Assembly (NCBI RefSeq): GCF_012849055.1
Contig: NZ_CP051677.1
Coordinates: 4,541,001 to 4,605,000, forward strand
DNA: 64,000 nucleotides
Direction of reading: 5' to 3'
Origin: Spirosoma rhododendri
GTDB lineage: Bacteria > Bacteroidota > Bacteroidia > Cytophagales > Spirosomataceae
Part shown: in pieces, positions 1-64,000 of the stretch
Layout of the letters: each line of letters begins with the position of its first letter
Numbering within the stretch: the stretch's first letter is position 1
The notes under the pieces: model-generated
What the model was told of the DNA's origin: nothing
The model's input: the letters and a program-made list of their open reading frames with translations, nothing else
Database searches by the model: none
Translations under genes and position numbers: made by a program

Positions 1-289
1 CGTGCTGGCCCGTTACGACGCAGCCACCACCGACGATGCCCGGCTCAACGTAATCGGCACCGAGTACTGGCTGGCGCTCTACGGCAACGGTATCGAGTCG
101 TACAACCTGTACCGCCGGACGGGCAAGCCCGCTAATCAGCAGCCCGCCCTCGATCCGAACCCCGGCAGCTTTGCCCGTTCGTACTACTACCCGGCTTCGT
201 ACATCACCCGTAACGCCAACGCCAAGCAGAAAGCCGCCGTTACCGTGCCGGTGTTCTGGGACAACAACCCGACCAGTCTGTTCCGCTAG
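1..289 (+). CDS. SusD/RagB-family outer-membrane nutrient-binding lipoprotein, C-terminal fragment
   Basis: The reading frame is open from the window edge (frame of base 2) to a TAG at 287-289, so only about 95 C-terminal residues are visible. Motifs such as EYWLALYGNGIESYNLYRRTG and a final PVFWDNNP segment resemble the C-terminal part of SusD-like proteins, which bind glycans or peptides at the cell surface next to a SusC TonB-dependent channel. The SusC partner and the signal peptide would lie to the left of the window. The small lipoprotein gene that follows after 27 nt fits a Sus-type operon. The family call rests on partial sequence and on context. Confidence 0.72.
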   Translation, partial: VLARYDAATTDDARLNVIGTEYWLALYGNGIESYNLYRRTGKPANQQPALDPNPGSFARSYYYPASYITRNANAKQKAAVTVPVFWDNNPTSLFR

Positions 290-316
290 GCCACTCTAAC
301 TGATTCGCATCTGTTC

Positions 317-883
317 ATGAAAAAGATCATATCCTTTTTGTTTGTCGGCCTCGCTATCGCGGCCTGTCAGACCGATATCGTCAGCCACCTCGACGACAAA
401 ACGCTGGAAAACGGCGGCTATATGCGCACCGTTACCCCCTACCCTGTCAGCAACAGTACGTTCAGCGTCAGTAAGGCGAACCTGAGCGGCACAAAGCTGG
501 AACTGGTGGCTGAGGCCGTAACGCCCAACTCTGGGGCGCTGTTCTCGTCCTACGATCTGTCGATTGCGTTTGTCGATGCAACGCCGAGCAATGGCACCAA
601 GAGCGTCTCGGCCGTCGCCCTGAAATCGCTACCGTCGAGCAGCTTCGCCAAAGACGCCACAACGGGCTACCCACGTGCGACGCTGTCTATCACCGGCACC
701 GAGGCACTGAACGCCGTGAAGCTGACGTCGGCCGACATTACCGCCACTGATTATTTCACCGTAACGGCGGTTATGAACCTGACCAATGGCAAGTCGTTTT
801 CGGCGGCTAACACGGGCGTAAACATCACGGGGGGTGCTTTTTACAGCTCGCCCTTCACCTATCGCATCAACGTCGCGAACTAG
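317..883 (+). CDS. Outer-membrane lipoprotein accompanying a SusCD pair
   Basis: This 188-residue protein starts with a lipoprotein signal (MKKIISFLFVGLAIAAC) that puts the lipidated Cys near residue 17. The mature part is rich in Ser, Thr and Ala with alternating hydrophobic residues, consistent with an all-beta fold. It follows the SusD-like fragment by 27 nt and is followed by a strong terminator, so it is probably the last gene of a Sus-type uptake operon. Accessory surface lipoproteins (SusE/SusF-like or domain-of-unknown-function proteins) often hold this position. I see no catalytic motif, and the substrate cannot be deduced. Confidence 0.7.
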   Translation: MKKIISFLFVGLAIAACQTDIVSHLDDKTLENGGYMRTVTPYPVSNSTFSVSKANLSGTKLELVAEAVTPNSGALFSSYDLSIAFVDATPSNGTKSVSAVALKSLPSSSFAKDATTGYPRATLSITGTEALNAVKLTSADITATDYFTVTAVMNLTNGKSFSAANTGVNITGGAFYSSPFTYRINVAN

Positions 884-901
884 GTAGTTTTTGAGTGTAC
901 G

Positions 902-939
902 AAAAAGTCCGGCACCCACGTGGTCGCCGGACTTTTTTT
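902..939 (+). terminator. Rho-independent terminator after the Sus-type operon
   Basis: A-rich left arm ending in AAGTCCGGC (to 913), a 12-nt loop, then GCCGGACTT running into seven or more T residues at 926-939. It lies 19 nt past the lipoprotein stop codon and before the TonB-like genes. Confidence 0.88.
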
Positions 940-997
940 CGTTTATGGCTGTGCAATCGAACTGGTGCGTGCATCCATATGAGAAACCGTTTCTATC

Positions 998-1435
998 ATG
1001 GCTCGCTTCCAATTTGTTTCCCTACTTTTTTGCCTGCTGCTATGTATCAGCCAATTCGTATCTGCCCAGCAGGTTACAGCGCAGGATCTGCTGCTGCGCG
1101 AGCTTAAGCAGACGGGTGAAATTTACACCGTCGTTGAGAAACAGCCGACTTTTTCGGGCGGTCAGAACGCATTGCAACAATACCTCAGACAGCATCGGCG
1201 GTACCCCGAAGCAGCCCGTAAAGCTGGTATCTCGGGACGGGTATTTGTCGCATTCGTTGTGAATACGGATGGTAGTATTCAGGATGTAGAACTGCTCAAA
1301 GGCATTGGATTGGGGTGCGATGAAGAAGCGATTCGCCTTGTCAAGGGTATGCCGAAATGGATACCGGGTAGTCAATCTGGTAAAGCTATTCGCGTCAAAT
1401 ACAACCTTCCTATCGCTTTCGGACTGACCGAATAG
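998..1435 (+). CDS. Secreted TonB C-terminal-domain protein (first of a pair)
   Basis: The 145-residue product has a Sec-type signal (hydrophobic residues 3-20, SAQQ cleavage region) and then a TonB C-terminal fold: FSGGQNALQQYLRQ, YPEAARKAGISGRV, an FVVNTDGSI strand pair, GCDEEAIRLVKGMPKW and a final VKYNLPIAF strand. TonB normally carries an inner-membrane anchor and a Pro-rich spacer; here the domain stands alone behind a cleavable signal, so it is probably periplasmic. It is followed without any gap by a paralogue at 1436/1463. Whether it still contacts TonB-dependent receptors is not known. Confidence 0.82.
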   Translation: MARFQFVSLLFCLLLCISQFVSAQQVTAQDLLLRELKQTGEIYTVVEKQPTFSGGQNALQQYLRQHRRYPEAARKAGISGRVFVAFVVNTDGSIQDVELLKGIGLGCDEEAIRLVKGMPKWIPGSQSGKAIRVKYNLPIAFGLTE

Positions 1436-1462
1436 ATGAACCATACGATCATGATTGGCTGC

Positions 1463-1888
1463 ATGAAACACAGCTGGCTGATGAGTTGTGTAATTGGTGG
1501 GTTCGCGTTACTTTCGTCCTGCTCGACCACGCTGTTACAGGTAACTCCGAATCCACCCGATCTAAGCATATATCTGTGTTCTATGGCAAACCGTAATCCT
1601 GAATTTCCCGGCGGTATCGACGCTTTGCTCGCTTACGTCGATCAGCACAGTACGTACCCAATCGAAGCTGCTCAGGCTGCTATTACCGGGAAGGTATTTA
1701 TCTCATTCATCGTCAGCAAAACTGGCGACGTCACCAACGTCAGCGTACTACAAGGGCTCGGCTACGGCTGCGACGAAGAAGCGGTTCGACTCGTTCGGGA
1801 AATGCCCCGCTGGATACCCGGCAAACAAAACGACGAGTACGTGAACGTAAAATACACCCTACCCGTATCATTCGGCACGGGGAATTAA
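1463..1888 (+). CDS. TonB C-terminal-domain lipoprotein (second of a pair)
   Basis: I place the start at ATG 1463 because MKHSWLMSC...FALLSSC then forms a good lipoprotein signal. An in-frame ATG at 1436, directly after the previous stop, is the alternative. The mature domain repeats the TonB C-terminal pattern of its upstream neighbour (FPGGIDALLAYVDQH, YPIEAAQAAITGKVF, GCDEEAVRLVREMPRW, VKYTLPVSF). The two genes look like a tandem duplication. Lipidation would tether this copy to a membrane. The biological role is not established by the sequence. Confidence 0.78.
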   Translation: MKHSWLMSCVIGGFALLSSCSTTLLQVTPNPPDLSIYLCSMANRNPEFPGGIDALLAYVDQHSTYPIEAAQAAITGKVFISFIVSKTGDVTNVSVLQGLGYGCDEEAVRLVREMPRWIPGKQNDEYVNVKYTLPVSFGTGN

Positions 1889-1889
1889 C

Positions 1890-1920
1890 TTGGCAAGCCT
1901 TTGCGGCCTTCCTACCTTTG
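1890..1920 (+). promoter_or_regulatory. Bacteroidota-type promoter of nspC
   Basis: TTG at 1890-1892, a 20-nt spacer and TACCTTTG at 1913-1920 match the Bacteroidota -33/-7 pattern (TTG, N19-21, TAnnTTTG). The start codon of nspC is only 4 nt downstream of the -7 box, so the transcript would be nearly or fully leaderless. Confidence 0.72.
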
Positions 1921-1924
1921 CGGT

Positions 1925-3118
1925 ATGAATTCGCCCCTGCTACAGTACCTCGACAATCCCACCGGAACGAGCATTCCCTCTCCCTGTTTCGTGCTCGAAG
2001 AAGCTAAACTCCGCCGGAATCTTCAGCTCATTGATTCGGTGCAGAAATCGGCCGGTGTTACGATCATTCTGGCCCTGAAAGGCTTTTCGATGTTCAGCGC
2101 CTTCCCGCTCGTACGCGAGTATCTGAGTGGCGCAACCGCTTCATCACTCAACGAGATCAGGCTGGTAAACGAGTACATGAACGTACCGGCGCATTCGTAC
2201 ATCCCAGCCTACCGCGACGACGAATTTGCCGAAGTCCTGACCCGCAGCAGCCACCTGACGTTCAACTCCTGGAGTCAGTGGGAGCGGTTCAGCGGGCGGG
2301 TTGCGGCTTACAATGCCCAACGACAGGCCGACGGCAAACCAACAGTCTCGTGCGGCATCCGGGTCAACCCGCAGTATTCGGAAGTAGCCACGGATATGTA
2401 CAACCCCTGCGTACCCGGCTCCCGGCTTGGCTCGACCCGCGATCAGCTACCCGACCAACTCCCCGACGGGCTGGATGGTATTCACTTCCACACGCTCTGC
2501 GAAAACGATTCGTTTACGCTCGAACGGACGCTGACAGCCCTCGAAAGTCGCTTCGATGCGCTGCTGCACCAGGCCAAATGGGTCAACTTCGGCGGGGGTC
2601 ACCTGATGACCCGCGAAGGCTACGACACCGATCACCTGATCGGTTTGCTGAAAGCGTTTCGGGAAAAATATAACGTCGACATCATTCTAGAACCCGGCTC
2701 GGCCATCGCCTGGCAGACGGGCGTCCTCGTTTCGACGGTTCTCGACGTGGTCGACAGTCAGGGTATCGACGTGGCCATTCTCGATACCTCGTTTGCGGCC
2801 CACATGCCCGACACGCTCGAAATGCCCTATAAGCCCCGCATTCTGAATTCGTACCACGAGCCCGTCGCGGGCAAACCGACATACCGGCTCGGCGGCATGA
2901 CCTGCCTGGCGGGTGACTTCATGGGCGACTACTCGTTCGATGCTCCGCTCCAAATTGGCGACCAATTGGTTTTCGATGACATGATTCACTACACGATGGT
3001 TAAAACAAGCACGTTTAATGGCGTTAACCTGCCTAGCATCGGCGTCTGGAAAGAAGATGAAGCATTCTCGCTGATACGCTCCTACGGCTACGAGAGTTTC
3101 AAAGACCGCCTGAGCTAA
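1925..3118 (+). CDS. nspC: Carboxynorspermidine decarboxylase
   Basis: NspC is a PLP enzyme of the alanine-racemase-fold decarboxylase group. It removes CO2 from carboxynorspermidine or carboxyspermidine in the alternative polyamine pathway. Visible features: the PLP-lysine motif ILALKGF (Lys52), HFHTLCENDSF, the phosphate-binding FGGGHLMTREGYD, EPGSAIAWQTG, and the C-terminal GGMTCLAGDFMGDY block with the catalytic Cys. Starting at ATG 1925 gives 397 residues, the usual family length, and starts just past a -7 box; an upstream in-frame start at 1901 would overlap the promoter. The partner carboxynorspermidine dehydrogenase is not in the window. Confidence 0.93.
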   Translation: MNSPLLQYLDNPTGTSIPSPCFVLEEAKLRRNLQLIDSVQKSAGVTIILALKGFSMFSAFPLVREYLSGATASSLNEIRLVNEYMNVPAHSYIPAYRDDEFAEVLTRSSHLTFNSWSQWERFSGRVAAYNAQRQADGKPTVSCGIRVNPQYSEVATDMYNPCVPGSRLGSTRDQLPDQLPDGLDGIHFHTLCENDSFTLERTLTALESRFDALLHQAKWVNFGGGHLMTREGYDTDHLIGLLKAFREKYNVDIILEPGSAIAWQTGVLVSTVLDVVDSQGIDVAILDTSFAAHMPDTLEMPYKPRILNSYHEPVAGKPTYRLGGMTCLAGDFMGDYSFDAPLQIGDQLVFDDMIHYTMVKTSTFNGVNLPSIGVWKEDEAFSLIRSYGYESFKDRLS

Positions 3119-3180
3119 GCGATCAACGAGGGCTTGTTTACTACCTGTTTCTGTTTTATTTTGAGGTAAATTCTGCTGCT

Positions 3181-3402
3181 ATGCAAACGTTCGTCGTTGA
3201 AATTCTGGACGATAAGGCCGTTCCTCTTTTACGGGATTTGGAAAACCTGTCAGTTATCCGTCTGACAGAACAATCTGTGCTCCCAGAAATTACGACTAAC
3301 GAGCCAGTTCGGAAACGGTCGGATCAGCTTCGTGGCTCGATCAGCCCCGAAGTAGCGGCCGATTTGCACCGTCAGCTAACGGCCCTGCGTAACGAATGGT
3401 AG
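3181..3402 (+). CDS. Putative antitoxin of a VapBC-type pair
   Basis: A 73-residue acidic protein beginning QTFVVEILDDKAVPLLRDLE, a pattern common in short antitoxins preceding PIN toxins in Bacteroidota. The C-terminal half is more basic and polar and could wrap around the toxin. Its 3' end overlaps the PIN-domain gene by 7 nt, implying translational coupling. The DNA-binding type is not clear from sequence. Confidence 0.75.
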   Translation: MQTFVVEILDDKAVPLLRDLENLSVIRLTEQSVLPEITTNEPVRKRSDQLRGSISPEVAADLHRQLTALRNEW

Positions 3403-3785
3403 CTGCTTATCTAGTCGACACCAATGTGTTGATCGATTATCTGGCAGACGCATTACCCGCTGAGTACACGTATCTGGTGAATGAGCTAATCGACAACGAC
3501 GAACTGTATATATCGGTCATTACCCAGATTGAATTACTTTGTTTTGAGGCACCTGAAGCATATAATCAGTCGTGCCAAAACCTGATTTCGTTGGCGCACA
3601 CGGTACCGTTGCAGGATCCAGCCATTATTGATAAAGCGATCAGTATTCGCAAAACAGCCCGAATAAAATTGCCAGATGCGGTGGTGGCGGCAACGGCTAT
3701 CACACTCAACCGGTCACTGTTGAGTCGAAATGAGCGGGACTTCAAACGAGTTGATGAACTCCAGTACCGGAATCCGTATCACTAA
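3396..3785 (+). CDS. vapC: PIN-domain ribonuclease toxin, VapC-like
   Basis: The 129-residue protein carries the acidic PIN residues: LVDTNVLIDYL near the N-terminus, IEL in the middle, and IKLPDAVVAATA toward the C-terminus, the D...E...D pattern that binds Mg2+. VapC toxins are endoribonucleases held inactive by the cognate antitoxin, here the overlapping upstream gene. The stop codon lies inside a perfect 26-bp inverted repeat. Confidence 0.9.
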   Translation: MVAAYLVDTNVLIDYLADALPAEYTYLVNELIDNDELYISVITQIELLCFEAPEAYNQSCQNLISLAHTVPLQDPAIIDKAISIRKTARIKLPDAVVAATAITLNRSLLSRNERDFKRVDELQYRNPYH

Positions 3786-3837
3786 CAACACGCAGGCCCG
3801 GTCAGTGAGCTACTGACCGGGCCTGCGTGTTGTTAGT
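3781..3837. terminator. Perfect 26-bp inverted repeat between convergent genes
   Basis: Arms 3781-3806 and 3812-3837 are exact reverse complements with a 5-nt loop (GAGCT). The left arm contains the vapC stop codon, and the right arm ends 6 nt before the stop of the minus-strand gene. It has no long T tract, so it may act as a bidirectional terminator or as an RNA 3'-end protector. Confidence 0.7.
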
Positions 3838-3843
3838 GAATGC

Positions 3844-4551
3844 TTAGTATTGCGAACGACCTTCCGATTGCGACGATTCAGAGTCGGCGGTACCACCCGA
3901 AACGCCCATGCCGCTCACGCGCGACGCGTTGCTACGTGATGAGTTAGCTGACGAATTACCAGTCTGCGGGCTGTAGGCACTGTCACCCTCGGCTTCGCCT
4001 GCACGAATGCCGCCATCACTGCCGGTTGTATCATCCATGTAATCGACGTCGTCGGATTCATCGGCATCGTCGCGGGTACCGCCCTGACGGTCCGCCAGAT
4101 CATCGCCATCATCAGCCAGGGCCGATATACCCGCACCGCTGCGCGTGGACTCCCCGCCGACGGTACTTGTCATGGGGGCCTCTCCGCCCGTGGGTGCCGG
4201 ATGCCCCGTTCCGCCAATTTGCTGACTCATATTATGTAACGACTCCGCGAGTGATGTGAGCGTCGACTTATCTTCGGCATCGACTGTACCGGCCAGCTTC
4301 TCCGTCTGCTTCGCCAGCTTTTGCAGCGTCTGCTGTACCTGCGTCGCGTTGGGCTGCCCACCCACAAACTGGGTTTTGAGTTCATCTAATCCGCCCAGTA
4401 TGTCCGTACCGGTCGATGGGTCGGTTTTCAGAAAGCTGGTCCAGCTCTCGATGAGTGAGAGACCGTCCGTCATTGATACGCTGTTGGCATCGCCCCCGAA
4501 CGCTTTTTTCGTCAGGCTAACCAGGTTTTCGGCATGTTGATCGAGTGCCAT
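3844..4551 (-). CDS. Unknown protein A of a three-paralogue operon, with disordered tail
   Basis: I do not recognise the family. Residues 1-115 are predicted helical, with the block GLSLIESW followed by ILGGLDELK, LQKLAKQ and LTSLAESLH. The same order of blocks is found in the two upstream genes, so the three are paralogues. Residues about 115-235 are rich in Gly, Ser, Asp and Thr, contain a DD/DE-rich stretch and are probably disordered; this tail is absent from the other two. There is no signal peptide or membrane segment. It is the last gene of the minus-strand operon 5339-3844. Confidence 0.8.
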   Translation of the reverse strand: MALDQHAENLVSLTKKAFGGDANSVSMTDGLSLIESWTSFLKTDPSTGTDILGGLDELKTQFVGGQPNATQVQQTLQKLAKQTEKLAGTVDAEDKSTLTSLAESLHNMSQQIGGTGHPAPTGGEAPMTSTVGGESTRSGAGISALADDGDDLADRQGGTRDDADESDDVDYMDDTTGSDGGIRAGEAEGDSAYSPQTGNSSANSSRSNASRVSGMGVSGGTADSESSQSEGRSQY

Positions 4552-4572
4552 GAAATTGTTGGGTTTAGTAGT

Positions 4573-4947
4573 TTATGCAGTCAGACCGGCGGCCTGCTGA
4601 TGTAGATTTTCCAGTACGGCAATGAGTTGCGCCAGTTCGGTCTGCTCGGCACTGGCCTCCGGCTTACCGGCAACGGCGCGGGTTTGGCTAACCAGTTGCT
4701 CCAGCAGTTCAGCAATACGCTGATTGTCGGGGCGGTTGTAGCGTTGCGCCGTGTCTATTTCCGGCCGCAGCAGTTCGAGCGTGTCCAGAATAGCCTGTGT
4801 TTCGTCGGTACCGGCGTCATTCAAATGATTCAGCCACTTGTCGATCAGCGACAGCCCTTCCGTACCCGTTGTGGTGTCGATATTGCCGTCGAGCGTATTC
4901 ACGGTCTCGTCAATGAGCGAGATCTGGTTTTTGTCGTTGGAGATCAT
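4573..4947 (-). CDS. Unknown protein B of a three-paralogue operon
   Basis: A 124-residue acidic, mainly helical protein without signal peptide. The blocks GLSLIDKWLNHL, AILDTLELLRPEI, IAELLEQLVSQT and LAQLIAVLENLHQQ align with proteins A and C in the same operon. Its ATG overlaps the stop of the upstream gene by 4 nt, so translation is probably coupled. Function unknown; the similar size and stoichiometric layout suggest subunits of one assembly, which is inference only. Confidence 0.8.
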   Translation of the reverse strand: MISNDKNQISLIDETVNTLDGNIDTTTGTEGLSLIDKWLNHLNDAGTDETQAILDTLELLRPEIDTAQRYNRPDNQRIAELLEQLVSQTRAVAGKPEASAEQTELAQLIAVLENLHQQAAGLTA

Positions 4948-5339
4948 ACAGCGTCTTCGTTTTCTACGTCCGTTGTATTGATTTGTTGACCCGACTGAAG
5001 GTCGGCAAGCCCATCGGCAAAGTCTTTCAGCACCGTCGACAGATTTTGAAGTTCGGCGATGTACTCGGTAGCAGCTGCGTTGTTGGCCAGATCGACGGTC
5101 ATACCCGACAGGCCGTGCATCAGCCCGTCGATTTCGTGCAGGTCGTTTTTGTAGATGGCATCGCGCAGCTTTTCGAGCGGCTCAGCCACCCACTGGGTAC
5201 TGACATTTGAGCGAACAACGAAGATCCATTCCTGCACCAGGTCGGCCCCGGCGTCGGGCGTAGGGGCGTCTTCACTACCCCCAAGCATGGCCAGCGTACG
5301 CTCAACCATACTGTCGATTTTCTCCTTTTCGTGATTCAT
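4944..5339 (-). CDS. Unknown protein C of a three-paralogue operon (first gene)
   Basis: A 131-residue acidic helical protein with ADLVQEWIFVV, VAEPLEKLRDAI and YIAELQNLSTVLKDFADGL, positions equivalent to the blocks in A and B. It is the most divergent of the three and the promoter-proximal one. It follows a terminator on the same strand at 5484-5450. No known catalytic or binding motif is visible. Confidence 0.8.
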   Translation of the reverse strand: MNHEKEKIDSMVERTLAMLGGSEDAPTPDAGADLVQEWIFVVRSNVSTQWVAEPLEKLRDAIYKNDLHEIDGLMHGLSGMTVDLANNAAATEYIAELQNLSTVLKDFADGLADLQSGQQINTTDVENEDAV

Positions 5340-5449
5340 ACCGTTGCTGAGTTATGTTGAAACAGAACCGGTAATACGGGCAAATGTTCGGCCTTTGTGT
5401 TGGTTTTACCGGAACGGGACACCCCCACTCGGGCCAACCGGTTAAACAC

Positions 5450-5484
5450 AAAAAACCTGCATACCAGAAAGCGTGCAGGTTTTT
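5450..5484 (-). terminator. Rho-independent terminator after the UDP-glucuronate decarboxylase gene
   Basis: Read on the minus strand, AAAAACCTGCA, a 12-nt loop, then TGCAGGTTTTTT. It separates the UDP-sugar genes from the three-paralogue operon downstream. Confidence 0.82.
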
Positions 5485-5567
5485 AAAGACAGCTAAAGTA
5501 GTACTGCTCAAGGCAATACTACGACAAAAGTAAGGCCTTCCGCTTTAATACAAGCAGGCCATATACG

Positions 5568-6548
5568 CTATTTTTTAGCGAACTCCCGGTGATAAGCCGC
5601 GTGGTACAGCTCTTCTTCGGGTAGGTTCTTGAAGTATTCATAGGTGATGCGCAATCCTTCCGAACGGGAAACTTTCGGTTCCCAGCCGAGAATCGCTTTC
5701 GCCTTGGTAATATCAGGTTGCCGCTGCTTCGGATCGTCTTTGGGCAGCTCTTTGAAAACCAGCTTCTGCGTTGTGCCGGTCAGCTTGATGATCTCCTCGC
5801 CAAACTCTTTGATCGTGATCTCCGACGGATTACCGACGTTGACCGGGTAAGCGTAGTCGCTCAACAACAGGCGGTAGATGCCTTCTACCAGATCGTCGAC
5901 GTAGCAGAACGAACGCGTCTGACTACCATCACCAAACACCGTCAGGTCTTCACCGCGCAGGGCCTGGCCGATGAAAGCGGGCAATACCCGACCGTCGTTC
6001 AGCCGCATGCGGGGGCCGTAGGTGTTAAAAATCCGGACAATGCGCGTTTCCAGCCCGTGGTAGGTATGGTAGGCCATCGTCATCGCTTCCTGAAAACGCT
6101 TGGCTTCGTCGTACACACCGCGCGGGCCAACCGGGTTTACGTTACCCCAGTACTCTTCGGGCTGTGGGTGGATTGTCGGGTCACCGTAGATTTCCGACGT
6201 CGATGCGATCAGCACGCGGGCTTTCTTCACCCGCGCCAGACCCAGGCAATTGTGAATACCCAGCGATCCCACTTTCAGCGTCTGAATCGGGATTTTCAGG
6301 TAATCGATCGGGCTGGCCGGCGACGCGAAGTGCAGAATGTAGTCCAGCTCACCCGGCACGTGGATGAACTTCGATACGTCGTGGTGATAGAACTCGAAAT
6401 TCGGCAGTTTGAACAGGTGCTCAAGGTTGCGGATGTCGCCTGTGATCAGGTTGTCCATCGCAATTACGTGATACCCTTCCTTGATAAACCGGTCGCACAG
6501 GTGCGAGCCCAAAAAGCCGGCCCCGCCGGTAATAAGTACTCGTTTCAT
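5568..6548 (-). CDS. UDP-glucuronate decarboxylase (UDP-xylose synthase)
   Basis: This extended short-chain dehydrogenase converts UDP-glucuronate to UDP-xylose through a 4-keto intermediate using bound NAD+. The Rossmann glycine motif GGAGFLGS is at residues 8-15, the serine/threonine site in ASTSEIYG near 115-122, and the catalytic Tyr146 and Lys150 are in YDEAK. The substrate-binding segment [18 protein letters not shown] is characteristic of this family. The 326-residue length is normal. Upstream on the same strand is the UDP-glucose dehydrogenase that makes its substrate. UDP-xylose would feed exopolysaccharide or surface glycan synthesis. Confidence 0.95.
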
Positions 6549-6633
6549 TGGTAGGTTTAAAGTTTACAGTTTTAGGTTTAAGGTTTGGTGTCTGACAACA
6601 TTAAACAACAAACCTTAAACTTTAAACCAACAA
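6549..6633. repeat. Imperfect palindromic intergenic repeat (GTTTAAGGTTT type)
   Basis: Left part contains repeated GGTTTAAAGTTT and GGTTTAAGGTTTG words; the right part is AACAAACCTTAAACTTTAAACC, split here as AACAAACCTTAAAC plus TTTAAACC. The whole spacer between the two co-directional UDP-sugar genes can fold into one long hairpin. Confidence 0.75.
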
Positions 6634-7965
6634 TTAGGCTTTCTGCTCGACGGGAGCCAGGACGGCTTCGCGACCGACGCTGTAATAGGTGTAGTTCATT
6701 TCGCGCATCTGGTCGATTTCGTACACGTTACGACCGTCAAAGATGACCTGATTTTTCATCAGCAGATTCATCTTGTCGAAATCGGGGGTGCGGAACAGCG
6801 GCCATTCGGTCACGATCATCAGCGCATCGGCATCGTCGAGTGCCGCGTACTGCGTGTGTGCGTAAACAATGCTGTTGCCCATGATATTGCGCACGTTCTC
6901 CATGGCTTCGGGATCGTATACCGTTACCTTGGCACCGGCTTCCAGCAGGGCCCGGATGTTGTCGAGAGCGGGTGCTTCCCGAATATCGTCGGTGTAGGGT
7001 TTGAAAGCCAGACCCCACACAGCAATGGTCTTGCCTTTCAGGTCGTTGCCGAAGTGGTTCATCACGTAGGGCAGCATTTTCACTTTCTGGCTGTCGTTAA
7101 CTTCCATCACCGACTTCAGTACTTTGAAATCGTAATCGAAATCTTTCGCCGTTTTCGCCAGTGCCTGTACGTCTTTCGGGAAGCAGCTACCGCCGTAGCC
7201 GATACCGGCAAACAGGAAACGCTTGCCAATACGGCTGTCGGTACCAATACCACGCCGGATGTCGTCGACGTTGGCGCCTGCCCGTTCGCACAGGTTGGCG
7301 ATTTCGTTCATAAACGTGATTTTCGTGGCCAGGAACGCGTTAGCGGCATATTTGGTCATCTCCGCAGACCGCTCATCCATGAAGATGATAGGGTTACCCT
7401 GCCGCACGAGTGGTGCGTAAAGCCGATTCATCACCGTTTTTGCCCGCTCCGATTTGGTGCCGATCACGACGCGATCCGGCTTCATGAAATCTTCAACGGC
7501 CACACCTTCCCGCAGGAATTCAGGATTCGACACCACGTCGAAGTCGACTTTGGCATTGTCGGCGATGTGCGCGTGCACTTTCTCGGCAGTTCCTACCGGT
7601 ACCGTGCTTTTATCGATGATAACCGCGTACTGATTCAGGAGCGGCCCCAGGTCCGACGCTACTTTCAGGATGTATTTCAGATCGGCCGATCCATCTTCGC
7701 CCGGCGGGGTCGGCAGCGCGAGGAAGATCACCTCAGCCCCCTTGATACCCTCTTCCAGGTCGGTTGTGAACGTCAGCCGCCCCTGTTCTACGTTGCGGTT
7801 GAACAGAACATCAAGTCCGGGTTCGTAAATCGGAATAATACCGTTGTTCAGTTTCTCAACTTTCCGCACGTCAATGTCGACGCAGGTTACCTGATTGCCG
7901 GTTTCGGCGAAACAAGTGCCTGTTACGAGTCCCACGTACCCAGTACCTACAACTGCCAGTTTCAT
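6634..7965 (-). CDS. ugd: UDP-glucose 6-dehydrogenase
   Basis: The enzyme oxidises UDP-glucose twice with NAD+ to give UDP-glucuronate. The N-terminal Rossmann motif VVGTGYVGLVTG is at residues 5-16. The conserved lysines of the MTKYAANAFLATKITF region are near 203-218, and the catalytic Cys261 lies in GIGYGGSCFPKD. The C-terminal domain includes GLAFKPYTDDIREAPA. Its 443 residues match the family length. It precedes the UDP-xylose synthase gene, so the pair forms a two-step UDP-xylose pathway. Confidence 0.96.
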   Translation of the reverse strand: MKLAVVGTGYVGLVTGTCFAETGNQVTCVDIDVRKVEKLNNGIIPIYEPGLDVLFNRNVEQGRLTFTTDLEEGIKGAEVIFLALPTPPGEDGSADLKYILKVASDLGPLLNQYAVIIDKSTVPVGTAEKVHAHIADNAKVDFDVVSNPEFLREGVAVEDFMKPDRVVIGTKSERAKTVMNRLYAPLVRQGNPIIFMDERSAEMTKYAANAFLATKITFMNEIANLCERAGANVDDIRRGIGTDSRIGKRFLFAGIGYGGSCFPKDVQALAKTAKDFDYDFKVLKSVMEVNDSQKVKMLPYVMNHFGNDLKGKTIAVWGLAFKPYTDDIREAPALDNIRALLEAGAKVTVYDPEAMENVRNIMGNSIVYAHTQYAALDDADALMIVTEWPLFRTPDFDKMNLLMKNQVIFDGRNVYEIDQMREMNYTYYSVGREAVLAPVEQKA

Positions 7966-8033
7966 ATGAACTTGTTATAAATGAGTGTCTTTAATCGATC
8001 TGCGTTGCCAGCCGCTCGACAGACTGGCACTCG

Positions 8034-8041
8034 CAAAAATA
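8034..8041 (-). promoter_or_regulatory. Possible -7 box for ugd in the 369-nt divergent spacer
   Basis: On the minus strand TATTTTTG fits TAnnTTTG about 68 nt before the ugd start. No clear -33 TTG is seen at the expected spacing. The rest of the divergent region 7966-8334 shows no gene and no strong repeat. Confidence 0.4.
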
Positions 8042-8334
8042 GGAGTTTTTTAATAAATGCCCCGTTTACTCACTCCATACTGACTAAACGGTGTCTCCGG
8101 GTATGCAATGAATTCCGGTTCGGCCACGAAAAACGTACGGTTTAACGCCTGCCTGATGCACCCGCAAAGAAGGGCATAAACCAAATTATCAGCCGATAGT
8201 AGGCTAAATATCAACGAATTGTTTGTTACTGCCGGTATATACGAATACCTGCAAATCTTGACCCATAACAGTTTGCCGCGTCACTTATTTTTTGGATATT
8301 AGGGTATTATCACTTCATTAGCAGGCACCTGTAC

Positions 8335-9474
8335 ATGGTTAACGAAATTGTAGAAAACCAAGAATTAATAGCGCAATCAGTTCGTGATTTAAGCGAGCGT
8401 CTGATCCGCCCAAACGTCCGGCAGTGGGACGAAAGTCAGTATTTTCCCGCCGATCTCTTTCGCAAACTGGGCGAGCAGGGGCTGATGGGTATGCTCGTAC
8501 CGGAAGCCTATGGTGGTGCCGGACTGGGCTACCGGGAATATGTTGCCGCGATCGTTGAACTGTCACGGGTCGACGGGGCGGTGGGCCTGTCGATGGCTGC
8601 CCATAACTCACTCTGTACGAACCACATTCTACTGTTTGGCAACGACGATCAGAAGGCTACTTACCTGCCCCGGCTGGCATCGGGTGAGTGGCTCGGAGCC
8701 TGGGGTCTGACCGAGCCTAACACCGGCTCCGACGCGGGTAACATGCGAACTACGGCCGTGCGGGTAGGTGATGACTGGGTGCTCAATGGGGCCAAAAACT
8801 TTATTACGCACGGGCGCAGCGGGCAGGTTGCGGTGGTCATTGCCCGGACGGGCGAACCAAACACTCCGCACAACGCCACGGCCTTTATCGTTGAGCGGGG
8901 CACGCCCGGTTTTTCGGGTGGTAAAAAAGAAGATAAGCTGGGGATGCGGGCGTCCGAAACGGCCGAAATGCTGTTCGAAGACTGCCGGATATCCGATAGT
9001 CAGCGGCTGGGTGCCGTGGGTGACGGGTTTGTTCAGTCCCTGAAAGTGCTCGACGGGGGCCGCATTTCGATTGCCGCGCTCAGCCTGGGCATTGCCTGGG
9101 GGGCGTATGATGCAGCGTTGGCCTACGCGCAGGAACGCCAGCAATTCGGGCAACCTATCGCCAGCTTCCAGGGTATCAGCTTTAAACTGGCCGACATGGC
9201 GACCGATGTAGAAGCGGCCAAACTGCTGACTTATCAGGCGGCTGATTTGAAAGACGAAGGTAAAACCGTAACAAAGCAATCGGCAATGGCAAAGCTGTTT
9301 GCGTCGGAAGCGGCCGTCCGGGTGGCTAACGAAGCCGTACAGGTATTCGGCGGTTACGGCTATATCAAAGATTTTCCCGTCGAAAAATTCTACCGCGACG
9401 CCAAGCTTTGTACCATCGGCGAAGGAACGAGCGAGATTCAGAAGCTGGTTATCTCGCGGCAGATATTGAAGTAG
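8335..9474 (+). CDS. Acyl-CoA dehydrogenase
   Basis: A 379-residue FAD enzyme that introduces the alpha-beta double bond into acyl-CoA thioesters in fatty-acid or branched-chain amino-acid breakdown. The family signatures are present: AWGLTEPNTGSDAGNM (flavin and substrate contacts), the middle beta domain, the ERQQFGQPIASFQ helix, and YRDAKLCTIGEGTSEIQ with the likely catalytic base Glu363. It is closest to the short-chain/butyryl-CoA subgroup by these motifs. It is monocistronic, facing away from ugd, and ends at a long hairpin. Confidence 0.94.
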   Translation: MVNEIVENQELIAQSVRDLSERLIRPNVRQWDESQYFPADLFRKLGEQGLMGMLVPEAYGGAGLGYREYVAAIVELSRVDGAVGLSMAAHNSLCTNHILLFGNDDQKATYLPRLASGEWLGAWGLTEPNTGSDAGNMRTTAVRVGDDWVLNGAKNFITHGRSGQVAVVIARTGEPNTPHNATAFIVERGTPGFSGGKKEDKLGMRASETAEMLFEDCRISDSQRLGAVGDGFVQSLKVLDGGRISIAALSLGIAWGAYDAALAYAQERQQFGQPIASFQGISFKLADMATDVEAAKLLTYQAADLKDEGKTVTKQSAMAKLFASEAAVRVANEAVQVFGGYGYIKDFPVEKFYRDAKLCTIGEGTSEIQKLVISRQILK

Positions 9475-9488
9475 ACAGTATAAGGAAC

Positions 9489-9548
9489 AGAAAAGAGGTG
9501 ATAAGAAAGACCGGTTTGCGCTAGCGTCTTTCCTATCACCTCTTTTCT
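9489..9548. terminator. 23-bp-arm inverted repeat between convergent genes
   Basis: Arms 9489-9511 and 9526-9548 (starting AGAAAAGAGGTGATA) pair with one mismatch around a 14-nt loop. It sits between the acyl-CoA dehydrogenase stop and the stop of the minus-strand membrane protein gene, and T-rich sequence follows. It probably terminates one or both transcripts. Confidence 0.72.
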
Positions 9549-9566
9549 AGTTTATCCAGTTGACGG

Positions 9567-9809
9567 CTAGACCGTCTTCTGTTGCCCTTTTATCAAGGCT
9601 GCAATACCAAGTACGATTACCGCTCCGACGAACGAGGTCAGGATGTTGTCGAGGATACCAGTTGATTTACCAAAAATCAATCCGCCGACGAAACCACCAA
9701 CGATACCCAGCAGGATCTGAACGATCAGCGAAAACGAGAACCGTTTGAACACGAGGTCAGCCAGCCATCCGGCCACCGCCCCAACGAGAATAGAAACAAG
9801 GAAGCCCAT
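9567..9809 (-). CDS. Small GlsB/YeaQ/YmgE-family membrane protein
   Basis: Starting at ATG 9809 gives 80 residues: three hydrophobic Gly-rich segments (MGFLVSILVGAVAGWLADLV, a central IVQILLGIVGGFVGGLIFG and a C-terminal FVGAVIVLGIAALI). This is typical of the so-called transglycosylase-associated proteins, which are small inner-membrane proteins often induced by stress. Despite the family name no enzymatic activity is shown. A longer in-frame reading to 9854 adds a less likely N-terminus. Confidence 0.85.
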   Translation of the reverse strand: MGFLVSILVGAVAGWLADLVFKRFSFSLIVQILLGIVGGFVGGLIFGKSTGILDNILTSFVGAVIVLGIAALIKGQQKTV

Positions 9810-9871
9810 AGTAGTAAAGGTGCGTTTATAGGTGGTAAACAGCCATAATAACACCCACAGGCTGGGTTTGT

Positions 9872-10654
9872 TTAAGTATTCTTTAATCCGATTACGGCCA
9901 GCATCCGGCCCGTCTGCCCCTGCTCAGCCCGGTACGAAAAGTAATCGTCGTTGTTTGCGACGGTCGAAAAGGGAGACACCTCGATCTGCGACGCAGGTAC
10001 CCCCATCGCCAGACACAAATTCATATTGGCCCGTTTCAGGTCGGCGCAGGTGCGGCCCGTTTGCGGGTTAGTACCAAGGAGCGACGCGTCGAACTGGGTA
10101 GCTACCTCCGGCCCAATGTCGAACGCGTGCTGATCGATACAGGTACCAATATATATATGGCAGTCGGCGGGTTGGGTACCAAACTGCTGCTGCATCTGGG
10201 TGATCGTTTCCTGCACAATCCGCCCGACGGTGCCGCGCCAGCCCGCGTGTACGGCCGCTACGGCCCGCTGCCCACTGTCGTAAATCAGGATGGGTACACA
10301 ATCGGCCACGGTGACACCGATGAGCAGATCGGATACGTTCGTCATCAGGGCGTCGTAGCCTTCGTACCGACCGGCTTCCGTTACGTGCAGCACCGCCGTG
10401 CCATGTACCTGATGCGCCGAGGCAAACCCAAACTCGGTGGTACCGATGGCCGAGAAGAAGCGGAGCCGGTTTTCGTCAACATTAGCCGGATCGTCGGCGG
10501 TGTTGATGCCCAGGTTCAATGCCGCGAACGGGGCCGGGCTAACCCCACCGTGCCGGGTGCTTTCGGCAGCAATCAACCCATCAATCGACGTAAACAGACC
10601 GGGAACGCGGTAAAGCGGCAGCTGCTGCGCTTCCGCTGGTGTATAACTCAACAT
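9872..10654 (-). CDS. pgeF: PgeF/YfiH-family purine nucleoside phosphorylase (multicopper polyphenol oxidase-like)
   Basis: The protein belongs to the YfiH/LACC1 family, Zn-dependent enzymes acting on purine nucleosides; in E. coli the member is linked to removal of mis-incorporated residues in peptidoglycan. Metal-ligand motifs are visible: HQVHG, ADCVPIL with the conserved Cys, AVHAGWRGT, and a C-terminal YFSYRAEQGQTGRM. I use ATG 10654 (MLSYTPAEAQ); an upstream ATG at 10684 would add ten residues. Around 260 residues is normal for the family. Confidence 0.9.
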   Translation of the reverse strand: MLSYTPAEAQQLPLYRVPGLFTSIDGLIAAESTRHGGVSPAPFAALNLGINTADDPANVDENRLRFFSAIGTTEFGFASAHQVHGTAVLHVTEAGRYEGYDALMTNVSDLLIGVTVADCVPILIYDSGQRAVAAVHAGWRGTVGRIVQETITQMQQQFGTQPADCHIYIGTCIDQHAFDIGPEVATQFDASLLGTNPQTGRTCADLKRANMNLCLAMGVPASQIEVSPFSTVANNDDYFSYRAEQGQTGRMLAVIGLKNT

Positions 10655-10757
10655 AGCCCGAAGGTACGATTTTCCGCTCATCACCCGGCCGGGAACCGCT
10701 CATCCAGTTTACCAACCGTTCCAGTAGTTTGCAATGCATAGTACCATCTGTAGCATA

Positions 10758-10765
10758 TATCTTTG
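10758..10765 (+). promoter_or_regulatory. -7 box (TATCTTTG) upstream of the small secreted protein
   Basis: A perfect TAnnTTTG match 59 nt before the ATG at 10825. An AT-rich A-tract leader (AAAACATAATCAACC) follows, typical of a Bacteroidota ribosome binding region. Confidence 0.6.
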
Positions 10766-10824
10766 TTTCACCAATCAGGAAGTAAATCACAAAAACATAA
10801 TCAACCACAAAAACACACAACACC

Positions 10825-11220
10825 ATGAAAACGCTCGTCACATCACTGCTCGTTGCCTTCACACTTGTTTCATCGGCTGTTTCGTTCTGCGAAGCCAAAC
10901 CCATCGTCCGCCCGGTTAAGCAGGCAGCCGCCTATGAGGTGTCTATGTACACGGCAACGAACGGCAACCTTCGCCTGGCGCTCGACAAGCAAAAGGGCGG
11001 TCGGGTAACGGTCAGCATGAAAAACGATAAGGGCAACACGCTCTTCACCCAATACGTCGGCAAGCGCGAAACGCAGTCACGGTTTATGTTCGACATCAGC
11101 GCCCTGCCCGACGGCGTCTACACGGTTGAAATCTCCAACGGTGCTGAAACCAAAACGCAGGAGCTAACCATCAACACGCCGAAAGAACAACTGCCAGCGC
11201 GGCAGATTGCGCTGAACTAA
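10825..11220 (+). CDS. Small secreted protein with a T9SS sorting-domain-like fold
   Basis: The 131-residue product has a Sec signal (residues 1-24) and a mature beta-rich domain. The pattern FDISALPDGVYTVEISNG...KTQELTI resembles the C-terminal beta-sandwich of type IX sorting domains and the DUF3244 group. As the whole mature protein is this one domain, it is not clear that it is cargo of T9SS. It has its own -7 box and a strong terminator, so it is monocistronic and possibly abundant. Confidence 0.75.
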   Translation: MKTLVTSLLVAFTLVSSAVSFCEAKPIVRPVKQAAAYEVSMYTATNGNLRLALDKQKGGRVTVSMKNDKGNTLFTQYVGKRETQSRFMFDISALPDGVYTVEISNGAETKTQELTINTPKEQLPARQIALN

Positions 11221-11243
11221 GCTGACTCCCACCTTCACGAATC

Positions 11244-11272
11244 AAAATCCGCCGGGCGACCGGCGGATTTTT
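11244..11272 (+). terminator. Rho-independent terminator
   Basis: AAAATCCGCCGG, loop GCGA, CCGGCGGATTTTT. Strong 12-bp stem with T tract, 23 nt after the small secreted protein gene. Confidence 0.92.
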
Positions 11273-11347
11273 CTGGTTTATGCCCACCCGATTTACAGCT
11301 ATACGGCCCAAAATGGCGTTATTACAGGAAACGTAACCGATAAGCGC

Positions 11348-12859
11348 ATGGCCAACCTACCACCCCGAAACTACATTCTGCTGCCCCGCACGGGCATTCA
11401 GTTTTCCGACGCTACCCCCACCACGCGCGACGCCATTAAGAGCCTCACCGTCGACACCCGCCTGCGCGATGTGCTGGCGGGCGACCTGACCAATGTGGCG
11501 GTTGTGCTCGACTCGACCGACGGGCAGGGTGCGAAGCTGGTACAGCTTTCCGAGTCCGAGCTGCCCTTACTGCGGGCGCAACTGCCGGGTGTGCTGATCG
11601 TGCCGGAGGTGTTTTATTATCCGCAGCTGTTCCGCGAAAGCATTCGCACCGTTGCGCGACCGTTACAGGGGCAGGCGAAGGTGGCGCTGAAAATTCAACT
11701 CGTCGAGGCTAAAACAACGAAACCGGTAGCCGGGGCAACAGTCGTCGCGTTTACCAACTTTGCCGATCGAACGGGCGAACAGGCGACATCGGATGCGCAG
11801 GGTGTCGTGTCGTTCAAGAACATAACGAACCAGAAAATCGACCAGTTGTACGTGTACCCCAAAGTGGGTTACTGGAGTTACTGGAAGCAGAAAGTAACGC
11901 TCAAAACGGGCGACAAACTACCGATTCAGCCCGTCAAGCTCGATTATCAAAACGCCAAATCGTTTTTCTACCCTGCCCCGGCCGACGGCGAACCGAACGG
12001 CAGCGGCCTGACAGTGGGCGTTATCGACACGGGCGCGGGGCCCCATCCGGACCTCAATATTGCGGGCGGAGCCTGCACCGTTACGGGCGACGATCCGAAA
12101 GACTTTGCCGACGTCGACGAGCATGGTTCGCACGTGTCAGGCATCATTGCCGCGCAGGGCACACCCCCGACCGGCGTACGCGGTATCGCGCCCGGTGCCA
12201 CACTGCGGGCGTATCGTGTGTTTGGCCGCAACAGCAACGGTGCGTCGAACTTCGCGATTATCAAAGCCATTGAGCAGGCCGTGGCCGACAAGTGCGACCT
12301 GCTGAACATGAGCCTGGGTGGTGGGCCGGTGGACACGGCGACGCAGGAAGCCATCACCTTTGCGTACCAGAACGGCACGCTCTGCTTCGTGGCAACGGGG
12401 AACGATGGTCGGCAGCCGGTCAGCTTTCCGGCTTCGTTTTCGCTGTCGCTGGCGGTCAGTGCGATGGGGCGCAAAGGCACGTTCCCGGCCAACACCACCG
12501 ACGCGCCCAACGTAGCGGCTCCGTTTGGCACCGACAAAAAGAATTTTATCGCGGCTTTCTCGAACGTCGGCTCCAGTGTCGACTTTACCGGGCCGGGTGT
12601 CGGCATTGTGTCGACGGTGCCGGGTGGGTATTCGCCCCTGAGCGGTACGTCGATGGCCTGCCCGGCCGCAACGGGTATCGCGGCACGGCTGCTGTCGGGG
12701 CACCCCGATCTGGTTAAGATGCCACGCAATGCCGCCCGGTCCGACGCGATGATTCAGCAGTTGGCAAAGTACGTTCGCCCGATGGGTTTTGGCCCTACGT
12801 TCGAGGGAACCGGGATGCTGCTTCTGCCCGACGGAACGACCCCACCAACCGTTTCGTAA
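11348..12859 (+). CDS. Subtilisin-like serine protease (S8 family)
   Basis: A 503-residue protease with the full catalytic triad: Asp227 in VGVIDTGAGPHP, His259 in DEHGSHVSG, Ser435 in LSGTSMACP, and the oxyanion Asn352 in ATGNDG. Residues about 1-90 look like an inhibitor-I9-type prodomain, and about 110-195 like a carboxypeptidase-regulatory-like beta sandwich (PVAGATVVAF...DAQGVVSF). There is no recognisable Sec signal, so localisation is uncertain; it might act in the cytoplasm or leave by another route. A small protein gene follows after a large hairpin region. Confidence 0.93.
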   Translation: MANLPPRNYILLPRTGIQFSDATPTTRDAIKSLTVDTRLRDVLAGDLTNVAVVLDSTDGQGAKLVQLSESELPLLRAQLPGVLIVPEVFYYPQLFRESIRTVARPLQGQAKVALKIQLVEAKTTKPVAGATVVAFTNFADRTGEQATSDAQGVVSFKNITNQKIDQLYVYPKVGYWSYWKQKVTLKTGDKLPIQPVKLDYQNAKSFFYPAPADGEPNGSGLTVGVIDTGAGPHPDLNIAGGACTVTGDDPKDFADVDEHGSHVSGIIAAQGTPPTGVRGIAPGATLRAYRVFGRNSNGASNFAIIKAIEQAVADKCDLLNMSLGGGPVDTATQEAITFAYQNGTLCFVATGNDGRQPVSFPASFSLSLAVSAMGRKGTFPANTTDAPNVAAPFGTDKKNFIAAFSNVGSSVDFTGPGVGIVSTVPGGYSPLSGTSMACPAATGIAARLLSGHPDLVKMPRNAARSDAMIQQLAKYVRPMGFGPTFEGTGMLLLPDGTTPPTVS

Positions 12860-12916
12860 CCAAATCGGTTAGTGGGGCTGTCCTAGGTGAGCAGGGCTGT
12901 TAAGTGCTAGTCTGTA

Positions 12917-13139
12917 TACCCCCCAGCCCCCTAAGAGGTTGTTTGGGGAATGATTTTTCGAGTCAAAAACGCATTTTTTGTCATCCCGACGCAGGAGGGA
13001 TCTTCGCTAGAAGCACGAAAATCGCCTGTCACCGGAGATCCCTCCTGACGTCGGGATGACAAAAATCTGTTCCCCAAACAACCTCTAAAGGGGGAGCATT
13101 CCGCGAATGAACCGCTCCCCCTTTAGGGGGCTGGGGGTA
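12917..13139. repeat. Nested intergenic inverted repeats
   Basis: Three nested palindromes fill the spacer after the protease. The outer pair is CCCCCCAGCCCCCTAA with TTTAGGGGGCTGGGGG; the middle pair is AGAGGTTGTTTGGGGAA (12934-12950) with its complement near 13070-13086; the inner pair is TTTTGTCATCCCGACG...GGAGGGATC with its complement at about 13036-13065. No gene is seen between 12860 and 13246. Confidence 0.8.
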
Positions 13140-13194
13140 AACGGGCCGAAGAAAATTTGGCAATAGACAACACCAATTCAAGAACTTAACACCA

Positions 13195-13218
13195 CCCCCG
13201 GCAGAACCCTGCCGGGGG
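13195..13218. repeat. 10-bp GC-rich hairpin upstream of the 84-residue protein
   Basis: CCCCCGGCAG, loop AACC, CTGCCGGGGG. It lies 28 nt before the start at 13247, without a T tract, and may be a terminator remnant or a leader structure. Confidence 0.6.
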
Positions 13219-13246
13219 CAATGCTCTCGCTTAACTACCTACCCGT

Positions 13247-13501
13247 ATGGCACGTTACCTGCTGGCATTCAACGGCCCCCTCCCCCTACCACCCGACGAC
13301 CTGCGGCTGATTGGGCAGCAGGCTCAGCTACTCGACACGTCCCGCCGGACGGTTCTGGTTGAAACGGATGCCGACCACCGCATCCACAAACTGGCCAGCC
13401 AACTGCCCAACTGGACTATCAGCCCGGAGACAATAACACCCCTGCCAACCACCCGACCAGCCATTCGAAAGGGAACAAACGAAGGCGGCAGTATAACCTA
13501 A
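13247..13501 (+). CDS. Small unknown protein, possibly inhibitor-I9-like
   Basis: An 84-residue protein starting ARYLLAFNGPLPLPPDDLRL. The order strand, helix, strand (TVLVETDADHR), helix (IHKLASQLPNW), strand recalls the ferredoxin-like fold of subtilisin prodomains and I9 inhibitors. It follows a subtilisin-like protease on the same strand, which makes a regulator or inhibitor role worth testing, but the similarity is weak. The C-terminus (after residue 65) is Pro/Thr-rich and probably unstructured. No signal peptide. Confidence 0.6.
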   Translation: MARYLLAFNGPLPLPPDDLRLIGQQAQLLDTSRRTVLVETDADHRIHKLASQLPNWTISPETITPLPTTRPAIRKGTNEGGSIT

Positions 13502-13566
13502 ACCAGATTTATTTATACCTTACAAAGCCAACAGACACATATCAAGTCAATTCTGCCGTGTCGATT

Positions 13567-15240
13567 ATGGCTCTCCTACAACCCATGACTACTTCCCCAC
13601 CCTTTGCATCGCCCGTAGCCTGGTCCGATGCAGGTCAGCATACCGATATCTGGTCGGACCTCTGCCAGACCCTGCTGCCTCCCTACATCAACACCTGTCG
13701 CTGGTTTGCCGGAAAGGCGCGTCAGCAAACGGGCTTGCAGATGCGGGCGGTTATGCCGCTGCTTATCGATGCCGAATCGGGCAAAGTGGCCTACCTGACC
13801 ATTCTGACCGTCAGCTACGCCGATGGTAACCCCGAAAGTTACCTGCTCCCCCTGTCCTTCGTGTCGGATCGGGCTACGAAGGAGCGGACCTTCGGTGTGG
13901 CCGACGTACCCGACAAGGGGCGCATCGGTGAGGTCCAGTTGGCGGGTAAGGCAGGGCTGCTCATCGACGCGATTTACGACGAACGCTTCCGCAACGCGCT
14001 TTTCAACGCCATCTACGACAACCAGACAATGGCGATGCCGGAGGGGCAGATTCGGTTTCAGCGGGGGCAGGGGCTCGACGAAGGCGACCGGTCGCTACCA
14101 TCGCGGGTACTGCCCGTCGATTCGAGCAATTCGGCCATGACCTTCGGCGACAAATACTTCATGAAGCTGTACCGCAAGCTATTTCGTGAAACCAATCCGG
14201 AGGTCGACATGGTCGCGTTTCTGACGGACGTCGGTCAGTTTACCCACATCCCGGCCTTTGGCGGCAGCTTCGTTTGGGAACGCGACGGCATTGCCGACGT
14301 GACCCTGGGCATGGTACAGCGGATGGTACCCAACGATAAAGATTCGTGGGGACAAACCGGCGACTACCTCAACGATTTTCTTTACGCCGTACCACAGCGA
14401 CTGTTCACGATTCGGGAAGACGTGTTTGAGAAAGCGGAACTGCTGGGCCGACGAACCGGCGAAATGCACAACGCCCTTTACAATCCGACTGCCAGCGCCG
14501 ACTTTGCCCCCGAGCCTTTCACCGACGAATACCGTACGTTTATCATCAACCGTTTCGAGTCGTTGCTCGAACAGCGGTACACGTTGCTGATTGATCGCTA
14601 TACCGAGCTGGACCCACTGGCTCAGCGGCTGGCGTGGGTGTTTATGGAAGCCCGCGAGATGATCGAAGCCTTTATCAATGACTTCCGCACGCGTCCGCTG
14701 GGGTCGCTCCGCACCCGTATTCACGGCGATTACCACCTGGGGCAGGTGTTGGCAACGGATACTGATTTCGTCATTATCGACTTTGAGGGCGAACCCGAAA
14801 GCAGCATCACCGACCGCAAGATCAAGCATTCGCCCCTGAAAGATGTAGCCGGTATGATTCGCTCGTATCACTATGCCGTTAGCGCCAAGCTGTTCAATTC
14901 TGCCGAAACCGAAGACCTCGACCCGGCTTATCTACAACGTGTTTCCGACCGCTGGTTCCACCTCATCCGCGACACGTACCTCGACGCGTATTTCGACACC
15001 TTCGGCAGTCCGCACCCCCTCTTCAGGAACAACAACGAGATTAACTTCCTGCTGCTGATCTACCTGCTCGAAAAAGCGGTGTATGAGCTGGGTTACGAAA
15101 TAAGTTATCGGCCGTCGTGGGTAAAAATTCCATTGAAAGGCATCATCGACGTCGTTACGGAGATCGAGAAAATCCGGCTCAGCGACGGCGTCACGCTCTC
15201 CCCCGACATTCCCATGCTGCAAAAAGGGCTGTTGCGGTAG
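13567..15240 (+). CDS. mak: Maltokinase (GlgE-pathway type)
   Basis: Maltokinase phosphorylates maltose (derived from trehalose) to maltose-1-phosphate, the substrate of GlgE. The phosphotransferase-like fold shows the catalytic motif RTRIHGDYHLGQVL near the middle of the C-terminal lobe and the metal-binding DFEGEPESS about 20 residues later. The N-terminal cap contains RWFAGKAR, also typical. I choose ATG 13567; GTG 13558 and ATG 13585 are alternatives. It sits two genes upstream of the branching enzyme glgB. No treS or glgE gene is in the window, so the rest of the pathway is inferred. Confidence 0.88.
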   Translation: MALLQPMTTSPPFASPVAWSDAGQHTDIWSDLCQTLLPPYINTCRWFAGKARQQTGLQMRAVMPLLIDAESGKVAYLTILTVSYADGNPESYLLPLSFVSDRATKERTFGVADVPDKGRIGEVQLAGKAGLLIDAIYDERFRNALFNAIYDNQTMAMPEGQIRFQRGQGLDEGDRSLPSRVLPVDSSNSAMTFGDKYFMKLYRKLFRETNPEVDMVAFLTDVGQFTHIPAFGGSFVWERDGIADVTLGMVQRMVPNDKDSWGQTGDYLNDFLYAVPQRLFTIREDVFEKAELLGRRTGEMHNALYNPTASADFAPEPFTDEYRTFIINRFESLLEQRYTLLIDRYTELDPLAQRLAWVFMEAREMIEAFINDFRTRPLGSLRTRIHGDYHLGQVLATDTDFVIIDFEGEPESSITDRKIKHSPLKDVAGMIRSYHYAVSAKLFNSAETEDLDPAYLQRVSDRWFHLIRDTYLDAYFDTFGSPHPLFRNNNEINFLLLIYLLEKAVYELGYEISYRPSWVKIPLKGIIDVVTEIEKIRLSDGVTLSPDIPMLQKGLLR

Positions 15241-15255
15241 GGCTATATAGCCTGA

Positions 15256-15375
15256 CGAATGGGTGTAGCCTGGACGTCCACGTCCGGGTGGGCGCGAGAG
15301 CGACCAAAAAGCTGCCGCCTGCACAAGTTGCCCTGACGGGCACCCGGACGTGGACGTCCAGGCTACACCCATTCG
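15256..15375. repeat. Perfect 35-bp inverted repeat between mak and the SDR gene
   Basis: Arms 15256-15290 and 15341-15375 are exact reverse complements (starting CGAATGGGTGTAGCC) with a 50-nt loop. The flanking genes are co-directional, so this is not a convergent-gene terminator. The right arm ends 30 nt before the next start codon. Confidence 0.82.
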
Positions 15376-15405
15376 CAGGGCTACACCACTAAACATCACA
15401 AACCT

Positions 15406-16239
15406 ATGTCCACCCTGAAGAATCACGTCATCATCATCACCGGAGCCGGGTCGGGCATTGGGCGGCAGTTGGCCATACAGGCTGCCGCAACGGGCGCGCC
15501 GGTCATTGCCACCGACATCAACCTCAATGGGCTGGCCGAAACCAACCGGCTGGCGGGTGGTGCGGTAACGACCCGCCAGCTCGACGTGTCGGATGCCGCA
15601 TCGATTCAGCGGTTTGCCGACGAAACGATTCCGGCGCTCGGCAACCGCCCGCTGATACTGGTCAACAATGCGGGCGTAGCGCTCAGCAGCGGCCCCTTCG
15701 CCACGACGGAGCTGGACGATTTCGAGTGGCTGCTCAGCATCAATCTGTGGGGCGTCATCCGCATGACAAAAGCCTTTCTACCGTATATGACGGAGCACAA
15801 CGCGGGGCATATCGTCAACCTGTCGAGCGTGTTCGGGCTGGCGGGGGTGATGAATCAGTCGGCGTATAGCACGGCGAAGTTCGGCGTTCGGGGGTTCAGC
15901 GACGTGTTGCGGATGGAACTGCTCGACACGCCGATCAAGGTAACGTGCGTACACCCCGGCGGCATCAAAACCGCCATTGCTTCCAGCGCCCGGCAGGGGA
16001 AAAACACGCCTGTTACGGACGCGATGAAGCAAAACGCGGTCAGCAGCTTCGAGAAAGCCGCCCGCACAACGCCCGACGAGGCCGCCCGGCAGATCTGGCG
16101 CGGGGTCGAACAGGACAAAGCGCGGGTGCTGATCGGGGCCGACGCCCGGCAGATCGAGTGGCTGACGCGCCTGCTGCCAACCCGCTACGTGCAGATTATT
16201 CGCAGCAAGATCGAGCGGACGTTCAACACTGAAGGCTGA
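15406..16239 (+). CDS. Short-chain dehydrogenase/reductase
   Basis: A classical SDR of 277 residues: cofactor motif TGAGSGIG at residues 12-19, NNAG at about 87-90, catalytic Ser in LSSVFG, and YSTAK as the Tyr/Lys pair. The Asp at the end of beta-2 (ATDIN) points to NAD(H) preference. The substrate cannot be told. It sits between mak and glgB, but nothing in the sequence ties it to glucan metabolism. Confidence 0.92.
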   Translation: MSTLKNHVIIITGAGSGIGRQLAIQAAATGAPVIATDINLNGLAETNRLAGGAVTTRQLDVSDAASIQRFADETIPALGNRPLILVNNAGVALSSGPFATTELDDFEWLLSINLWGVIRMTKAFLPYMTEHNAGHIVNLSSVFGLAGVMNQSAYSTAKFGVRGFSDVLRMELLDTPIKVTCVHPGGIKTAIASSARQGKNTPVTDAMKQNAVSSFEKAARTTPDEAARQIWRGVEQDKARVLIGADARQIEWLTRLLPTRYVQIIRSKIERTFNTEG

Positions 16240-16298
16240 GTTTTTTCTAACTTTCCGCCCGATCCTCGGGTTCACTACGTATTCCGAATCGTTACCTA

Positions 16299-18518
16299 AT
16301 GGCAAAACGTACGACTAGCACTACTCAAAACTACGCGCAGCCCACGCCACCGGCCGACGCTATACAACCCGCTTCGTCGGGCGAAACCAAGCCGAAACCG
16401 GCCCGTAAACCCAAACCAAAAACCGGAGAAGCCGCCCCCATCGACCCAGCTACGGTGATGTCGCCGGGCCTCGACGCGCCCACGGCTCAACTGCCCGGCG
16501 TGGATTCGCCCAGCGTGGATTCGCCCGGCCAGCCTACCCCACCCCCACCGGCCGAAATGCCTGACCCAGTGCAGGAGCCAGTTCCGGCAACCGATTCGCC
16601 GGCACCAGCCCCTGAATCGGCCGGATCATATTCCCGCTTTACCGACTTCGACGTTCACCTGTTCCGGTCGGGTAAGCACCAGCGGCTGTACGAAAAATTT
16701 GGCTCGCACGTCGTTGAGCACAACGGTGTGACGGGTACGTACTTTGCCGTTTGGGCTCCTTCGGCCCGTTACGTAGCCGTCATTGGCGACTTCAATGGCT
16801 GGAACAAAGGCAGTCACTCGATGGCCGTACGGTGGGATTCGTCGGGCATCTGGGAGATTTTCATACCCAACGTCGGTCGGGGTACTGTCTATAAATACTT
16901 CATCGTCCACGAAGGTGGGCGCGAACTGGAAAAAGGCGATCCCTACGCTCACTCGTGGGAAGTTCCGCCCAAAACTGCGTCGGTAGTCACAGACACCTAC
17001 TACGAGTGGAACGATCAGGACTGGATGGCAAACCGGGGTGCCAAGAACTCGCTGAACGCCCCGATTTCGGTGTACGAAATGCACTTGGCATCCTGGCGTC
17101 GTGATCCGGGCAACCCTGAGCGCGAGCTGAGCTATGGCGAAATCGCGGATGCGCTGGTGCCTTACATACAGGATATGGGCTTTACGCACGTCGAGTTCAT
17201 GCCCGTCATGCAGTATCCCTACGCACCGTCGTGGGGCTATCAGATCACGGGTTACTTTGCACCCAGCAGCCGATTCGGCACGCCCCAGGAGTTTATGCAC
17301 CTGGTTGAGCGCCTGCACCAGGCGGGTATCGGCGTGTTGCTCGACTGGGTACCAAGTCACTTCCCCGGCGATGCCCACGGCCTGTACGAGTTCGACGGCT
17401 CGCACCTCTACGAACACCCCGACCCGCGCAAAGGCTACCACCCCGACTGGAAGAGTTATATCTTCAACTACGGTCGGCCGGAGGTGCGTTCGTTCCTACT
17501 GTCGAACGCCCTGTTCTGGCTCGACCGCTGCCACGCTGACGGACTACGGGTCGATGCTGTTGCGTCGATGCTCTACCTCGACTATTCGCGCAATGCCGGT
17601 GAGTGGGAACCGAATATGTTCGGTGGCCGCGAAAACCTGGACGCGATTTCGCTGTTCAAGGAAATCAACGAAGCCGTTTACGCAGCTTTCCCCGACACAC
17701 AGACCATCGCCGAAGAATCGACTTCGTTCCCGGGCGTATCGCGGCCCCTGTACACGGGCGGTCTTGGCTTCGGCATGAAATGGATGATGGGCTGGATGAA
17801 CGACACGCTTCGCTACTTCGAGCGCGACCCGGCCTTCCGCAAATTTCACCAGAACGAACTGACGTTCAGTACGATATACGCGTTCACGGAGAACTTCATG
17901 CTGCCTCTATCACACGATGAGGTGGTGTACGGCAAGCATTCGCTGGTCGGCAAAATGCCGGGCGACGAATGGCAGCGGTTTGCTAACCTGCGGCTGTTGT
18001 TTTCGTACATGTTTACCCACTCAGGCACCAAACTGCTGTTTATGGGTGGTGAATTTGGTCAGACGGAAGAGTGGAAATACGACTCGAGTCTCGACTGGCA
18101 CCTGCTGCAATACGCGCCCCACAGCGGTATGGCGGCCTGCGTTAAGGCACTGAATCAGCTTTACCGCAACGAGCCGGGACTGTATGACCGCAACTTCACG
18201 GCCAACGGCTTCGAGTGGATTGATACGTCGGACCAGGAAAACAGTGTGATTACGTATGCCCGGAACGGCAACCGCCCGGAAGATACGTTGCTGATTGTGT
18301 TGAACATGACGCCCGTTCCGCGTCATGGCTACCGCATTGGCGTACCGACGGGTGGCACGTACCACGAGATTTTCAACAGCGATGCTACTGAGTTTTACGG
18401 CAGCGGTGTTACCAACCCCAACGCAATAAACTCGGACGAGCAAGGCTGGCAGGGCCGGATGCAGTCGCTTCAGCTAAACATTCCCCCGCTGGGAGCCGTC
18501 GTGCTGAAAATGAAGTAA
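16299..18518 (+). CDS. glgB: 1,4-alpha-glucan branching enzyme
   Basis: GlgB makes alpha-1,6 branches in glycogen-like glucan. After a Pro/Ala/Thr-rich, probably disordered N-terminal extension (about residues 1-107), a CBM48 domain (VAVIGDFNGWN) leads into a GH13 barrel. Catalytic residues fit the family spacing: nucleophile Asp419 (LRVDAVASM), acid/base Glu472 (IAEEST) and Asp540 (LSHDEVVYGK). At 739 residues it is longer than usual because of the extension. With the upstream maltokinase it suggests a maltose-1-phosphate route to branched glucan. It ends at a strong terminator. Confidence 0.96.
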   Translation: MAKRTTSTTQNYAQPTPPADAIQPASSGETKPKPARKPKPKTGEAAPIDPATVMSPGLDAPTAQLPGVDSPSVDSPGQPTPPPPAEMPDPVQEPVPATDSPAPAPESAGSYSRFTDFDVHLFRSGKHQRLYEKFGSHVVEHNGVTGTYFAVWAPSARYVAVIGDFNGWNKGSHSMAVRWDSSGIWEIFIPNVGRGTVYKYFIVHEGGRELEKGDPYAHSWEVPPKTASVVTDTYYEWNDQDWMANRGAKNSLNAPISVYEMHLASWRRDPGNPERELSYGEIADALVPYIQDMGFTHVEFMPVMQYPYAPSWGYQITGYFAPSSRFGTPQEFMHLVERLHQAGIGVLLDWVPSHFPGDAHGLYEFDGSHLYEHPDPRKGYHPDWKSYIFNYGRPEVRSFLLSNALFWLDRCHADGLRVDAVASMLYLDYSRNAGEWEPNMFGGRENLDAISLFKEINEAVYAAFPDTQTIAEESTSFPGVSRPLYTGGLGFGMKWMMGWMNDTLRYFERDPAFRKFHQNELTFSTIYAFTENFMLPLSHDEVVYGKHSLVGKMPGDEWQRFANLRLLFSYMFTHSGTKLLFMGGEFGQTEEWKYDSSLDWHLLQYAPHSGMAACVKALNQLYRNEPGLYDRNFTANGFEWIDTSDQENSVITYARNGNRPEDTLLIVLNMTPVPRHGYRIGVPTGGTYHEIFNSDATEFYGSGVTNPNAINSDEQGWQGRMQSLQLNIPPLGAVVLKMK

Positions 18519-18522
18519 TCTT

Positions 18523-18636
18523 TTGGACAGGATTACAGGAATAATAAGCTTGAAATTTAAGCGCACCGATTCGCTTGCTGGCGGATCGGTGCGCTTTTTA
18601 CTAGAAAAATCCTGCGAATCCTGTAATCCTGTCCAA
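18523..18636. repeat. Outer inverted repeat around the glgB terminator
   Basis: TTGGACAGGATTACAGGA at 18523-18540 pairs perfectly with 18619-18636. The glgB terminator hairpin lies inside. Similar GGATTACAGGA-type words seem familiar to me from other Bacteroidota genomes; that is memory, not a search. Confidence 0.75.
18559..18600 (+). terminator. Rho-independent terminator of glgB
   Basis: AAGCGCACCGAT, a 14-nt loop, ATCGGTGCGCTTTTTA. Strong stem and T tract. Confidence 0.88.
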
Positions 18637-18641
18637 TACCC

Positions 18642-18649
18642 TATCTTTG
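18642..18649 (+). promoter_or_regulatory. -7 box (TATCTTTG) of the outer-membrane-like protein gene
   Basis: Perfect TAnnTTTG match directly after the repeat arm and 27 nt before ATG 18677; a clear -33 TTG is not seen. Confidence 0.6.
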
Positions 18650-18676
18650 CCCCCTCAATCATCTCATTACGCCTGA

Positions 18677-19435
18677 ATGAAGAAATTTTTGCTGGCCGTC
18701 TGCCTGCTCGGCACGGTCACTTCCTTTGCCCAGTCGCCCGTATCAGCGCGGCTGAGCAGCGGTTATGACCTCGGCATGGGTTACTCGACCAACCGCTACA
18801 ATCCGTCGATTCAGTACTATCAGTTGCTTAATATCGGCGAACGCAAGCTTGTCTCGCTGGGCTGGAACTTTCGGCTGGGCGCTTTCTACGGCGACAACAT
18901 CGACTGCTACACAGCCCCCGCCCGCCTGACGCGCGAAAAAACAGGTTTCAGCGCGCTGGGAGCCCCGCTCGTTCCGGCCAATATCGATACCCTCCGTTTC
19001 GATTTTGTGTCGATGACCTCGGCCAGCATCGGTGTTCGGGCACAGATTAATTTGGGGCGGGTCGAGCTAGGCGCAAGTGCCGATCTGGTGGGCCTGACGC
19101 TGGGCCGCACCCGCACCGGCCGTGTCACGTCGTCGACTGGTCGCTACCGGGTCGACTCAACGACAACCTCACCATTTACGGGTGCCAACGCCGATCAGTC
19201 GGCGCGGCCCTCGCGGCTCAACGCCCGACTGCTGGGCGACAATAACCTAGGCACCTTATCGACTGACGTGTATGCCCGCATCCGCGTCAGTCAGCGCGTT
19301 GGTATCAAGGTGGGCTACCAGTGGCTAACCTCTGAAGTACGGATGAGCAACCGGGACGTCATCGCCGACAACGACCGCTTCCGCAATCGCTCCGGCCTGG
19401 CCTATCTGGCCGTCACACTGCCGATATTTCAATGA
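18677..19435 (+). CDS. Secreted protein, probably outer-membrane beta-barrel
   Basis: The 252-residue product has a signal peptide (residues 1-18, cleavage after FAQ). The mature sequence alternates polar and hydrophobic residues in strands such as LVSLGWNFRLGAFYG, ASIGVRAQINLGRVELGASAD and VGIKVGYQWL, and ends in LAYLAVTLPIFQ. A C-terminal strand with a terminal aromatic or hydrophobic pattern is typical of outer-membrane barrels. No close functional family is recognised. The stop codon lies inside a long palindrome shared with the convergent gene. Confidence 0.72.
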   Translation: MKKFLLAVCLLGTVTSFAQSPVSARLSSGYDLGMGYSTNRYNPSIQYYQLLNIGERKLVSLGWNFRLGAFYGDNIDCYTAPARLTREKTGFSALGAPLVPANIDTLRFDFVSMTSASIGVRAQINLGRVELGASADLVGLTLGRTRTGRVTSSTGRYRVDSTTTSPFTGANADQSARPSRLNARLLGDNNLGTLSTDVYARIRVSQRVGIKVGYQWLTSEVRMSNRDVIADNDRFRNRSGLAYLAVTLPIFQ

Positions 19436-19521
19436 TTGAATGAGTGAGTGACGGAATGATTGAATAAAAGCAGGATGCGCCAGCCTATTCAATCATTCCG
19501 TCACTCACTCATTCAATCATT
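19431..19521. repeat. Perfect 36-bp inverted repeat spanning two convergent stop codons
   Basis: Arms 19431-19466 and 19486-19521 (starting AATGATTGAATGAGTGAGTG) are exact reverse complements. The left arm includes the TGA of the barrel-like protein, and the right arm reaches the stop of the alpha-E gene. The arms are made of short words (TGAATGAG, GAGTGAGTGA). Confidence 0.85.
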
Positions 19522-20482
19522 ATACCTCAACCGGCTTCAAATCGAAGTAAGTCTCGAAAATGGCGGCTCCGACTTCGTTGGTCTGGGTTTGGAAACTATC
19601 GAGGTACTGATGTAGCCCTTTCTTGAAGATGTCGGTGGTTTCGGTGAATTCGATCTCCGTACGCAGTTTACTCAGTCGGCGTTCGGCTGCGTTGCCGAAA
19701 CCGTTGGTGATGTTGTTGCCCGATATTTCGTAGAGCGACAATTCGGCCTGCCGGATGCAATGGGCCACCGACCGGGGGAATGCCTTGCTCAGAATCAGGA
19801 ATTCGACAATGCTGGTGGGCGTCAGTGCCCGGTACTGCTGCCGGTGCATGTTGTAGGCACTCACCGATTTCAACACGGCCGACCAAATCATCAAATCGAG
19901 CGTTGACCCAACGGCTTCCACCTGCGGCAGCAGCGTAAAATACTTCACATCCAGAAAGCGCGACGTTTTGTCGGCCCGCTCTAGGAAGCGCCCCAGCCGC
20001 CCGAAATGCCACGCATCGTTCCGCGTAATCGTCGCGTCGATAATGCCGTAAAACAGCTGAATGGCGTTTCTGATCTCGTTAAAATACGTCTGTGTCTGCG
20101 TTTGCTCCTGCTGCTGCCGGGGGTCGGTATCGCGCACCATCAGGTAAAACTGATTGAGGTGCTCCCACATCTCCTTGGAAATAACTTCCCGGATCGTCCG
20201 GGCGTTTTCGCGGGCGTTGCTCAGGCACGAAATAATCGAGTTGGGGTTGCGCTTCTCAAACGTCATAAACTGGATCACGTTCTCCCGCGTCGGGGCGTCG
20301 TAGTACTTGTCGAACAGGTGGTTATCCGCCGTTGCGATCAACAGTGGCTCCCATTGCTGGTTGACGGTCGGGGGCAGATCAAGCTCCAGATTGAAGTTGA
20401 CGCTCATAAAACGAGCATAATTTTCAGCCCGCTCAATATAGCGGTGCATCCAGTAAACAGAGTTGGCGACGCGGCTCAGCAT
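19520..20482 (-). CDS. Alpha-E domain protein
   Basis: The 320-residue all-helical protein starts MLSRVANSVYWMHRYIERAE, the hallmark of the alpha-E family, and continues with helices including RDNAWHFGRLGRFLERADKTSRFLD (the part LGRFLERADKTSR is well conserved). Alpha-E proteins usually sit beside circularly permuted ATP-grasp and transglutaminase-like genes in peptide-modification loci. Here it has no such neighbour in the window. It has its own promoter-like sequence at 20548-20519. Confidence 0.88.
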   Translation of the reverse strand: MLSRVANSVYWMHRYIERAENYARFMSVNFNLELDLPPTVNQQWEPLLIATADNHLFDKYYDAPTRENVIQFMTFEKRNPNSIISCLSNARENARTIREVISKEMWEHLNQFYLMVRDTDPRQQQEQTQTQTYFNEIRNAIQLFYGIIDATITRNDAWHFGRLGRFLERADKTSRFLDVKYFTLLPQVEAVGSTLDLMIWSAVLKSVSAYNMHRQQYRALTPTSIVEFLILSKAFPRSVAHCIRQAELSLYEISGNNITNGFGNAAERRLSKLRTEIEFTETTDIFKKGLHQYLDSFQTQTNEVGAAIFETYFDLKPVEV

Positions 20483-20518
20483 AGTGTCAGCTAGTTAGGG
20501 ATAACGGAGGGGTATCGA

Positions 20519-20548
20519 CAAAAATAGGCTCTGGCGGCTATTTTACAA
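20519..20548 (-). promoter_or_regulatory. Bacteroidota-type promoter of the alpha-E gene
   Basis: On the minus strand TTG (20548-20546), 19-nt spacer, TATTTTTG (20526-20519), 37 nt before the start codon. Confidence 0.62.
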
Positions 20549-20568
20549 GAGTAAAGGCGATATGCCCG

Positions 20569-20576
20569 TATCTTTA
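20569..20576 (+). promoter_or_regulatory. Possible -7 box (TATCTTTA) of the NIPSNAP gene
   Basis: Near match to TAnnTTTG. If it is used, the upstream in-frame ATG at 20562 would lie before the transcription start, which supports ATG 20631 as the true start. Confidence 0.45.
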
Positions 20577-20630
20577 TCTGGATTCACCCTGAATCGATTT
20601 ATTCGTTTCCTATTCCCAATCTGTTCCGTT

Positions 20631-21401
20631 ATGGTATCGTTTTACACGCTGCTGACGATGAGTCTGCTGGCCTTCTCAAGCCTCACGGCAGCACCTGCCC
20701 CTACCCCCGCCAAGCCTGGCACGAAGCTGTACGAAGTGCGTATTTACCACCCAACCCCCGGCAATTACGCCAACATTGTCGACCGGTTTCGACAGTATAC
20801 AACCAAGCTGTTTGAGAAACACGGCATGGAAAACATCGGCTACTGGACGCCCACCGACACCACCGACAAGCGGCTCATCTACATCCTGGCCTACCCCGAC
20901 CGGACCGCCCGCGACGCGTCGTGGAAAGCGTTTGGCAGCGACCCCGACTGGAAAGCGGTGGTCGCCAAGACAGAAGCTAACGGGAAGATCGTGGCTAAAG
21001 TCGACCAGATTTTCATGAGCGAAGCCGACATTTCGCCCGCCCTCAAGCTCAAAAAAGCGTCGCCCACCCGCGTGTTTGAGATGCGTACCTACTTCCCCGC
21101 TCCCGGCAAACTCGCCGACCTGCTGAGCCGCTTCCGCGACCATACCATCAAGCTGTTCAGCAAACACGGCATGACGAATGTCGCTTACTGGCTCACCGAG
21201 GACAAAGACGCTGACGGTCAGTCGAAGCTGGTGTATATTCTGGCGCACCCCAGCGAAGCGGAAGGCAAACAGCATTTCGACGAATTTCGTAAAGACTCAA
21301 AATGGGTGAAAGCCAAAGCCGACTCCGAAAAGAACGGCTCACTCACGACGAAAGTCGAATCGGTGTACATGGTCCCGACGGACTACTCGCCGATTCAGTA
21401 G
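20631..21401 (+). CDS. Secreted NIPSNAP-domain protein
   Basis: From ATG 20631 the product has a signal peptide (VSFYTLLTMSLLAFSSLTA) and two tandem NIPSNAP/dimeric alpha-beta barrel domains. Each starts with a YEVRIYHP or FEMRTYFP strand and contains a K-H-GM-N-YW motif (KHGMENIGYW, KHGMTNVAYW) and a YILA-P strand. The family is poorly characterised. Its exported form is common in Cytophagales. It lies upstream of an oxidoreductase but is separated from it by a large hairpin repeat, so co-transcription is uncertain. Confidence 0.85.
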   Translation: MVSFYTLLTMSLLAFSSLTAAPAPTPAKPGTKLYEVRIYHPTPGNYANIVDRFRQYTTKLFEKHGMENIGYWTPTDTTDKRLIYILAYPDRTARDASWKAFGSDPDWKAVVAKTEANGKIVAKVDQIFMSEADISPALKLKKASPTRVFEMRTYFPAPGKLADLLSRFRDHTIKLFSKHGMTNVAYWLTEDKDADGQSKLVYILAHPSEAEGKQHFDEFRKDSKWVKAKADSEKNGSLTTKVESVYMVPTDYSPIQ

Positions 21402-21411
21402 TTCTGACCTG

Positions 21412-21745
21412 TGATTGCCTGAACTGTGATTCCCGCTGATTGCACTGATGGACTGTGATTACTCCCTTTTTCTGAATCAGCGAAATCACATAATCAGCGG
21501 GAATCACAGTTCAAGACGTCTTGAACTGTGATTCCCGCTGATTGCACTGATGGACTATGATTACTTCTTTCTTTTAATCAGCGAAATCAAAGTAATCAGC
21601 GGCAATCACAGTTCAAGACATCCGAACTGTGATTCCCTTTTCTGAATCAGCGCAATCACGAAATCATATAATCAAGACAATCACAGTTCAAGACCGAAAC
21701 AATCATAGCCTATCTGTGTAATCATAAAAATCACAGTTCAAGACA
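21412..21745. repeat. Tandem array of hairpin units (GAACTGTGATTCCCGCTGATT type)
   Basis: Units near 21421-21516 and 21522-21617 are almost identical to each other; a shorter one lies at 21624-21693 and a partial at 21694-21743. Each unit starts with GAACTGTGATTCCC and ends with its complement (ATCACAGTTCAAGAC appears four times), so each can fold on itself and can also pair with the others. No gene is seen in this 349-nt spacer. Confidence 0.85.
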
Positions 21746-21750
21746 ACGCT

Positions 21751-23103
21751 ATGAAACAAATGGATCACCTGTCGCGCAGTCAGTTTTTGTCCGTTACGGG
21801 TCGGGGACTGGCCATCGGTGCCATGAGCAGTGCGCTGGCGTCGTGCGCCAAACAGGTCGCCCAGCCGGTTACGGCGCAGACCCAGCCGACACCCAGCGGT
21901 CCCGTTCCCAAACTTCCCCCGGTTTCTCCGCCAGCCACCGTCCCGTCGGATCCGGCAAGGCCGATCGTACTGGAACAGATCGAAGCGAAGACCGAACAGG
22001 AAAAACCGCCGACGCCAACGCCTTTGCCGCCCGATCAGCGCGTTGGTTTTGCCGTTGTTGGCCTGGGACACCTGACGCTGGATGAGATTCTGCCTGCGCT
22101 CAGTATGAGCAAGAAATCGAAGCTGGTGGCGCTGGTCAGTGGCAGCCCGGAGAAAATGAAAAAAGTGGCTGAGCAGTACGGTGTCAGGAAAGAATACTGC
22201 TACAGCTACGCCGATTACGACAAGCTCCGCGACAACAAAGACGTACAGGTTATTTACATCGTGCTGCCCAACGGCATGCACGCCGAATACACCATCCGGG
22301 GAGCGCAGGCGGGTAAGCACATCCTGTGTGAGAAGCCGATGGCGAATTCGTTAGCGGAGTGTCAGGCCATGATCGACGCGTGCAAACAGGCCAACGTCAA
22401 GCTCATGATTGCTTACCGGATTCAGTACGAACCGCACAACCGCAAGGTGCGCGAGATGGTACAGACGAATCAGTTTGGTAAGGTAAAATCGATCATTGCC
22501 AACAACGGGCAGAACTCCGACAACCCCAAGCACTGGCGGTTTAACAAGGCGCTGGCCGGGGGCGGTTCGTTGCCCGACGTGGGCCTTTACTGCCTTAATA
22601 CCATCCGCTTTGTGCTGGCCGAAGAACCCACCGAAGTATCGGCTTTCATTCACAGCACACCGGGCGATCCGCGCTTTACCGAAGTCGAAGAGCAGGTCAA
22701 CTGGCTGATGAAATTTCCGAGCGGGGTGCAGGCCAGTTGCGCGACCAGCTACGGGCACCACGACGACAAAAGTTACCGGGTGCTGGCCGACACAGGCTGG
22801 ATCAAAATGGACCCGGCCTTTCCGTATCAGGGCCTGAAACTGATGACCAGTCAGGCGCAGGGCAAACAAAACCTGATTACCGAGCACGACATGGGCCAGA
22901 AAAACCACTTCATGTCGGAAATGGACCATTTTTCTACCTGTGTGACAGGCAACAAAACGCCTTTCACGCCCGGCGAGGAGGGTCTACAGGATCAGCGGAT
23001 TATGGACGCTATTTACCAGTCGGCGCGGGAAGGCAAGCCTGTCAAGCTGGCAAAAATCGACAAAAAAGATGCCTTCCGGGGCACTCCACCCGCCGACGAA
23101 TAG
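21751..23103 (+). CDS. Exported Gfo/Idh/MocA-family oxidoreductase
   Basis: This NAD(P)-dependent sugar-type dehydrogenase family member has 450 residues. The N-terminus (SRSQFLSVTGRGLAIGAMSS then ALASCAK) looks like a Tat-like or lipoprotein signal with a lipobox Cys near residue 31, followed by a Pro/Gln-rich linker to about residue 95. The Rossmann part starts VGFAVVGLGHLTLDEILP, and the family motif CEKPMANSLAE follows. The C-terminal domain contains GGGSLPDVGLYCLN. Glucose-fructose oxidoreductase-like exported enzymes have this layout. Substrate unknown. Confidence 0.9.
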   Translation: MKQMDHLSRSQFLSVTGRGLAIGAMSSALASCAKQVAQPVTAQTQPTPSGPVPKLPPVSPPATVPSDPARPIVLEQIEAKTEQEKPPTPTPLPPDQRVGFAVVGLGHLTLDEILPALSMSKKSKLVALVSGSPEKMKKVAEQYGVRKEYCYSYADYDKLRDNKDVQVIYIVLPNGMHAEYTIRGAQAGKHILCEKPMANSLAECQAMIDACKQANVKLMIAYRIQYEPHNRKVREMVQTNQFGKVKSIIANNGQNSDNPKHWRFNKALAGGGSLPDVGLYCLNTIRFVLAEEPTEVSAFIHSTPGDPRFTEVEEQVNWLMKFPSGVQASCATSYGHHDDKSYRVLADTGWIKMDPAFPYQGLKLMTSQAQGKQNLITEHDMGQKNHFMSEMDHFSTCVTGNKTPFTPGEEGLQDQRIMDAIYQSAREGKPVKLAKIDKKDAFRGTPPADE

Positions 23104-23124
23104 GCTCTGGTTATAGCCCTGCAA

Positions 23125-23185
23125 GCACGCTGCCGACCCGGTTAGCCGTTCGTTTGAACCGGCAAAGCCGGGTCGGCAGCGCTGC
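23125..23185. terminator. Hairpin between the oxidoreductase gene and dnaX
   Basis: GCACGCTGCCGACCCGG at 23125-23141 pairs with CCGGGTCGGCAGCGCTGC at 23168-23185 (one bulge), followed by GTTTT. Likely terminator for the upstream gene. Confidence 0.65.
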
Positions 23186-23206
23186 GTTTTGACGGGTATC
23201 GCCGGT

Positions 23207-23236
23207 TTGAAGTCTGGCCGGGAACTGGTATCTTTG
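23207..23236 (+). promoter_or_regulatory. Bacteroidota-type promoter of dnaX
   Basis: TTG at 23207-23209, 19-nt spacer, TATCTTTG at 23229-23236. The dnaX start codon begins only 3 nt after the -7 box, implying a leaderless transcript. Confidence 0.75.
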
Positions 23237-23239
23237 AGT

Positions 23240-25132
23240 ATGGAAAATTTTGTGGTTTCGGCCCGTAAGTATCGCCCCGCTACGTTCGACACCGTTGTCG
23301 GGCAGGAGCATATTACGACCACACTGAAGAACGCGATCAGGACCAATCACTTAGCCTCCGCGTTTTTATTTTGCGGGCCCCGTGGCGTCGGCAAAACCAC
23401 CTGCGCCCGGATTCTGGCCAAGACCATCAACTGCCAGAACCTGACGGAAGACGGCGAAGCCTGCGATCAGTGCGACTCGTGCGTGAGCTTTAACCAGAGC
23501 GCGTCGTTCAACATTCACGAGCTTGACGCGGCCTCCAACAACTCGGTCGAAGATATTCGTAACCTGATCGATCAGGTACGCTATCCACCCCAGTCGGGCA
23601 AGTACAAGATTTACATTATTGACGAGGTGCACATGCTCTCGTCGGCGGCTTTCAACGCGTTTCTGAAGACGCTGGAAGAACCGCCCAGCTACGCCATTTT
23701 CATTCTGGCCACGACGGAGAAGCACAAGATTCTGCCCACGATTCTGTCGCGTTGCCAGATCTTCGACTTCAACCGGATTCAGCCGCAGCACATCGCGGGC
23801 CATCTGGCGAAGATCGCCGGAGCGGAAAACATCGAGGCCGAGCCCGAGGCACTGGCCCTGATTGCTCAGAAAGCCGACGGGGGTTTGCGCGATGCGCTGT
23901 CGATGTTCGACCTGAACGTGACCTTTGCCGCTGATCGGGTAATTCGGTACAAGGAAGTGCTGGACAACCTGCACATTCTGGACTACGACTATTACTTCAA
24001 ACTGACTGAACAGCTGCTGGCCGGCAACCTGGTACAGAGCCTGTTGACGACCGACGAGATTCTGCGTAAAGGCTTCGACGGGCACCAGTTTGTCGTGGGG
24101 CTATGTCGCCATTTTCGCGACCTGCTGGTAGCCAAAGATGCTGCAACGGTGCAGTTGCTGCAAGTGACGGAGAACGTCAGAAAGCAGTACCTTGAGCAGG
24201 CGATGCAGGCCCCCATGTCGTTTTTGCTGTCGGCGCTGAGTCTCGGCGGGCAGTGCGACATGAACTACAAGCAGGCCAAAGATCAGCGGCTGCACACGGA
24301 ACTGTGGCTGATGAAACTGGCGAACCTGCGCAACGTGCTCGACTGGGACGCCCTCCCCGCGCAGCCCGTCAGCGGTACCCGCAGCAATGCGCCTGCCGCC
24401 CCGGTCATCACGGAAGCCGCTGTACCCAACGGCGTACCGCTGCCGGACGGGGCTGAAAAAAAAAACGACAGTCCACAGCCATCGCCTGACCACGGCCTGA
24501 CGGCGCAGCACCCAATCACGAGTGAGCCGGTCAACGGCTATCAGTCCGCCCCGTCACCGGCTCCCCAGCCGGTTGCCAGCGCGTCGACGGTGGCACCGCC
24601 GGTTGCGCCAGCCCAGCAGCCTGCTACGGCTATGCGGCAGCCGATCGCCATGCCGGCCCGGCCAGCCAGCAGCCGACTCCGGTCGACGGTGTCGCTCAAC
24701 ACCAGCCCGGTGCAGGCAACCAGCGAACCAAGTGTCGTTGCGGTACTAGCCCCGGCCCGGCCCGACCGTCCGTTCGACTTCGACGACCTGCAAACCTGCT
24801 GGCGAACGTTTACCAAACTACGGCTCCAGCAAAACGACTCCGCCACCGAGCAGCTCGTGCTGAACCGGCAACTGGTCCTCGACGGCACGACGATCAGCCT
24901 GACGCTGGACAACACGCTTCAGGTTGGCTACCTGACCGATATCAAGCCGGAACTGATGATGTATCTGCGTGAGCAACTGCAAAACAGCCAGATTCAGCTG
25001 GAGCACACCGTGACGGTGCAGGAAACGAAGAAGATGATTTACAGCTCGCAGGACAAGTACAACTTCATGGCCAATAAAAACCCCGCCCTACATGAGCTCC
25101 GACAAGCCCTGAATCTGGAAGTTGATTATTAA
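23240..25132 (+). CDS. dnaX: DNA polymerase III subunits tau and gamma
   Basis: DnaX is the clamp-loader ATPase. From ATG 23240 it has 630 residues. The Walker A GPRGVGKTT is at residues 46-54, the zinc Cys at 65, 75, 78 and 81, Walker B IYIIDEVHML, the SRC motif ILSRCQIFDF, then the collar domain to about 370. The remainder is a Pro/Ala/Gln-rich linker and a C-terminal tau-like domain. A run of ten A residues at codons 406-409, just past the collar domain, would give a shortened gamma-like product by slippage. Its stop is 1 nt from the stop of the convergent DoxX-like gene. Confidence 0.96.
   Translation: MENFVVSARKYRPATFDTVVGQEHITTTLKNAIRTNHLASAFLFCGPRGVGKTTCARILAKTINCQNLTEDGEACDQCDSCVSFNQSASFNIHELDAASNNSVEDIRNLIDQVRYPPQSGKYKIYIIDEVHMLSSAAFNAFLKTLEEPPSYAIFILATTEKHKILPTILSRCQIFDFNRIQPQHIAGHLAKIAGAENIEAEPEALALIAQKADGGLRDALSMFDLNVTFAADRVIRYKEVLDNLHILDYDYYFKLTEQLLAGNLVQSLLTTDEILRKGFDGHQFVVGLCRHFRDLLVAKDAATVQLLQVTENVRKQYLEQAMQAPMSFLLSALSLGGQCDMNYKQAKDQRLHTELWLMKLANLRNVLDWDALPAQPVSGTRSNAPAAPVITEAAVPNGVPLPDGAEKKNDSPQPSPDHGLTAQHPITSEPVNGYQSAPSPAPQPVASASTVAPPVAPAQQPATAMRQPIAMPARPASSRLRSTVSLNTSPVQATSEPSVVAVLAPARPDRPFDFDDLQTCWRTFTKLRLQQNDSATEQLVLNRQLVLDGTTISLTLDNTLQVGYLTDIKPELMMYLREQLQNSQIQLEHTVTVQETKKMIYSSQDKYNFMANKNPALHELRQALNLEVDY
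24456..24465 (+). other. A10 slippage site inside dnaX (gamma/tau switch)
   Basis: Ten consecutive A residues in the frame GCT GAA AAA AAA AAC. Adding one A (or -1 shifting) gives a TGA at 24487-24489 and a 416-residue product; losing one A (+1) gives a TGA at 24498-24500. Both alternative frames therefore close within about 15 codons, as in known dnaX gamma-producing sites. Confidence 0.7.
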
Positions 25133-25133
25133 G

Positions 25134-25700
25134 CTAGGCCGCAATAACGTGCCCGGCGGAACGCCGGGTGCCATACACGGCCGGAACACGTGTCCGCAAC
25201 GAGTGACGTAAGCTCTTGGGTTCGATTGTGATGCGTGCGCCTGACCAGGTAGCAGCAATCACCATACCGGCAGCTACCAGAATAATGTCTTTCAGGATAT
25301 ACTGCGCGGCCAGTGTGGGCGTATGGTCAGGACCGGGAAACAACTCGGAGAAGAACAGGAAAATGGGCGACATAGCCCCAATCATTTGTATCAGCATGAG
25401 CCACACGCCCACCCGCAGGAACCGGCCCGTCAGGAAACAGATACCAATGACACATTCCAGCGTCGCGACAAAATCCATGGCATTATGACCGGAGAAAATA
25501 CCGAGCGTTAGAATAACCGTAGTTCGGGTAGCCAGTGATTCGATTGGACTCAAGCCGGGGAAAAACTTCAGCAGACCAAACCCTACAAAAACCAGCCCCA
25601 TACTCAGCCGCAGAATAACGACGCTATTGGCAACCATCCAGCTATTCATAGCGGTATCGAAGCGATCAAACCGATCTAAAACTGTGTGCATTATCTTCAT
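25134..25700 (-). CDS. DoxX-like integral membrane protein
   Basis: Starting at ATG 25700 (MKIMHTVLDRF) the product has about 188 residues and four hydrophobic segments: VVILRLSMGLVFVGFGLLKF, TTVILTLGIFSGH, ECVIGICFLTGR through WLMLIQMIGAMSPIFLFF, and ILKDIILVAAGMVIAA. The pattern and the WFGLLKFFPG-like first turn (GFGLLKFFPGLSP) fit DoxX/YkgB-type proteins. Function in this group is not settled. It is convergent with dnaX. Confidence 0.82.
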   Translation of the reverse strand: MKIMHTVLDRFDRFDTAMNSWMVANSVVILRLSMGLVFVGFGLLKFFPGLSPIESLATRTTVILTLGIFSGHNAMDFVATLECVIGICFLTGRFLRVGVWLMLIQMIGAMSPIFLFFSELFPGPDHTPTLAAQYILKDIILVAAGMVIAATWSGARITIEPKSLRHSLRTRVPAVYGTRRSAGHVIAA

Positions 25701-25834
25701 GGCAGGTTCGCTGTTTACGAGTTCAGATATGAAGATACCAACGCATATCAATTCAAAATAGATTGACTCCTGGCGTTGAAGAATCGATTAGCGTTTGCAC
25801 AATCAGAGCCGGATTGTCTGCTTGTATCCGTTTT

Positions 25835-25947
25835 AAGCGCTTTGGCTTTGCGGATGGTCGTTTTGCACTCCGCCGTATCAGGCGTTTTTTTTGCAATATG
25901 CTTTAGCATGGGCGCCGGTTGTTGGCGCAGACCGCAATCCGGGCGAG
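25835..25947 (-). pseudogene. Degenerate copy of the 3' end of the TPR-protein gene
   Basis: The stretch aligns by eye at roughly 70% identity with the 3' end of the TPR gene at about 26899-27010 (for example GCTTTGGC/GCTTTCGC, GCCGTATC/GCCGTGTC, CGCAATCCGGGCGAG/CGCAATACGGGCAAG). The frame is broken by indels. It ends exactly where a dnaX-like tail begins, so it is part of a duplication junction. Confidence 0.75.
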
Positions 25948-25971
25948 TTGAATCTGGAAGTCGACTACTGA
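25948..25971 (+). pseudogene. Relic of the last seven codons of dnaX
   Basis: TTGAATCTGGAAGTCGACTA plus CTGA reads LNLEVDY-stop, identical in protein to the end of dnaX (25109-25132), with 19 of 24 bases identical and all differences silent or in the stop codon. It is fused directly to the TPR relic on its left. Confidence 0.7.
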
Positions 25972-26017
25972 TTTTATCAGCAATCTGCCATCGGTCATGT
26001 TGCTTTGCATCAATTAG

Positions 26018-26713
26018 TTACCTCACCCCGTAAACGCTTGCCATTGCCCTGACGGGGAATGTGCCGACGCCCCTGAATTTGGGTGGTACGGCACTGAATA
26101 GAAACCCCTCATCAGGTAGCTGAGCCAGATTGCAGAGGTGCTCGACGATCAATATCTCCGCGCCCAGCAGTGTCGTATGAACGGGGCGCTGCTTCCCGGT
26201 GGTATTGTCGATGTTGTGCGAGTCGATACCCACCAGTATCGCTCCCTGATCCCTGAGGTACGTAGCCGCTTCGGCCGTCAGATACGGGTGGTTTTCGTAG
26301 TAGCTATCCGTATTCCAGTGACTGTCCCAACCCGTATGGATCAGCACGGCACGGTTGCTGACTGCATACTTTTTGAAGTGCTCATCGGTAATTTCGAGGG
26401 TATCGGTATACGGTATCCGAACAACGACGCCTTCCAGTTCGGCGAAACGTTCCAGACCAATCTGCGACAGGTCTTTACCATCCGCGTACCGGTGAAATGG
26501 CGAATCGATATACGTTCCCGTATTCGTAACCATCTCGATTTTGCCAATCTGAAATTCAGTCCCTTCCGCGTAAAGCTGCCTTGAATCTTCCCGGCTCAGG
26601 TAATCACAAACGACGGGAGCCGGTAGCCCTTTGTAGGTGATAAGCCCGTCTTCGATGGTATGGCTAAGATCAATCAGCGAATTAGCTTCGCGGTTGGCAT
26701 TGGCAGGTGTCAT
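26018..26713 (-). CDS. Cyclase-family (kynurenine-formamidase-like) metal hydrolase
   Basis: A 231-residue member of the cyclase/KynB fold. The metal-binding motif is TNTGTYIDSPFHRYADG; His in the usual HxGTHxDxPxH motif is replaced by Asn/Tyr at two places, while Asp and the last His are kept, a variant frequent in this family. Later motifs include HTGWD and VGIDSHNID. The reaction is probably hydrolysis of an amide or lactone; substrate unknown. It lies between the duplication relic and the TPR gene. Confidence 0.85.
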   Translation of the reverse strand: MTPANANREANSLIDLSHTIEDGLITYKGLPAPVVCDYLSREDSRQLYAEGTEFQIGKIEMVTNTGTYIDSPFHRYADGKDLSQIGLERFAELEGVVVRIPYTDTLEITDEHFKKYAVSNRAVLIHTGWDSHWNTDSYYENHPYLTAEAATYLRDQGAILVGIDSHNIDNTTGKQRPVHTTLLGAEILIVEHLCNLAQLPDEGFLFSAVPPKFRGVGTFPVRAMASVYGVR

Positions 26714-26893
26714 TGTGTGTAGTACGGTGAGAGTTTTTCTGTTTGCCAGATTCGTTGCGCACGTGCAACGACGGGCCGCAAACTACTCTTCTTTTCCACG
26801 TTTCCGTCAGGAAAATAAAGCTCGAAGGCAAATTCTCATCCCTATTCCCATCGTGATTGAGTGGTTTTCGACACAGATCAACCCTGTGCGTTG

Positions 26894-28009
26894 CTACTTG
26901 AACGCTTTCGCTTCGCGAACAGTCGTCTTGTATTCTGCCGTGTCGAGGGCTTTTTTGTAATACGCTTTGGCGCGGGCGTGGTCATTGGCGCGGGCCGCAA
27001 TACGGGCAAGTCCTGAATAAGCAAACGCCTTGTATTCTTTCGTGTACGCTTCGTTGGCGGGCAGTTTCAGCGCGGCTTCGTAAAAGTCGGTAGCGGCTTT
27101 GTCATTTTTATCGGCCTGTTCGGCCAGCATCCCCGAGAACGTCTGGTACGCCAGCGGTACCAGCTTGTTGGAAAACTGCCGCAGCTGCTGCACCGCCGGA
27201 CGCGCGTCGGCATACCGCCCCGACAGCAGCAGCGACTCGGCCTGAATCATGGCAAACAGCGGGTTCTTCGGGTATTTCTCAGTCAGATACGTGGTGTACA
27301 CGTTCGCCTTGACCGGGTTCGATTCGTGCTTGATCAGAATATGAGCGAGGTAATAATTGGCGACGGGCCGCATAAACACTGCCTTGCGGGTGGCAATATC
27401 CATCTGCTTCAGCCCCAGCGGCATATCACCATCGGCGAAGAAAAACATAAACGGCCGCACAACCGGATGGTCGAGCGGGTACCGTTCGACGTAGTAATTG
27501 TATAACCCGGTGGTGAAGTAAAAATCAGACCCTTTGTCGAGCAGCTTGGCACCGTCGCGCAGGTAGCTGTATGCTTTTTTCGACTCCCCCACCGCCTTCA
27601 GCGACTCGCCCTGATTGTGGTACAGCGACGCCATGTAACTGTAGGCACTGAGCGTAAAAAATACCCCCTCCGGATCGTTCTCGTTTTTGTCGAGCATCCG
27701 TTTAGCCAGCGTCATACCCTGATTGACAGCCTGCCCGAACTGCGCCATAGCCGCGTTGTTTTCGGCCATCGGCAGGTTCTGAATATCCAGCTGGGTAGCC
27801 CGCAGCATCGACGCCACCGGGTGCTGCGGGTAGCGCGTCTGGAGTTGCCGGATCAGCCCATCGGCCTGCGTAAACTCCATGTTGTAAATATGATCGAGAG
27901 CCTTCTGAACCGTCTGCTGCGCGGCAGGGTCGGTCATGACCTGTGCCCGCACGGGAAGCAACAGGCAAACGAGACAAAGGAGAGGTAAAAAACGGGAAAG
28001 CTGGAACAA
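26894..28009 (-). CDS. Secreted tetratricopeptide-repeat protein
   Basis: The 371-residue protein has a clear signal peptide (MFQLSRFLPLLCLVCLLLP, cleavage after VRAQ) and TPR-like helix pairs from about residue 30 (LDHIYNMEFTQADGLIRQLQ) to the end (ARAKAYYKKALDTAEY). It is probably a periplasmic scaffold. No enzymatic motif. A decayed copy of its 3' end lies 1 kb downstream. Confidence 0.85.
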   Translation of the reverse strand: MFQLSRFLPLLCLVCLLLPVRAQVMTDPAAQQTVQKALDHIYNMEFTQADGLIRQLQTRYPQHPVASMLRATQLDIQNLPMAENNAAMAQFGQAVNQGMTLAKRMLDKNENDPEGVFFTLSAYSYMASLYHNQGESLKAVGESKKAYSYLRDGAKLLDKGSDFYFTTGLYNYYVERYPLDHPVVRPFMFFFADGDMPLGLKQMDIATRKAVFMRPVANYYLAHILIKHESNPVKANVYTTYLTEKYPKNPLFAMIQAESLLLSGRYADARPAVQQLRQFSNKLVPLAYQTFSGMLAEQADKNDKAATDFYEAALKLPANEAYTKEYKAFAYSGLARIAARANDHARAKAYYKKALDTAEYKTTVREAKAFK

Positions 28010-28028
28010 AGCGACAGAGCGGATTACG

Positions 28029-28059
28029 TTGATTCTGTACGGCCGGAACCGTACTTTTG
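28029..28059 (+). promoter_or_regulatory. Bacteroidota-type promoter of the M16 peptidase gene
   Basis: TTG at 28029-28031, 20-nt spacer, TACTTTTG at 28052-28059; start codon 44 nt downstream. Confidence 0.75.
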
Positions 28060-28103
28060 TTTACTGCGTATAGCTAACGACGGCCATTCGCAAAAGTTTC
28101 ATC

Positions 28104-29369
28104 ATGATTCATTACGAACAGTTTGTTCTCGATAATGGCCTGAACGTTTTCGTTCATCAGGACGACTCAACGCCGATGGCTGCGGTCAATATTCTGTACA
28201 ATGTCGGCTCGCGCGATGAAGACCCTGCCCGCACTGGTTTTGCCCATTTGTTCGAACACCTGATGTTTGGCGGTTCGCAGCACATTCCCAGCTACGACGA
28301 ACCGCTGCAAAAAGTGGGTGGCGAAAATAATGCCTTCACCAGCCCCGACATTACCAACTATTACATCACGCTTCCCGCTGCCAACCTCGAAACGGCGTTC
28401 TGGCTCGAATCCGACCGGATGATGAGCCTGTCGTTCGACCCGCAGGTGCTCGACGTGCAGCAAAAAGTAGTGATCGAAGAGTTCAAACAGCGGTACCTCA
28501 ACCAGCCCTACGGCGATGTGTGGCTGAAACTACGACCGCTTGCCTACAGAGAGCACCCCTACCGCTGGGCGACTATCGGCAAAGACATCAGCCACATCGA
28601 AAACGCGACGCTCGACGACGTCCGTTCGTTCTTTTTCAAATACTACCTGCCCAACAACGCCAATCTGGTTGTGGCGGGCAACGTGACCGTCGAGCAGGTG
28701 AAAGAACTGTGTGCCAAATGGTTCGCCCCTATCCCGGCCGGACCAGCCTACGTGCGGGCTTTGCCAAACGAAGTTCGGCAGACCGAAGCGCGGCACGAGG
28801 AGGCAAGCGCCAAAGTGCCACTCGATGCACTCTACAAAGCGTGGCACATGCCCGGCCGGTTTGAACCCGGCTACTACTCCGCCGACCTGCTCAGCGATAT
28901 GCTGGGCCGGGGCAAATCGTCGCGGCTCTATCAGCGGCTCCTGCGCGACAACCCGCTGTTCAGCAACATCGGTGCCTACAGCACATCCTCGCTCGACCCC
29001 GGCCTGCTCGTGGTACAGGGAACGCTCAACGAAGGTGTGTCGCTCGAAGAAGCCGATGCCGCCGTGTCTGCAATCATTCAGGAATTCATCGATCAGCCCG
29101 TTGCCGATGACGAGCTGAGCAAGGTAAAAAATCAGGCGGAGGCCACCCTTGCCTTCTCGGAAATTGAATTGCTGAACCGGGCCATGAACCTGGCCTATGC
29201 TGCCAACGCGGGCAACCCTGATCTGGTCAACGAAGAAGCCGCGATGATTCAGGCCATCACCGCCGACGATATTCAGGCCACCGCCCGGCAAGTCCTGCGT
29301 CCCGACAACTGCTCGACGCTGTTCTACCGCCGGGCTAATGCGGAGAATCCGGACGAAGTTGCGGCTTAG
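28104..29369 (+). CDS. M16-family zinc metallopeptidase
   Basis: A 421-residue single-copy M16 protein. The inverted zinc motif HLFEH is at residues 48-52 in GFAHLFEHLMFGG, followed by ENNAFTSPD, and the distal Glu is probably in VVIEEFKQRY. The C-terminal half contains the second M16 domain (GRGKSSRLYQRLLRD). There is no signal peptide, so it is either cytoplasmic or exported by an unrecognised route. It is promoter-proximal to the MNT/HEPN/ispF group, which starts 11 nt after its stop and may be co-transcribed. Confidence 0.92.
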   Translation: MIHYEQFVLDNGLNVFVHQDDSTPMAAVNILYNVGSRDEDPARTGFAHLFEHLMFGGSQHIPSYDEPLQKVGGENNAFTSPDITNYYITLPAANLETAFWLESDRMMSLSFDPQVLDVQQKVVIEEFKQRYLNQPYGDVWLKLRPLAYREHPYRWATIGKDISHIENATLDDVRSFFFKYYLPNNANLVVAGNVTVEQVKELCAKWFAPIPAGPAYVRALPNEVRQTEARHEEASAKVPLDALYKAWHMPGRFEPGYYSADLLSDMLGRGKSSRLYQRLLRDNPLFSNIGAYSTSSLDPGLLVVQGTLNEGVSLEEADAAVSAIIQEFIDQPVADDELSKVKNQAEATLAFSEIELLNRAMNLAYAANAGNPDLVNEEAAMIQAITADDIQATARQVLRPDNCSTLFYRRANAENPDEVAA

Positions 29370-29380
29370 CCAAATCAGCC

Positions 29381-29734
29381 ATGAACCTGACCTACACGCC
29401 CCACGCCCTGACGCCCGAGCAGCTGACGGCTCTCTCCCAGGAGTTGAAGCAGGCCCTGACCGACCTCTATGGCCCCCGTCTTGACCGGCTGGTTCTCTAC
29501 GGCTCCTACGCCCGGGGCGACTATCACGCCGAGTCCGACGTCGACTTCCTGGTCGTACTGCGCGATGAGCCGGTACGGGCGGGGCGGGAGGTCAGGCAAA
29601 TGGCAGCTGTGGTCGGACCACTGGCGTTGAAATACGGTGTTGAGGTGTCAGTCTTTCCAACAGGCAGCCACCGGTACACGGCTGACGAAACCCTGTTTCT
29701 CCGGTCGGCTACCACCGATGGTATACCCCTATGA
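29381..29734 (+). CDS. MNT-type nucleotidyltransferase antitoxin, copy 1
   Basis: A 117-residue minimal nucleotidyltransferase with GSYARGDYHAESDVDFLVVL, the family G-S-X-X-R-G ... S-D-x-D active site. In MNT/HEPN modules this protein inactivates the HEPN RNase toxin by AMP transfer. The stop overlaps the next gene by ATGA. The first 195 nt are almost identical to copy 2 at 30161, after which the two diverge sharply. Confidence 0.9.
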   Translation: MNLTYTPHALTPEQLTALSQELKQALTDLYGPRLDRLVLYGSYARGDYHAESDVDFLVVLRDEPVRAGREVRQMAAVVGPLALKYGVEVSVFPTGSHRYTADETLFLRSATTDGIPL

Positions 29735-30129
29735 ACGATCTGAACCGGGCCGAAGCGCATTTACAGAAAGCCGCCGAAGACCTGCGCGAAGCCCGCAGCC
29801 TGCTCGACGCCGGTTTCCCTGATGGCACCTGCAACCGGGCTTATTACGCTCTGTTTCACGCTATCATTGCGCTGCTGTACACCACTGACGGCCCAATTCC
29901 GAAAACGCATACTGGTGCTCATACCGAGTTCCGACGGCAGTTTATCAGGCCGGGGCTTTTCGCCGATTCGTTCAGCAACACGATCACGCTGCTTTTCAAC
30001 CTGAGGCAGGGCAGCGACTACGAAATTGAGTTTGACACGACGCTCGACGACGCGCAGGACGCAGTAAACAAAGCCGCTGAATTTCTGAGCAAGGCCGAAG
30101 CATACATGAAAACCATCCAGCCCCGATAA
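29731..30129 (+). CDS. HEPN-domain toxin, copy 1
   Basis: A 132-residue helical HEPN protein. The core CNRAYYALFHAIIALL is the family signature; helix regions with LRQGSDYEIEFD follow. HEPN proteins of this type pair with MNT antitoxins and act on RNA. It overlaps the MNT stop by 4 nt and is followed after 31 nt by the second MNT gene. Confidence 0.88.
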   Translation: MNDLNRAEAHLQKAAEDLREARSLLDAGFPDGTCNRAYYALFHAIIALLYTTDGPIPKTHTGAHTEFRRQFIRPGLFADSFSNTITLLFNLRQGSDYEIEFDTTLDDAQDAVNKAAEFLSKAEAYMKTIQPR

Positions 30130-30160
30130 CTTTCTACTTTTGGTCATTGATGCAACGCGT

Positions 30161-30514
30161 ATGAACCTGACCTACACGCCCCACGCCCTGACGCCCGAGC
30201 AACTAACGGCTCTCTCCCAAGAGTTGAAGCAGGCCCTGACCGACCTCTATGGCCCCCGGCTCGACCGGCTGGTTCTCTACGGCTCCTACGCCCGGGGCGA
30301 CTATCACGCCGAGTCCGACGTCGACTTCCTGGTCGTACTGCGCGATGAGCCGGTAAAGAGCAGACAAGAGATAAACTTTATGATCGACCCGGTTTATGAT
30401 CTTACCGAAAAATACGATGTACTGGTTATGGTCAAACCATCATCGACGCACAAGTACGAGTCTTCAGACCTTTTTTTCTACGATCAGGTTCGTACGGATG
30501 GTATTACGATATGA
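30161..30514 (+). CDS. MNT-type nucleotidyltransferase antitoxin, copy 2
   Basis: This 117-residue protein shares residues 1-65 with copy 1 exactly, including GSYARGDYHAESDVDF; the five base differences over that stretch are all silent. The C-terminal half is unrelated in detail (SRQEINFMIDPVYDLTEKYD against the copy-1 RAGREVRQMAAVVGPLALKY). It overlaps the second HEPN gene by ATGA. A longer reading from 30140 is possible but does not match copy 1. Confidence 0.9.
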   Translation: MNLTYTPHALTPEQLTALSQELKQALTDLYGPRLDRLVLYGSYARGDYHAESDVDFLVVLRDEPVKSRQEINFMIDPVYDLTEKYDVLVMVKPSSTHKYESSDLFFYDQVRTDGITI

Positions 30515-30918
30515 ATAGCAAGATAGGTGTGTACATGGTAATGGCCGAACAGTGCATTGATGATGCTAACGCATTGTTTCAGCTTGGCAGTGACCGGGGC
30601 GCACTCAATCGGGCCTATTACGGTTTTTTCGACGCTGTGCGGGCACTCCTGTTGACGAAAGCCATTTTCACAAAATCGCATCAGGCCACCCGATCTCTGT
30701 TTAGCGAACACTTCGTCAAAGAAGGACCTTTCACGGCTAAAGACGCAAAGGATTTTCACATTTTGTTTAATCTGCGCCAGGACAGTGACTACGAAACAGA
30801 CGACCCAACTGATAGCGTAGCTGTGAAGCAAATTATTGATACTGCCGCTGAATTTGTGTTGCAGGCAGGTGCTTATTTACGGGAACAACCCAATACAAAT
30901 CAACCGAAAACCGAATGA
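30511..30918 (+). CDS. HEPN-domain toxin, copy 2 (variant core)
   Basis: A 135-residue HEPN protein with LNRAYYGFFDAVRALL, where copy 1 has a His (LFHA) this copy has Asp (FFDA). The C-terminal NLRQDSDYETDD resembles copy 1. Its stop overlaps the ispF start codon by 4 nt (ATGA), so ispF translation may depend on its translation. Confidence 0.87.
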   Translation: MNSKIGVYMVMAEQCIDDANALFQLGSDRGALNRAYYGFFDAVRALLLTKAIFTKSHQATRSLFSEHFVKEGPFTAKDAKDFHILFNLRQDSDYETDDPTDSVAVKQIIDTAAEFVLQAGAYLREQPNTNQPKTE

Positions 30919-31391
30919 AAATACGAGTAGGTCAGGGCTATGACGTACACCGGCTCGAAGCCGGGCGCCCGTTCTGGCTGGGGGGTATTCAGATCCCCTG
31001 CGACTTTGGCCCCGTCGGCCACTCCGATGCTGACGTCGTTTGCCACGTCCTGTGCGACGCCCTGCTGGGTGCCGCCAACATGCGCAACATCGGCTACCAT
31101 TTCTCCGATAAAGACCCGCGCTGGAAAGGCGTCGACAGTAAGCTGCTGCTGGCCGAAGTACTGCGTATGGTCCGGGAGGCAGGCTACGAAATCTCGAATG
31201 TCGACGTAACGGTCGTTTTGCAGGAGCCGAAGTTGAACCCGCACATTCCGGCCATGAAAACGTGCCTTTCCGGGGTTATGCGCATTCCCGAAGACGATAT
31301 TTCCATCAAAGCCACGACCTCCGAGCACATCGGCTTCGTCGGCCGCAGCGAAGGCATTGCCGCTCACTGCGTCGCCCTTATTTTTAGATAA
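30915..31391 (+). CDS. ispF: 2-C-methyl-D-erythritol 2,4-cyclodiphosphate synthase
   Basis: IspF cyclises CDP-methylerythritol 2-phosphate in the MEP isoprenoid pathway. Metal ligands are visible in GYDVHRL (Asp, His) and the HSDADVVCH block; TTSEHIGFVGR binds substrate and the C-terminus is HCVALIF. At 158 residues it is full length. Its start codon overlaps the HEPN toxin gene, so an essential gene is embedded in a toxin-antitoxin operon. Confidence 0.96.
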   Translation: MKIRVGQGYDVHRLEAGRPFWLGGIQIPCDFGPVGHSDADVVCHVLCDALLGAANMRNIGYHFSDKDPRWKGVDSKLLLAEVLRMVREAGYEISNVDVTVVLQEPKLNPHIPAMKTCLSGVMRIPEDDISIKATTSEHIGFVGRSEGIAAHCVALIFR

Positions 31392-31453
31392 TTGACATAA
31401 TTTGAGATATTTTCTCAAATACCGCGGTTTACAGGCAAAAGCAGTCTAAACAC

Positions 31454-32752
31454 ATGCTCGTAGAATTCAGTGTTGCCAACTTTCTATCGATAAAAGAGCG
31501 CCAAACGCTGCGGATGGACGCAACAGGTATCAGCGACTATCCGGAACGGGTGTTCACCGCCGGTAGACACAAGCTATTGCGGAGCGCAGCTATATACGGT
31601 GCCAATGCCAGCGGGAAATCGAATTTACTGAAGGCTATTGGCGCGATGAATTCTATCCTGAAGACTTCTGCCCAAAATCAGTCTACTAATGAGATTCTCG
31701 TCGAGCCATTCCGCCTGAACACGGAAACAGTACACCAGCCAAGCCATTTTGAAATTATCTTTCTAATCGACAAAAGCCTATTTAGATACGGTTTTGAAGT
31801 AGACGAAAAGGTAGTACATGCGGAGTGGCTGTTCGAAACGAAGAACGTGCAGGAGAAGGCTTTGTTTTTAAGGCAGACCGATACTATTGAGGTATCGAAA
31901 GGATATAAAGAAGGAAAGGGACTTGAGGAAAGAACCCGGGAAAATGCATTATTTCTAGCCGTTTGCGATCAATTCAACGGTCCCACAGCAAAACGTATTT
32001 TCAATTGGTTTCGTCATGTTATTTATACATCCGGGGTCGATCATGATGTGCACAGAGAGCATTTATTGCGACTTCTAGATGCTCCTCCTATTGCAGCTAT
32101 TTTAACAGCAATATTTAGTAAGATGAACTTTGGCTTTGACGCCATTGGCTTACAAAAAGGTGAGATGAGCGAAGACTATTTATCAGGATTCTCTGAGGAA
32201 CAGCAAAGGCATTTTCAGATGCTGTTGAACGGTAAACAGACGGTTGCGGTAAAGACAGCCCATAAGCAGTATGATAAGGATAATCAATTAACTGGATACA
32301 TTGCACTCGATCTGGCTGAAGATGAATCGTCCGGCACAAATAAGTTCTTCGATTTGTTGGCACCAGTTTACTTATCGCTGGATGGCTCGGGACTTATAAT
32401 CATAGATGAACTAGACGCTAAACTCCACCCCCTACTTACGCAAGCAATTATTCGGTTATTCAACGATCCGGTGACAAATCCGAACAACGCGCAGTTAATT
32501 TTTGCAACGCACGATACGAACCTACTGTCGTATGGTCAGTTCAGACGGGACCAAATCTGGTTTACTGAGAAAGACCAATACGGCGCAACCTGTCTCTATT
32601 CATTAGTTGAGTATCAGGAAGAAGACGGTACGAAAGTTAGGAAAGACCGGTCGTTTGAAACTGACTACATTCAGGGACGCTACGGAGCAATCCCTTACAT
32701 CGGGGACTTCTCAAAACTCTTTCAGCAGCATGGCGCGGGTAGCGAAAATTGA
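31454..32752 (+). CDS. AAA/ABC-type ATPase, RloA-like defence protein
   Basis: The 432-residue protein starts with VEFSVANFLSIKERQTL, typical of OLD/RloA-like SMC-ATPases. It has Walker A GANASGKSN (residues 49-57), an ABC-like Walker B LIIIDELDAKLHP in the C-terminal third, and the switch ATHDTNLL. RloA/RloB pairs and the related PARIS (AriA/AriB) systems act in phage defence: the ATPase senses a trigger and releases or activates the nuclease partner. Base composition is more AT-rich than that of the neighbours, suggesting transfer. It overlaps the RloB-like gene by 23 nt. Confidence 0.85.
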   Translation: MLVEFSVANFLSIKERQTLRMDATGISDYPERVFTAGRHKLLRSAAIYGANASGKSNLLKAIGAMNSILKTSAQNQSTNEILVEPFRLNTETVHQPSHFEIIFLIDKSLFRYGFEVDEKVVHAEWLFETKNVQEKALFLRQTDTIEVSKGYKEGKGLEERTRENALFLAVCDQFNGPTAKRIFNWFRHVIYTSGVDHDVHREHLLRLLDAPPIAAILTAIFSKMNFGFDAIGLQKGEMSEDYLSGFSEEQQRHFQMLLNGKQTVAVKTAHKQYDKDNQLTGYIALDLAEDESSGTNKFFDLLAPVYLSLDGSGLIIIDELDAKLHPLLTQAIIRLFNDPVTNPNNAQLIFATHDTNLLSYGQFRRDQIWFTEKDQYGATCLYSLVEYQEEDGTKVRKDRSFETDYIQGRYGAIPYIGDFSKLFQQHGAGSEN

Positions 32753-33416
32753 CAACGCCGATAAGAAACGATTTGAGCGGCAAGAGACCAAACGAAAGCA
32801 GGATACCCGTCCCAAGCGACGCTTCTACCTTATTGTGTGCGAAGGCATCAAGACAGAGCCACACTATTTCAACGGTTTGAAACGAAAGTTACCGCCCCAC
32901 GTCCTTGAGCTAGTCGATCTGGACGCTCAGGGTACCGGTTTAAACACACTGGGCTTGGTTAAAAAGTCGCTCAGCATAAAAGAAGAATTCGAAAATCAGG
33001 GTCGTGTGGTGGATGAAGTTTGGGCAGTCTTCGATCGTGATAGCTTCCCAAATCATCATTTTGATAATGCCATTGCGAAAGCCAACGAACTGAATGTGTA
33101 CTGCGCGTGGAGCAATGAAGCCTTTGAACTTTGGTTTCTGCTTCACTTCCAGGATTTCCAGAATGCTATGCGTCGGCAGAATTACCGAAGCAAGCTGGAG
33201 CGGGAACTAAGCCAACGCATGGGTACTCCGTTTTCCTACGAAAAGAACAGCGAATCTGTGTTTGATCTGCTCTCTAAGCATGGCGATGAAGAGCAGGCTA
33301 TCAAACGAGCCAAGAAGTTAGTAGCGCAGTTTATCGGTCGAACTGATTATGCCAATCACAACCCCTGTACGACTGTCTATACGCTTATTGAAAAGTTACG
33401 TCCACAAATTAGATAG
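32730..33416 (+). CDS. RloB-like protein (predicted TOPRIM-type effector)
   Basis: I take ATG 32730 as start because the protein then begins with a basic tail and the RloB core FYLIVCEGIKTEPHYFNGL (conserved Glu), followed by DEVWAVFDRDSF (acidic pair) and AWSNEAFELWFLLHF, all RloB hallmarks. It is 228 residues long. RloB is proposed to be a TOPRIM-like nuclease working with the upstream ATPase. The 23-nt overlap implies coupled translation. Confidence 0.85.
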   Translation: MARVAKIDNADKKRFERQETKRKQDTRPKRRFYLIVCEGIKTEPHYFNGLKRKLPPHVLELVDLDAQGTGLNTLGLVKKSLSIKEEFENQGRVVDEVWAVFDRDSFPNHHFDNAIAKANELNVYCAWSNEAFELWFLLHFQDFQNAMRRQNYRSKLERELSQRMGTPFSYEKNSESVFDLLSKHGDEEQAIKRAKKLVAQFIGRTDYANHNPCTTVYTLIEKLRPQIR

Positions 33417-33463
33417 CTGTAGAATCTTATTTTCAACCCACTTCCTGAATAACCAACCTGCCA

Positions 33464-34588
33464 ATGCGATCCCTTTATTTACCAAGTCTTGCCGCCCTAC
33501 TTCTTTCGACTTCCCTTGCTTGGGCGCAGAAACCCGCCGAGATGCCGCTGGGCTTCGAAGAGTACGACCCCGTTTCAACGCTGAAAGTATCGGAGCATAA
33601 GCTGACCCGCTCGAAGTACCCGTTCATCGATGTGCATAACCATCAGTTTCAGATGGACGAGGCCAACCTGCGCCCGCTGATCAAACAGATGGACAGCCTG
33701 AATATGCAGATCATGGTCAATCTGAGCGGGCGCGGCTGGGGCGATGTGGCCTCAAACACCAAATTCTTCAACGCGGCCGAAGCCAACATCCAGAAAACGG
33801 ACCCGAAACGGCTGGTGCTTTTTTCCAACATCAACTTCGACGACATCGGGCAGGCTGGCTGGACGGAGCAGGCCGTAAAAATTCTGGAGGCTGACGTAAA
33901 AGCGGGAGCTAAAGGACTGAAGATTTACAAGTCGCTGGGGCTAAACGTCAAAGACAAAAGCGGCAAGCGCGTGCAGGTCGACGATTCGCGACTCGACGCG
34001 ATCTGGGCGAAGTGCGGTGAGTTGGGCATACCCGTGCTGATTCATACCGCCGACCCCAAATCGTTCTGGGACCCGATGGACCGCTACAACGAACGCTGGC
34101 TCGAACTAAAGCTGCACGGCGGTCGCAAACGCGCGGCCAACGACCCGGCACCGTGGGCGCAGCTACTGGTCGAACAGCACAACGTGTTCCGCAAGCACCC
34201 CAAAACGACGTTCATCAACGCGCACATGGGCTGGTACCCCAACGACCTGGTCAAACTCGACAGCCTGATGCGGGTATTCCCGAATATGAACGTCGAAATC
34301 GGGGCCGTCATCGCCGAACTGGGGCGTCAGCCACGGGCGGGAAAGGCGTTTTTCGAGAAGTGGCAGGACCGAATTCTATTTGGCAAAGACAGCTGGGTAC
34401 CGAGCGAATACGCGACGTATTTCCGCGTGCTCGAAACCGCCGACGAATACTTCCCCTACCATAAAAAATACCACGCGTTCTGGCGGATGTACGGCATGGC
34501 CCTGCCCGACGAGGTGCTGAAAAAAGTGTACTACAAAAACGCCCTGCGTATCATCCCCGGCCTGGACAAGAGCCAGTTTCCAAATTGA
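33464..34588 (+). CDS. Secreted amidohydrolase-family protein
   Basis: The 374-residue product has a Sec signal (residues 1-21, SLAWAQ) and an amidohydrolase-2 barrel. The metal-binding DVHNHQF is near residues 56-62, followed by VLIHTADP, INAHMGWYPND and LFGKDSW, giving the H-x-H, His, His and Asp ligand set. Members hydrolyse or decarboxylate cyclic or aromatic compounds. The substrate is not identifiable. The gene is followed by a repeat-rich spacer. Confidence 0.88.
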   Translation: MRSLYLPSLAALLLSTSLAWAQKPAEMPLGFEEYDPVSTLKVSEHKLTRSKYPFIDVHNHQFQMDEANLRPLIKQMDSLNMQIMVNLSGRGWGDVASNTKFFNAAEANIQKTDPKRLVLFSNINFDDIGQAGWTEQAVKILEADVKAGAKGLKIYKSLGLNVKDKSGKRVQVDDSRLDAIWAKCGELGIPVLIHTADPKSFWDPMDRYNERWLELKLHGGRKRAANDPAPWAQLLVEQHNVFRKHPKTTFINAHMGWYPNDLVKLDSLMRVFPNMNVEIGAVIAELGRQPRAGKAFFEKWQDRILFGKDSWVPSEYATYFRVLETADEYFPYHKKYHAFWRMYGMALPDEVLKKVYYKNALRIIPGLDKSQFPN

Positions 34589-34597
34589 GTTTTTATT

Positions 34598-34721
34598 GAA
34601 ACACGGAGGCACTGAGCGCACTGAGAGTTTTTCATTTCCTCCGTGTTCTTCGTGCCTCTGTGTTTAAACCAATACGTTTCTCCGTTACCTCCGTGTACCC
34701 TCCGTTTCTCCGTGTTTAAAA
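34598..34721. repeat. Intergenic repeat of CTCCGTGTT words, partly palindromic
   Basis: AAACACGGAGGCACTGAG pairs with TTCGTGCCTCTGTGTTT about 30 nt downstream; further copies of CTCCGT(G/T)T follow up to 34721. The next start codon is 7 nt on. Similar words are familiar to me from several bacterial phyla, unverified here. Confidence 0.75.
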
Positions 34722-34727
34722 TCCACA

Positions 34728-35828
34728 ATGCGTATCACCTCCGTCACTCTCTACCCCTTCGATATTCCCCTCAAAGCGCCCATCGCCATTTCGTTGGGTA
34801 CGATTGAACACGCCCGAAATCTGCTGATCGAGATCCGAACCGACGACGGGCTGGTGGGCTGGGGCGAAGGATCGCCGTTCTGGATGATCGTGGGCGAAAC
34901 GCAGGCGTCGGGGCTGGCGGCTGCGCAGGACATGGCCCGGCTGCTACTGCACCGCGACCCGCTCGATATTGAAGGGTGCCTGGCCGCGTTGGTACGCTAC
35001 CTGCCCGGCCACCCCACTACGCGGTCGGCCTTCGACATGGCGCTGTACGACCTGGCCGCGAAAGCCGCCAACATGCCACTATACCGGTTTCTGGGCGGGG
35101 CAAAACGAAAGCTCGTCACCGACGAAACAATCTACCTCAATACGCCCGAACGGATGGTTGAGGATGCCGTGCGGATACAGGCGCAGGGAGCCGAAGCCAT
35201 CAAGGTGAAGCTGGGGACGAATCGGCGTAACGACATCCGGCGCGTGGAGGCCATCCGGCAGGCCATCGGCGACGAAACGCCCATCCGCACCGACGCCAAT
35301 CAGGGCTGGGACGTTGTGACGGCGCAGGCCGTGCTGCGGACCATCGGCGACTGGAACGTGCAGTATTGCGAACAGCCCATCGGCCGGGGAAACATCGTCG
35401 GGCTGCGCCAGATTCGGCAGCAGTCGCCCGTACCGATCATGGCCGACGAAAGCCTGTTCGACGCAACCGACGCCCTCCGACTCGTGCGTGAGGAAGCCGT
35501 CGATTATTTCAATATCAAGCTATCCAAAAGCGGGGGAATTTTTGAGGCATTGAAGATCAACGCCATTGCCGAAGCCGCCGGTATTCCCTGCATGATCGGC
35601 TGCATGTCGGAGTCGCGGCTGGCGCTGACGGCCAACGCCCATTTTGCATCGGCCCGGCAAAACGTTCGGTTTGTCGATCTGGACGGCTGTTTCGAGCACG
35701 CGGCCGATCCCGTTCTCGGTGGTATCGTGTACGACGGCTACACAATCACGCTGCCCGACACACCCGGTATTGGTGCCGACATTGACCCTTTATTTTTGAA
35801 AACGCTCTCCCCCACCGTCATCGCATGA
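34728..35828 (+). CDS. Enolase-superfamily epimerase (muconate-lactonizing/dipeptide-epimerase subgroup)
   Basis: A 366-residue protein with the MLE-subgroup catalytic pattern: EAIKVKLG (Lys-x-Lys), metal ligands in RTDANQGW, CEQPIG and MADESLF, and the second acid/base Lys in FNIKLSKSGG. Such enzymes abstract a carboxylate alpha-proton; the L-Ala-D/L-Glu or other dipeptide epimerases are closest by motif, so peptidoglycan peptide recycling is plausible. Its stop overlaps the next gene by ATGA. Confidence 0.88.
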   Translation: MRITSVTLYPFDIPLKAPIAISLGTIEHARNLLIEIRTDDGLVGWGEGSPFWMIVGETQASGLAAAQDMARLLLHRDPLDIEGCLAALVRYLPGHPTTRSAFDMALYDLAAKAANMPLYRFLGGAKRKLVTDETIYLNTPERMVEDAVRIQAQGAEAIKVKLGTNRRNDIRRVEAIRQAIGDETPIRTDANQGWDVVTAQAVLRTIGDWNVQYCEQPIGRGNIVGLRQIRQQSPVPIMADESLFDATDALRLVREEAVDYFNIKLSKSGGIFEALKINAIAEAAGIPCMIGCMSESRLALTANAHFASARQNVRFVDLDGCFEHAADPVLGGIVYDGYTITLPDTPGIGADIDPLFLKTLSPTVIA

Positions 35829-36385
35829 TTACTATCACTACTGTTCAATCGGACGCCGACGTGCAGGGTATCCTGACCCTGCAACAGGCCAATCTGCGCA
35901 AAAACGTACCGGCGGACGTACAGCTCGATCAGGGGTTTGTCACTGTCGAACACGACCCGGCGGTGCTGGCGCGGATGAATCAGGCGGCACCAAGCGTCAT
36001 TGCGAAGGACGGCGACACAGTCGTTGGCTACTGCCTGACCATGCTCCCCGACTTCGCCGACGACGTTCCCGAACTAAAACCCCTGTTTGACTCCATCGGC
36101 GAGCTGATCTACCACGGTCAGCCGGTTCATAGCTACCCGTACTATGTCATGGGGCAGGTCTGCGTCGGGACGGGGTATCGGGGGCAGCAGCTATTCGACC
36201 GGATGTATCAGCATCAGCGCGTCGTGTACGGCGATCGCTACCAACTGCTTATCACCGACATTTCCGAACACAACACCCGGTCGCTACGCGCCCATGCCCG
36301 CGTCGGTTTTGCTCCAATTCACCGCTTTTACGACCCAGCTATCGGCGAAGACTGGATTGTCGTCGTCTGGGACTGGCAAGCCTAA
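35825..36385 (+). CDS. GNAT-family N-acetyltransferase
   Basis: The 186-residue protein has the acetyl-CoA-binding pattern VCVGTGYRGQQLFDRMYQ (Q/RxxGxG/A variant) and the later SEHNTRSLRAHARVGF helix-strand. The acceptor substrate is unknown. Overlap by 4 nt with the epimerase gene suggests a shared task, possibly modification of a cell-wall peptide or amino acid, which is inference. Confidence 0.87.
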   Translation: MITITTVQSDADVQGILTLQQANLRKNVPADVQLDQGFVTVEHDPAVLARMNQAAPSVIAKDGDTVVGYCLTMLPDFADDVPELKPLFDSIGELIYHGQPVHSYPYYVMGQVCVGTGYRGQQLFDRMYQHQRVVYGDRYQLLITDISEHNTRSLRAHARVGFAPIHRFYDPAIGEDWIVVVWDWQA

Positions 36386-36392
36386 TTTTGTC

Positions 36393-36460
36393 TTAAACAG
36401 TCTCCCTGCTGTTTGTTGTAAGTAGCTGCAGGTTTAACAAACAGCAGAGATGCTGTTTGA
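36393..36460. terminator. Inverted repeat between convergent genes
   Basis: TTAAACAGTCTCCCTGCTGT at 36393 and on pairs with ACAGCAGAGATGCTGTTT near 36440-36457 (imperfect, 17-nt loop). The adjacent convergent stops are at 36385 and 36467. Confidence 0.65.
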
Positions 36461-36466
36461 GGCAAG

Positions 36467-37789
36467 TCAGGGCACGTCGATGGGCCGCTCGAAGGGTTCG
36501 CTGCTTTGGATAACTGCCTGCGTGGCGGGGTCGATCTGCTGAATCTGCGCGGTGTACCGCCCGGCCGGGACGCTGTCCGGTATCGTGAATTTTGGATACC
36601 CATCTAGGGCTGTTGTCAGCGGCAACCGATATAGCTGCGACGCATTCGTCTGACTCACCAGCGTCAGCATTGCCGTTCCGGCCCGGCTGACATATGCGAC
36701 CACAACAGCCTGATTTCTGGGTAATGACATCGGTGTTTGTACCGGTGCCTGACCCGCGGGCTGGTAATTGATCATGCCGATATACGGTTGCGTCGGTGTT
36801 CGTAGCACGCTCAACCGGTACACAACCCCTGCCGACTGCCCCGCCTGCGACAAATCAAGTCCGTAATAACCCGGTTTCAGGTCGACAGGCAGGATCAGCA
36901 CGAACGGCGACCGACGCTGCGTTTGGGTGACGGGTGTAGTAGTGCCATCGGGACGGAGTAAACGAACCTGCACTTGCTCGCTGAACAAATTTGTGCCGCT
37001 CACCGTCAACGACGCGGGCTGACCCGCCACCAGCGTATAGCCAAAAATCGGGTCACGGTCGAGCCGGGCTTTTCCCGCTTTTACGTCGAGCGAATTGGGT
37101 TCGGCAACCGTACTGCCATCGGCACGCAACATAGTTACGGCATACAATCCCGGCTCCAACGCCAGTCCATTGCCCGATACGTCGACGTGATTAGCCAGTG
37201 TCGACGAGCAAAGCACCGTACCAAACGACTGATTCAGTACGACGACCTGCGCTCCGGTACTGCGGTTTGTAAACGTGATGGATTGGGGCAATGGATTTCC
37301 GTATAGATGCTGCACCGGCAGGTGAATCAGCGACGAATCGCCAATGACAAACGGGCGCATCGACGTCGACGCGTCGGCCGCCATCAGGGGGCTGGTAGCT
37401 ACTGGCCGGATGCTATACGATACCGTCGGTACCGACGTCGTGCTCTGCTTACTGGTCAGGTAAATCTTCTGGTAGTTCGCCGTGTCCGACGTACACCACC
37501 GACTCAGCGTACCAATACCCGCCGACGTCAGATCGCTGACCAGTTTGGCCTCGTCCGACAGCGTCAGAGATGGCGTTGTACCGGCTGGGAGTGTTGCGGG
37601 CAGACGCACCCGGATTGTGCGGGTTGGCTGATCGATCTGAACGGCATCATCGGGAATACCGGCAAAGCGTATGCTGGTAATGCGCAGTTCGGGATACGTC
37701 AGCGGTAGCGGTTCGTCGCTGGTTACCGGACGTCGGCAACTGGTACTAAACCCGGCAATAAGCAGGCAAACGAGATATATTAATTTCAT
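36467..37789 (-). CDS. Large lipoprotein with Ig/IPT-like domains
   Basis: From ATG 37789 the product (about 440 residues) has a lipoprotein signal (KLIYLVCLLIAGFSTSC). Repeated beta domains follow; LTVSGTNLFSEQVQVRLLRPDG looks like an IPT/TIG-type fold and PAGRYTAQIQQIDPAT is the last strand pair. It is probably surface or periplasmic. No catalytic motif; function unknown. It is monocistronic and convergent with the acetyltransferase gene. Confidence 0.75.
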   Translation of the reverse strand: MKLIYLVCLLIAGFSTSCRRPVTSDEPLPLTYPELRITSIRFAGIPDDAVQIDQPTRTIRVRLPATLPAGTTPSLTLSDEAKLVSDLTSAGIGTLSRWCTSDTANYQKIYLTSKQSTTSVPTVSYSIRPVATSPLMAADASTSMRPFVIGDSSLIHLPVQHLYGNPLPQSITFTNRSTGAQVVVLNQSFGTVLCSSTLANHVDVSGNGLALEPGLYAVTMLRADGSTVAEPNSLDVKAGKARLDRDPIFGYTLVAGQPASLTVSGTNLFSEQVQVRLLRPDGTTTPVTQTQRRSPFVLILPVDLKPGYYGLDLSQAGQSAGVVYRLSVLRTPTQPYIGMINYQPAGQAPVQTPMSLPRNQAVVVAYVSRAGTAMLTLVSQTNASQLYRLPLTTALDGYPKFTIPDSVPAGRYTAQIQQIDPATQAVIQSSEPFERPIDVP

Positions 37790-37972
37790 CGGACAACGCA
37801 TTCGGAAGGCGGCTACTTACTAACGTTCGACAGGCAAAAACGTTGGCGTATTTCCGCTGAATACCAATAGATCGGGTGCCAACGAACGTGCGCCGATCGA
37901 TCAGTGCGGGGTAAGAGTAGGTACGTTTAGGCACCGTTTTGCGTATCTTCGCTAGTGATTTCCCGCGTACGC

Positions 37973-38713
37973 ATGAAAGTTGGCTTATTTATTCCCTGTT
38001 ACATCGATCAGTTTTATCCGCAGGTTGGCATTGCGACACTACGCCTGTTGCAACGCCTGAACGTGGATGTCACGTTTCCGATGGAACAAACCTGTTGCGG
38101 GCAGCCGATGGCTAACTCAGGCTTCCAGAAACTGGCGGCTGGCTGCGACCGTAACTTTATCCGCAACTTCGCCGACTGCGACGCTGTCGTCGGTCCGTCG
38201 GGTAGTTGTGTGCTGCACCTGAAAGAACATTTGCACGATGAGCAGCACCCCACCGAAGCGGCCCACCTGCGCAACAACGTGTACGAACTTTGCGAGTTTC
38301 TGACCGACGTGCTGAAGGTTGAGCAGCTGCCACCTGTCCGGTTTCCGTACCGGGTTGGCCTGCACACGAGTTGCCACGGACAGCGCGGACTGGGCCTGTC
38401 GTCGGCCTCCGAACTGATGAAACCGAAGTTTTCCAAACCCGAACAACTGCTGAACATGGTTGACGGGCTGGAGCTGATTTCCCTCGCCCACCCCGACGAG
38501 TGCTGCGGTTTTGGCGGTACGTTCTGCGTATTCGAAGAAGCCCTGTCGGCCAAAATGGGGAAAGACCGCGTTGCCGACCACCTCCGGCACGGTGCCGAAG
38601 TCATCACCGGGGGCGACATGTCGTGCCTGATGCAACTGGAAGGAACCCTGCGTCGGCAGAGAAGCAACGTCCGGGTTATGCACATTGCCGAAATATTGAC
38701 AGCAGACGCGTAG
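37973..38713 (+). CDS. lutA: LutA/YkgE-type (Fe-S)-binding subunit of lactate oxidation
   Basis: LutA is part of the LutABC complex that oxidises L-lactate to pyruvate. The product (about 246 residues from ATG 37973) has the two CCG domains of the heterodisulfide-reductase type: TCCGQPMANSGF and HPDECCGFGGTFC, the latter with the family Cys pair, plus SCHGQRGLG. A near -7 box (TATCTTCG, 37944-37951) precedes it. lutB starts 29 nt downstream. Confidence 0.93.
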   Translation: MKVGLFIPCYIDQFYPQVGIATLRLLQRLNVDVTFPMEQTCCGQPMANSGFQKLAAGCDRNFIRNFADCDAVVGPSGSCVLHLKEHLHDEQHPTEAAHLRNNVYELCEFLTDVLKVEQLPPVRFPYRVGLHTSCHGQRGLGLSSASELMKPKFSKPEQLLNMVDGLELISLAHPDECCGFGGTFCVFEEALSAKMGKDRVADHLRHGAEVITGGDMSCLMQLEGTLRRQRSNVRVMHIAEILTADA

Positions 38714-38742
38714 TCTGCCGACGCCTGAAAACTGATCCTGCT

Positions 38743-40128
38743 ATGGAAACGACCGTACGAACAACCCATCATGCCGAAGCCGCTGCCGCTTTTCTACGTG
38801 ATGAAGAAAACGTCGACTGGCACAACGAAACGCTGTGGTTCGTCCGGAGTAAGCGCGACAAAGCCGCTACGCTCCTGCCCGAATGGGAAGACCTGCGCGA
38901 ACAGGCGTCGCGCATCAAAAACCACGCCCTCTCCCGGCTCGACGACTACCTAGTTGAACTGGAGAAAAACGCGCAGCAGAACGGTATCACGGTTCACTGG
39001 GCGTCGGACGCCGAGGAGCACAATCGTATCGTTCTCGACATTATGCGGCAGCACAACGCTACGCAGGTTGTCAAGAGTAAGTCGATGCTGACCGAGGAGT
39101 GTCACCTCAACCCGTACCTCATCAAGCACGGTATCGACGTGGTAGACACCGACCTCGGCGAACGTATCGTACAGCTCCGCAACGAGCCGCCAAGCCATAT
39201 CGTACTGCCTGCTATTCACCTGAAAAAGAAGCATATCGGCGATCTGTTTCACCAGCATCTCGGCACTGACGCGGGGGCTACCGATCCGCAGTACCTGACC
39301 GAAGCCGCCCGTATTCACCTGCGCCAGAAGTTTTTGCTGGCCGACGTCGCTATCACGGGTGTCAACTTCGCCGTAGCCGAAACGGGTGGGTTTGTCGTCT
39401 GTACCAACGAGGGCAACGCCGATCTCGGCGCGCACCTGGCGAAGGTGCACATTGCCTCTATGGGCATCGAGAAAGTGATTCCGAAGGGCGAGCACCTGGG
39501 CGTCTTTCTACGGCTGCTGGCCCGCTCCGCCACCGGACAGACTACGACGACCTATTCCAGCCACTTCCGTCGGCCCGCTCCCGGCCAGACGATGCACCTG
39601 ATTTTGGTCGACAATGGTCGGACACGGCAGCTCGCTAGTCCCGACTTCCGCAACTCGCTGAAGTGCATCCGTTGCGGAGCCTGTATGAACACCTGCCCGG
39701 TCTACCGACGCAGCGGGGGTCACAGCTACCACACGGCCATCGCCGGACCGATCGGCTCGATTCTGGCCCCCAACATCGACATGAAGCAGTACGCCGATCT
39801 GCCCTTTGCTTCCACACTTTGCGGGTCATGTACGAACGTCTGCCCCGTCAAAATCGACATCCACCAGCAGCTTTATAAGTGGCGGCAGGTGCTGGGCGAA
39901 GCCGGAGCCGTTGAACCCGCCAAGAAGGTCGGCATGACCGGAATGGACGTGCTGTTTAGCCGGCCCAGCCTGTACCGCTTCGCCGGTCGCGCCGGGCGCC
40001 GACTGATGAAGCTGTTCCCGTCACTGGCCAACAACGGCAAGCTAAACCCCTGGGCCATCCACCGCGATATGCCCAAGCCCCCCGCCCAAAGCTTCCGCGA
40101 CTGGTACGCCGAGCAGGAGAAAAAGTAG
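38743..40128 (+). CDS. lutB: LutB-type iron-sulfur oxidoreductase subunit
   Basis: From ATG 38743 the protein has 461 residues: an N-terminal LUD-like domain (VKSKSMLTEE, ITGVNFAVAETG) and two 4Fe-4S clusters, CIRCGACMNTCPVYR and CGSCTNVCPVKI, near the C-terminal third. LutB passes electrons from lactate oxidation. It lies between lutA and lutC in the usual order. Confidence 0.94.
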   Translation: METTVRTTHHAEAAAAFLRDEENVDWHNETLWFVRSKRDKAATLLPEWEDLREQASRIKNHALSRLDDYLVELEKNAQQNGITVHWASDAEEHNRIVLDIMRQHNATQVVKSKSMLTEECHLNPYLIKHGIDVVDTDLGERIVQLRNEPPSHIVLPAIHLKKKHIGDLFHQHLGTDAGATDPQYLTEAARIHLRQKFLLADVAITGVNFAVAETGGFVVCTNEGNADLGAHLAKVHIASMGIEKVIPKGEHLGVFLRLLARSATGQTTTTYSSHFRRPAPGQTMHLILVDNGRTRQLASPDFRNSLKCIRCGACMNTCPVYRRSGGHSYHTAIAGPIGSILAPNIDMKQYADLPFASTLCGSCTNVCPVKIDIHQQLYKWRQVLGEAGAVEPAKKVGMTGMDVLFSRPSLYRFAGRAGRRLMKLFPSLANNGKLNPWAIHRDMPKPPAQSFRDWYAEQEKK

Positions 40129-40131
40129 GTT

Positions 40132-40245
40132 ACGGTTTTCGGTATACAGTTTACGGTTCACTGTACAATCACCGAGCAAGGTATCCATGATCGAACTCAA
40201 CCGTACGACACACCACCGAAAACCGTAAACTGAAAACCGTATACT
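40132..40245. repeat. Imperfect palindrome between lutB and lutC
   Basis: GGTTACGGTTTTCGGTATAC and GTTTACGGTT words on the left pair with CGAAAACCGTAAACTGAAAA and CCGTATAC on the right (about 40219-40245). The whole spacer folds as one hairpin inside an apparent operon, so it may set lutC levels. Confidence 0.75.
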
Positions 40246-40251
40246 GACCTT

Positions 40252-40830
40252 ATGTCCCGCGAACGCATTCTTTCCGCTATCCGGCAAGGAAAACCCGACT
40301 TGCAACCCCTCCCCGACGTTATCGGTTTTCCGTCGAACATCGCCGACGCTGACCTGGCGGATACCTTTCTGACGATGGTCAAAACCAACGGCGGAATTGG
40401 TGTACGCGCCAATTCACTGGACGACGTTCGGGCGCAGATCGCGTCGGAGTACGATCTGACGTTGCCAACGCTCAGCCATGTCGACGGTCTCGATCTGAAT
40501 AACTTTACCCCGACTGAAAACCTGCGTCTGCTCGATGATCTGAATCTGGTGGTGCTGGAAGGTAGCGTCGCAGTGGCCGAAAATGCCGCCATCTGGTTCA
40601 ACGAAGCCACCCTGGGCATCCGGGCGCTGCCATTCATTACGCTCAACGTCGTTGCTGTCGTATCGGCCCGTAATCTCGTTGGCACCATGCACGAAGTCTA
40701 CAAACGCATTGACCTAAACACTGGCTTTGGCACGTTCATCGCTGGTCCGTCGAAAACCGCCGACATCGAGCAATCGCTGGTTATTGGCGCTCACGGGTCC
40801 AAGACGATGACCGTCTTTCTCATGCCCTGA
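40252..40830 (+). CDS. lutC: LutC-type LUD-domain protein
   Basis: The 192-residue LUD protein is the third LutABC component: it starts SRERILSAIRQGKP and contains LLDDLNLVVLEGSVAVAENA and FIAGPSKTADIEQSLVIGAHG, the typical C-terminal motif. Full length. Regulation by the intervening hairpin is possible. Confidence 0.93.
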   Translation: MSRERILSAIRQGKPDLQPLPDVIGFPSNIADADLADTFLTMVKTNGGIGVRANSLDDVRAQIASEYDLTLPTLSHVDGLDLNNFTPTENLRLLDDLNLVVLEGSVAVAENAAIWFNEATLGIRALPFITLNVVAVVSARNLVGTMHEVYKRIDLNTGFGTFIAGPSKTADIEQSLVIGAHGSKTMTVFLMP

Positions 40831-40889
40831 GTTGCAAACGTAGGGGCCATGTTGTATCATGCCGTTTCAACTCCCCACCGACGCCAGCC

Positions 40890-42065
40890 ATGATTACCGT
40901 CTGCATCGACAGCCAGGACGCTACCTTGCTAACCGTAACGTTTCCCCCCGACAACACCGGCAACGACCTCATCCGCCAGATAGCCGGTCGGCGCTGGAGT
41001 TTCTCGCGCCGATGCTGGGTTATTCCCAACACCCGCGCATCACTGGTGCAGGTTGGGCACCTCTTCGGTAAGGCCTACTGCCGCTTCGACGAAGCCGTCG
41101 TTCGCCTGTACAAACCCGACGCCAGCCCCGCCCAGGCCGAGCAGGCAACAAACCCCGCCTGGCCCCCTGTCGGTAAGCCCCTCCCCGCCCGACGCCCGTT
41201 TCGATACGCCCCCGCGCAGCGCGAGCATGACCAGCACCCGGCTATCATCGCCCTTACGAATGCGCTGCGCGTACAGAACTACAGCTACAAGACGCTGAAG
41301 AGCTACAAACAGGCCCTGATCGCCCTGATTCGCTACACAAGTCCCCACTCGATCGACACGCTGACAAAAGCGCAATACCAGCAGTACCTGCTGTTTCTGG
41401 TCGACAAACGGCAGCTAAGCAGTTCGACGCTCAATGTTCACATCAACGCTTATATATTTTACCGCGAAAAAGTGTGCGGACACGACAGCGAGTTTTACAC
41501 CATCGACCTTCCTCGCCAGCCCGTCAAGCTCCCTACTGTTTACAGCATACCTGAGGTCAGAGCTATCATCAACGCTACCACCAGCCTGCGTTACCGGACT
41601 CTCTTCCAGCTGGTTTACGCGACCGGCCTGCGCGTAAGCGAAGTAGCCTGCCTGCGCCTGCCCGACCTCGACCGTACGCGTCGGATCATCAACGTTCGTG
41701 CTGGCAAAGGAAAAAAAGATCGGATCGTCATGCTATCCGCCAAACTGATACGCATCATCACCGAGTACCTGACTCATTATCACCCGCAGACTTACCTGTT
41801 TGAAAACGCAGATACCGGCGAGCCACTCGCGGTTCGGACAATCCAACAGGTCTACAGCGACACCACCCGATTCGCGGGAATCCGTAAAATCGGTGGTATT
41901 CATACCCTGCGACATAGTTTCGCCACGCACATGCTCGAATCAGGCACCGACATTCGGTACATTCAGGAACTGCTGGGACACACCAGTCTGCTGACAACCA
42001 TGCGCTACACACATGTCACAGCCGATAAGATCAGCACACTCAAAAGTCCACTGGACGATCTGTAG
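40890..42065 (+). CDS. Tyrosine recombinase at the head of the cassette array (integron-like integrase)
   Basis: The 391-residue protein has a complete tyrosine-recombinase domain: Arg248 (YATGLRVSEV), GKGKKDR at 272-278, HTLRHSFATH with His338 and Arg341, His364 (LLGHTSLLTT) and Tyr373. It ends in TLKSPLDDL, very like the SPLDxL terminus of IntI integrases. Only about 59 residues lie between GKGKKDR and HTLRHS, so the IntI-specific extra helix region that reads attC bulges is missing. Residues 1-80 form an extra domain (IAGRRWSFSRRCWVIP) seen in some Bacteroidota recombinases; 115-200 is a SAM-like core-binding domain. The gene points toward the array, opposite to classical integrons. Confidence 0.85.
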   Translation: MITVCIDSQDATLLTVTFPPDNTGNDLIRQIAGRRWSFSRRCWVIPNTRASLVQVGHLFGKAYCRFDEAVVRLYKPDASPAQAEQATNPAWPPVGKPLPARRPFRYAPAQREHDQHPAIIALTNALRVQNYSYKTLKSYKQALIALIRYTSPHSIDTLTKAQYQQYLLFLVDKRQLSSSTLNVHINAYIFYREKVCGHDSEFYTIDLPRQPVKLPTVYSIPEVRAIINATTSLRYRTLFQLVYATGLRVSEVACLRLPDLDRTRRIINVRAGKGKKDRIVMLSAKLIRIITEYLTHYHPQTYLFENADTGEPLAVRTIQQVYSDTTRFAGIRKIGGIHTLRHSFATHMLESGTDIRYIQELLGHTSLLTTMRYTHVTADKISTLKSPLDDL

Positions 42066-42321
42066 CCGGATCATGCCGACGGAGCATCGGGCGTAGCTGA
42101 TGCAGGCTATAAAAGCGGCTGCTAATGACGTACCCCTGTGTGTATCGTTTGATCGTGCGCCTGAGCAGTTTCAGTTCACCCCGTTTCGTAATCCGGTACA
42201 GTTGACCAAGTTCGTCGAAGAAATGATCAGGAAATCCGTCGATATCCCAGATGCGTTGCACAGCTGTACTTACCTGCCATTTACTCAATTCAATAGGATC
42301 AGTTTTGACGCGGAACTGCAA
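42040..42321 (-). CDS. Small unknown protein between recombinase and attI, antisense
   Basis: A possible 93-residue gene reading against the array. The segment IWDIDGFPDHFFDELGQLYRI followed by basic KRGELKLLRRTIKRY (split here: GFPDHFFDELGQLYRI and KRGELKLLRRTIK) resembles NUMOD4/HNH-associated DNA-binding modules. It overlaps the recombinase 3' end by 26 nt and ends the attI-proximal spacer. It could be a recombination directionality factor or just a relic. Confidence 0.5.
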   Translation of the reverse strand: MQFRVKTDPIELSKWQVSTAVQRIWDIDGFPDHFFDELGQLYRITKRGELKLLRRTIKRYTQGYVISSRFYSLHQLRPMLRRHDPATDRPVDF

Positions 42322-42431
42322 TTGTCGAAATTACTGCTCCACATATGTTGGGCACAAACTTACGGAACTATAAGTACCTACCAATCAGCATCTTTTAGTT
42401 CCGCAGTTCCGCGCACAATATCCTGTTGGGT
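42309..42431 (+). other. Candidate attI site
   Basis: The last base positions before cassette 1 contain GTTGGGT at 42425-42431, with no partner GCCCAAC upstream, as expected for attI. Four GGAACT words lie nearby: direct at 42312 and 42364, inverted (AGTTCC) at 42397 and 42405. CGCGGAACTGC (42309-42319) and GCAGTTCCGCG (42403-42413) are exact complements. A second core-like GTTGGGC is at 42347-42353. These could be extra recombinase-binding sites like the DR sites of attI1. Confidence 0.6.
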
Positions 42432-42630
42432 GGTGTCCAAAAAATGTATTTGTTCGGCGGGTTCCGGGCGACAAGGCGCACGGCTCGAAAGGCAGGTTTT
42501 AGCTCGTTGGGTGGGTTGCGTGTGACAAAGTGAACACCCCGCTTGGACAGTCTGAAAAGTGGGTTTGCCCGCTTTCCGCAGACAGGCCGCATGGCTCGAC
42601 AGGTCAGGCTTGAAAAATAATTACCGAGAA

Positions 42631-43017
42631 ATGGACAAAAGAGCATTCAAAACCTTAAATGAATACCTTGAAAAAGTGCCAGCTATTGAGAAACCGATTG
42701 CATTCGGCGTGGATGGCAATGGCCTTTGGTGGGTAAAATTCAGGATTGACATAACTCACCAATTGGCTTGGCAAGTGGTTCAGGAAGTGGGGTTTGTCTG
42801 CAATTATTTATCACTTGACGAACGTTTGCCAACCGTCTTTTATCCAGTTTCGCCACCACCTTATTTAAATGGAGGCCCGCAGGATTTTTTATCTTGGGTG
42901 ATTGAGACGAAAGACAAAGATTTCAAGCCTGGCACTTTAAAACAGTGGTTAGAAGGTCGCCTTCCCAGACCAGTAGATGATTTGATGCAATGGCAGCTTG
43001 ATGAAGAAGATGAGTAA
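42631..43017 (+). CDS. Cassette 1 protein, unknown
   Basis: I use ATG 42631, giving 128 residues. Motifs include FGVDGNGLWWVKFRIDI, VVQEVGFVCNYLSLDERLPT and PYLNGGPQDFLSWV, an acidic C-terminus (LDEEDE) and no signal. I have a vague sense of similar proteins in other bacteria but cannot name a family. It is the first cassette gene after attI, 199 nt from the core site. Confidence 0.75.
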   Translation: MDKRAFKTLNEYLEKVPAIEKPIAFGVDGNGLWWVKFRIDITHQLAWQVVQEVGFVCNYLSLDERLPTVFYPVSPPPYLNGGPQDFLSWVIETKDKDFKPGTLKQWLEGRLPRPVDDLMQWQLDEEDE

Positions 43018-43067
43018 AAGGGTAGCTGTCGGGTGACAGGATGCTCGCCGGTTGGGAAGGCTTGGCA

Positions 43068-43155
43068 GCCCAACCAAACAGGGGTGTAAAGGTTGGAAGT
43101 AACTCGCGTTCAGCTATCTTGTGTGCTCATCCATCAGCCCCTGTTGGCGTTGGGA
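43068..43155 (+). repeat. attC-like site 1
   Basis: GCCCAAC at 43068-43074 and GTTGGGA at 43149-43155 (last base A rather than the usual pyrimidine). Inner arms AACAGGGG / CCCCTGTT. The conserved TGTAAAGG follows the left arm; a TGACA box lies 29 nt upstream. Confidence 0.85.
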
Positions 43156-43521
43156 CCTCGACTAAGCATAAACGGGTGTGCCGCGTGCCGGGCGACAAGA
43201 CGCATCCTGCTGACAGACGGAAGTTTTTGGTGCGTCATGGGCTGGCTGACAAGACACCACGGGCCGACAGAACGTCTTTTTTGATGGGCTGGGTCGCGGT
43301 CGACAGGCCAACGCCCGTGAGGCAACAACCGACAAGCATGGGCCGCTCGACAGGGCAAACGATGCGCCAGGCCAACCACTCAGTAAAAGCAGTTGGTCCT
43401 CACTAAGCAACTACGTAGCTTGGCTTCACGCCAGTCGCATAGCGGTTAGTACGTGGTTGTCCGCTCGGCGGGGGCTGTGCTGTCGGTTGACAGGAAGCGG
43501 TTGGGCAGGCCACGCATAGCA
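43156..43521 (+). repeat. Cassette 2 body: no convincing gene, YGACA repeats
   Basis: The body has at least eight CGACA/TGACA boxes in degenerate repeats (for example GGCTGACAAGACACC, GGTCGACAGGCCAACGCCC). Open frames here have no start context or protein-like composition. It is therefore an apparently gene-less cassette of about 425 nt. Confidence 0.7.
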
Positions 43522-43580
43522 GCCCAACAGGGCGGGGGTGTAAAGGGGCTGCGCCCCATCAATCCCCGCAGGCGTTGGGT
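43522..43580 (+). repeat. attC-like site 2 (short)
   Basis: GCCCAAC at 43522 and GTTGGGT to 43580, only 59 bp; inner arms GCGGGGG / CCCCGC. The variable loop is much shorter than in the other sites; TGTAAAGG is kept. Confidence 0.82.
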
Positions 43581-43924
43581 GGAGGTCCATATCAGATGTG
43601 CTTGGCGGCCTCGGTCGACACACCGCACTTGATTGACAAGCAGGCTTTTACGGTGCCAGTGGGGCGTCGGTCGACAGGCCAAACTTGGGGACAGGCCAGC
43701 CTTTTTTGGCGGGTCAACTCGCGGGTGACAGTGGGCAATTGAGCGTTGACAGGCTCTAAAAGGCATTAGTCGACATGAGGCACTTGAGCTGTGGTCGGGC
43801 CGACAAAATAGAAAGCTACCGCGTCAGGCTTCGCGCTCGGTCTCAGCGGACAGTGCGTTGTGGTTCGCTTCGCGTGGGGTCGTTGCCGGGCGACAGGAGG
43901 CAGGCCGCAAAGGCACGTTCTTCA
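43581..43924 (+). repeat. Cassette 3 body: no convincing gene, YGACA repeats
   Basis: Again the body is filled with YGACA repeat units (GGTCGACACACCGCAC, GGTCGACAGGCCAAAC, GGGTGACAGTGGGCAA, and others). No plausible coding frame with a start signal is seen. With cassette 2 it makes about 850 nt of gene-less cassette DNA near the head of the array. Confidence 0.7.
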
Positions 43925-44010
43925 GCCCAACCAAGAAAGGGTGTAAAGGCCGAGGGTGCGGCTGTTCAGGCAAGTAGCGGGTGCGCCATCAGCCCTTTCG
44001 GGCGTTGGGT
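43925..44010 (+). repeat. attC-like site 3
   Basis: GCCCAAC ... GTTGGGT, 86 bp. Inner arms GAAAGGG / CCCTTTC, a pairing shared with sites 7 and 8. Confidence 0.87.
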
Positions 44011-44211
44011 GATTTTGCCGAAATGTGCTTTCATTTCGGGGTTTTGTGCGACAGGTAGCACGCTACCCAACAGAATGGTTTTGGCTTGTTGGTTGGTTTC
44101 AGTCGACACGAGAAACGCCCCGATTGATGCAGACCAAAAAGCGTGTTTACCACCTGGCGTCTGACACAGGAATCGCCCCGATTGGACAGATTAGCTACTG
44201 ATTACAAAAGC

Positions 44212-44613
44212 ATGAGTCAAACTTCTATCAGAGTCTACCTTTCGGTGTTTGGTGATTGCTTCGACTTGACAGCTCTAACAACCTTAGTCGGGGTCACCCC
44301 GACTGAGACTGGTATTAAAGGGCAACCGATTGCTGATAGGCGAACGACCTACAAGGAAACCTACTGGGATTTGTCCATAGGTCCGACCGAATCATTAGAT
44401 TTGGCGGAAGTGTATGAGGCTCTTTTGAATAAGTTAAACGGTTCAGAAGAAGCTATTTGTCAGTTCATGAGTGCTAATCATTTGTCGGCCAAGTTTAACA
44501 TCGTCATTTACATTGTGAACGGACGAACGCCAGGTATTTACTTTAACCGGGCATTTCTCAACAGCGTAGAGATGCTCCAAGCGGAAGTAGATATTGATAC
44601 GTATGTAACGTAA
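44212..44613 (+). CDS. Cassette 4: DUF4279-domain protein
   Basis: The 133-residue protein begins SQTSIRVYLSVFGDCFDLTALTTLVGV, followed by PTETGIKGQP and YWDLSIGP, the pattern of DUF4279 (beta-alpha-beta fold, function unknown, common in mobile DNA). ATG 44212 is 201 nt after the core site. The stop is 55 nt before attC 4. Confidence 0.8.
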   Translation: MSQTSIRVYLSVFGDCFDLTALTTLVGVTPTETGIKGQPIADRRTTYKETYWDLSIGPTESLDLAEVYEALLNKLNGSEEAICQFMSANHLSAKFNIVIYIVNGRTPGIYFNRAFLNSVEMLQAEVDIDTYVT

Positions 44614-44668
44614 GTGCGCTAGTCGGGTCTCGTGTGACAAGAGGCAGGCCGCAATGGGAGGCCAAGCA

Positions 44669-44754
44669 GCCCAACCGGCAGGGGGTGTAAAGGTCGAGAC
44701 TACGTTCGTTCAGGTAAATGGCGTTACCCCCATCAACCCCCTAGGTCGTTGGGT
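44669..44754 (+). repeat. attC-like site 4
   Basis: 86 bp; inner arms GCAGGGGG / CCCCCTA (one non-Watson-Crick change). Loop contains GTTCAGG. TGACA box 29 nt upstream of GCCCAAC. Confidence 0.88.
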
Positions 44755-45043
44755 GTTCGTCTATACCGGGTGGGCATTTCAGGCATCCGAGCGACAAACC
44801 ATACAGCTCGAAAGGTAGGTTTAGGTGTTCATTTCGGTGTCTCGTGCGACACGAGAATCGCCCCGGTTTGGTGGCTGATGGCTCTTTGGGAGCTTTGGTT
44901 GACACTAGATACTCCTTTAAAAATCTAGCCTTCGGGTTTATATTCCCATGTTCCGCTTGACAGCGCAAACCCTTTTTGTAAGCAGCTTAACATTTCCAAC
45001 GGTTGAGCCAGCTTTTGGGTCATCTTGAAAAATAAACTTGACC

Positions 45044-45343
45044 ATGAAAAACCTACTTTTATCGCTGTGCTTACTGAGTAGCATCAGTTGTAGTAAAACG
45101 GAGCTTGATCCAAAGGCAAAGGTTGAAGCAACAATTCTGAAGTTGGTCTTAAATCCAACCGTCTACTGTACTTGCTGTCAGGGCTACCAAGTGCAGATTG
45201 GGAGCCGACTATACTTTACTAATCATGTGACGACTCCTTACGACAAGCCCAATACACCGGTGGTCATTACTTACAAACAGCCCGAAGAAGGTTGTGAGCA
45301 GTCAGAGAATCGGATTAAGATTGTTTCCATCAGAGGCCGGTAG
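45044..45343 (+). CDS. Cassette 5: small lipoprotein, unknown
   Basis: From ATG 45044 a 99-residue protein with a lipoprotein signal (KNLLLSLCLLSSISC). The mature part has two Cys close together (VYCTCCQGYQVQIG) and a third at EEGCEQS, possibly disulfides. A TTG start six bases upstream is possible. AT-richer than chromosomal genes nearby. Confidence 0.78.
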   Translation: MKNLLLSLCLLSSISCSKTELDPKAKVEATILKLVLNPTVYCTCCQGYQVQIGSRLYFTNHVTTPYDKPNTPVVITYKQPEEGCEQSENRIKIVSIRGR

Positions 45344-45419
45344 GTCTGCTGGCAGTTATTGGTTGGCTGGTTGGGGTAGCTTCCCGTTGACAGGAGGCAG
45401 GCCGCTGAGGAATGCCGAG

Positions 45420-45507
45420 CAGCCCAACCGGCAGGGGGTGTAAAGGTTCAGGTACGTGCGTTCAGGTGGCTTATATCCCACTCCATCAACCCCCTGGGTC
45501 GTTGGGT
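45420..45507 (+). repeat. attC-like site 5
   Basis: 88 bp; inner arms GCAGGGGG / CCCCCTG. Near-identical in arms to sites 9, 10 and 11. Confidence 0.9.
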
Positions 45508-45761
45508 GTTCGTCAAAGCAGTGCCTCAAATTCGGGCTTTCGGGCGACAATTTGACCGCCCCGCGTGGGCAAGTTTAAGTATATATTTCGGTGTCTCCGG
45601 CGACAAGTTGCAGGCCGCAGAGGTCAGGCTTTTGGCTTGTTCGGCAGGTTGCGGCTGACAAGTCAAATGGCGGAGTGATGATACAAGGTAAGTTAGATGC
45701 TTTTGGACTGACAGGACAAAAATAAGTTACACAACTACTAAAATTTTAGTCGAACCATACA

Positions 45762-46355
45762 ATGAATTATCTAAAAACAAAGAAGGTCGTTGACGCGAAA
45801 GCAAACAGAGACTTTGTTGTCGAAGAACTTGAGAAAATTTTCAACATTGAACTTTTACTTGTTCGTGGTCAAATATTGATAGAATATGTGTTTACTTCTT
45901 TCATAGAAAATTACTCTACCGAAGATGATTATAGATTAGACGATAAATTTCCCTTCTACTCAAAATTTCAAATATGTAGATTACTTGGACTTTATACAGA
46001 AAAAGATACTGCATTGATAGAGCAAATTAATGTCATCAACAAAATGCGAAACGATATTGCACATAAACTTACTTTTGATAGAACACTATTACCTAATCTC
46101 TACAAACATCATAATGGTTTGAAGCAGGAAGTAAAAGAGAAGAAATTGAAGGGTGAGGCAAAAGATAGGTATATGCTAGTCATGATCTTTGGTTCTTTGT
46201 GTGGAAACTTTTCGGGAAGAGCCGCAGCAGTAAACACAGTGCATAACACTATCAGTGACTTTGTACTTGGAAAGACTGTTGGAAGCGGAAGGAATTTTGC
46301 CGAAATTCTACAACAAGATATCGCAGATCTTAAGCTAGCTATAAGCCAAGAATAA
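45762..46355 (+). CDS. Cassette 6: HEPN-like protein with R-x4-H motif
   Basis: This 197-residue helical protein is clearly AT-rich compared with the chromosome. It has MRNDIAH (Arg96, His101), the R-x4-H active-site pattern of HEPN ribonucleases, in an otherwise unrecognised sequence. HEPN proteins are often toxins or defence effectors. No partner antitoxin gene is in the cassette. A stand-alone defence or abortive-infection role is a hypothesis. Confidence 0.75.
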   Translation: MNYLKTKKVVDAKANRDFVVEELEKIFNIELLLVRGQILIEYVFTSFIENYSTEDDYRLDDKFPFYSKFQICRLLGLYTEKDTALIEQINVINKMRNDIAHKLTFDRTLLPNLYKHHNGLKQEVKEKKLKGEAKDRYMLVMIFGSLCGNFSGRAAAVNTVHNTISDFVLGKTVGSGRNFAEILQQDIADLKLAISQE

Positions 46356-46440
46356 TGTAGGATAATGTTACTCATTATTCGCTCTCTGTATAAGTTGGCT
46401 CTCGGGCGACAGGGGGCAGACCGCTAAGTCAAGCCAAGCA

Positions 46441-46524
46441 GCCCAACTCAACGGGGGTGCAAAGGTCAGGGTACGTTCGTTCAGGTGGCCCCGCCCCCAC
46501 CATCAACCCCCGTGGGTGTTGGGT
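46441..46524 (+). repeat. attC-like site 6
   Basis: 84 bp; inner arms ACGGGGG / CCCCCGT, like site 13. Has TGCAAAGG in place of TGTAAAGG. Confidence 0.88.
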
Positions 46525-46704
46525 GATTCTTAATGCCGTGTCTGTATTTCCAGCGTCCGGTCGACAAGTCGCACTTGGGAACAGGGTCGGCTTTTCATGA
46601 TGGAGCCGCTTCGGTCGACAAGCCACACTCGTCTGACGAGCCAACTCTCACTTTAAAGTCGGGCGTCGGTCGACAAGTTAATCTTGAATCAGTGTCAACC
46701 ATTT

Positions 46705-47055
46705 ATGAACATTGAAGACCTCTCATTTCACGACGCTATCATTATCAGTGTAGCAGAAAATACTGTAGACCAAAGCTTTGAGTTTTTATTGAGTTTCCCT
46801 ACAAACTGGGACGACAATGTTTTTGAGCCTAAAATATTGCGGTTTACTGACGTCACTTTTTACAGTGTGGATGAAATACCTTTCAATGGCCAACCAGCTA
46901 TCGTAAATATAGAAAGCTGCGGAGCGGTAACAAAACCGCTCAACGCAGGCCTGAATCCGTTCTTATTCACAAGACAGAAAATAAAAATTCTCACCAATGC
47001 TGGGGATAGATTTATCGAGTATGCGGACTGTTTTCTGTTGGATGCGTCAAAGTAA
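46705..47055 (+). CDS. Cassette 7 protein, unknown
   Basis: From ATG 46705, 116 residues starting NIEDLSFHDAIIISV, then strands EFLLSFPTNWDD, ILRFTDVTFYSV and IEYADCFLLDAS. The LSFHDA start recalls small immunity-type proteins (beta-rich, binding partners), but I cannot assign a family. An upstream ATG at 46684 would add seven residues. Confidence 0.7.
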   Translation: MNIEDLSFHDAIIISVAENTVDQSFEFLLSFPTNWDDNVFEPKILRFTDVTFYSVDEIPFNGQPAIVNIESCGAVTKPLNAGLNPFLFTRQKIKILTNAGDRFIEYADCFLLDASK

Positions 47056-47114
47056 AAATGAGCAGATGTCAAGTCTCGGGCGACAGGGTGCAGGCCACAG
47101 AGGTGGGCGAAGCA

Positions 47115-47202
47115 GCCCAACCAAGAAAGGGTGTAAAGGCAGGTAGCTACATTTGTTTAGGAAAGTAACTTGCTCATCCATCAGCCCTTTCGGGCGTTGG
47201 GT
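47115..47202 (+). repeat. attC-like site 7
   Basis: 88 bp; inner arms GAAAGGG / CCCTTTC. CGACA box 29 nt upstream. Confidence 0.88.
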
Positions 47203-47463
47203 GCTCCAGACAATATAGAAAAGCGTATTTGCGGTCCTCGTGCGACAACAAGCACGTCTCGCGGGGCAAGTTTTAAGTTTCCATTTCCGGGTCGCGACTG
47301 ACAGGTTGCAGGCCGCAAAGGTCAGGCTTTTTGCTTGTTAGTTGGGTTTTGGTTGACACGAGAAACGCTCCAGTTTGGCAGGTTTGGGTTTACGGGGCGG
47401 CTCTTTGGCGACAGGCCAAACACTTGAGTACGTCTCACTAGATTCATCAAAGTGTACCAATAG

Positions 47464-47802
47464 ATGGAGCATAAAACCAAAATTTGGCAAGCTCACACAG
47501 AGAAACTCATCTCTAATGCACGGGCAATATTGACGAATCAAATTGCTTTGCCTTTGGGTATCCACAAGATGATGAAGCAACTTTATTGGATAGAACAAAT
47601 TGGACCTCTACCCATTGATGTTTCATTATTGAGAGAGTATTATCAGCAAATTCAGGATTATCCACTTGGTACTGATAGGCTGCTATGGAATCCATCGAAG
47701 TTGATCGAACTGGATAGCGCAATGGAATTGATAACGCAACAGTACCGAGCAAAGCTGCTTTGGAAGTGTTTGGAAATTATTAGTTTGGAAACGCAAATTT
47801 GA
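47464..47802 (+). CDS. Cassette 8 protein, unknown
   Basis: A 112-residue, helix-rich protein (HKMMKQLYWIEQIGPLPID, LIELDSAMELITQQYRAKLL). No signal or known motif. Start ATG 47464, 261 nt after the core site, stop 49 nt before attC 8. Confidence 0.68.
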   Translation: MEHKTKIWQAHTEKLISNARAILTNQIALPLGIHKMMKQLYWIEQIGPLPIDVSLLREYYQQIQDYPLGTDRLLWNPSKLIELDSAMELITQQYRAKLLWKCLEIISLETQI

Positions 47803-47851
47803 AATTCCAGCTTTCGGGCGACAGGCTGCTCGCCCCGAAGGAGAGCGTTCA

Positions 47852-47940
47852 GCCCAACAAAGGAAAGGGTGTAAAGGTTGGAAGTTGCTCCTGTTCAAGT
47901 AAGTAGTTTCCTCATCCATCAGCCCTTTCGGGCGTTGGGT
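47852..47940 (+). repeat. attC-like site 8
   Basis: 89 bp; inner arms GAAAGGG / CCCTTTC. The upstream YGACA box is 28 nt away rather than 29. Confidence 0.88.
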
Positions 47941-48132
47941 GTTCCATACAGCGAAGGTGTGTAGGCCAGCGTCCGGGCGACAGGCCGCACGGCTCGGACA
48001 GGCAGCGCTTTTCGCTCGTTGTCGGGCCTCGGTCGACAAGCCAAACGCCCTAGTAGAGACACTTTATAAGCGGGGCGGGGTTGCGGTCGACAGGCCAGCC
48101 GCCTTATTAACCTAGTCTCGTGAAACTATTGA

Positions 48133-48546
48133 ATGAAAAGTATTGACATCACAAATATTTGGGAAGATGATGACTTAATGATGTTGTTATTCCGTGCATC
48201 AAATGGCGAAAGTTCATGTAGGTTAGAGTTTTATCAGGATGACGGAACGCTTTTGGAATTTGCCCGTCAACTGATGAGCTTTCCTAAAAGTATAGAACAC
48301 GTAGTGCAATATGAAACTGGTAATTGGGAACGGTCGGGGCATTATTTATTGCTTGAAGTATCTTGTGTTGCGCCCAGTGGTATTTCTGCTATGAGGGTAG
48401 TAGCGAAGAACTTTTACGAAGTACCTAATGCTTTCGAAGCCCAATTTTACATCAAAAGCGAACCTGCTAGTTTCAATGCATTCGGAAAAGCATTGGCAAA
48501 TTGGAAGCCTAAAGTTGACAAGAAGTTAGCGTGGCAGTTCTATTAA
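48133..48546 (+). CDS. Cassette 9 protein, unknown
   Basis: The 137-residue product is mixed alpha/beta: MLLFRASNGESSCRLEFYQD, HYLLLEVSCVAPSG, MRVVAKNFYEVP, and EPASFNAFGKALANW. The last pattern (F-K-x-EPA) is seen in some small proteins near toxin loci, but no family can be named with confidence. Confidence 0.7.
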   Translation: MKSIDITNIWEDDDLMMLLFRASNGESSCRLEFYQDDGTLLEFARQLMSFPKSIEHVVQYETGNWERSGHYLLLEVSCVAPSGISAMRVVAKNFYEVPNAFEAQFYIKSEPASFNAFGKALANWKPKVDKKLAWQFY

Positions 48547-48607
48547 TTTTGACCCAACAGGGCAAGTATCTGGTGACAGGAAGCGGGCCGCAGAGGTGAA
48601 CGAAGCA

Positions 48608-48693
48608 GCCCAACCGGCAGGGGTGTAAAGGTCAGAACTACGTTTGTTTAGGTGGCTTGGCTCCCACTCCATCAACCCCCTGGGTCGTTGGGT
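48608..48693 (+). repeat. attC-like site 9
   Basis: 86 bp; inner arms GCAGGGG / CCCCCTG. An extra GACCCAACAGGG word lies 45 nt upstream, outside the site. Confidence 0.88.
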
Positions 48694-48911
48694 GGATCAT
48701 CCAAGCCGTTGCTCGTTTGCCAGCATTCGAGCGACAATTTGAACGCCTTGCGTGGACGAGCTTGGCTTCCATCTCCGGGTCTCGGCTGACAAGGCGAACG
48801 CCCTACTAGGCCACGTTTGGGTTTGTTGGTCGGCTTCGGTCGACACGAGAATCGCCCCGGTTAGGCAATTTTAAATTTGCAAGGGTGCGCATCGTTGACA
48901 GGTAGCAATTT

Positions 48912-49112
48912 ATGAGTGAGGCAAAAACAAGCATAAACATTCCCAGCGGCTGGACATTGAGCCAGCAAGAGATTTCTAATGGCGTTTACCATGTGCGGCT
49001 CACCGCCTATTTTGGCTCGATCGTCGAAATGATGGGAACCGAACTTGATGAACTGGTGGCACATTGCGTCGAGTCAGCCAACAACATCGACAAACAACTC
49101 GGTCATCAATAG
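48912..49112 (+). CDS. Cassette 10: very small protein, unknown
   Basis: Only 66 residues (SEAKTSINIPSGWTLSQQE, YHVRLTAYFGSIVEM, LDELVAHCVESAN). It reads as strand-strand-helix. The position relative to the core site (218 nt) and attC (62 nt) matches the other cassettes, supporting it as a real gene. Confidence 0.65.
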   Translation: MSEAKTSINIPSGWTLSQQEISNGVYHVRLTAYFGSIVEMMGTELDELVAHCVESANNIDKQLGHQ

Positions 49113-49174
49113 ATTCGCTCCGCGTAGGGTAGCTTCCGGGTGACAGGGAGCAGGCCGCAAGGTCGAGCCGGGCA

Positions 49175-49260
49175 GCCCAACCGGCAGGGGGTGTAAAGGG
49201 CGAGACTATGTTCGATCAGGTGGGTCGTGCGTTCACCATCAACCCCCTGGGTCGTTGGGT
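49175..49260 (+). repeat. attC-like site 10
   Basis: 86 bp; inner arms GCAGGGGG / CCCCCTG. TGACA box 29 nt upstream. Confidence 0.9.
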
Positions 49261-49522
49261 GTTCATCTGTGCCTGGCTTCAACGTCCAGCGTCCGGGCGA
49301 CAAATTGCACGGCTCGATTAGACAGATTTAGGCTTCCATCTCCGGGTTTCGGCTGACAGGGCGAACGCCCCAGAAGTCAGGTTTTTGCTCGTTGGGCGGG
49401 TTCCGTGTGACAGATTAAACGCCCCGACAGTCCACGTTTTGGTTTGCAGGCCAGCGTCTTGGCGACAGAGTGAACGTCCCAAAAGTTGGACTTTGATATT
49501 TTTTACATTTATACTCGATCCT
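49261..49522 (+). repeat. Cassette 11 leader: clearest run of the ~55-bp YGACA repeat
   Basis: YGACA boxes start near 49297, 49353, 49407 and 49462, 54-56 nt apart. Consensus-like words after the box are GGGCGAACGCCCC or AAATTGCACGGCTCG, and the second half carries GTTTTTGCTCGTTGGGCGGG-type sequence. The leader occupies the 262 nt between the core site and the next start codon. Confidence 0.75.
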
Positions 49523-49783
49523 ATGCCTATTCCGGCTAACATTCACAGGGAACACATTTTTCAGGCAATGCTTAAAATCAAAAGAGAAGGCATTCCCGCA
49601 GGACGAGGGCCAAGGCAATGGGCTCTGAATTATGAAGGAGATATTTATCCCTGTAAGCTTTTAATTTCTTGGTCAAATATTTACGCAAATGGTGAAGAGC
49701 TTGACCCAAATCCAAACAATTTTCAAACTTACATGGCTCAAAATCACCTGACCAATTTAGGGTTCGATGTCGTGCAACTGTGA
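49523..49783 (+). CDS. Cassette 11: small protein resembling a restriction-enzyme head domain
   Basis: From ATG 49523, 86 residues: PANIHREHIFQAMLKIKREG, IPAGRGPRQWALNYEGDIYP, CKLLISWSNIYANGEEL and NHLTNLGFDVV. The pattern of a helix followed by arginine-rich strand and YPCK resembles the N-terminal head domain found in front of some HNH/McrA-like endonucleases. Here it stands alone, so it might be a DNA-binding or decoy protein. The match is from memory and tentative. Confidence 0.68.
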   Translation: MPIPANIHREHIFQAMLKIKREGIPAGRGPRQWALNYEGDIYPCKLLISWSNIYANGEELDPNPNNFQTYMAQNHLTNLGFDVVQL

Positions 49784-49850
49784 ATACTGTTTGCTGAGTA
49801 TAAGGCAGGTCTCGGGCGACAGGAGGCAGGCCGCAGAAGTAGGCGAAGCA

Positions 49851-49937
49851 GCCCAACCGGCAGGGGGTGTAAAGGTGCAGAGTACGTGCGTTCAGGTACG
49901 TGGCTTCCTCATCCATCAGCCCCCTGGGTCGTTGGGT
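49851..49937 (+). repeat. attC-like site 11
   Basis: 87 bp; inner arms GCAGGGGG / CCCCCTG. Loop contains GTTCAGG and CATCCATCAG. Confidence 0.9.
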
Positions 49938-50057
49938 GAAGAATCCATCATGTGTGGGTTCGGTGGCTTCGTGCGACAAATTGCACTCTGCTGACAGGTA
50001 GCTTTTTGTATTCGTTATTGAGCGTCGGTCGACAGCGCGCATTTATAGATGCGTGAA

Positions 50058-50573
50058 TTAGTCTGTGAAGAAGGCAATCTCCTTCTTTCGAAAGAAACAA
50101 CGAATACGATTTCGATCTGCTTGCAAATAATCAACTTCATTCATCACGGCGGCTTGAAGCGATTCCAGAGTTGTGAAGACTCGGTTCTTCAAGGATCGCT
50201 TCAACTGGCTCCAGACTAATTCCACCGGATTGAGTGCGGGACTGTAGGCTGGTAAACGCTCCAGATGGACCCGCCCCGGTCGGCTTTGGAGCCAGTTCCG
50301 AACGGTTTGCGACCGGTGGATGGCCGCCCCATCCCAAACAACCACCATGTTTTGACGGCGATACTGCCAGCAAAGCTTGCTCAAGAACCAACAGATATCG
50401 TCACTAGTAAAGGGCTGATCCTGCCCCGCTAGATACAAACGGCCTGTTGGCGAAATGGCAGCAATCAGGCTGAGATGTGCGCGGCCAGCCTGTTCCAGAA
50501 GCAACGGTGTTTGACCACGGGGTGCCCAGCTGTGGGCCACAAAAGGCAACAAATAGCACGCTGATTCATCCAC
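50058..50573 (-). CDS. IS630 transposase, catalytic (DDE) part
   Basis: The frame holds the DDE residues: Asp in LYVDESACYLLPFV (the first D just upstream in the same open frame), Asp in MVVVWDGAAIHRS, and Glu in YSPALNPVELVWSQLKR. The open frame continues upstream of the annotated ATG to the A7 tract, so it is normally expressed as the C-terminal half of a fusion with the upstream frame. Confidence 0.85.
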   Translation of the reverse strand: MDESACYLLPFVAHSWAPRGQTPLLLEQAGRAHLSLIAAISPTGRLYLAGQDQPFTSDDICWFLSKLCWQYRRQNMVVVWDGAAIHRSQTVRNWLQSRPGRVHLERLPAYSPALNPVELVWSQLKRSLKNRVFTTLESLQAAVMNEVDYLQADRNRIRCFFRKKEIAFFTD

Positions 50574-50592
50574 GTATAGAATCGTACGCCCC

Positions 50593-51069
50593 TCAATCTG
50601 CGCTTTTTTTGAGCGCAGGCAGTCGCTCGGCTTGCCAGTTGGCCACGGCCTGCGGGTCCTGCTGGCGAGCTTGCCGAGCCGGTTTCTGCCGACTCCAGCC
50701 TACTTTCTTAAGCAGCCGTCCAATTTGAGAGGGGTCATAGCTAACACCAAAAAGCTTGTTAATCACATCATTAATACGGGGCCGGGTCCACACTTGGCCT
50801 GAAAAACCGTGTTGCTCAGCCCCCTTGGCCAGTTCTTTTGTCAGTTGGTCGAGTTGATCCGCCGTCAGCCGGGACGGGGCTCCGGTGCGTTTACCGGTCA
50901 TTAGGCCTGCTTCGCCTTGCTCACGGTAGGTTTTCAGTGTTTGGCTGACCCAGCCCTGTGTCAAGCCAAAGGCCCGAGCAATATCGGCCTGTTTCCAGCC
51001 TGCCTGTTTAAGTTCGACGCACCGCCGACGCAGCGCTTCGTAATCCGCTTGTTTATAGATAGCCATCAA
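50593..51069 (-). CDS. IS630 transposase, helix-turn-helix part
   Basis: 158 residues with an N-terminal helix-turn-helix (KQADIARAFGLTQGWVSQTL) and a second DNA-binding region (INDVINKLFGVSYDPSQIGR). It ends LPALKKSAD-stop directly after a run of seven A on the minus strand (50610-50604). A +1 shift (or loss of one A) there joins it to the DDE frame, reading AQIEGRTILYVDES. Confidence 0.83.
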   Translation of the reverse strand: MMAIYKQADYEALRRRCVELKQAGWKQADIARAFGLTQGWVSQTLKTYREQGEAGLMTGKRTGAPSRLTADQLDQLTKELAKGAEQHGFSGQVWTRPRINDVINKLFGVSYDPSQIGRLLKKVGWSRQKPARQARQQDPQAVANWQAERLPALKKSAD

Positions 51070-51276
51070 GAGCTAAAGCATAAACCTTTATGGACTTACT
51101 CACGCATCAATAGGAACAGGGGCAGTTTGGTAATCGCAACTGGTTGTGGCTGACAAGATGCACTCCTCGACAGGGCAGCCCGGAAATTAGGTAGGTTCCG
51201 CCCAACTGGCTAGTAGCTTAGTAAAGACAGTTGACAGAGAAGGCAAGCAGTTCATTTTTTTGAGTTCAGAAACTTT

Positions 51277-52296
51277 ATGAAATACACGCTGATGTTATTC
51301 TGCTCTTCGCTGGCCTCATTAAGCAATGCTGTCTTTGGTCAATCACAGAAAGTAATTACTTTACTCGATACGACTATTCAAATCATGCAACGGCAATCGG
51401 TCAATACGAAGTTAGTTGACTGGAAAAAAATAAAAGACGAGGCCCTCAGCGGTGCTAAATCAGTTACCGACCCATATCAGCTCGGGCCGGTAATTAGAAA
51501 CTTATATAGAGCCTTAGATGACTATCATGGGTCCTTCTATTATAAGGATAGTACATTCCGTTGGAAGCATAAAGAGCCGACGATTTCCGATTCGATAATG
51601 CGGGAATGGAAACGAGGGGCGGGGATCAAGACCGCGTTTTTAGACGACAATATTGGCTATTTACGAATTCCAGGTATGCAATTTTCTGGCAAACAGAGTT
51701 CGGATAGCAACGCTCAAAAGTTAAATGATAGTTTATGTCTTCTGCTAAAAAAGGACATAAAAGGGTTAGTGATTGATCTCCGTTTGAACGGGGGCGGAGC
51801 GATGTACCCTATGATTCTAGGTGTACAGCAATTGTTAGAAAAGGGACAGGTTGGTTCGTTTCAGTCGGAGAAAAGGGAAAAGTGGTATTTGACCGAAACT
51901 AGTTTTTCTTTTGATACAACTGTGCTTGCCAACATAAAACCAGCGTGTGCAGTCAACGGACAAAAAATTCCAATTGCTTTTCTCATTAGCCCACCAACCG
52001 GGAGTTCAGCCGAGTTTCTGCTGATTGCCTTTAAAGGTCGGGATAAAACCATTCTAGTAGGAACAGAAACGGCGGGGTTTGTTACGAGTGTAGCGGGTTT
52101 CCCGATCAATGATGCTGCTTATGTCCTGCTATCTACTTCTTACGGAAGAGACCGAAAAGGAGTCACGTATAAAAGTGCTTTTAAGCCCGATGTACTAGTG
52201 AATAGTACCGACTCGTTCAATAATATTCAGCAAGACGAGAAGGTCAAGCAGGCAGTAAGATGGTTAAAAAAGAATAAGCCTAGTCAGGATAATTGA
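51277..52296 (+). CDS. Cassette 12: S41-family (tail-specific-protease-like) peptidase
   Basis: The 339-residue protein has a signal peptide (residues 1-21, AVFGQS) and the S41 catalytic domain: GLVIDLRLNGGG, the nucleophile Ser in PPTGSSAEFLLI, and a later Lys/Gln-containing region (TAGFVTSVAGFPIND). No PDZ domain is obvious. It is the largest intact cassette gene and one of the few with a known fold. Probably an exported peptidase. Confidence 0.88.
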   Translation: MKYTLMLFCSSLASLSNAVFGQSQKVITLLDTTIQIMQRQSVNTKLVDWKKIKDEALSGAKSVTDPYQLGPVIRNLYRALDDYHGSFYYKDSTFRWKHKEPTISDSIMREWKRGAGIKTAFLDDNIGYLRIPGMQFSGKQSSDSNAQKLNDSLCLLLKKDIKGLVIDLRLNGGGAMYPMILGVQQLLEKGQVGSFQSEKREKWYLTETSFSFDTTVLANIKPACAVNGQKIPIAFLISPPTGSSAEFLLIAFKGRDKTILVGTETAGFVTSVAGFPINDAAYVLLSTSYGRDRKGVTYKSAFKPDVLVNSTDSFNNIQQDEKVKQAVRWLKKNKPSQDN

Positions 52297-52384
52297 CTTT
52301 CTTCAAACAAATTTTGCGCTTTTGGGCGCTCCGCGTGGGCAGGTTCCGGTTGACAGGGAGTAAGCCGCAAGGTCAAGCCAAGCA

Positions 52385-52471
52385 GCCCAACCAAATGAGG
52401 GTGTAAAGGTCCAAGCTGCGTTCGGTAGCTTAACTTGTGAGTCACTCCATCAACCCTCATAGTCGTTGGGT
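52385..52471 (+). repeat. attC-like site 12
   Basis: 87 bp; inner arms ATGAGGG / CCCTCAT, unlike any other site yet still perfectly complementary. TGACA box 29 nt upstream. Confidence 0.88.
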
Positions 52472-52716
52472 GGCGGGTCAAAAATGGGCGTCAACTTCCA
52501 GCTTTCGAGCGACAATTTGAACGTTCCGCGTGGGCAAGTTTGGGCTTCCAGTTCGGCGTTTCGGTCGACAGGTTGCACGTCTGAGGTTAAGTTTTTACTC
52601 ATTCGGCGGGTTTCGGCTGACATAAGAAACGCCCTAGTTCGGTAGGTTAGGTTTGCAAAGCAGCGTCTGAGCGATAGGATGAACGCCCCGCAAGTCAAAT
52701 TTTAAAATAAAGAAGA

Positions 52717-53022
52717 ATGGATTACCAGAAAATATTAAACCGCTCTCATGAATTAATTGACACATTAACAGAGAGGATGGAAATGTGTAATAACTGGTCC
52801 GAAGAAAAAAAGAAGCAACTCAATAACTACGAACGACACGAAGCCAAATACGTTTTCGCACAGGTAAAAGCCTTAATCAGAGAGCAAGACCCTGGTAGCC
52901 CTTTTCTTGAACTTTGTACAGATGAAGAGCAGACTTGGCCGGATGATACTGGGCAACTATACCATCAATATATGCTGATTTTACATGCGTTCAATGACCA
53001 CTTAGAAGCATTTGTCGATTAA
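52717..53022 (+). CDS. Cassette 13: small acidic helical protein, unknown
   Basis: A 101-residue acidic protein: YQKILNRSHELIDTLTERME, EEKKKQLNNYERHEAKYVFA, and LYHQYMLILHAFNDHLEAF. No signal or motif. The A-rich sequence AAAATAAAGAAGA before ATG 52717 fits a Bacteroidota translation start. Confidence 0.72.
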   Translation: MDYQKILNRSHELIDTLTERMEMCNNWSEEKKKQLNNYERHEAKYVFAQVKALIREQDPGSPFLELCTDEEQTWPDDTGQLYHQYMLILHAFNDHLEAFVD

Positions 53023-53088
53023 CTTTCCTCGTTCCGCGCAGGGTGGCTTTCGGGCGACAGGATGCAGGCCGCAACGTCGTGCTTTGCA

Positions 53089-53173
53089 GCCCAACTGAAC
53101 GGGGGTGTAAAGGTCAGAGTGACGTCTGTTCAGTCTGGCCCTCGCCTACCATCAACCCCCGTGGGTGTTGGGT
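53089..53173 (+). repeat. attC-like site 13
   Basis: 85 bp; inner arms ACGGGGG / CCCCCGT. Last fully intact site in the array. Confidence 0.88.
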
Positions 53174-53277
53174 GTAATGTTCGTGGTATGGCCGTAAGAC
53201 TAAGGAAGTACTAGTGATATAAATCGAGTAGCCCTGCTGTTGTCAAATTAGGGCTGAGCGTTTTATTTCTGATATTT

Positions 53278-53302
53278 AGATCACGACTTTACGTCGTGAT
53301 CT
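53278..53302. repeat. 10-bp hairpin in the cassette 14 leader
   Basis: AGATCACGAC, loop TTTAC, GTCGTGATCT, 44 nt before the methyltransferase start. This leader lacks clear YGACA boxes, unlike the others. Confidence 0.6.
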
Positions 53303-53346
53303 AGTGCTAAAAGTGTCCTCTTTCCCACACCATAACCACCGACGTG

Positions 53347-54090
53347 ATGGCAACCGACTACAACGCGATTGCAAAAGAGTATCAGGCATCGAAATTATTA
53401 CCCTGGCGAAACTATGTCGAGTCGCACACATTCTTCGAGTTAGCAGGCGACCTGTCCGGCCTGGATGTCCTTGATTTAGCTTGCGGAGAGGGTTTTTATA
53501 CCCGGCAAATCAAGTATAGAGGGGCTGCTCAGGTTACAGGAGTTGACATTTCGGATGGTATGATCCAACTCGCGCGGGAGGCCGAAGCTACTTCGCAACT
53601 CGGACTCAGGTATCATTGCCAGGATGTTCTGTCGCTCGATCTCGATCAGAAATTCGACCTCATCTGTGCCAGCTACTTGCTTAATTACGCCCAAACAGCT
53701 GACGAACTCCATCAGATGAGCCAGGTTATTGCCAACCATTTGAAACCGGGCGGTCGCTTCGTTACCATCAACAGCAATCCCGATTACCGAGGTGTTGTTG
53801 CGACGATGTTTCCGTATGGCTTCACCCGCGAAAACGACAGTTACGAGGAAGGGGCCGCTATTACGTATCGCTTTTATCAGCCTGATGCATCACACATCGC
53901 CGTTACCAATTACCACCTCGAAAAACGTACCCACGAAACGGCTTTACAATCAGCGGGCCTTTCCCAGATTCAGTGGCATCCGGTAAAGGTTTCCCCTGAA
54001 GGAGTTGAAACACACGGAACCGACTATTGGTCAGCCATCTTAAGTTGGCAGCCTGTTATCGGGCTTTCGTGCGTCCGGGTAATGGTTTAA
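53347..54090 (+). CDS. Cassette 14: class I SAM-dependent methyltransferase
   Basis: From ATG 53347, about 247 residues with methyltransferase-11/25 motifs: motif I VLDLACGEGFYT near residues 40-51, VTGVDISDGMIQLA, DLICASYLLNYAQT and LKPGGRFVTIN. It is probably a small-molecule methylase. GC content is nearer to the chromosomal average than that of other cassette genes. The final residues read on past a normal domain end, compatible with a frayed 3' end. Confidence 0.87.
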   Translation: MATDYNAIAKEYQASKLLPWRNYVESHTFFELAGDLSGLDVLDLACGEGFYTRQIKYRGAAQVTGVDISDGMIQLAREAEATSQLGLRYHCQDVLSLDLDQKFDLICASYLLNYAQTADELHQMSQVIANHLKPGGRFVTINSNPDYRGVVATMFPYGFTRENDSYEEGAAITYRFYQPDASHIAVTNYHLEKRTHETALQSAGLSQIQWHPVKVSPEGVETHGTDYWSAILSWQPVIGLSCVRVMV

Positions 54091-54122
54091 GAATTACACC
54101 ACGTGGCTAACCTCATCTGTTG

Positions 54123-54184
54123 AGTGTACGTGCGTTCAGTGGAGTCTTTGCGTGACCCATCAATCCCCTGGCTCGTGCGGGCAA
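54123..54184 (+). repeat. Decayed attC-like site 14
   Basis: GTACGTGCGTTCAGTGG...CCATCAATCCCCTGGCTCGTGCGGGC matches the loop and right arm of the intact sites (written here only in part), but GTTGGGT has become GTGCGGG and the left arm with GCCCAAC is gone. Confidence 0.65.
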
Positions 54185-54539
54185 TTCCCCTTCGTTCATC
54201 TCCTATTTCGGTCGATACGTCGCACTTAGAGACAAGGCAAACTACCCGGTGCGCTGAGCGGCTTCAGTCGACAGGCCGGTCGTCTGAGTGGGTAAGCTTG
54301 ACAAGCCGGGCAGATACGTCCGACAGATCGCACTGCTCGACAGGTTAACCGATGGATAAACAGAATTGGTCGTGGCCGGTCAGGTTTGTAGTTTGGCTTC
54401 GCACTGTCCGATCAATACCTCGTACGCAGCCGAATCGAACAGGTGTGTAACGATTTAACCTCCTGCGTTTGATCAGCTTACTTCCCCACTAATCCCTGCT
54501 GAGGTTGCGCTTTTATCCTGTTCATCTTCTATACAACTA
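54185..54539 (+). repeat. Cassette 15 leader, degenerate
   Basis: Scattered YGACA boxes (GCTTCAGTCGACAGG, GCTTGACAAGCC, GCTCGACAGG) remain to about 54345; the rest shows no gene or repeat I can define. Confidence 0.55.
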
Positions 54540-54977
54540 ATGGAAAAACTACTCGCTATCGTTTTCCTCTTGCTCGCCACTGAGTCATTTAGTCAGTCAC
54601 GGGCCGAAACGGAAATTAGACAACTGGAGCAGTTGGAGTTAGAAGCTGTTCATAAAGGAGATACCGCTACGCTTTTTAAACTCTGGTCGAAAGATTATGT
54701 AGTCAATAATCCTTACAATCAGATCGTGACGGTGAAACAGATCGTTGGCTTCATTAGAGAAGGAAAGATTGATTATTCCAGCGTTGAGCGGATTGTTGAA
54801 AAAGTTACCGTAACGCAGAATTTAGGCATTACTATGGGCAAGGAGATCGTCACGCCTGAGAAGGCGACCGACAATGCCGGCAAGAAAGTGACCAGACGAT
54901 ATACCGACGTGTGGCTTAAGACAAAGGATGGCCGGCAGTTAACCGCTCGACAGGCAACAAACATAGCAGTAGAATAA
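54540..54977 (+). CDS. Cassette 15: secreted NTF2-like (SnoaL/DUF4440-type) protein
   Basis: The 145-residue product has a signal peptide (EKLLAIVFLLLATESFSQ) and an NTF2-like fold: an initial helix IRQLEQLELEAVHKGDTATL, LWSKDYVVNNPYN, and the strand series VTVTQNLGITMGKEIV, RRYTDVWLK. Such domains bind small molecules or act as enzymes. It lies between two decayed attC-like sites, so it is probably an old cassette. Confidence 0.82.
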   Translation: MEKLLAIVFLLLATESFSQSRAETEIRQLEQLELEAVHKGDTATLFKLWSKDYVVNNPYNQIVTVKQIVGFIREGKIDYSSVERIVEKVTVTQNLGITMGKEIVTPEKATDNAGKKVTRRYTDVWLKTKDGRQLTARQATNIAVE

Positions 54978-55174
54978 GCTTATCGAAAGGCCATATCTGC
55001 GTGACCTTGGCCGAAAGGCACTGACTGATGGTGGTGGTGGCTTCGACAGGAGCGATCCAGTGCGTTCAGGCTTTGCGCTAGGCTGATAATCGAAAAATAC
55101 CCGGCGGACCGGTTGTTTCATGCTACAATCGGGGTCGCTTTCTGGCGATAAGAAGCAGGCTGCAAGGTCAAATT

Positions 55175-55253
55175 CGCCAGCCTGTAAAGGTGCCAACGTA
55201 CCCGTATTCAGGTGAGTAGTCTGGTAGACCATACAGACCCATTAGCGTTGGGT
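55175..55253 (+). repeat. Decayed attC-like site 15 (left core lost)
   Basis: TGTAAAGG, the GTATTCAGG loop word and GTTGGGT (55247-55253) are kept, but the stretch that should hold GCCCAAC and the left inner arm is deleted (GCCAG runs straight into CCTGTAAAGG). It marks the distal end of the recognisable array. Confidence 0.7.
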
Positions 55254-55748
55254 GGAGCGAACAGGCAGTAACTGACGTGCGACAGGCGGCACGTGCCGTG
55301 ATAGTGCGGTTCAGTTCGTTGGCCGGCTCTGGTCAGCACGAGACTCGATCCTGTTGGCCCGCTTTTCCTGTCAAAACCAAACCGGTTGGGGAAACCTGCG
55401 TTAGGGCCATGTCGTTTGACACGCCAGCCTCCCAAAAGACCGCGCTGTATCGTAGCGGCATACCTCGTGTTCACTTCTGAAAAGATGCAAGCTGTCGAGT
55501 CAGGGTTTGCTAACAAATAGGGAGATCCCAAACAATCCAAAGCCCGATTTGCAGGCTGTCCGGAAATGGGCGGACTTAGCGGCAAATGCCTATTTAAAAC
55601 ACCGTAGGTCACTTTTAGGCCCACCAGGGCATACTTGTGGATAGCAGCCAACGTGCGCCTTATTCTTCAAATCAGCATTATTTCATTTCCCCAACATCAC
55701 CAGGAACCAACGCTGGGTATGGGTCAGCGGCTCAACGATTGATCAGAT
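55254..55748. other. Degenerate spacer after the array
   Basis: A few array-like words persist (GTGCGACAGGCGGCAC, GGTCAGCACGAGACTCG, GTTTGACACGCC) to about 55430. Beyond that I see no gene, repeat or promoter. Probably remnants of lost cassettes. Confidence 0.5.
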
Positions 55749-57887
55749 GTGCACGCTCGCACTCATTTTCTGCCCAGCCACATACATAGTGGGCTGATTC
55801 GGCATCTGGTGATGACGATGCCCCCTCACCTTTGCCTGATAACATGTTTACACGTACTGGCGCTGATCTTTTCGATTTCAGGCAACACTCCTTTTTGTCT
55901 CGTTGTAGTGCGGAATCTGACTCACTGGCATCCATCTTATCTGGTCGGCTTGAGCCGCCATTGCGGTCTGTACCTGACGCTTGTGTTGCTCATGGCCTCA
56001 CCTGCGCTGGCTCAGTCAGTTCGTATTCCAGTCACTCAGCCTATCACCCCCGCACACAGCTTACTGCAATCAGTTGTACCAGCCATTGTTCAGGCTAAGA
56101 AAGGTGTTATCCGGACGGCACGCACCCGGTATCGTTATCAGCTGGTTGGGCTGAATCAGGGCTGGGGCATTACAGAGTGGAGTTTGCACCACTATAGTCT
56201 GTTTATTACGGTTCAACCTCCCTGGTGGCGGAGCTGGTGGGCCTGGCTGGGTTATGCGCTATTGGCAGCGGGTTCCGGCTGGGCCGTCAACCGGTATCGC
56301 TCCCGACGCCAACAGGATAAGCAGCGGATGCAGCAGCAGGAAGCTGAACAGTTACGGCAGATCGATGAGTTAAAAACCCGTTTCTTTTCCAACATCACGC
56401 ACGACCTCCTGACCCCACTTACCCTGATTCTGGGCTCATCAGTAGGACTGATCAGCGAACTGGGGCAAAGTCAGTATGGCGAACGACTTCGGTTCATTGA
56501 ACGCAACGCCCAGCACCTGCTGACACTGATTAATCAGCTCATGGACCTGTCTCGGCTGGATGCCAACCGGACGACGCTGGATCTGGTGCGGGGGCAACCC
56601 GACCAGGTAGTTGGCGGAGTCGTCGACAACTTCGCGGACGTTGCCGCTGAAAGTTATATCAGTCTGACATACCAGACAGAAACGACAGCGACCTACTGGT
56701 TCGACGCCGATAAGCTGGCGCGTATCACCACTAATCTGCTCGACAACGCGATCAAGTTTACGCCCTCCACCGCTACCGCGCCGGGGCAGATAACCGTGCT
56801 GCTGCGGGCCAATACGCCGATGCAGCAGCCGGGCCTGTACCTGAGCGTAACGGATACGGGTATTGGCATCGATTCGGCTCATTTTCCGCACCTGCTCAAC
56901 CGGTTTTACCGCGTCGATACGCCCGCGCCATCACCCGGTTCGGGTATTGGTCTGGCCTTGGTGAACGAACTGATTGAATTGCACGGCGGCACCATTGATG
57001 TTGATAGTCAGGTGGGGCAGGGAACAACTTTTCACGTGTTTCTGCCCTGCCAGCTGGACGAACCGTATGCACCCGGCACAACTAATACGCGGGTGACAAC
57101 TAATTCGGATGCGGCAGTCGACTCTCCACCCGAACCGGTCCGGGTGTTGCTGGTGGAAGACAACGAAGACATGGCTCAGTTTATCGCCCTGAGCTTCCCG
57201 GATCACTACCAGCTGTATCGGGCTTCGGACGGCGAGGCTGGGCTGATTCAGGCGAATCATCTGTTGCCCGACCTCATCATCAGCGACGTCATGATGCCCG
57301 GTATGGATGGCTTTACGTTTTGCGAACGAATCAAGTCTGACCCCGTTACCGATCACATCCCTGTACTGCTGCTGACGGCCAAATCGACACTGGCCGACCG
57401 GATGCATGGCCTTCAGCTTGGGGCCGACGATTACCTGAGCAAACCCTTTCACGTGCCGGAACTGCTGGCCCGGATAAACAACCTGCTTACCCGGCAACGT
57501 CGGTATAGCGAGCGGGTACAGGCAGTACTCGCCGGACCGGCTCCGGTGCCAAACGAACCCGCTCCCCCCCCTGTCCACCCCTTTATACAGCGACTGCACA
57601 CCGTATTGGACGAGCACCTCGACCAGACAGATTTCGGCGTCGACGAACTGGCAGCAGCCGTTCACCTGAGCCGTATGCAGCTTCACCGGAAACTCAAGGC
57701 TCTGACCGACTCGTCGACTACGGAATTTATCCGGTCGTATCGGCTGACGCAGTCACTGGCACTGCTGACCAGTGGTGTACCAGTTGCCCAGGCGGCCTAT
57801 GCTGTCGGCTTCACCAATCCGGCTTATTTCAGCCAGCGTTTCCGCGAACAGTTCGGAAAAGTCCCATCAAGCTACCTTCCGGAGTAG
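55749..57887 (+). CDS. Internally deleted hybrid two-component regulator (histidine kinase, receiver, AraC)
   Basis: The 712-residue frame keeps the output half of a Bacteroidota hybrid two-component system: coiled linker, His kinase (His218 in FFSNITHDLLTPL, DNAIKFTP, SGIGLALVNELI), receiver (Asp513 in SDVMMPGMDG, Lys in SKPFH) and AraC DNA-binding domain to the end. The sensor half is nearly gone: residues about 80-140 run from a signal-like segment to RYRYQLVGLNQGW and then directly to PPWWRSWWAW, joining the start of a Y_Y_Y domain to the membrane-proximal end. The beta-propeller is absent. The N-terminal 70 residues are not protein-like, so the true start is uncertain (ATG 55812 is an alternative). 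Confidence 0.82.
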   Translation: MHARTHFLPSHIHSGLIRHLVMTMPPHLCLITCLHVLALIFSISGNTPFCLVVVRNLTHWHPSYLVGLSRHCGLYLTLVLLMASPALAQSVRIPVTQPITPAHSLLQSVVPAIVQAKKGVIRTARTRYRYQLVGLNQGWGITEWSLHHYSLFITVQPPWWRSWWAWLGYALLAAGSGWAVNRYRSRRQQDKQRMQQQEAEQLRQIDELKTRFFSNITHDLLTPLTLILGSSVGLISELGQSQYGERLRFIERNAQHLLTLINQLMDLSRLDANRTTLDLVRGQPDQVVGGVVDNFADVAAESYISLTYQTETTATYWFDADKLARITTNLLDNAIKFTPSTATAPGQITVLLRANTPMQQPGLYLSVTDTGIGIDSAHFPHLLNRFYRVDTPAPSPGSGIGLALVNELIELHGGTIDVDSQVGQGTTFHVFLPCQLDEPYAPGTTNTRVTTNSDAAVDSPPEPVRVLLVEDNEDMAQFIALSFPDHYQLYRASDGEAGLIQANHLLPDLIISDVMMPGMDGFTFCERIKSDPVTDHIPVLLLTAKSTLADRMHGLQLGADDYLSKPFHVPELLARINNLLTRQRRYSERVQAVLAGPAPVPNEPAPPPVHPFIQRLHTVLDEHLDQTDFGVDELAAAVHLSRMQLHRKLKALTDSSTTEFIRSYRLTQSLALLTSGVPVAQAAYAVGFTNPAYFSQRFREQFGKVPSSYLPE

Positions 57888-58418
57888 GTTCTGACGGCAA
57901 TGTTACATTGTCAATCGAACACGTTACAATAGTGAAAGGCTGCCCCCCAGGCGCACAGTAGTTTTGCATCTACCTGACCTACTGACGCTTATCTGACATG
58001 TCGCCATTACGTTGTTTATCCGTCCGTAACGCACTGTTGCTGGCTGCCATTACGAAGCAGCATTCTCACCTCACTCCTGCCCGGTCGCCCGGACCTGCCT
58101 TTACAGTACCTGTGCTGGCTCCCGGTACCAACTACGCGGCCCGGCCATCGTCCTTCTTTGAGTCTGGTAGTACCATGCGTACTGACGTATGTACACCAGC
58201 GTAACCAGGGGGGTTCGCCATGCATACTCCCGGCTAATCACCACGGCGTATAGCCCACAGACTGATGCGCTAGTGTTATCGAACACTCTGGTTCACATCC
58301 TAAAACGCATCGTCTGTATACACAATCCACTGCATTCATAAAGTAGTGGTTTTTGCAGCTGCTTTCCGAGCCATATTTATCAACCTCTTCCTCTAAAAAG
58401 TAAATTAACCAAACTACT
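57888..58418. other. 531-nt spacer without recognised gene
   Basis: A -7-like TAGTTTTG occurs at 57959-57966 on the + strand, followed by a short open frame from 57998 whose composition does not look like protein. Otherwise I see nothing assignable. Confidence 0.4.
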
Positions 58419-58814
58419 ATGAGCATCTTACTTAATGCAGACCCACGCAGATCAACCACCCCGGAGTACATGCCGTCGCTGCGCGTCAACGACACGAAAG
58501 CGGGCTGGCACAGCAAACCCGTCAACGAGCTCATTATGATAAAAGGTGAGCGTGGCTATAGCTGGCTGTACTGGAGCGATGGCAGCAAACAGATCATGGC
58601 CTACACGATCAAGCACTACGCCGACCGCCTGCCGGAAAACGATTTCCTGCGCGTACACCAAAACCACGTTGTCAACCAGAAATTCGTCCGTAAAACACTG
58701 CTGACGCACCGGGGGCCGGTTCTGCGGATGGCCTGTGGCGCCGAAATTATCGTATCGCGTCGTCGGTGGACAATGGTAAAAAAAGCCCTTCAGCACCTTT
58801 CCATTATTGACTGA
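58419..58814 (+). CDS. LytTR-domain DNA-binding protein
   Basis: A 131-residue protein whose C-terminal 90 residues fit a LytTR domain: ELIMIKGERGYSWLYWSDG, LPENDFLRVHQNHVVNQKFV and a final IIVSRRRWTMVKKAL. It has no receiver domain. It lies 17 nt before the PAAR gene and is likely in the same transcript, so it may regulate the T6SS locus. Confidence 0.85.
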   Translation: MSILLNADPRRSTTPEYMPSLRVNDTKAGWHSKPVNELIMIKGERGYSWLYWSDGSKQIMAYTIKHYADRLPENDFLRVHQNHVVNQKFVRKTLLTHRGPVLRMACGAEIIVSRRRWTMVKKALQHLSIID

Positions 58815-58831
58815 CTACCCCCACTGACGCT

Positions 58832-59122
58832 ATGCCGCCTGCTGCCCGCCTGACCGACATGCACACCTGCCCGATGTCTACCGGCCCCGTACCCCACGTG
58901 GGTGGCCCAATCGTCGGGCCGGGCTCGCCGATGGTACTAATCAGCGGTCTGCCCGCGGCTCGTGTGGGCGACTCGCTGGTGTGCGTCGGACCGCCCGATT
59001 CGATCATCAAAGGGTCGGCGACGGTACTGATTGGTGGGGCACCGGCCGCCCGGATGGGCGATTCCACCGCCCACGGTGGTGTCATCATACTGGGTTGCCC
59101 AACGGTAATCATTGGCGGTTGA
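58832..59122 (+). CDS. PAAR-domain spike protein of type VI secretion
   Basis: The 96-residue protein consists of PAAR repeats: RLTDMHTCPM, then three related stretches with VLISGLPAARVGD and VLIGGAPAARMGD, and a final GCPTVIIGG. PAAR sharpens the VgrG spike and carries effectors. It precedes tssN and tssK. Confidence 0.94.
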   Translation: MPPAARLTDMHTCPMSTGPVPHVGGPIVGPGSPMVLISGLPAARVGDSLVCVGPPDSIIKGSATVLIGGAPAARMGDSTAHGGVIILGCPTVIIGG

Positions 59123-59170
59123 TTATCAATATCTTTATACGCTGACTAACCCCGCCCGGCAATCTTACCA

Positions 59171-60049
59171 ATGGTCGCGATTACACCTTTTCTGATTACG
59201 TACATTCTGGTTCTGCTGGTGGTGGTCGGTATGTTTATCGCCACTATCTGGCTCAACCAGAAACACGCTCTGATGAGTGCCAAACGGCTATTGCTGACGG
59301 TGTTCATCGGGGCGTTGGTACTGGCGCTGCCGGGCGGCTTCGGCCTGATCGGTCTGCAATTCATCCCGGTTTATTACATCGTCGTGCAGGTCATTGGTCT
59401 GCTGCTGGGCATCCTGTTTCTCAACCGGATGCTGGTCGATATGGGGCCGTCGTTTACGATCAAGCCCGCATTTGTGCTGCTGCTGACGGGTAGCGTGCTG
59501 GGCTTCGGCATCCTGCTATTTACGCCCCTGTTCAATTACCTCAGCAGTCTTCAATACGGGAGTATTCAGTACGACCTGTGGGCCGCTACGAGTTTGCTGC
59601 CGTTTGGCCTGCCGATGCTGTTTGCCTACACGTTCAACGCACTGACGAAGGTGCCCAGCGAGATTTACAAACTCTGGTACTACCCGCGCCATGCCGAGGA
59701 AATCAGCATGGAAGGGGTCGACTATTACCGGCTGATGCTGCTGGAAGTGCAGGTACAAAAGCACCCCGGCCGCAAGGAGCCACCCGTCAAAGTAAAGGCC
59801 CGGACAGCGGGCGACGTCCCGTTCGGTACGTGGTTTCAGAAGTTTATCGACGACTACAACTACAAGTTTCCGAACGATCAGATTCAGATTTTCGACGACA
59901 CGGCCCACGAATACGGCTGGCTGTTCTACAGCATCAAACCGTCGCTGTTGCGGCTGCGGTCGTACATCGATTTTGAACAGACCATCGCCCAGAACAAGTT
60001 GCAGGAAAACTACCTGATCGTTGCCCGGCGGGTCGAAGAAATCAGCTAA
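59171..60049 (+). CDS. tssN: TssN-type membrane component of a Bacteroidota (subtype iii) T6SS
   Basis: 292 residues: five hydrophobic segments in the first 160 (for example ITPFLITYILVLLVVVGMFI and LPGGFGLIGLQFIPVYYIVV), then a cytoplasmic domain (KLWYYPRHAEEISMEGVDY, GTWFQKFIDDYNYKFPND). This layout and the neighbours PAAR and TssK fit TssN, specific to subtype iii T6SS. tssK begins 12 nt downstream. Confidence 0.85.
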   Translation: MVAITPFLITYILVLLVVVGMFIATIWLNQKHALMSAKRLLLTVFIGALVLALPGGFGLIGLQFIPVYYIVVQVIGLLLGILFLNRMLVDMGPSFTIKPAFVLLLTGSVLGFGILLFTPLFNYLSSLQYGSIQYDLWAATSLLPFGLPMLFAYTFNALTKVPSEIYKLWYYPRHAEEISMEGVDYYRLMLLEVQVQKHPGRKEPPVKVKARTAGDVPFGTWFQKFIDDYNYKFPNDQIQIFDDTAHEYGWLFYSIKPSLLRLRSYIDFEQTIAQNKLQENYLIVARRVEEIS

Positions 60050-60061
60050 CTCAACAAGCGT

Positions 60062-61216
60062 ATGCTTTTTCCCAGGCACTACCTGCCGATCAACTGGTCC
60101 GACGGCATGAAGCTGTCGCAGCAGCATTTTGTCGAAACCGATAACCACGTGCAGGACCTCGTCCGCGATGCCACGTCGTTGTTTCTGACCAGCTACAACT
60201 ACGGCCTCCTGCCGCCCGTCCGGGGCAACTCGGCCTCGCACGAGTTCGATCTGCTGGAGAAAAACAGCGACCACGTGGAGGTGCGGCTGTACCGTTGCAA
60301 CGCCATCACGCCCGGCGGCTGCCGCATCGCCATCAACCCCGACGTACTGAAGTTTACGGTATTAACGGCCTCTTTTGCAGTTAGTCAGCAGCACGACAAT
60401 CAGACCCGCCCCGACTACGACATCGTACTGGTTGTCAACCCGTTCGAGAAAATACCGGTGGGTAACCCCGATCCCGACGAGGCCCCGCTGCGGCACCCGT
60501 ACACGGAATATTCGTACCGGCTGATGGTCGTGCCGTCGCAGCAGGTCAACGCCGACGAATTGGGCAGTCATCATCTGGTGATCGGCAAGGCAGTGTACCA
60601 CGAGGGTCATTATATCGTCGACAGTCAGTACATTCCGCCCTGCGCGTCGATTGCCAGCCACCCCCGCCTGATTCAGTACTACAAAGCCTTTGGCTGGGGG
60701 CTGAACGAGATTCAGGTTAGCTCGTTCAAGATCATCCGCAAGATCCACGATCAGGCCCAGCCGTCGGACATTGCCCGGCATGTGCTGATGCTCTGCACGC
60801 GGATGCTGGATTACCTCGGCACGGTCTTTTTCCATTTCCGCAACCTCGACCATCAGCACCCACCCGTGTTTCTGGTGGGCTACTTCGCCAACCTCACCAG
60901 CATCATCTACACGGCCCTGTACTGCCTGCCAACGCGCCAGAAAGAGGAACTCCTGCACTACTTCTACGAATGGACCGATGTGACGCCGGGGCAGTTTGAG
61001 GAACTGTTGCTGCGGCTGCTCGAACACGACTACAACCACCATCAGATCGGTGTGTCGATGACCACCGTCGAGCAGTTCCTGAGCGTGTTTACCAAGCTCT
61101 GGAACAAACTCAGTACGCTCGAATATATCGGGCAGCGGAAAGATACGATTCTGGTGCGTGAGGAAGCACCCATTCAGCTCGCGCCCACCCGGCGGGGCTG
61201 GAATATTCTGGACTAA
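60062..61216 (+). CDS. tssK: T6SS baseplate protein TssK
   Basis: The 384-residue product starts LFPRHYLPINWSDGMKLSQQ HFVE, typical of TssK (PVxWxEGMxLxPQHF pattern), and includes the helical middle part and the C-terminal receptor-binding-like domain (LVREEAPIQLAPTRRGWN). TssK links baseplate and membrane complex. Its last 107 nt lie antisense to the end of the RHS frame. Confidence 0.9.
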   Translation: MLFPRHYLPINWSDGMKLSQQHFVETDNHVQDLVRDATSLFLTSYNYGLLPPVRGNSASHEFDLLEKNSDHVEVRLYRCNAITPGGCRIAINPDVLKFTVLTASFAVSQQHDNQTRPDYDIVLVVNPFEKIPVGNPDPDEAPLRHPYTEYSYRLMVVPSQQVNADELGSHHLVIGKAVYHEGHYIVDSQYIPPCASIASHPRLIQYYKAFGWGLNEIQVSSFKIIRKIHDQAQPSDIARHVLMLCTRMLDYLGTVFFHFRNLDHQHPPVFLVGYFANLTSIIYTALYCLPTRQKEELLHYFYEWTDVTPGQFEELLLRLLEHDYNHHQIGVSMTTVEQFLSVFTKLWNKLSTLEYIGQRKDTILVREEAPIQLAPTRRGWNILD

Positions 61217-64000
61217 GCGGCAACCCGGTGTCAGCGTCGGCGTACTGAAAATCCGTGTACACCAGCCCGGCTTCGGGCACGTCGAACTGATTGGGACCGA
61301 GGTACGTGTGCCAGTGGTGGGGGCCGGTCAGGCCGTACTTTTTGCCGAACAGATACCAGCCGTATTCCCAGACGGGTTCGCCCGTTGGCGCGTGCATCGA
61401 CAGCGGCTGCCCCAGCTGATTGCACACGACGCTGTAGATCTGACTTCCAACCTGTAGCAACACGGGTGCCGTACTGGATAGTACCCCGCTGGATAGTGCC
61501 GCACTATCCACCGTATACCAGGTTAGCTGCACCGGCGCATTATCACCCTGTTGATGCCACTCCTGCGCAAGCCGTTTACCATCCCACGCCCAGCGCACGC
61601 TTTTGTCACCCACCTGCTTGTCGATGCGTCGGCCCAGCGCGTCGTAGGTGAAGGTAACGGCCTGCCCGTCGGGCTGAACGACGCGCGTCAGCACACCCGA
61701 CTCGTGCCAGTGGAACGACCACGTTTTCCCGGCGATCCGTTTTTCGCGCAGGTAGCCTTCGGCGTCGTAGTAGAAGCGCATTCCCCCCACGACAATCAGT
61801 TGCCAGCCGGGTTCGGTTGTGTCGGCAGCGGGACGCAGTAACCGTTGCTGCCAGGCACGTCGGTCGGCAACCCAGCGATCCGTCCAGCCCGCCGAGCAGA
61901 CGGCTTCAACCACCGCGCCAGCCGGGTCGTAGCGCAGATCGACGGTGCCGTGCCGGGCGTCCTGGACCCGACTGAGTTGCCGCCCGGCCCAGCCGTAGTT
62001 CAGCAGCCGACCCGCGTTTAACTGACTCCTCCAATACACTGACTGACTGACCGGCAACCGACCATCGGTATACTGCCATCGACAGCGCAGCCCGCCCGGC
62101 CACACCTGTTCCGTCAGTCGTCCCTGCCGGTCGTGGGCCAGCCACAGCGCCCCCGCCGGGTGGGTCAGTTTGCTCAACTGCCCCTGTACATTATACGTGA
62201 ACGTAACGGCTTCTCCACCCGCCACCTGCCGACTGATGCGGTTTCCGGCCGGGTCGTGGGTGCTTTGTACCGACTGCTCACCCGCCACTTCTTCGCTGAT
62301 TTGCCCCCGTGCGTTGCGAACGAACCGCACCTGCGTCGTGGGCGATGTCGCTTCGATCAGCCAGCCGTCGGGGCGGTACGCGTAGTGGTGCCAGCTACCA
62401 TCGCTGAATAGCGCTTCGGTCAGCCGACCAGCGGCATCGTAGTGGAAGCGCGTCGATTGGCCGTCGGGGCGCGTGTACTCCCGAATACCCCCAGCCGCGT
62501 CCCGGATAAACTGCCAGTTGAGCCGCCCCCGGCGCAACCGCACGAGCTGCCCGTCGGCATCATAAACTGGCTGATAATCGTCGGATGTTCCATTCGCAGC
62601 CAAAGCGGGTAACGGCTCCACCGGAAACAGGGGAACCGTCTCGGTGGACCGGCCAGCAAATGTAAGCCGACCGAGCGCGTCGAATGACCAGTTGGTTTGT
62701 CCCGCAGCGGTCAGCTGCCGCACCGGATTGGCCGACGCGTCATATTCCCAGCGCACCACCTGCCCGGCCGTCTGCCGACCAATGCGTAGCCCTGCAGTAT
62801 CGTAAGAAAAGCGTGTTTCAGCCCCCGCCGGGTCGATGCACAACAGCAGTTGCCCGGCGGGGTCATGGCTCCACTGCCAGACGCCACCGGCGCGGTCGGT
62901 CAGGGTCAGTAGCAGATCGGTATCGTCGTAGGTCATGGCCATCGTACCACCGTCGGGCCAGGTGGTTTGGGTCAGGTTGCCCCGCTCGTCGTAGGTGAGA
63001 AATGTGGTGTTACCCAGTGGGTCCTGCTCGCTGATCAGTTCGTGATACTCGTTGTGAAACCAGACGCGCTGCCGCCCTTCGGCACTCATAAACCGCTGCA
63101 CAACCCCCGCTTCGTGGATGTATTGCCGAACGTGCCCGGCTTCGTCGGTCACTACCGTCCGCCCCTCGTCGGGGAAGTAGCGAAACTGCGCAACGCGCCC
63201 GGCCTCCTGCCGGACGTCGGTACACCGAAACACTTTGTCGACGTTGGTATAGGCAAAAAAGATGGACCGGCGCAGGGTGTCGTTCAGGCGAATAATGCGC
63301 TGCTGCCGGTAGTAGTACTGCGTCGCCGGACGGTCGAATGCGGCCGCTTCGGTCAGGTTATGAGCCTCGTCGTAGCGATACTGCGCCAGCACGATGCGCT
63401 GCTGCGTGGCGTCGGGGGCGGTCAGCGTCAATTGACTGATGTGTCCGCCTGCGTTGGTCGTAAGCTCAACTACGCGCTGCCCACCGTCGCTGATGCGGAA
63501 CAGCTGACCGAGCTGATTATACGTAAACTGAAGCCGGTACGCCAGGCCCACCCGCTCGACCGCCACCAGTCGGCACAGGCTTCCGCTGGGGTTGTCGGCG
63601 AAGCGGTACCGTAACCCGTTGGTCCGGTGCAGTACGTAGCCCCGCGCGTCGCGGTCGAGCCGGACCTTTTCGAGCCGGTTTTGTGCTGATTCGCCGTCCG
63701 TCAGCAGCGCAAACACCACCGCCCGGCTATCGGGTGTCCGGACAACGACCTGCCGGGTGCGCCGGTCTTCGAGCAGCGTGTAGTCGTACGAATGCCGCCA
63801 GCCATTTCCCACCGATCCACTAGTCAGGTGATTGGAGCGCCAGTACCGCCCCCACGCGAACGGCACCGGTCCGGGGATGGTGATATCCGTCGTGTCCAGC
63901 ACCACTTCGCCCGTTGCCACGTCGACCGCCCGCCCGTCGAGTACCCGGTGCATGCCTGGCAGTGTCTGGTAATCAGCAAGCGTCAGGTCGAGCCGGTGGA
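61110..64000 (-). CDS. RHS/YD-repeat protein, 5' end beyond the window
   Basis: The frame is open to the right edge (LADYQTLPGMHRVLDG lies upstream of the first internal ATG), so at least 963 residues are present. It contains the RHS domain start (DTTDITIPGPVPFAWGRYWRS), dozens of YD repeats (GNLTQTTWPDGGTMAMTYDD, YDALGRRIDKQVGD) and a core-like end GLTGPHHWHTYLGPNQFDVP. The usual Y-D-x-x-x-G-R-F-x-x-x-D-P motif and a toxic C-terminal domain are missing: after DADTGLPL the frame runs antisense into tssK for 107 nt. It is probably a T6SS-linked effector or a truncated relic of one. Confidence 0.82.
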   Translation of the reverse strand, partial: HRLDLTLADYQTLPGMHRVLDGRAVDVATGEVVLDTTDITIPGPVPFAWGRYWRSNHLTSGSVGNGWRHSYDYTLLEDRRTRQVVVRTPDSRAVVFALLTDGESAQNRLEKVRLDRDARGYVLHRTNGLRYRFADNPSGSLCRLVAVERVGLAYRLQFTYNQLGQLFRISDGGQRVVELTTNAGGHISQLTLTAPDATQQRIVLAQYRYDEAHNLTEAAAFDRPATQYYYRQQRIIRLNDTLRRSIFFAYTNVDKVFRCTDVRQEAGRVAQFRYFPDEGRTVVTDEAGHVRQYIHEAGVVQRFMSAEGRQRVWFHNEYHELISEQDPLGNTTFLTYDERGNLTQTTWPDGGTMAMTYDDTDLLLTLTDRAGGVWQWSHDPAGQLLLCIDPAGAETRFSYDTAGLRIGRQTAGQVVRWEYDASANPVRQLTAAGQTNWSFDALGRLTFAGRSTETVPLFPVEPLPALAANGTSDDYQPVYDADGQLVRLRRGRLNWQFIRDAAGGIREYTRPDGQSTRFHYDAAGRLTEALFSDGSWHHYAYRPDGWLIEATSPTTQVRFVRNARGQISEEVAGEQSVQSTHDPAGNRISRQVAGGEAVTFTYNVQGQLSKLTHPAGALWLAHDRQGRLTEQVWPGGLRCRWQYTDGRLPVSQSVYWRSQLNAGRLLNYGWAGRQLSRVQDARHGTVDLRYDPAGAVVEAVCSAGWTDRWVADRRAWQQRLLRPAADTTEPGWQLIVVGGMRFYYDAEGYLREKRIAGKTWSFHWHESGVLTRVVQPDGQAVTFTYDALGRRIDKQVGDKSVRWAWDGKRLAQEWHQQGDNAPVQLTWYTVDSAALSSGVLSSTAPVLLQVGSQIYSVVCNQLGQPLSMHAPTGEPVWEYGWYLFGKKYGLTGPHHWHTYLGPNQFDVPEAGLVYTDFQYADADTGLPLSPEYSSPAGWARAEWVLPHAPESYLSAARYIRAY

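Follow-up and report, generated by a model that had tools for sequence, protein, structure and literature searches.

The additional domain of integron integrases (IntI) is reportedly needed for activity, a result attributed to Messier and Roy in 2001. According to PMC9668308, this hallmark domain separates the second catalytic patch from the third. The integron literature drawn on here regards the domain as the defining mark of such enzymes, and the surveys among it select on this feature. In the Treponema integrons, according to the relevant part of PMC3607928, the integrase gene is read toward attI and the cassettes.

The DNA analyzed here is a stretch of 64,000 nucleotides from Spirosoma rhododendri (the window). 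It contains, in this order, a tyrosine recombinase gene, a small gene, an attI-type site, and 13 attC-like sites (Table 1). As an earlier note on this DNA had described, there are 13 intact sites on the + strand and the recombinase gene reads toward the array; 12 of the sites have the form GCCCAAC...GTTGGGT and one has a GTTGGGA end. That note had also presented the orientation as distinctive. The orientation itself was borne out, but Treponema integrons share it, so the reading direction is not novel in itself. The description of one gene per cassette fails for several cassettes: no clear ORF fits within the bounds of the two between 43149 and 44003, that at 48687-49253 has no + strand ORF of at least 70 aa, and that at 49931-52464 contains an IS630-like insertion on the − strand.

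Based on the comparisons below, the locus is probably (approximately 0.8) an integron-like gene-capture platform whose non-IntI integrase would likely insert cassettes at the attI-type site. No earlier report of such a system was found in the literature searched.

Table 1. Features of the recombinase locus and cassette array, in window coordinates.
Feature	Position	Strand	Basis or remark
Tyrosine recombinase, 391 aa, proposed integrase	40890..42065	+	no IntI insertion
Small convergent ORF, ≤93 aa (TTG start)	42040..42321	−	NUMOD4-like predicted fold
Inverted repeat adjoining attI	42363..42403	.	arms 42363-42374 and 42392-42403
Proposed attI core	42411..42432	+	crossover box GTTGGGT at 42425; conserved block and homology breakpoints
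Cassette ORF	42631..43017	+	no Pfam match
attC 1 (GTTGGGA end)	43068..43155	+	covariance model
attC 2 (short)	43522..43580	+	motif and covariance model
attC 3	43925..44010	+	motif and covariance model
Cassette ORF, DUF4279	44212..44613	+	Pfam
attC 4	44669..44754	+	motif and covariance model
Cassette ORF	45044..45343	+	no Pfam match
attC 5	45422..45507	+	motif and covariance model
Sixth cassette	45501..46518	+	shared whole with genome G106 (95% over 1018 bp)
Cassette ORF	45762..46355	+	HEPN-like matches only, weak, below Pfam cut-off
attC 6	46441..46524	+	motif and covariance model
Cassette ORF	46705..47055	+	no Pfam match
attC 7	47115..47202	+	motif and covariance model
Cassette ORF	47464..47802	+	no Pfam match
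attC 8	47852..47940	+	motif and covariance model
Cassette ORF	48133..48546	+	no Pfam match
attC 9	48608..48693	+	motif and covariance model
attC 10	49175..49260	+	motif and covariance model
Cassette ORF	49523..49783	+	no Pfam match
attC 11	49851..49937	+	motif and covariance model
Cassette ORF, peptidase S41	51277..52296	+	Pfam
attC 12	52385..52471	+	motif and covariance model
Cassette ORF	52717..53022	+	only weak matches below Pfam cut-off
attC 13	53089..53173	+	motif and covariance model

Sequence and origin of the recombinase

The recombinase comprises an extra N-terminal domain (approximately residues 1-100), a SAM-like domain, and a catalytic domain. The estimate of about 59 residues between GKG..R and H.LRHS in the earlier note was accurate: 59 were measured, versus 100 in IntI, so the IntI insertion is absent. 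Among the 31 focal rows, the spacing was 59 residues in 26 and 64 in four (one unmeasured); among the 30 IntI rows, it was 100 residues in all 26 that were measurable (four unmeasured). The profile match of the recombinase to IntI4 was interrupted at the position of the insertion. Against model TIGR02249 (IntI), the recombinase scored 174.3 bits, below the cut-off of 265, and against NF040815 (XerA) it scored 192.1 bits, below the cut-off of 220. Scores were also under the cut-offs of the XerC and XerD models. The nearest sequences with solved structures are XerA-type (4a8e, 5hxy).

In the earlier note, the SPLDDL ending had been taken as an IntI-like sign; an SP.D-type ending is nearly invariant also in relatives without attC arrays and is therefore not diagnostic. 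The extra N-terminal domain alone was rejected as the answer to attC use, as distant array-less relatives align across it; the VIA-align rows for the recombinase do not extend over this domain.

In the careful tree, IntI formed its own clade (100/100), which excluded this recombinase. In the free trees, the nearest recombinases were mostly Bacteroidota Xer-like enzymes, joined at a weak fork (80/77). Holding IntI and the focal clade together was not rejected in the AU test on the careful tree (p = 0.137; 22 of 104 rows dropped) or on the quick tree (p = 0.705; 18 of 104 rows dropped), for which the held tree scored higher. Rows were dropped for long branches, odd composition, or as near-copies, and seven genome-contig rows were assigned to IntI once the first tree had been viewed. 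The first quick tree, which omitted seven short or partial distant loci as well as loci without a usable ORF, was set aside as decisive against a link to IntI because the later AU tests do not reject that link. IntI and the focal clade are separate, and a sister relation is still compatible with the AU result for the careful tree.

The AU values would also be compatible with the recombinase being an IntI that lost its insertion, making the locus a derived classical integron with no second recruitment. We regard this origin, a variant compatible with the main reading, as unlikely: the fully supported IntI clade and the mostly Xer-like neighbors of the recombinase argue against it, as does the lack of attC clustering at distant recombinase loci. 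Specifically, the covariance model returned 0 attC matches near 80 more distant loci, and a looser search for sites with the same core returned 1 of 80 versus 1 of 80 in a control shuffled once. The looser search recovered arrays at 4 of 4 focal control loci and found nothing at four IntI loci, for which the flank was only ~1.5 kb.

The attI-type site and conservation among relatives

The recombinase is conserved in Spirosomaceae. Among 200 genomes of the family, 37 contained the recombinase and attC sites, six the recombinase only, 12 attC sites only, and 145 neither. Fisher's test of this co-occurrence gave p = 1.3e-23 over the family and p = 4.8e-11 when the genus was left out. Of the six recombinase-only genomes, two had weakly scoring, AT-rich attC sites, and in three the gene stops at the edge of a contig; in the sixth, G118, which belongs to the genus of the two AT-rich cases, the gene is cut. 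Orthologues therefore do adjoin attC arrays, as the search of relatives suggested in the earlier note was to establish. attC matches followed the recombinase on its own strand in 33 of 37 downstream stretches examined (203 covariance-model matches); two of the other four stretches were short and two were 20 kb. The strand of 150 of 216 matches was checked by script and that of the rest was read from the table. Motif sites, including the 13 of the window, numbered 139 on the recombinase strand versus 0 on the opposite strand.

A conserved attI-type site with a GTTGGGT end was present 349-399 bp behind the recombinase in 22 of 27 aligned loci, followed by unrelated cassettes; the GTTGGGT box was absent from the other five. 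One attI call in the relatives (L072) was an attC-like site picked wrongly. Two relatives were 99.7% identical over the 300 bp leading up to the box, and identity dropped to 30% beyond it. Four of the six alignments crossing attI stopped at the last letter of GTTGGGTG, and the remaining two continued 50 and 163 bp beyond. By sequence comparison, this site beside the recombinase would be the point of cassette entry. The attI and attC boxes varied in step, being GTTGGGT in the main branch and GTTGGA in two deep-branch loci.

Between the recombinase and attI, the small convergent gene was found in 37 of 38 loci, and a 73-aa form of it is present in the protein database. Its NUMOD4-like fold was predicted and was compared with the N-terminal part of I-HmuI. 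The ORF had no Pfam match at E 0.1 and none of 18 members matched NUMOD4 at E 10; some homologues are named NUMOD4 in UniRef. In relatives, the arms of the inverted repeat vary in sequence and keep their complementarity.

attC sites were still present in eight of nine same-genus genomes that had no recombinase: either arrays outlast the gene or another enzyme serves them. Together with the two further Xer-like recombinases encoded in this genome, these arrays would fit a fossil array or one served in trans, with cassettes once moved by a true IntI or by host XerC/XerD and an adjacent recombinase that has another role. Such a history is quite improbable, given that recombinase, attI, and array keep their order and strand, that both boxes vary with the recombinase branch, and that two genomes scored as gene-less retain recombinase remnants close to attC sites. 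Moreover, in a check for a true IntI elsewhere in this genome, no protein passed the IntI cut-off, and none of the 105 genomes with IntI above cut-off, in a phylum sample of 395, belonged to Spirosoma's order.

attC structure and cassette movement

The R box, central spacer, and L box were conserved across 150 sites, an attC-type anatomy, and the array of the window is foldable with these same elements. For the 13 sites of the window, using a structure hand-drawn from those very sites, 99.1% of cells paired while L-box letters varied, versus a shuffled mean of 94.1, and 13 cells had changed on both sides, versus a shuffled mean of 4.3; neither value was reached in 500 shuffles. The number of pairs with a both-side change, three, was ordinary (reached in 356 of 500 shuffles). 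Covariation was also seen in 150 of 216 sites, as fitted to the model. On the earlier note's refuting condition of sites that score as random, the outcome was that they covary as a fold would. Folding energies were ordinary for most sites (bottom-strand z −3.7 to 0.0), with top and bottom strands similar.

In the hand-drawn structure, the nearly invariant unpaired bases are AAA on the 5' arm and a T and an A on the 3' arm. The T and A are predicted single-base bulges on the L' arm, and the AAA is unpaired on the R''-L'' arm. The part of PMC2727003 that describes attC places the extrahelical bases on the R''-L'' arm. From 53.2 to 55.25 kb, only attC-like remnants were spotted by eye, unreported by the covariance model at E 0.01. 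A search of Rfam gave no match, and a tandem repeat finder gave two short rows and nothing more.

Two whole cassettes were shared between genomes, both with exact ends and at differing array positions. The sixth cassette of the window corresponds to positions 3470959-3471976 of genome G106, where it is the first cassette, directly at attI. The second shared cassette, of 616 bp and 99.5% identity, occupies the second array position in one genome and the fourth in another. Among 234 within-array alignments, only eight ends and four starts coincided with sites in both loci, and only two blocks equaled a whole cassette. That the sites are mere dispersed hairpin repeats flanking short genes, for example as terminators or regulatory elements, would agree with the other short repeats present in the cassettes and with the ordinary folding energies, but is very improbable given that homology breaks exactly at the R' box, that whole cassettes recur in new positions, and that the attC anatomy is kept over so many sites.

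The earlier note had offered two readings, the first being that a different recombinase lineage uses folded attC sites and the second that an unrelated enzyme stands next to an integrase-less cluster. The first reading is supported by the occurrence of the same recombinase beside arrays across species, the attI-type site between them, and the exact-ended cassette moves. From these comparisons, we infer cassette capture by this recombinase.

Proposed mechanism and comparison with known systems

In the proposed mechanism, the recombinase would bind folded single-stranded attC and exchange it with double-stranded attI within GTTGGGT. Each cassette, once inserted, would carry the attC belonging to it at the 3' end, as results from bottom-strand exchange in classical integrons. 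The nearly invariant unpaired AAA, T, and A are obvious candidates for directing strand choice without the IntI insertion. More tentatively, the NUMOD4-like small protein may bind the variable inverted repeat by attI and aid or control the reaction or expression.

The odds are roughly even that capture through folded single-stranded attC arose twice, such that a Xer-like Spirosomaceae recombinase that lacks the IntI insertion operates, along with a NUMOD4-like partner, a complete integron overlooked by IntI-domain searches. Any recombinase lineage able to handle attC-type sites in the absence of the additional domain would mean that this domain is dispensable for folded-site recombination. Strand choice could then be studied in a second enzyme, and some orphan attC arrays may have unrecognized integrases.

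The locus shares with classical integrons the R and L boxes of its attC-type sites, the same position of the crossover box, a one-strand array, a fixed insertion site by the recombinase gene, and orphan arrays left by recombinase loss. It differs in that the recombinase is outside the IntI clade, lacks the IntI insertion, and reads toward the array, with attI behind its 3' end; in the intervening NUMOD4-like gene; and in the predicted single-base bulges, which are on the other arm. The Treponema integrons have the same reading direction, but their enzyme is an IntI. XerA, XerC, and XerD likewise have no insertion and share the tyrosine-recombinase catalytic domain, XerA-type sequences being the nearest of solved structure; in contrast, the recombinase described here has an extra N-terminal domain, adjoins attI and an attC array, and scores below the Xer model cut-offs. 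Finally, unlike CALINs, which are attC clusters without an integron integrase, this array has a dedicated, conserved recombinase and an attI-type site. A profile requiring the IntI-specific domain would likely file it as a CALIN.

attC-like sites and their surroundings

The 13 intact attC-like sites claimed in the earlier note were borne out. In every site, GCCCAAC on the 5' side is followed after a short spacer by an L-type stem; beyond a variable middle come the matching L-type arm and a 3' GTTGGG(T/A). A covariance model trained on these sites was used to scan the whole genome (6.05 Mb, three contigs) at E-values up to 1. This revealed 20 places: the 13 of the array, a pair at approximately 2.229 Mb, and five singles, the weakest with an E-value of 0.18. 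Within the array, the L stem displayed compensatory change. Such change was also seen in the best 150 of 216 attC matches from the window and its relatives, to be read with caution as these were aligned to the model itself. Folding energies were by themselves unremarkable.

Locations of attC-like sites and neighboring features
Feature	Location	Basis
attC-like sites (13)	window 43068-53173	covariance model
attC-model pair away from main array	G000:C1 2229163-2229667	covariance model
Lone attC-model sites, same genome	75403, 1681688, 3378997, 3917858	covariance model
Cassette leaders	window 42401-53200 (e.g., 45543-45654, 46560-46669, 47976-48086)	
IS630-like insertion	window 50061-51066, within cassette 49931-52464	
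Region past last intact attC	window 53200-55253	
Methyltransferase ORF	window 53344-54090	
DUF4440 ORF	window 54540-54977	
Decayed attC-like remnants	window near 54100-54170 and 55176-55253	judged by eye
Lactate-utilization type genes	window 38500-40830	
PAAR-like and Rhs/YD-repeat type genes (presumed)	window 58832-63953	

The cassette leaders comprised diverged units approximately 55 bp apart with the core GNNGACA (variants GTCGACA, GGCGACA, and GCTGACA). This core occurred 51 times on the + strand versus once on the - strand of the array, and 26 and 23 times, respectively, in the rest of the window. Leader-like segments were present in many genomes of the genus. The ORFs of the IS630-like insertion lie on the - strand and match DDE_3 and HTH_33. 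Two ORFs and decayed remnants follow the last intact attC. Directly before the recombinase lie the lactate-utilization type genes (LUD domain, LutB_C), and beyond the array are what we take to be a short PAAR-like protein together with a long ORF of the Rhs/YD-repeat type.

Recombinase and attC in relatives

Among 200 family genomes, 75 contained a recombinase match at E 1e-40. The focal recombinase was counted in 43 of these, the window's included, based on a match spanning the N-terminal domain or clear pieces of at least 52% identity; in the others, the alignment lacked this domain and identity was 32-45%. The attC model (E 0.01) matched 49 of the same 200 genomes. The earlier note had suggested seeking the same recombinase with attC in related genomes: of the 200, 37 had both, 6 the recombinase only, 12 attC only, and 145 neither. 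Among the six, G094 and G049 contained divergent AT-rich sites (TCCAAC...GTTGGA), the gene was at a contig end in G025, G033, and G110, and it was cut at its 5' end in G118, of the same genus as G094 and G049. Within the window's genus, attC was present in all 25 genomes with the recombinase, some copies of which were broken, and orphan sites were kept in 8 of 9 without it. Two of the latter retained a recombinase remnant, 1.2 kb (G140) and approximately 4 kb (G158) from attC. Two otherwise well-conserved recombinase relatives, L010 and L013, had one internal stop each.

In an order-wide sample of 291 genomes, all 15 with a match at E 1e-70 were from Spirosomaceae. Named homologs among the 120 matches listed were from Spirosoma, Nibrella, and Fibrella, labelled tyrosine-type recombinase, site-specific integrase or XerD. 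IntI exceeded the cut-off in 105 of 395 genomes of a phylum sample that included at least 15 genomes of the window's order, the family among them; none of these matches was in the order and one was in the class.

Proposed attI site and cassette movement

The whole case for an integron-like locus is comparative. In two relatives, identity was 99.7% over the 300 bp leading up to the attI box and 30% beyond it. Of six alignments crossing attI in both partners, four stopped at the final letter of GTTGGGTG and two extended 50 and 163 bp further. The window's sixth cassette (45501-46518) matched the first cassette of G106 in full at 95%, both ends falling within GTTGGGTG boxes; among the 35 other genus genomes searched, it was whole only in G106. 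Similarly, a 616-bp block was the second cassette in one genome and the fourth in another (99.5%). The 234 within-array alignments included no further match of a whole cassette, and most of the others were shorter common stretches such as leader repeats. In classical integrons, bottom-strand exchange within R' leaves attC at the cassette 3' end. The moved block likewise brings an attC of its own at the 3' end, as would be expected from such exchange. In deep-branch loci L066 and L067, the attI and attC boxes are both GTTGGA and thus differ together from the main branch. A role for the small NUMOD4-like protein beside attI is a guess from its position and predicted fold.

Origin and known systems

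Each of the two clades, focal and IntI, was set apart from all other sequences by a single branch (100/100 in both cases). Free trees placed the focal clade, weakly (80/77), among Bacteroidota-rich Xer-like enzymes. A tree forcing it together with IntI was not rejected (p 0.137); in a quicker run, the constrained tree scored higher (p 0.705). Accordingly, two readings stand: recruitment to attC use on two occasions, or a sister lineage in which the insertion was either never present or lost. At the loci of 80 distant recombinase relatives, attC clustering did not exceed that of a shuffled control.

No literature joining integron, attC, and Spirosoma, or integron integrase and Spirosoma, was found in a search that left most subscription papers and preprints outside its scope, and no such system appeared in the titles and abstract openings of the matches listed in further searches. 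Two surveys use the specific domain of IntI to select it (PMC9668308, PMC2426708). The Treponema integrons share the reading direction of the focal recombinase (PMC3607928).
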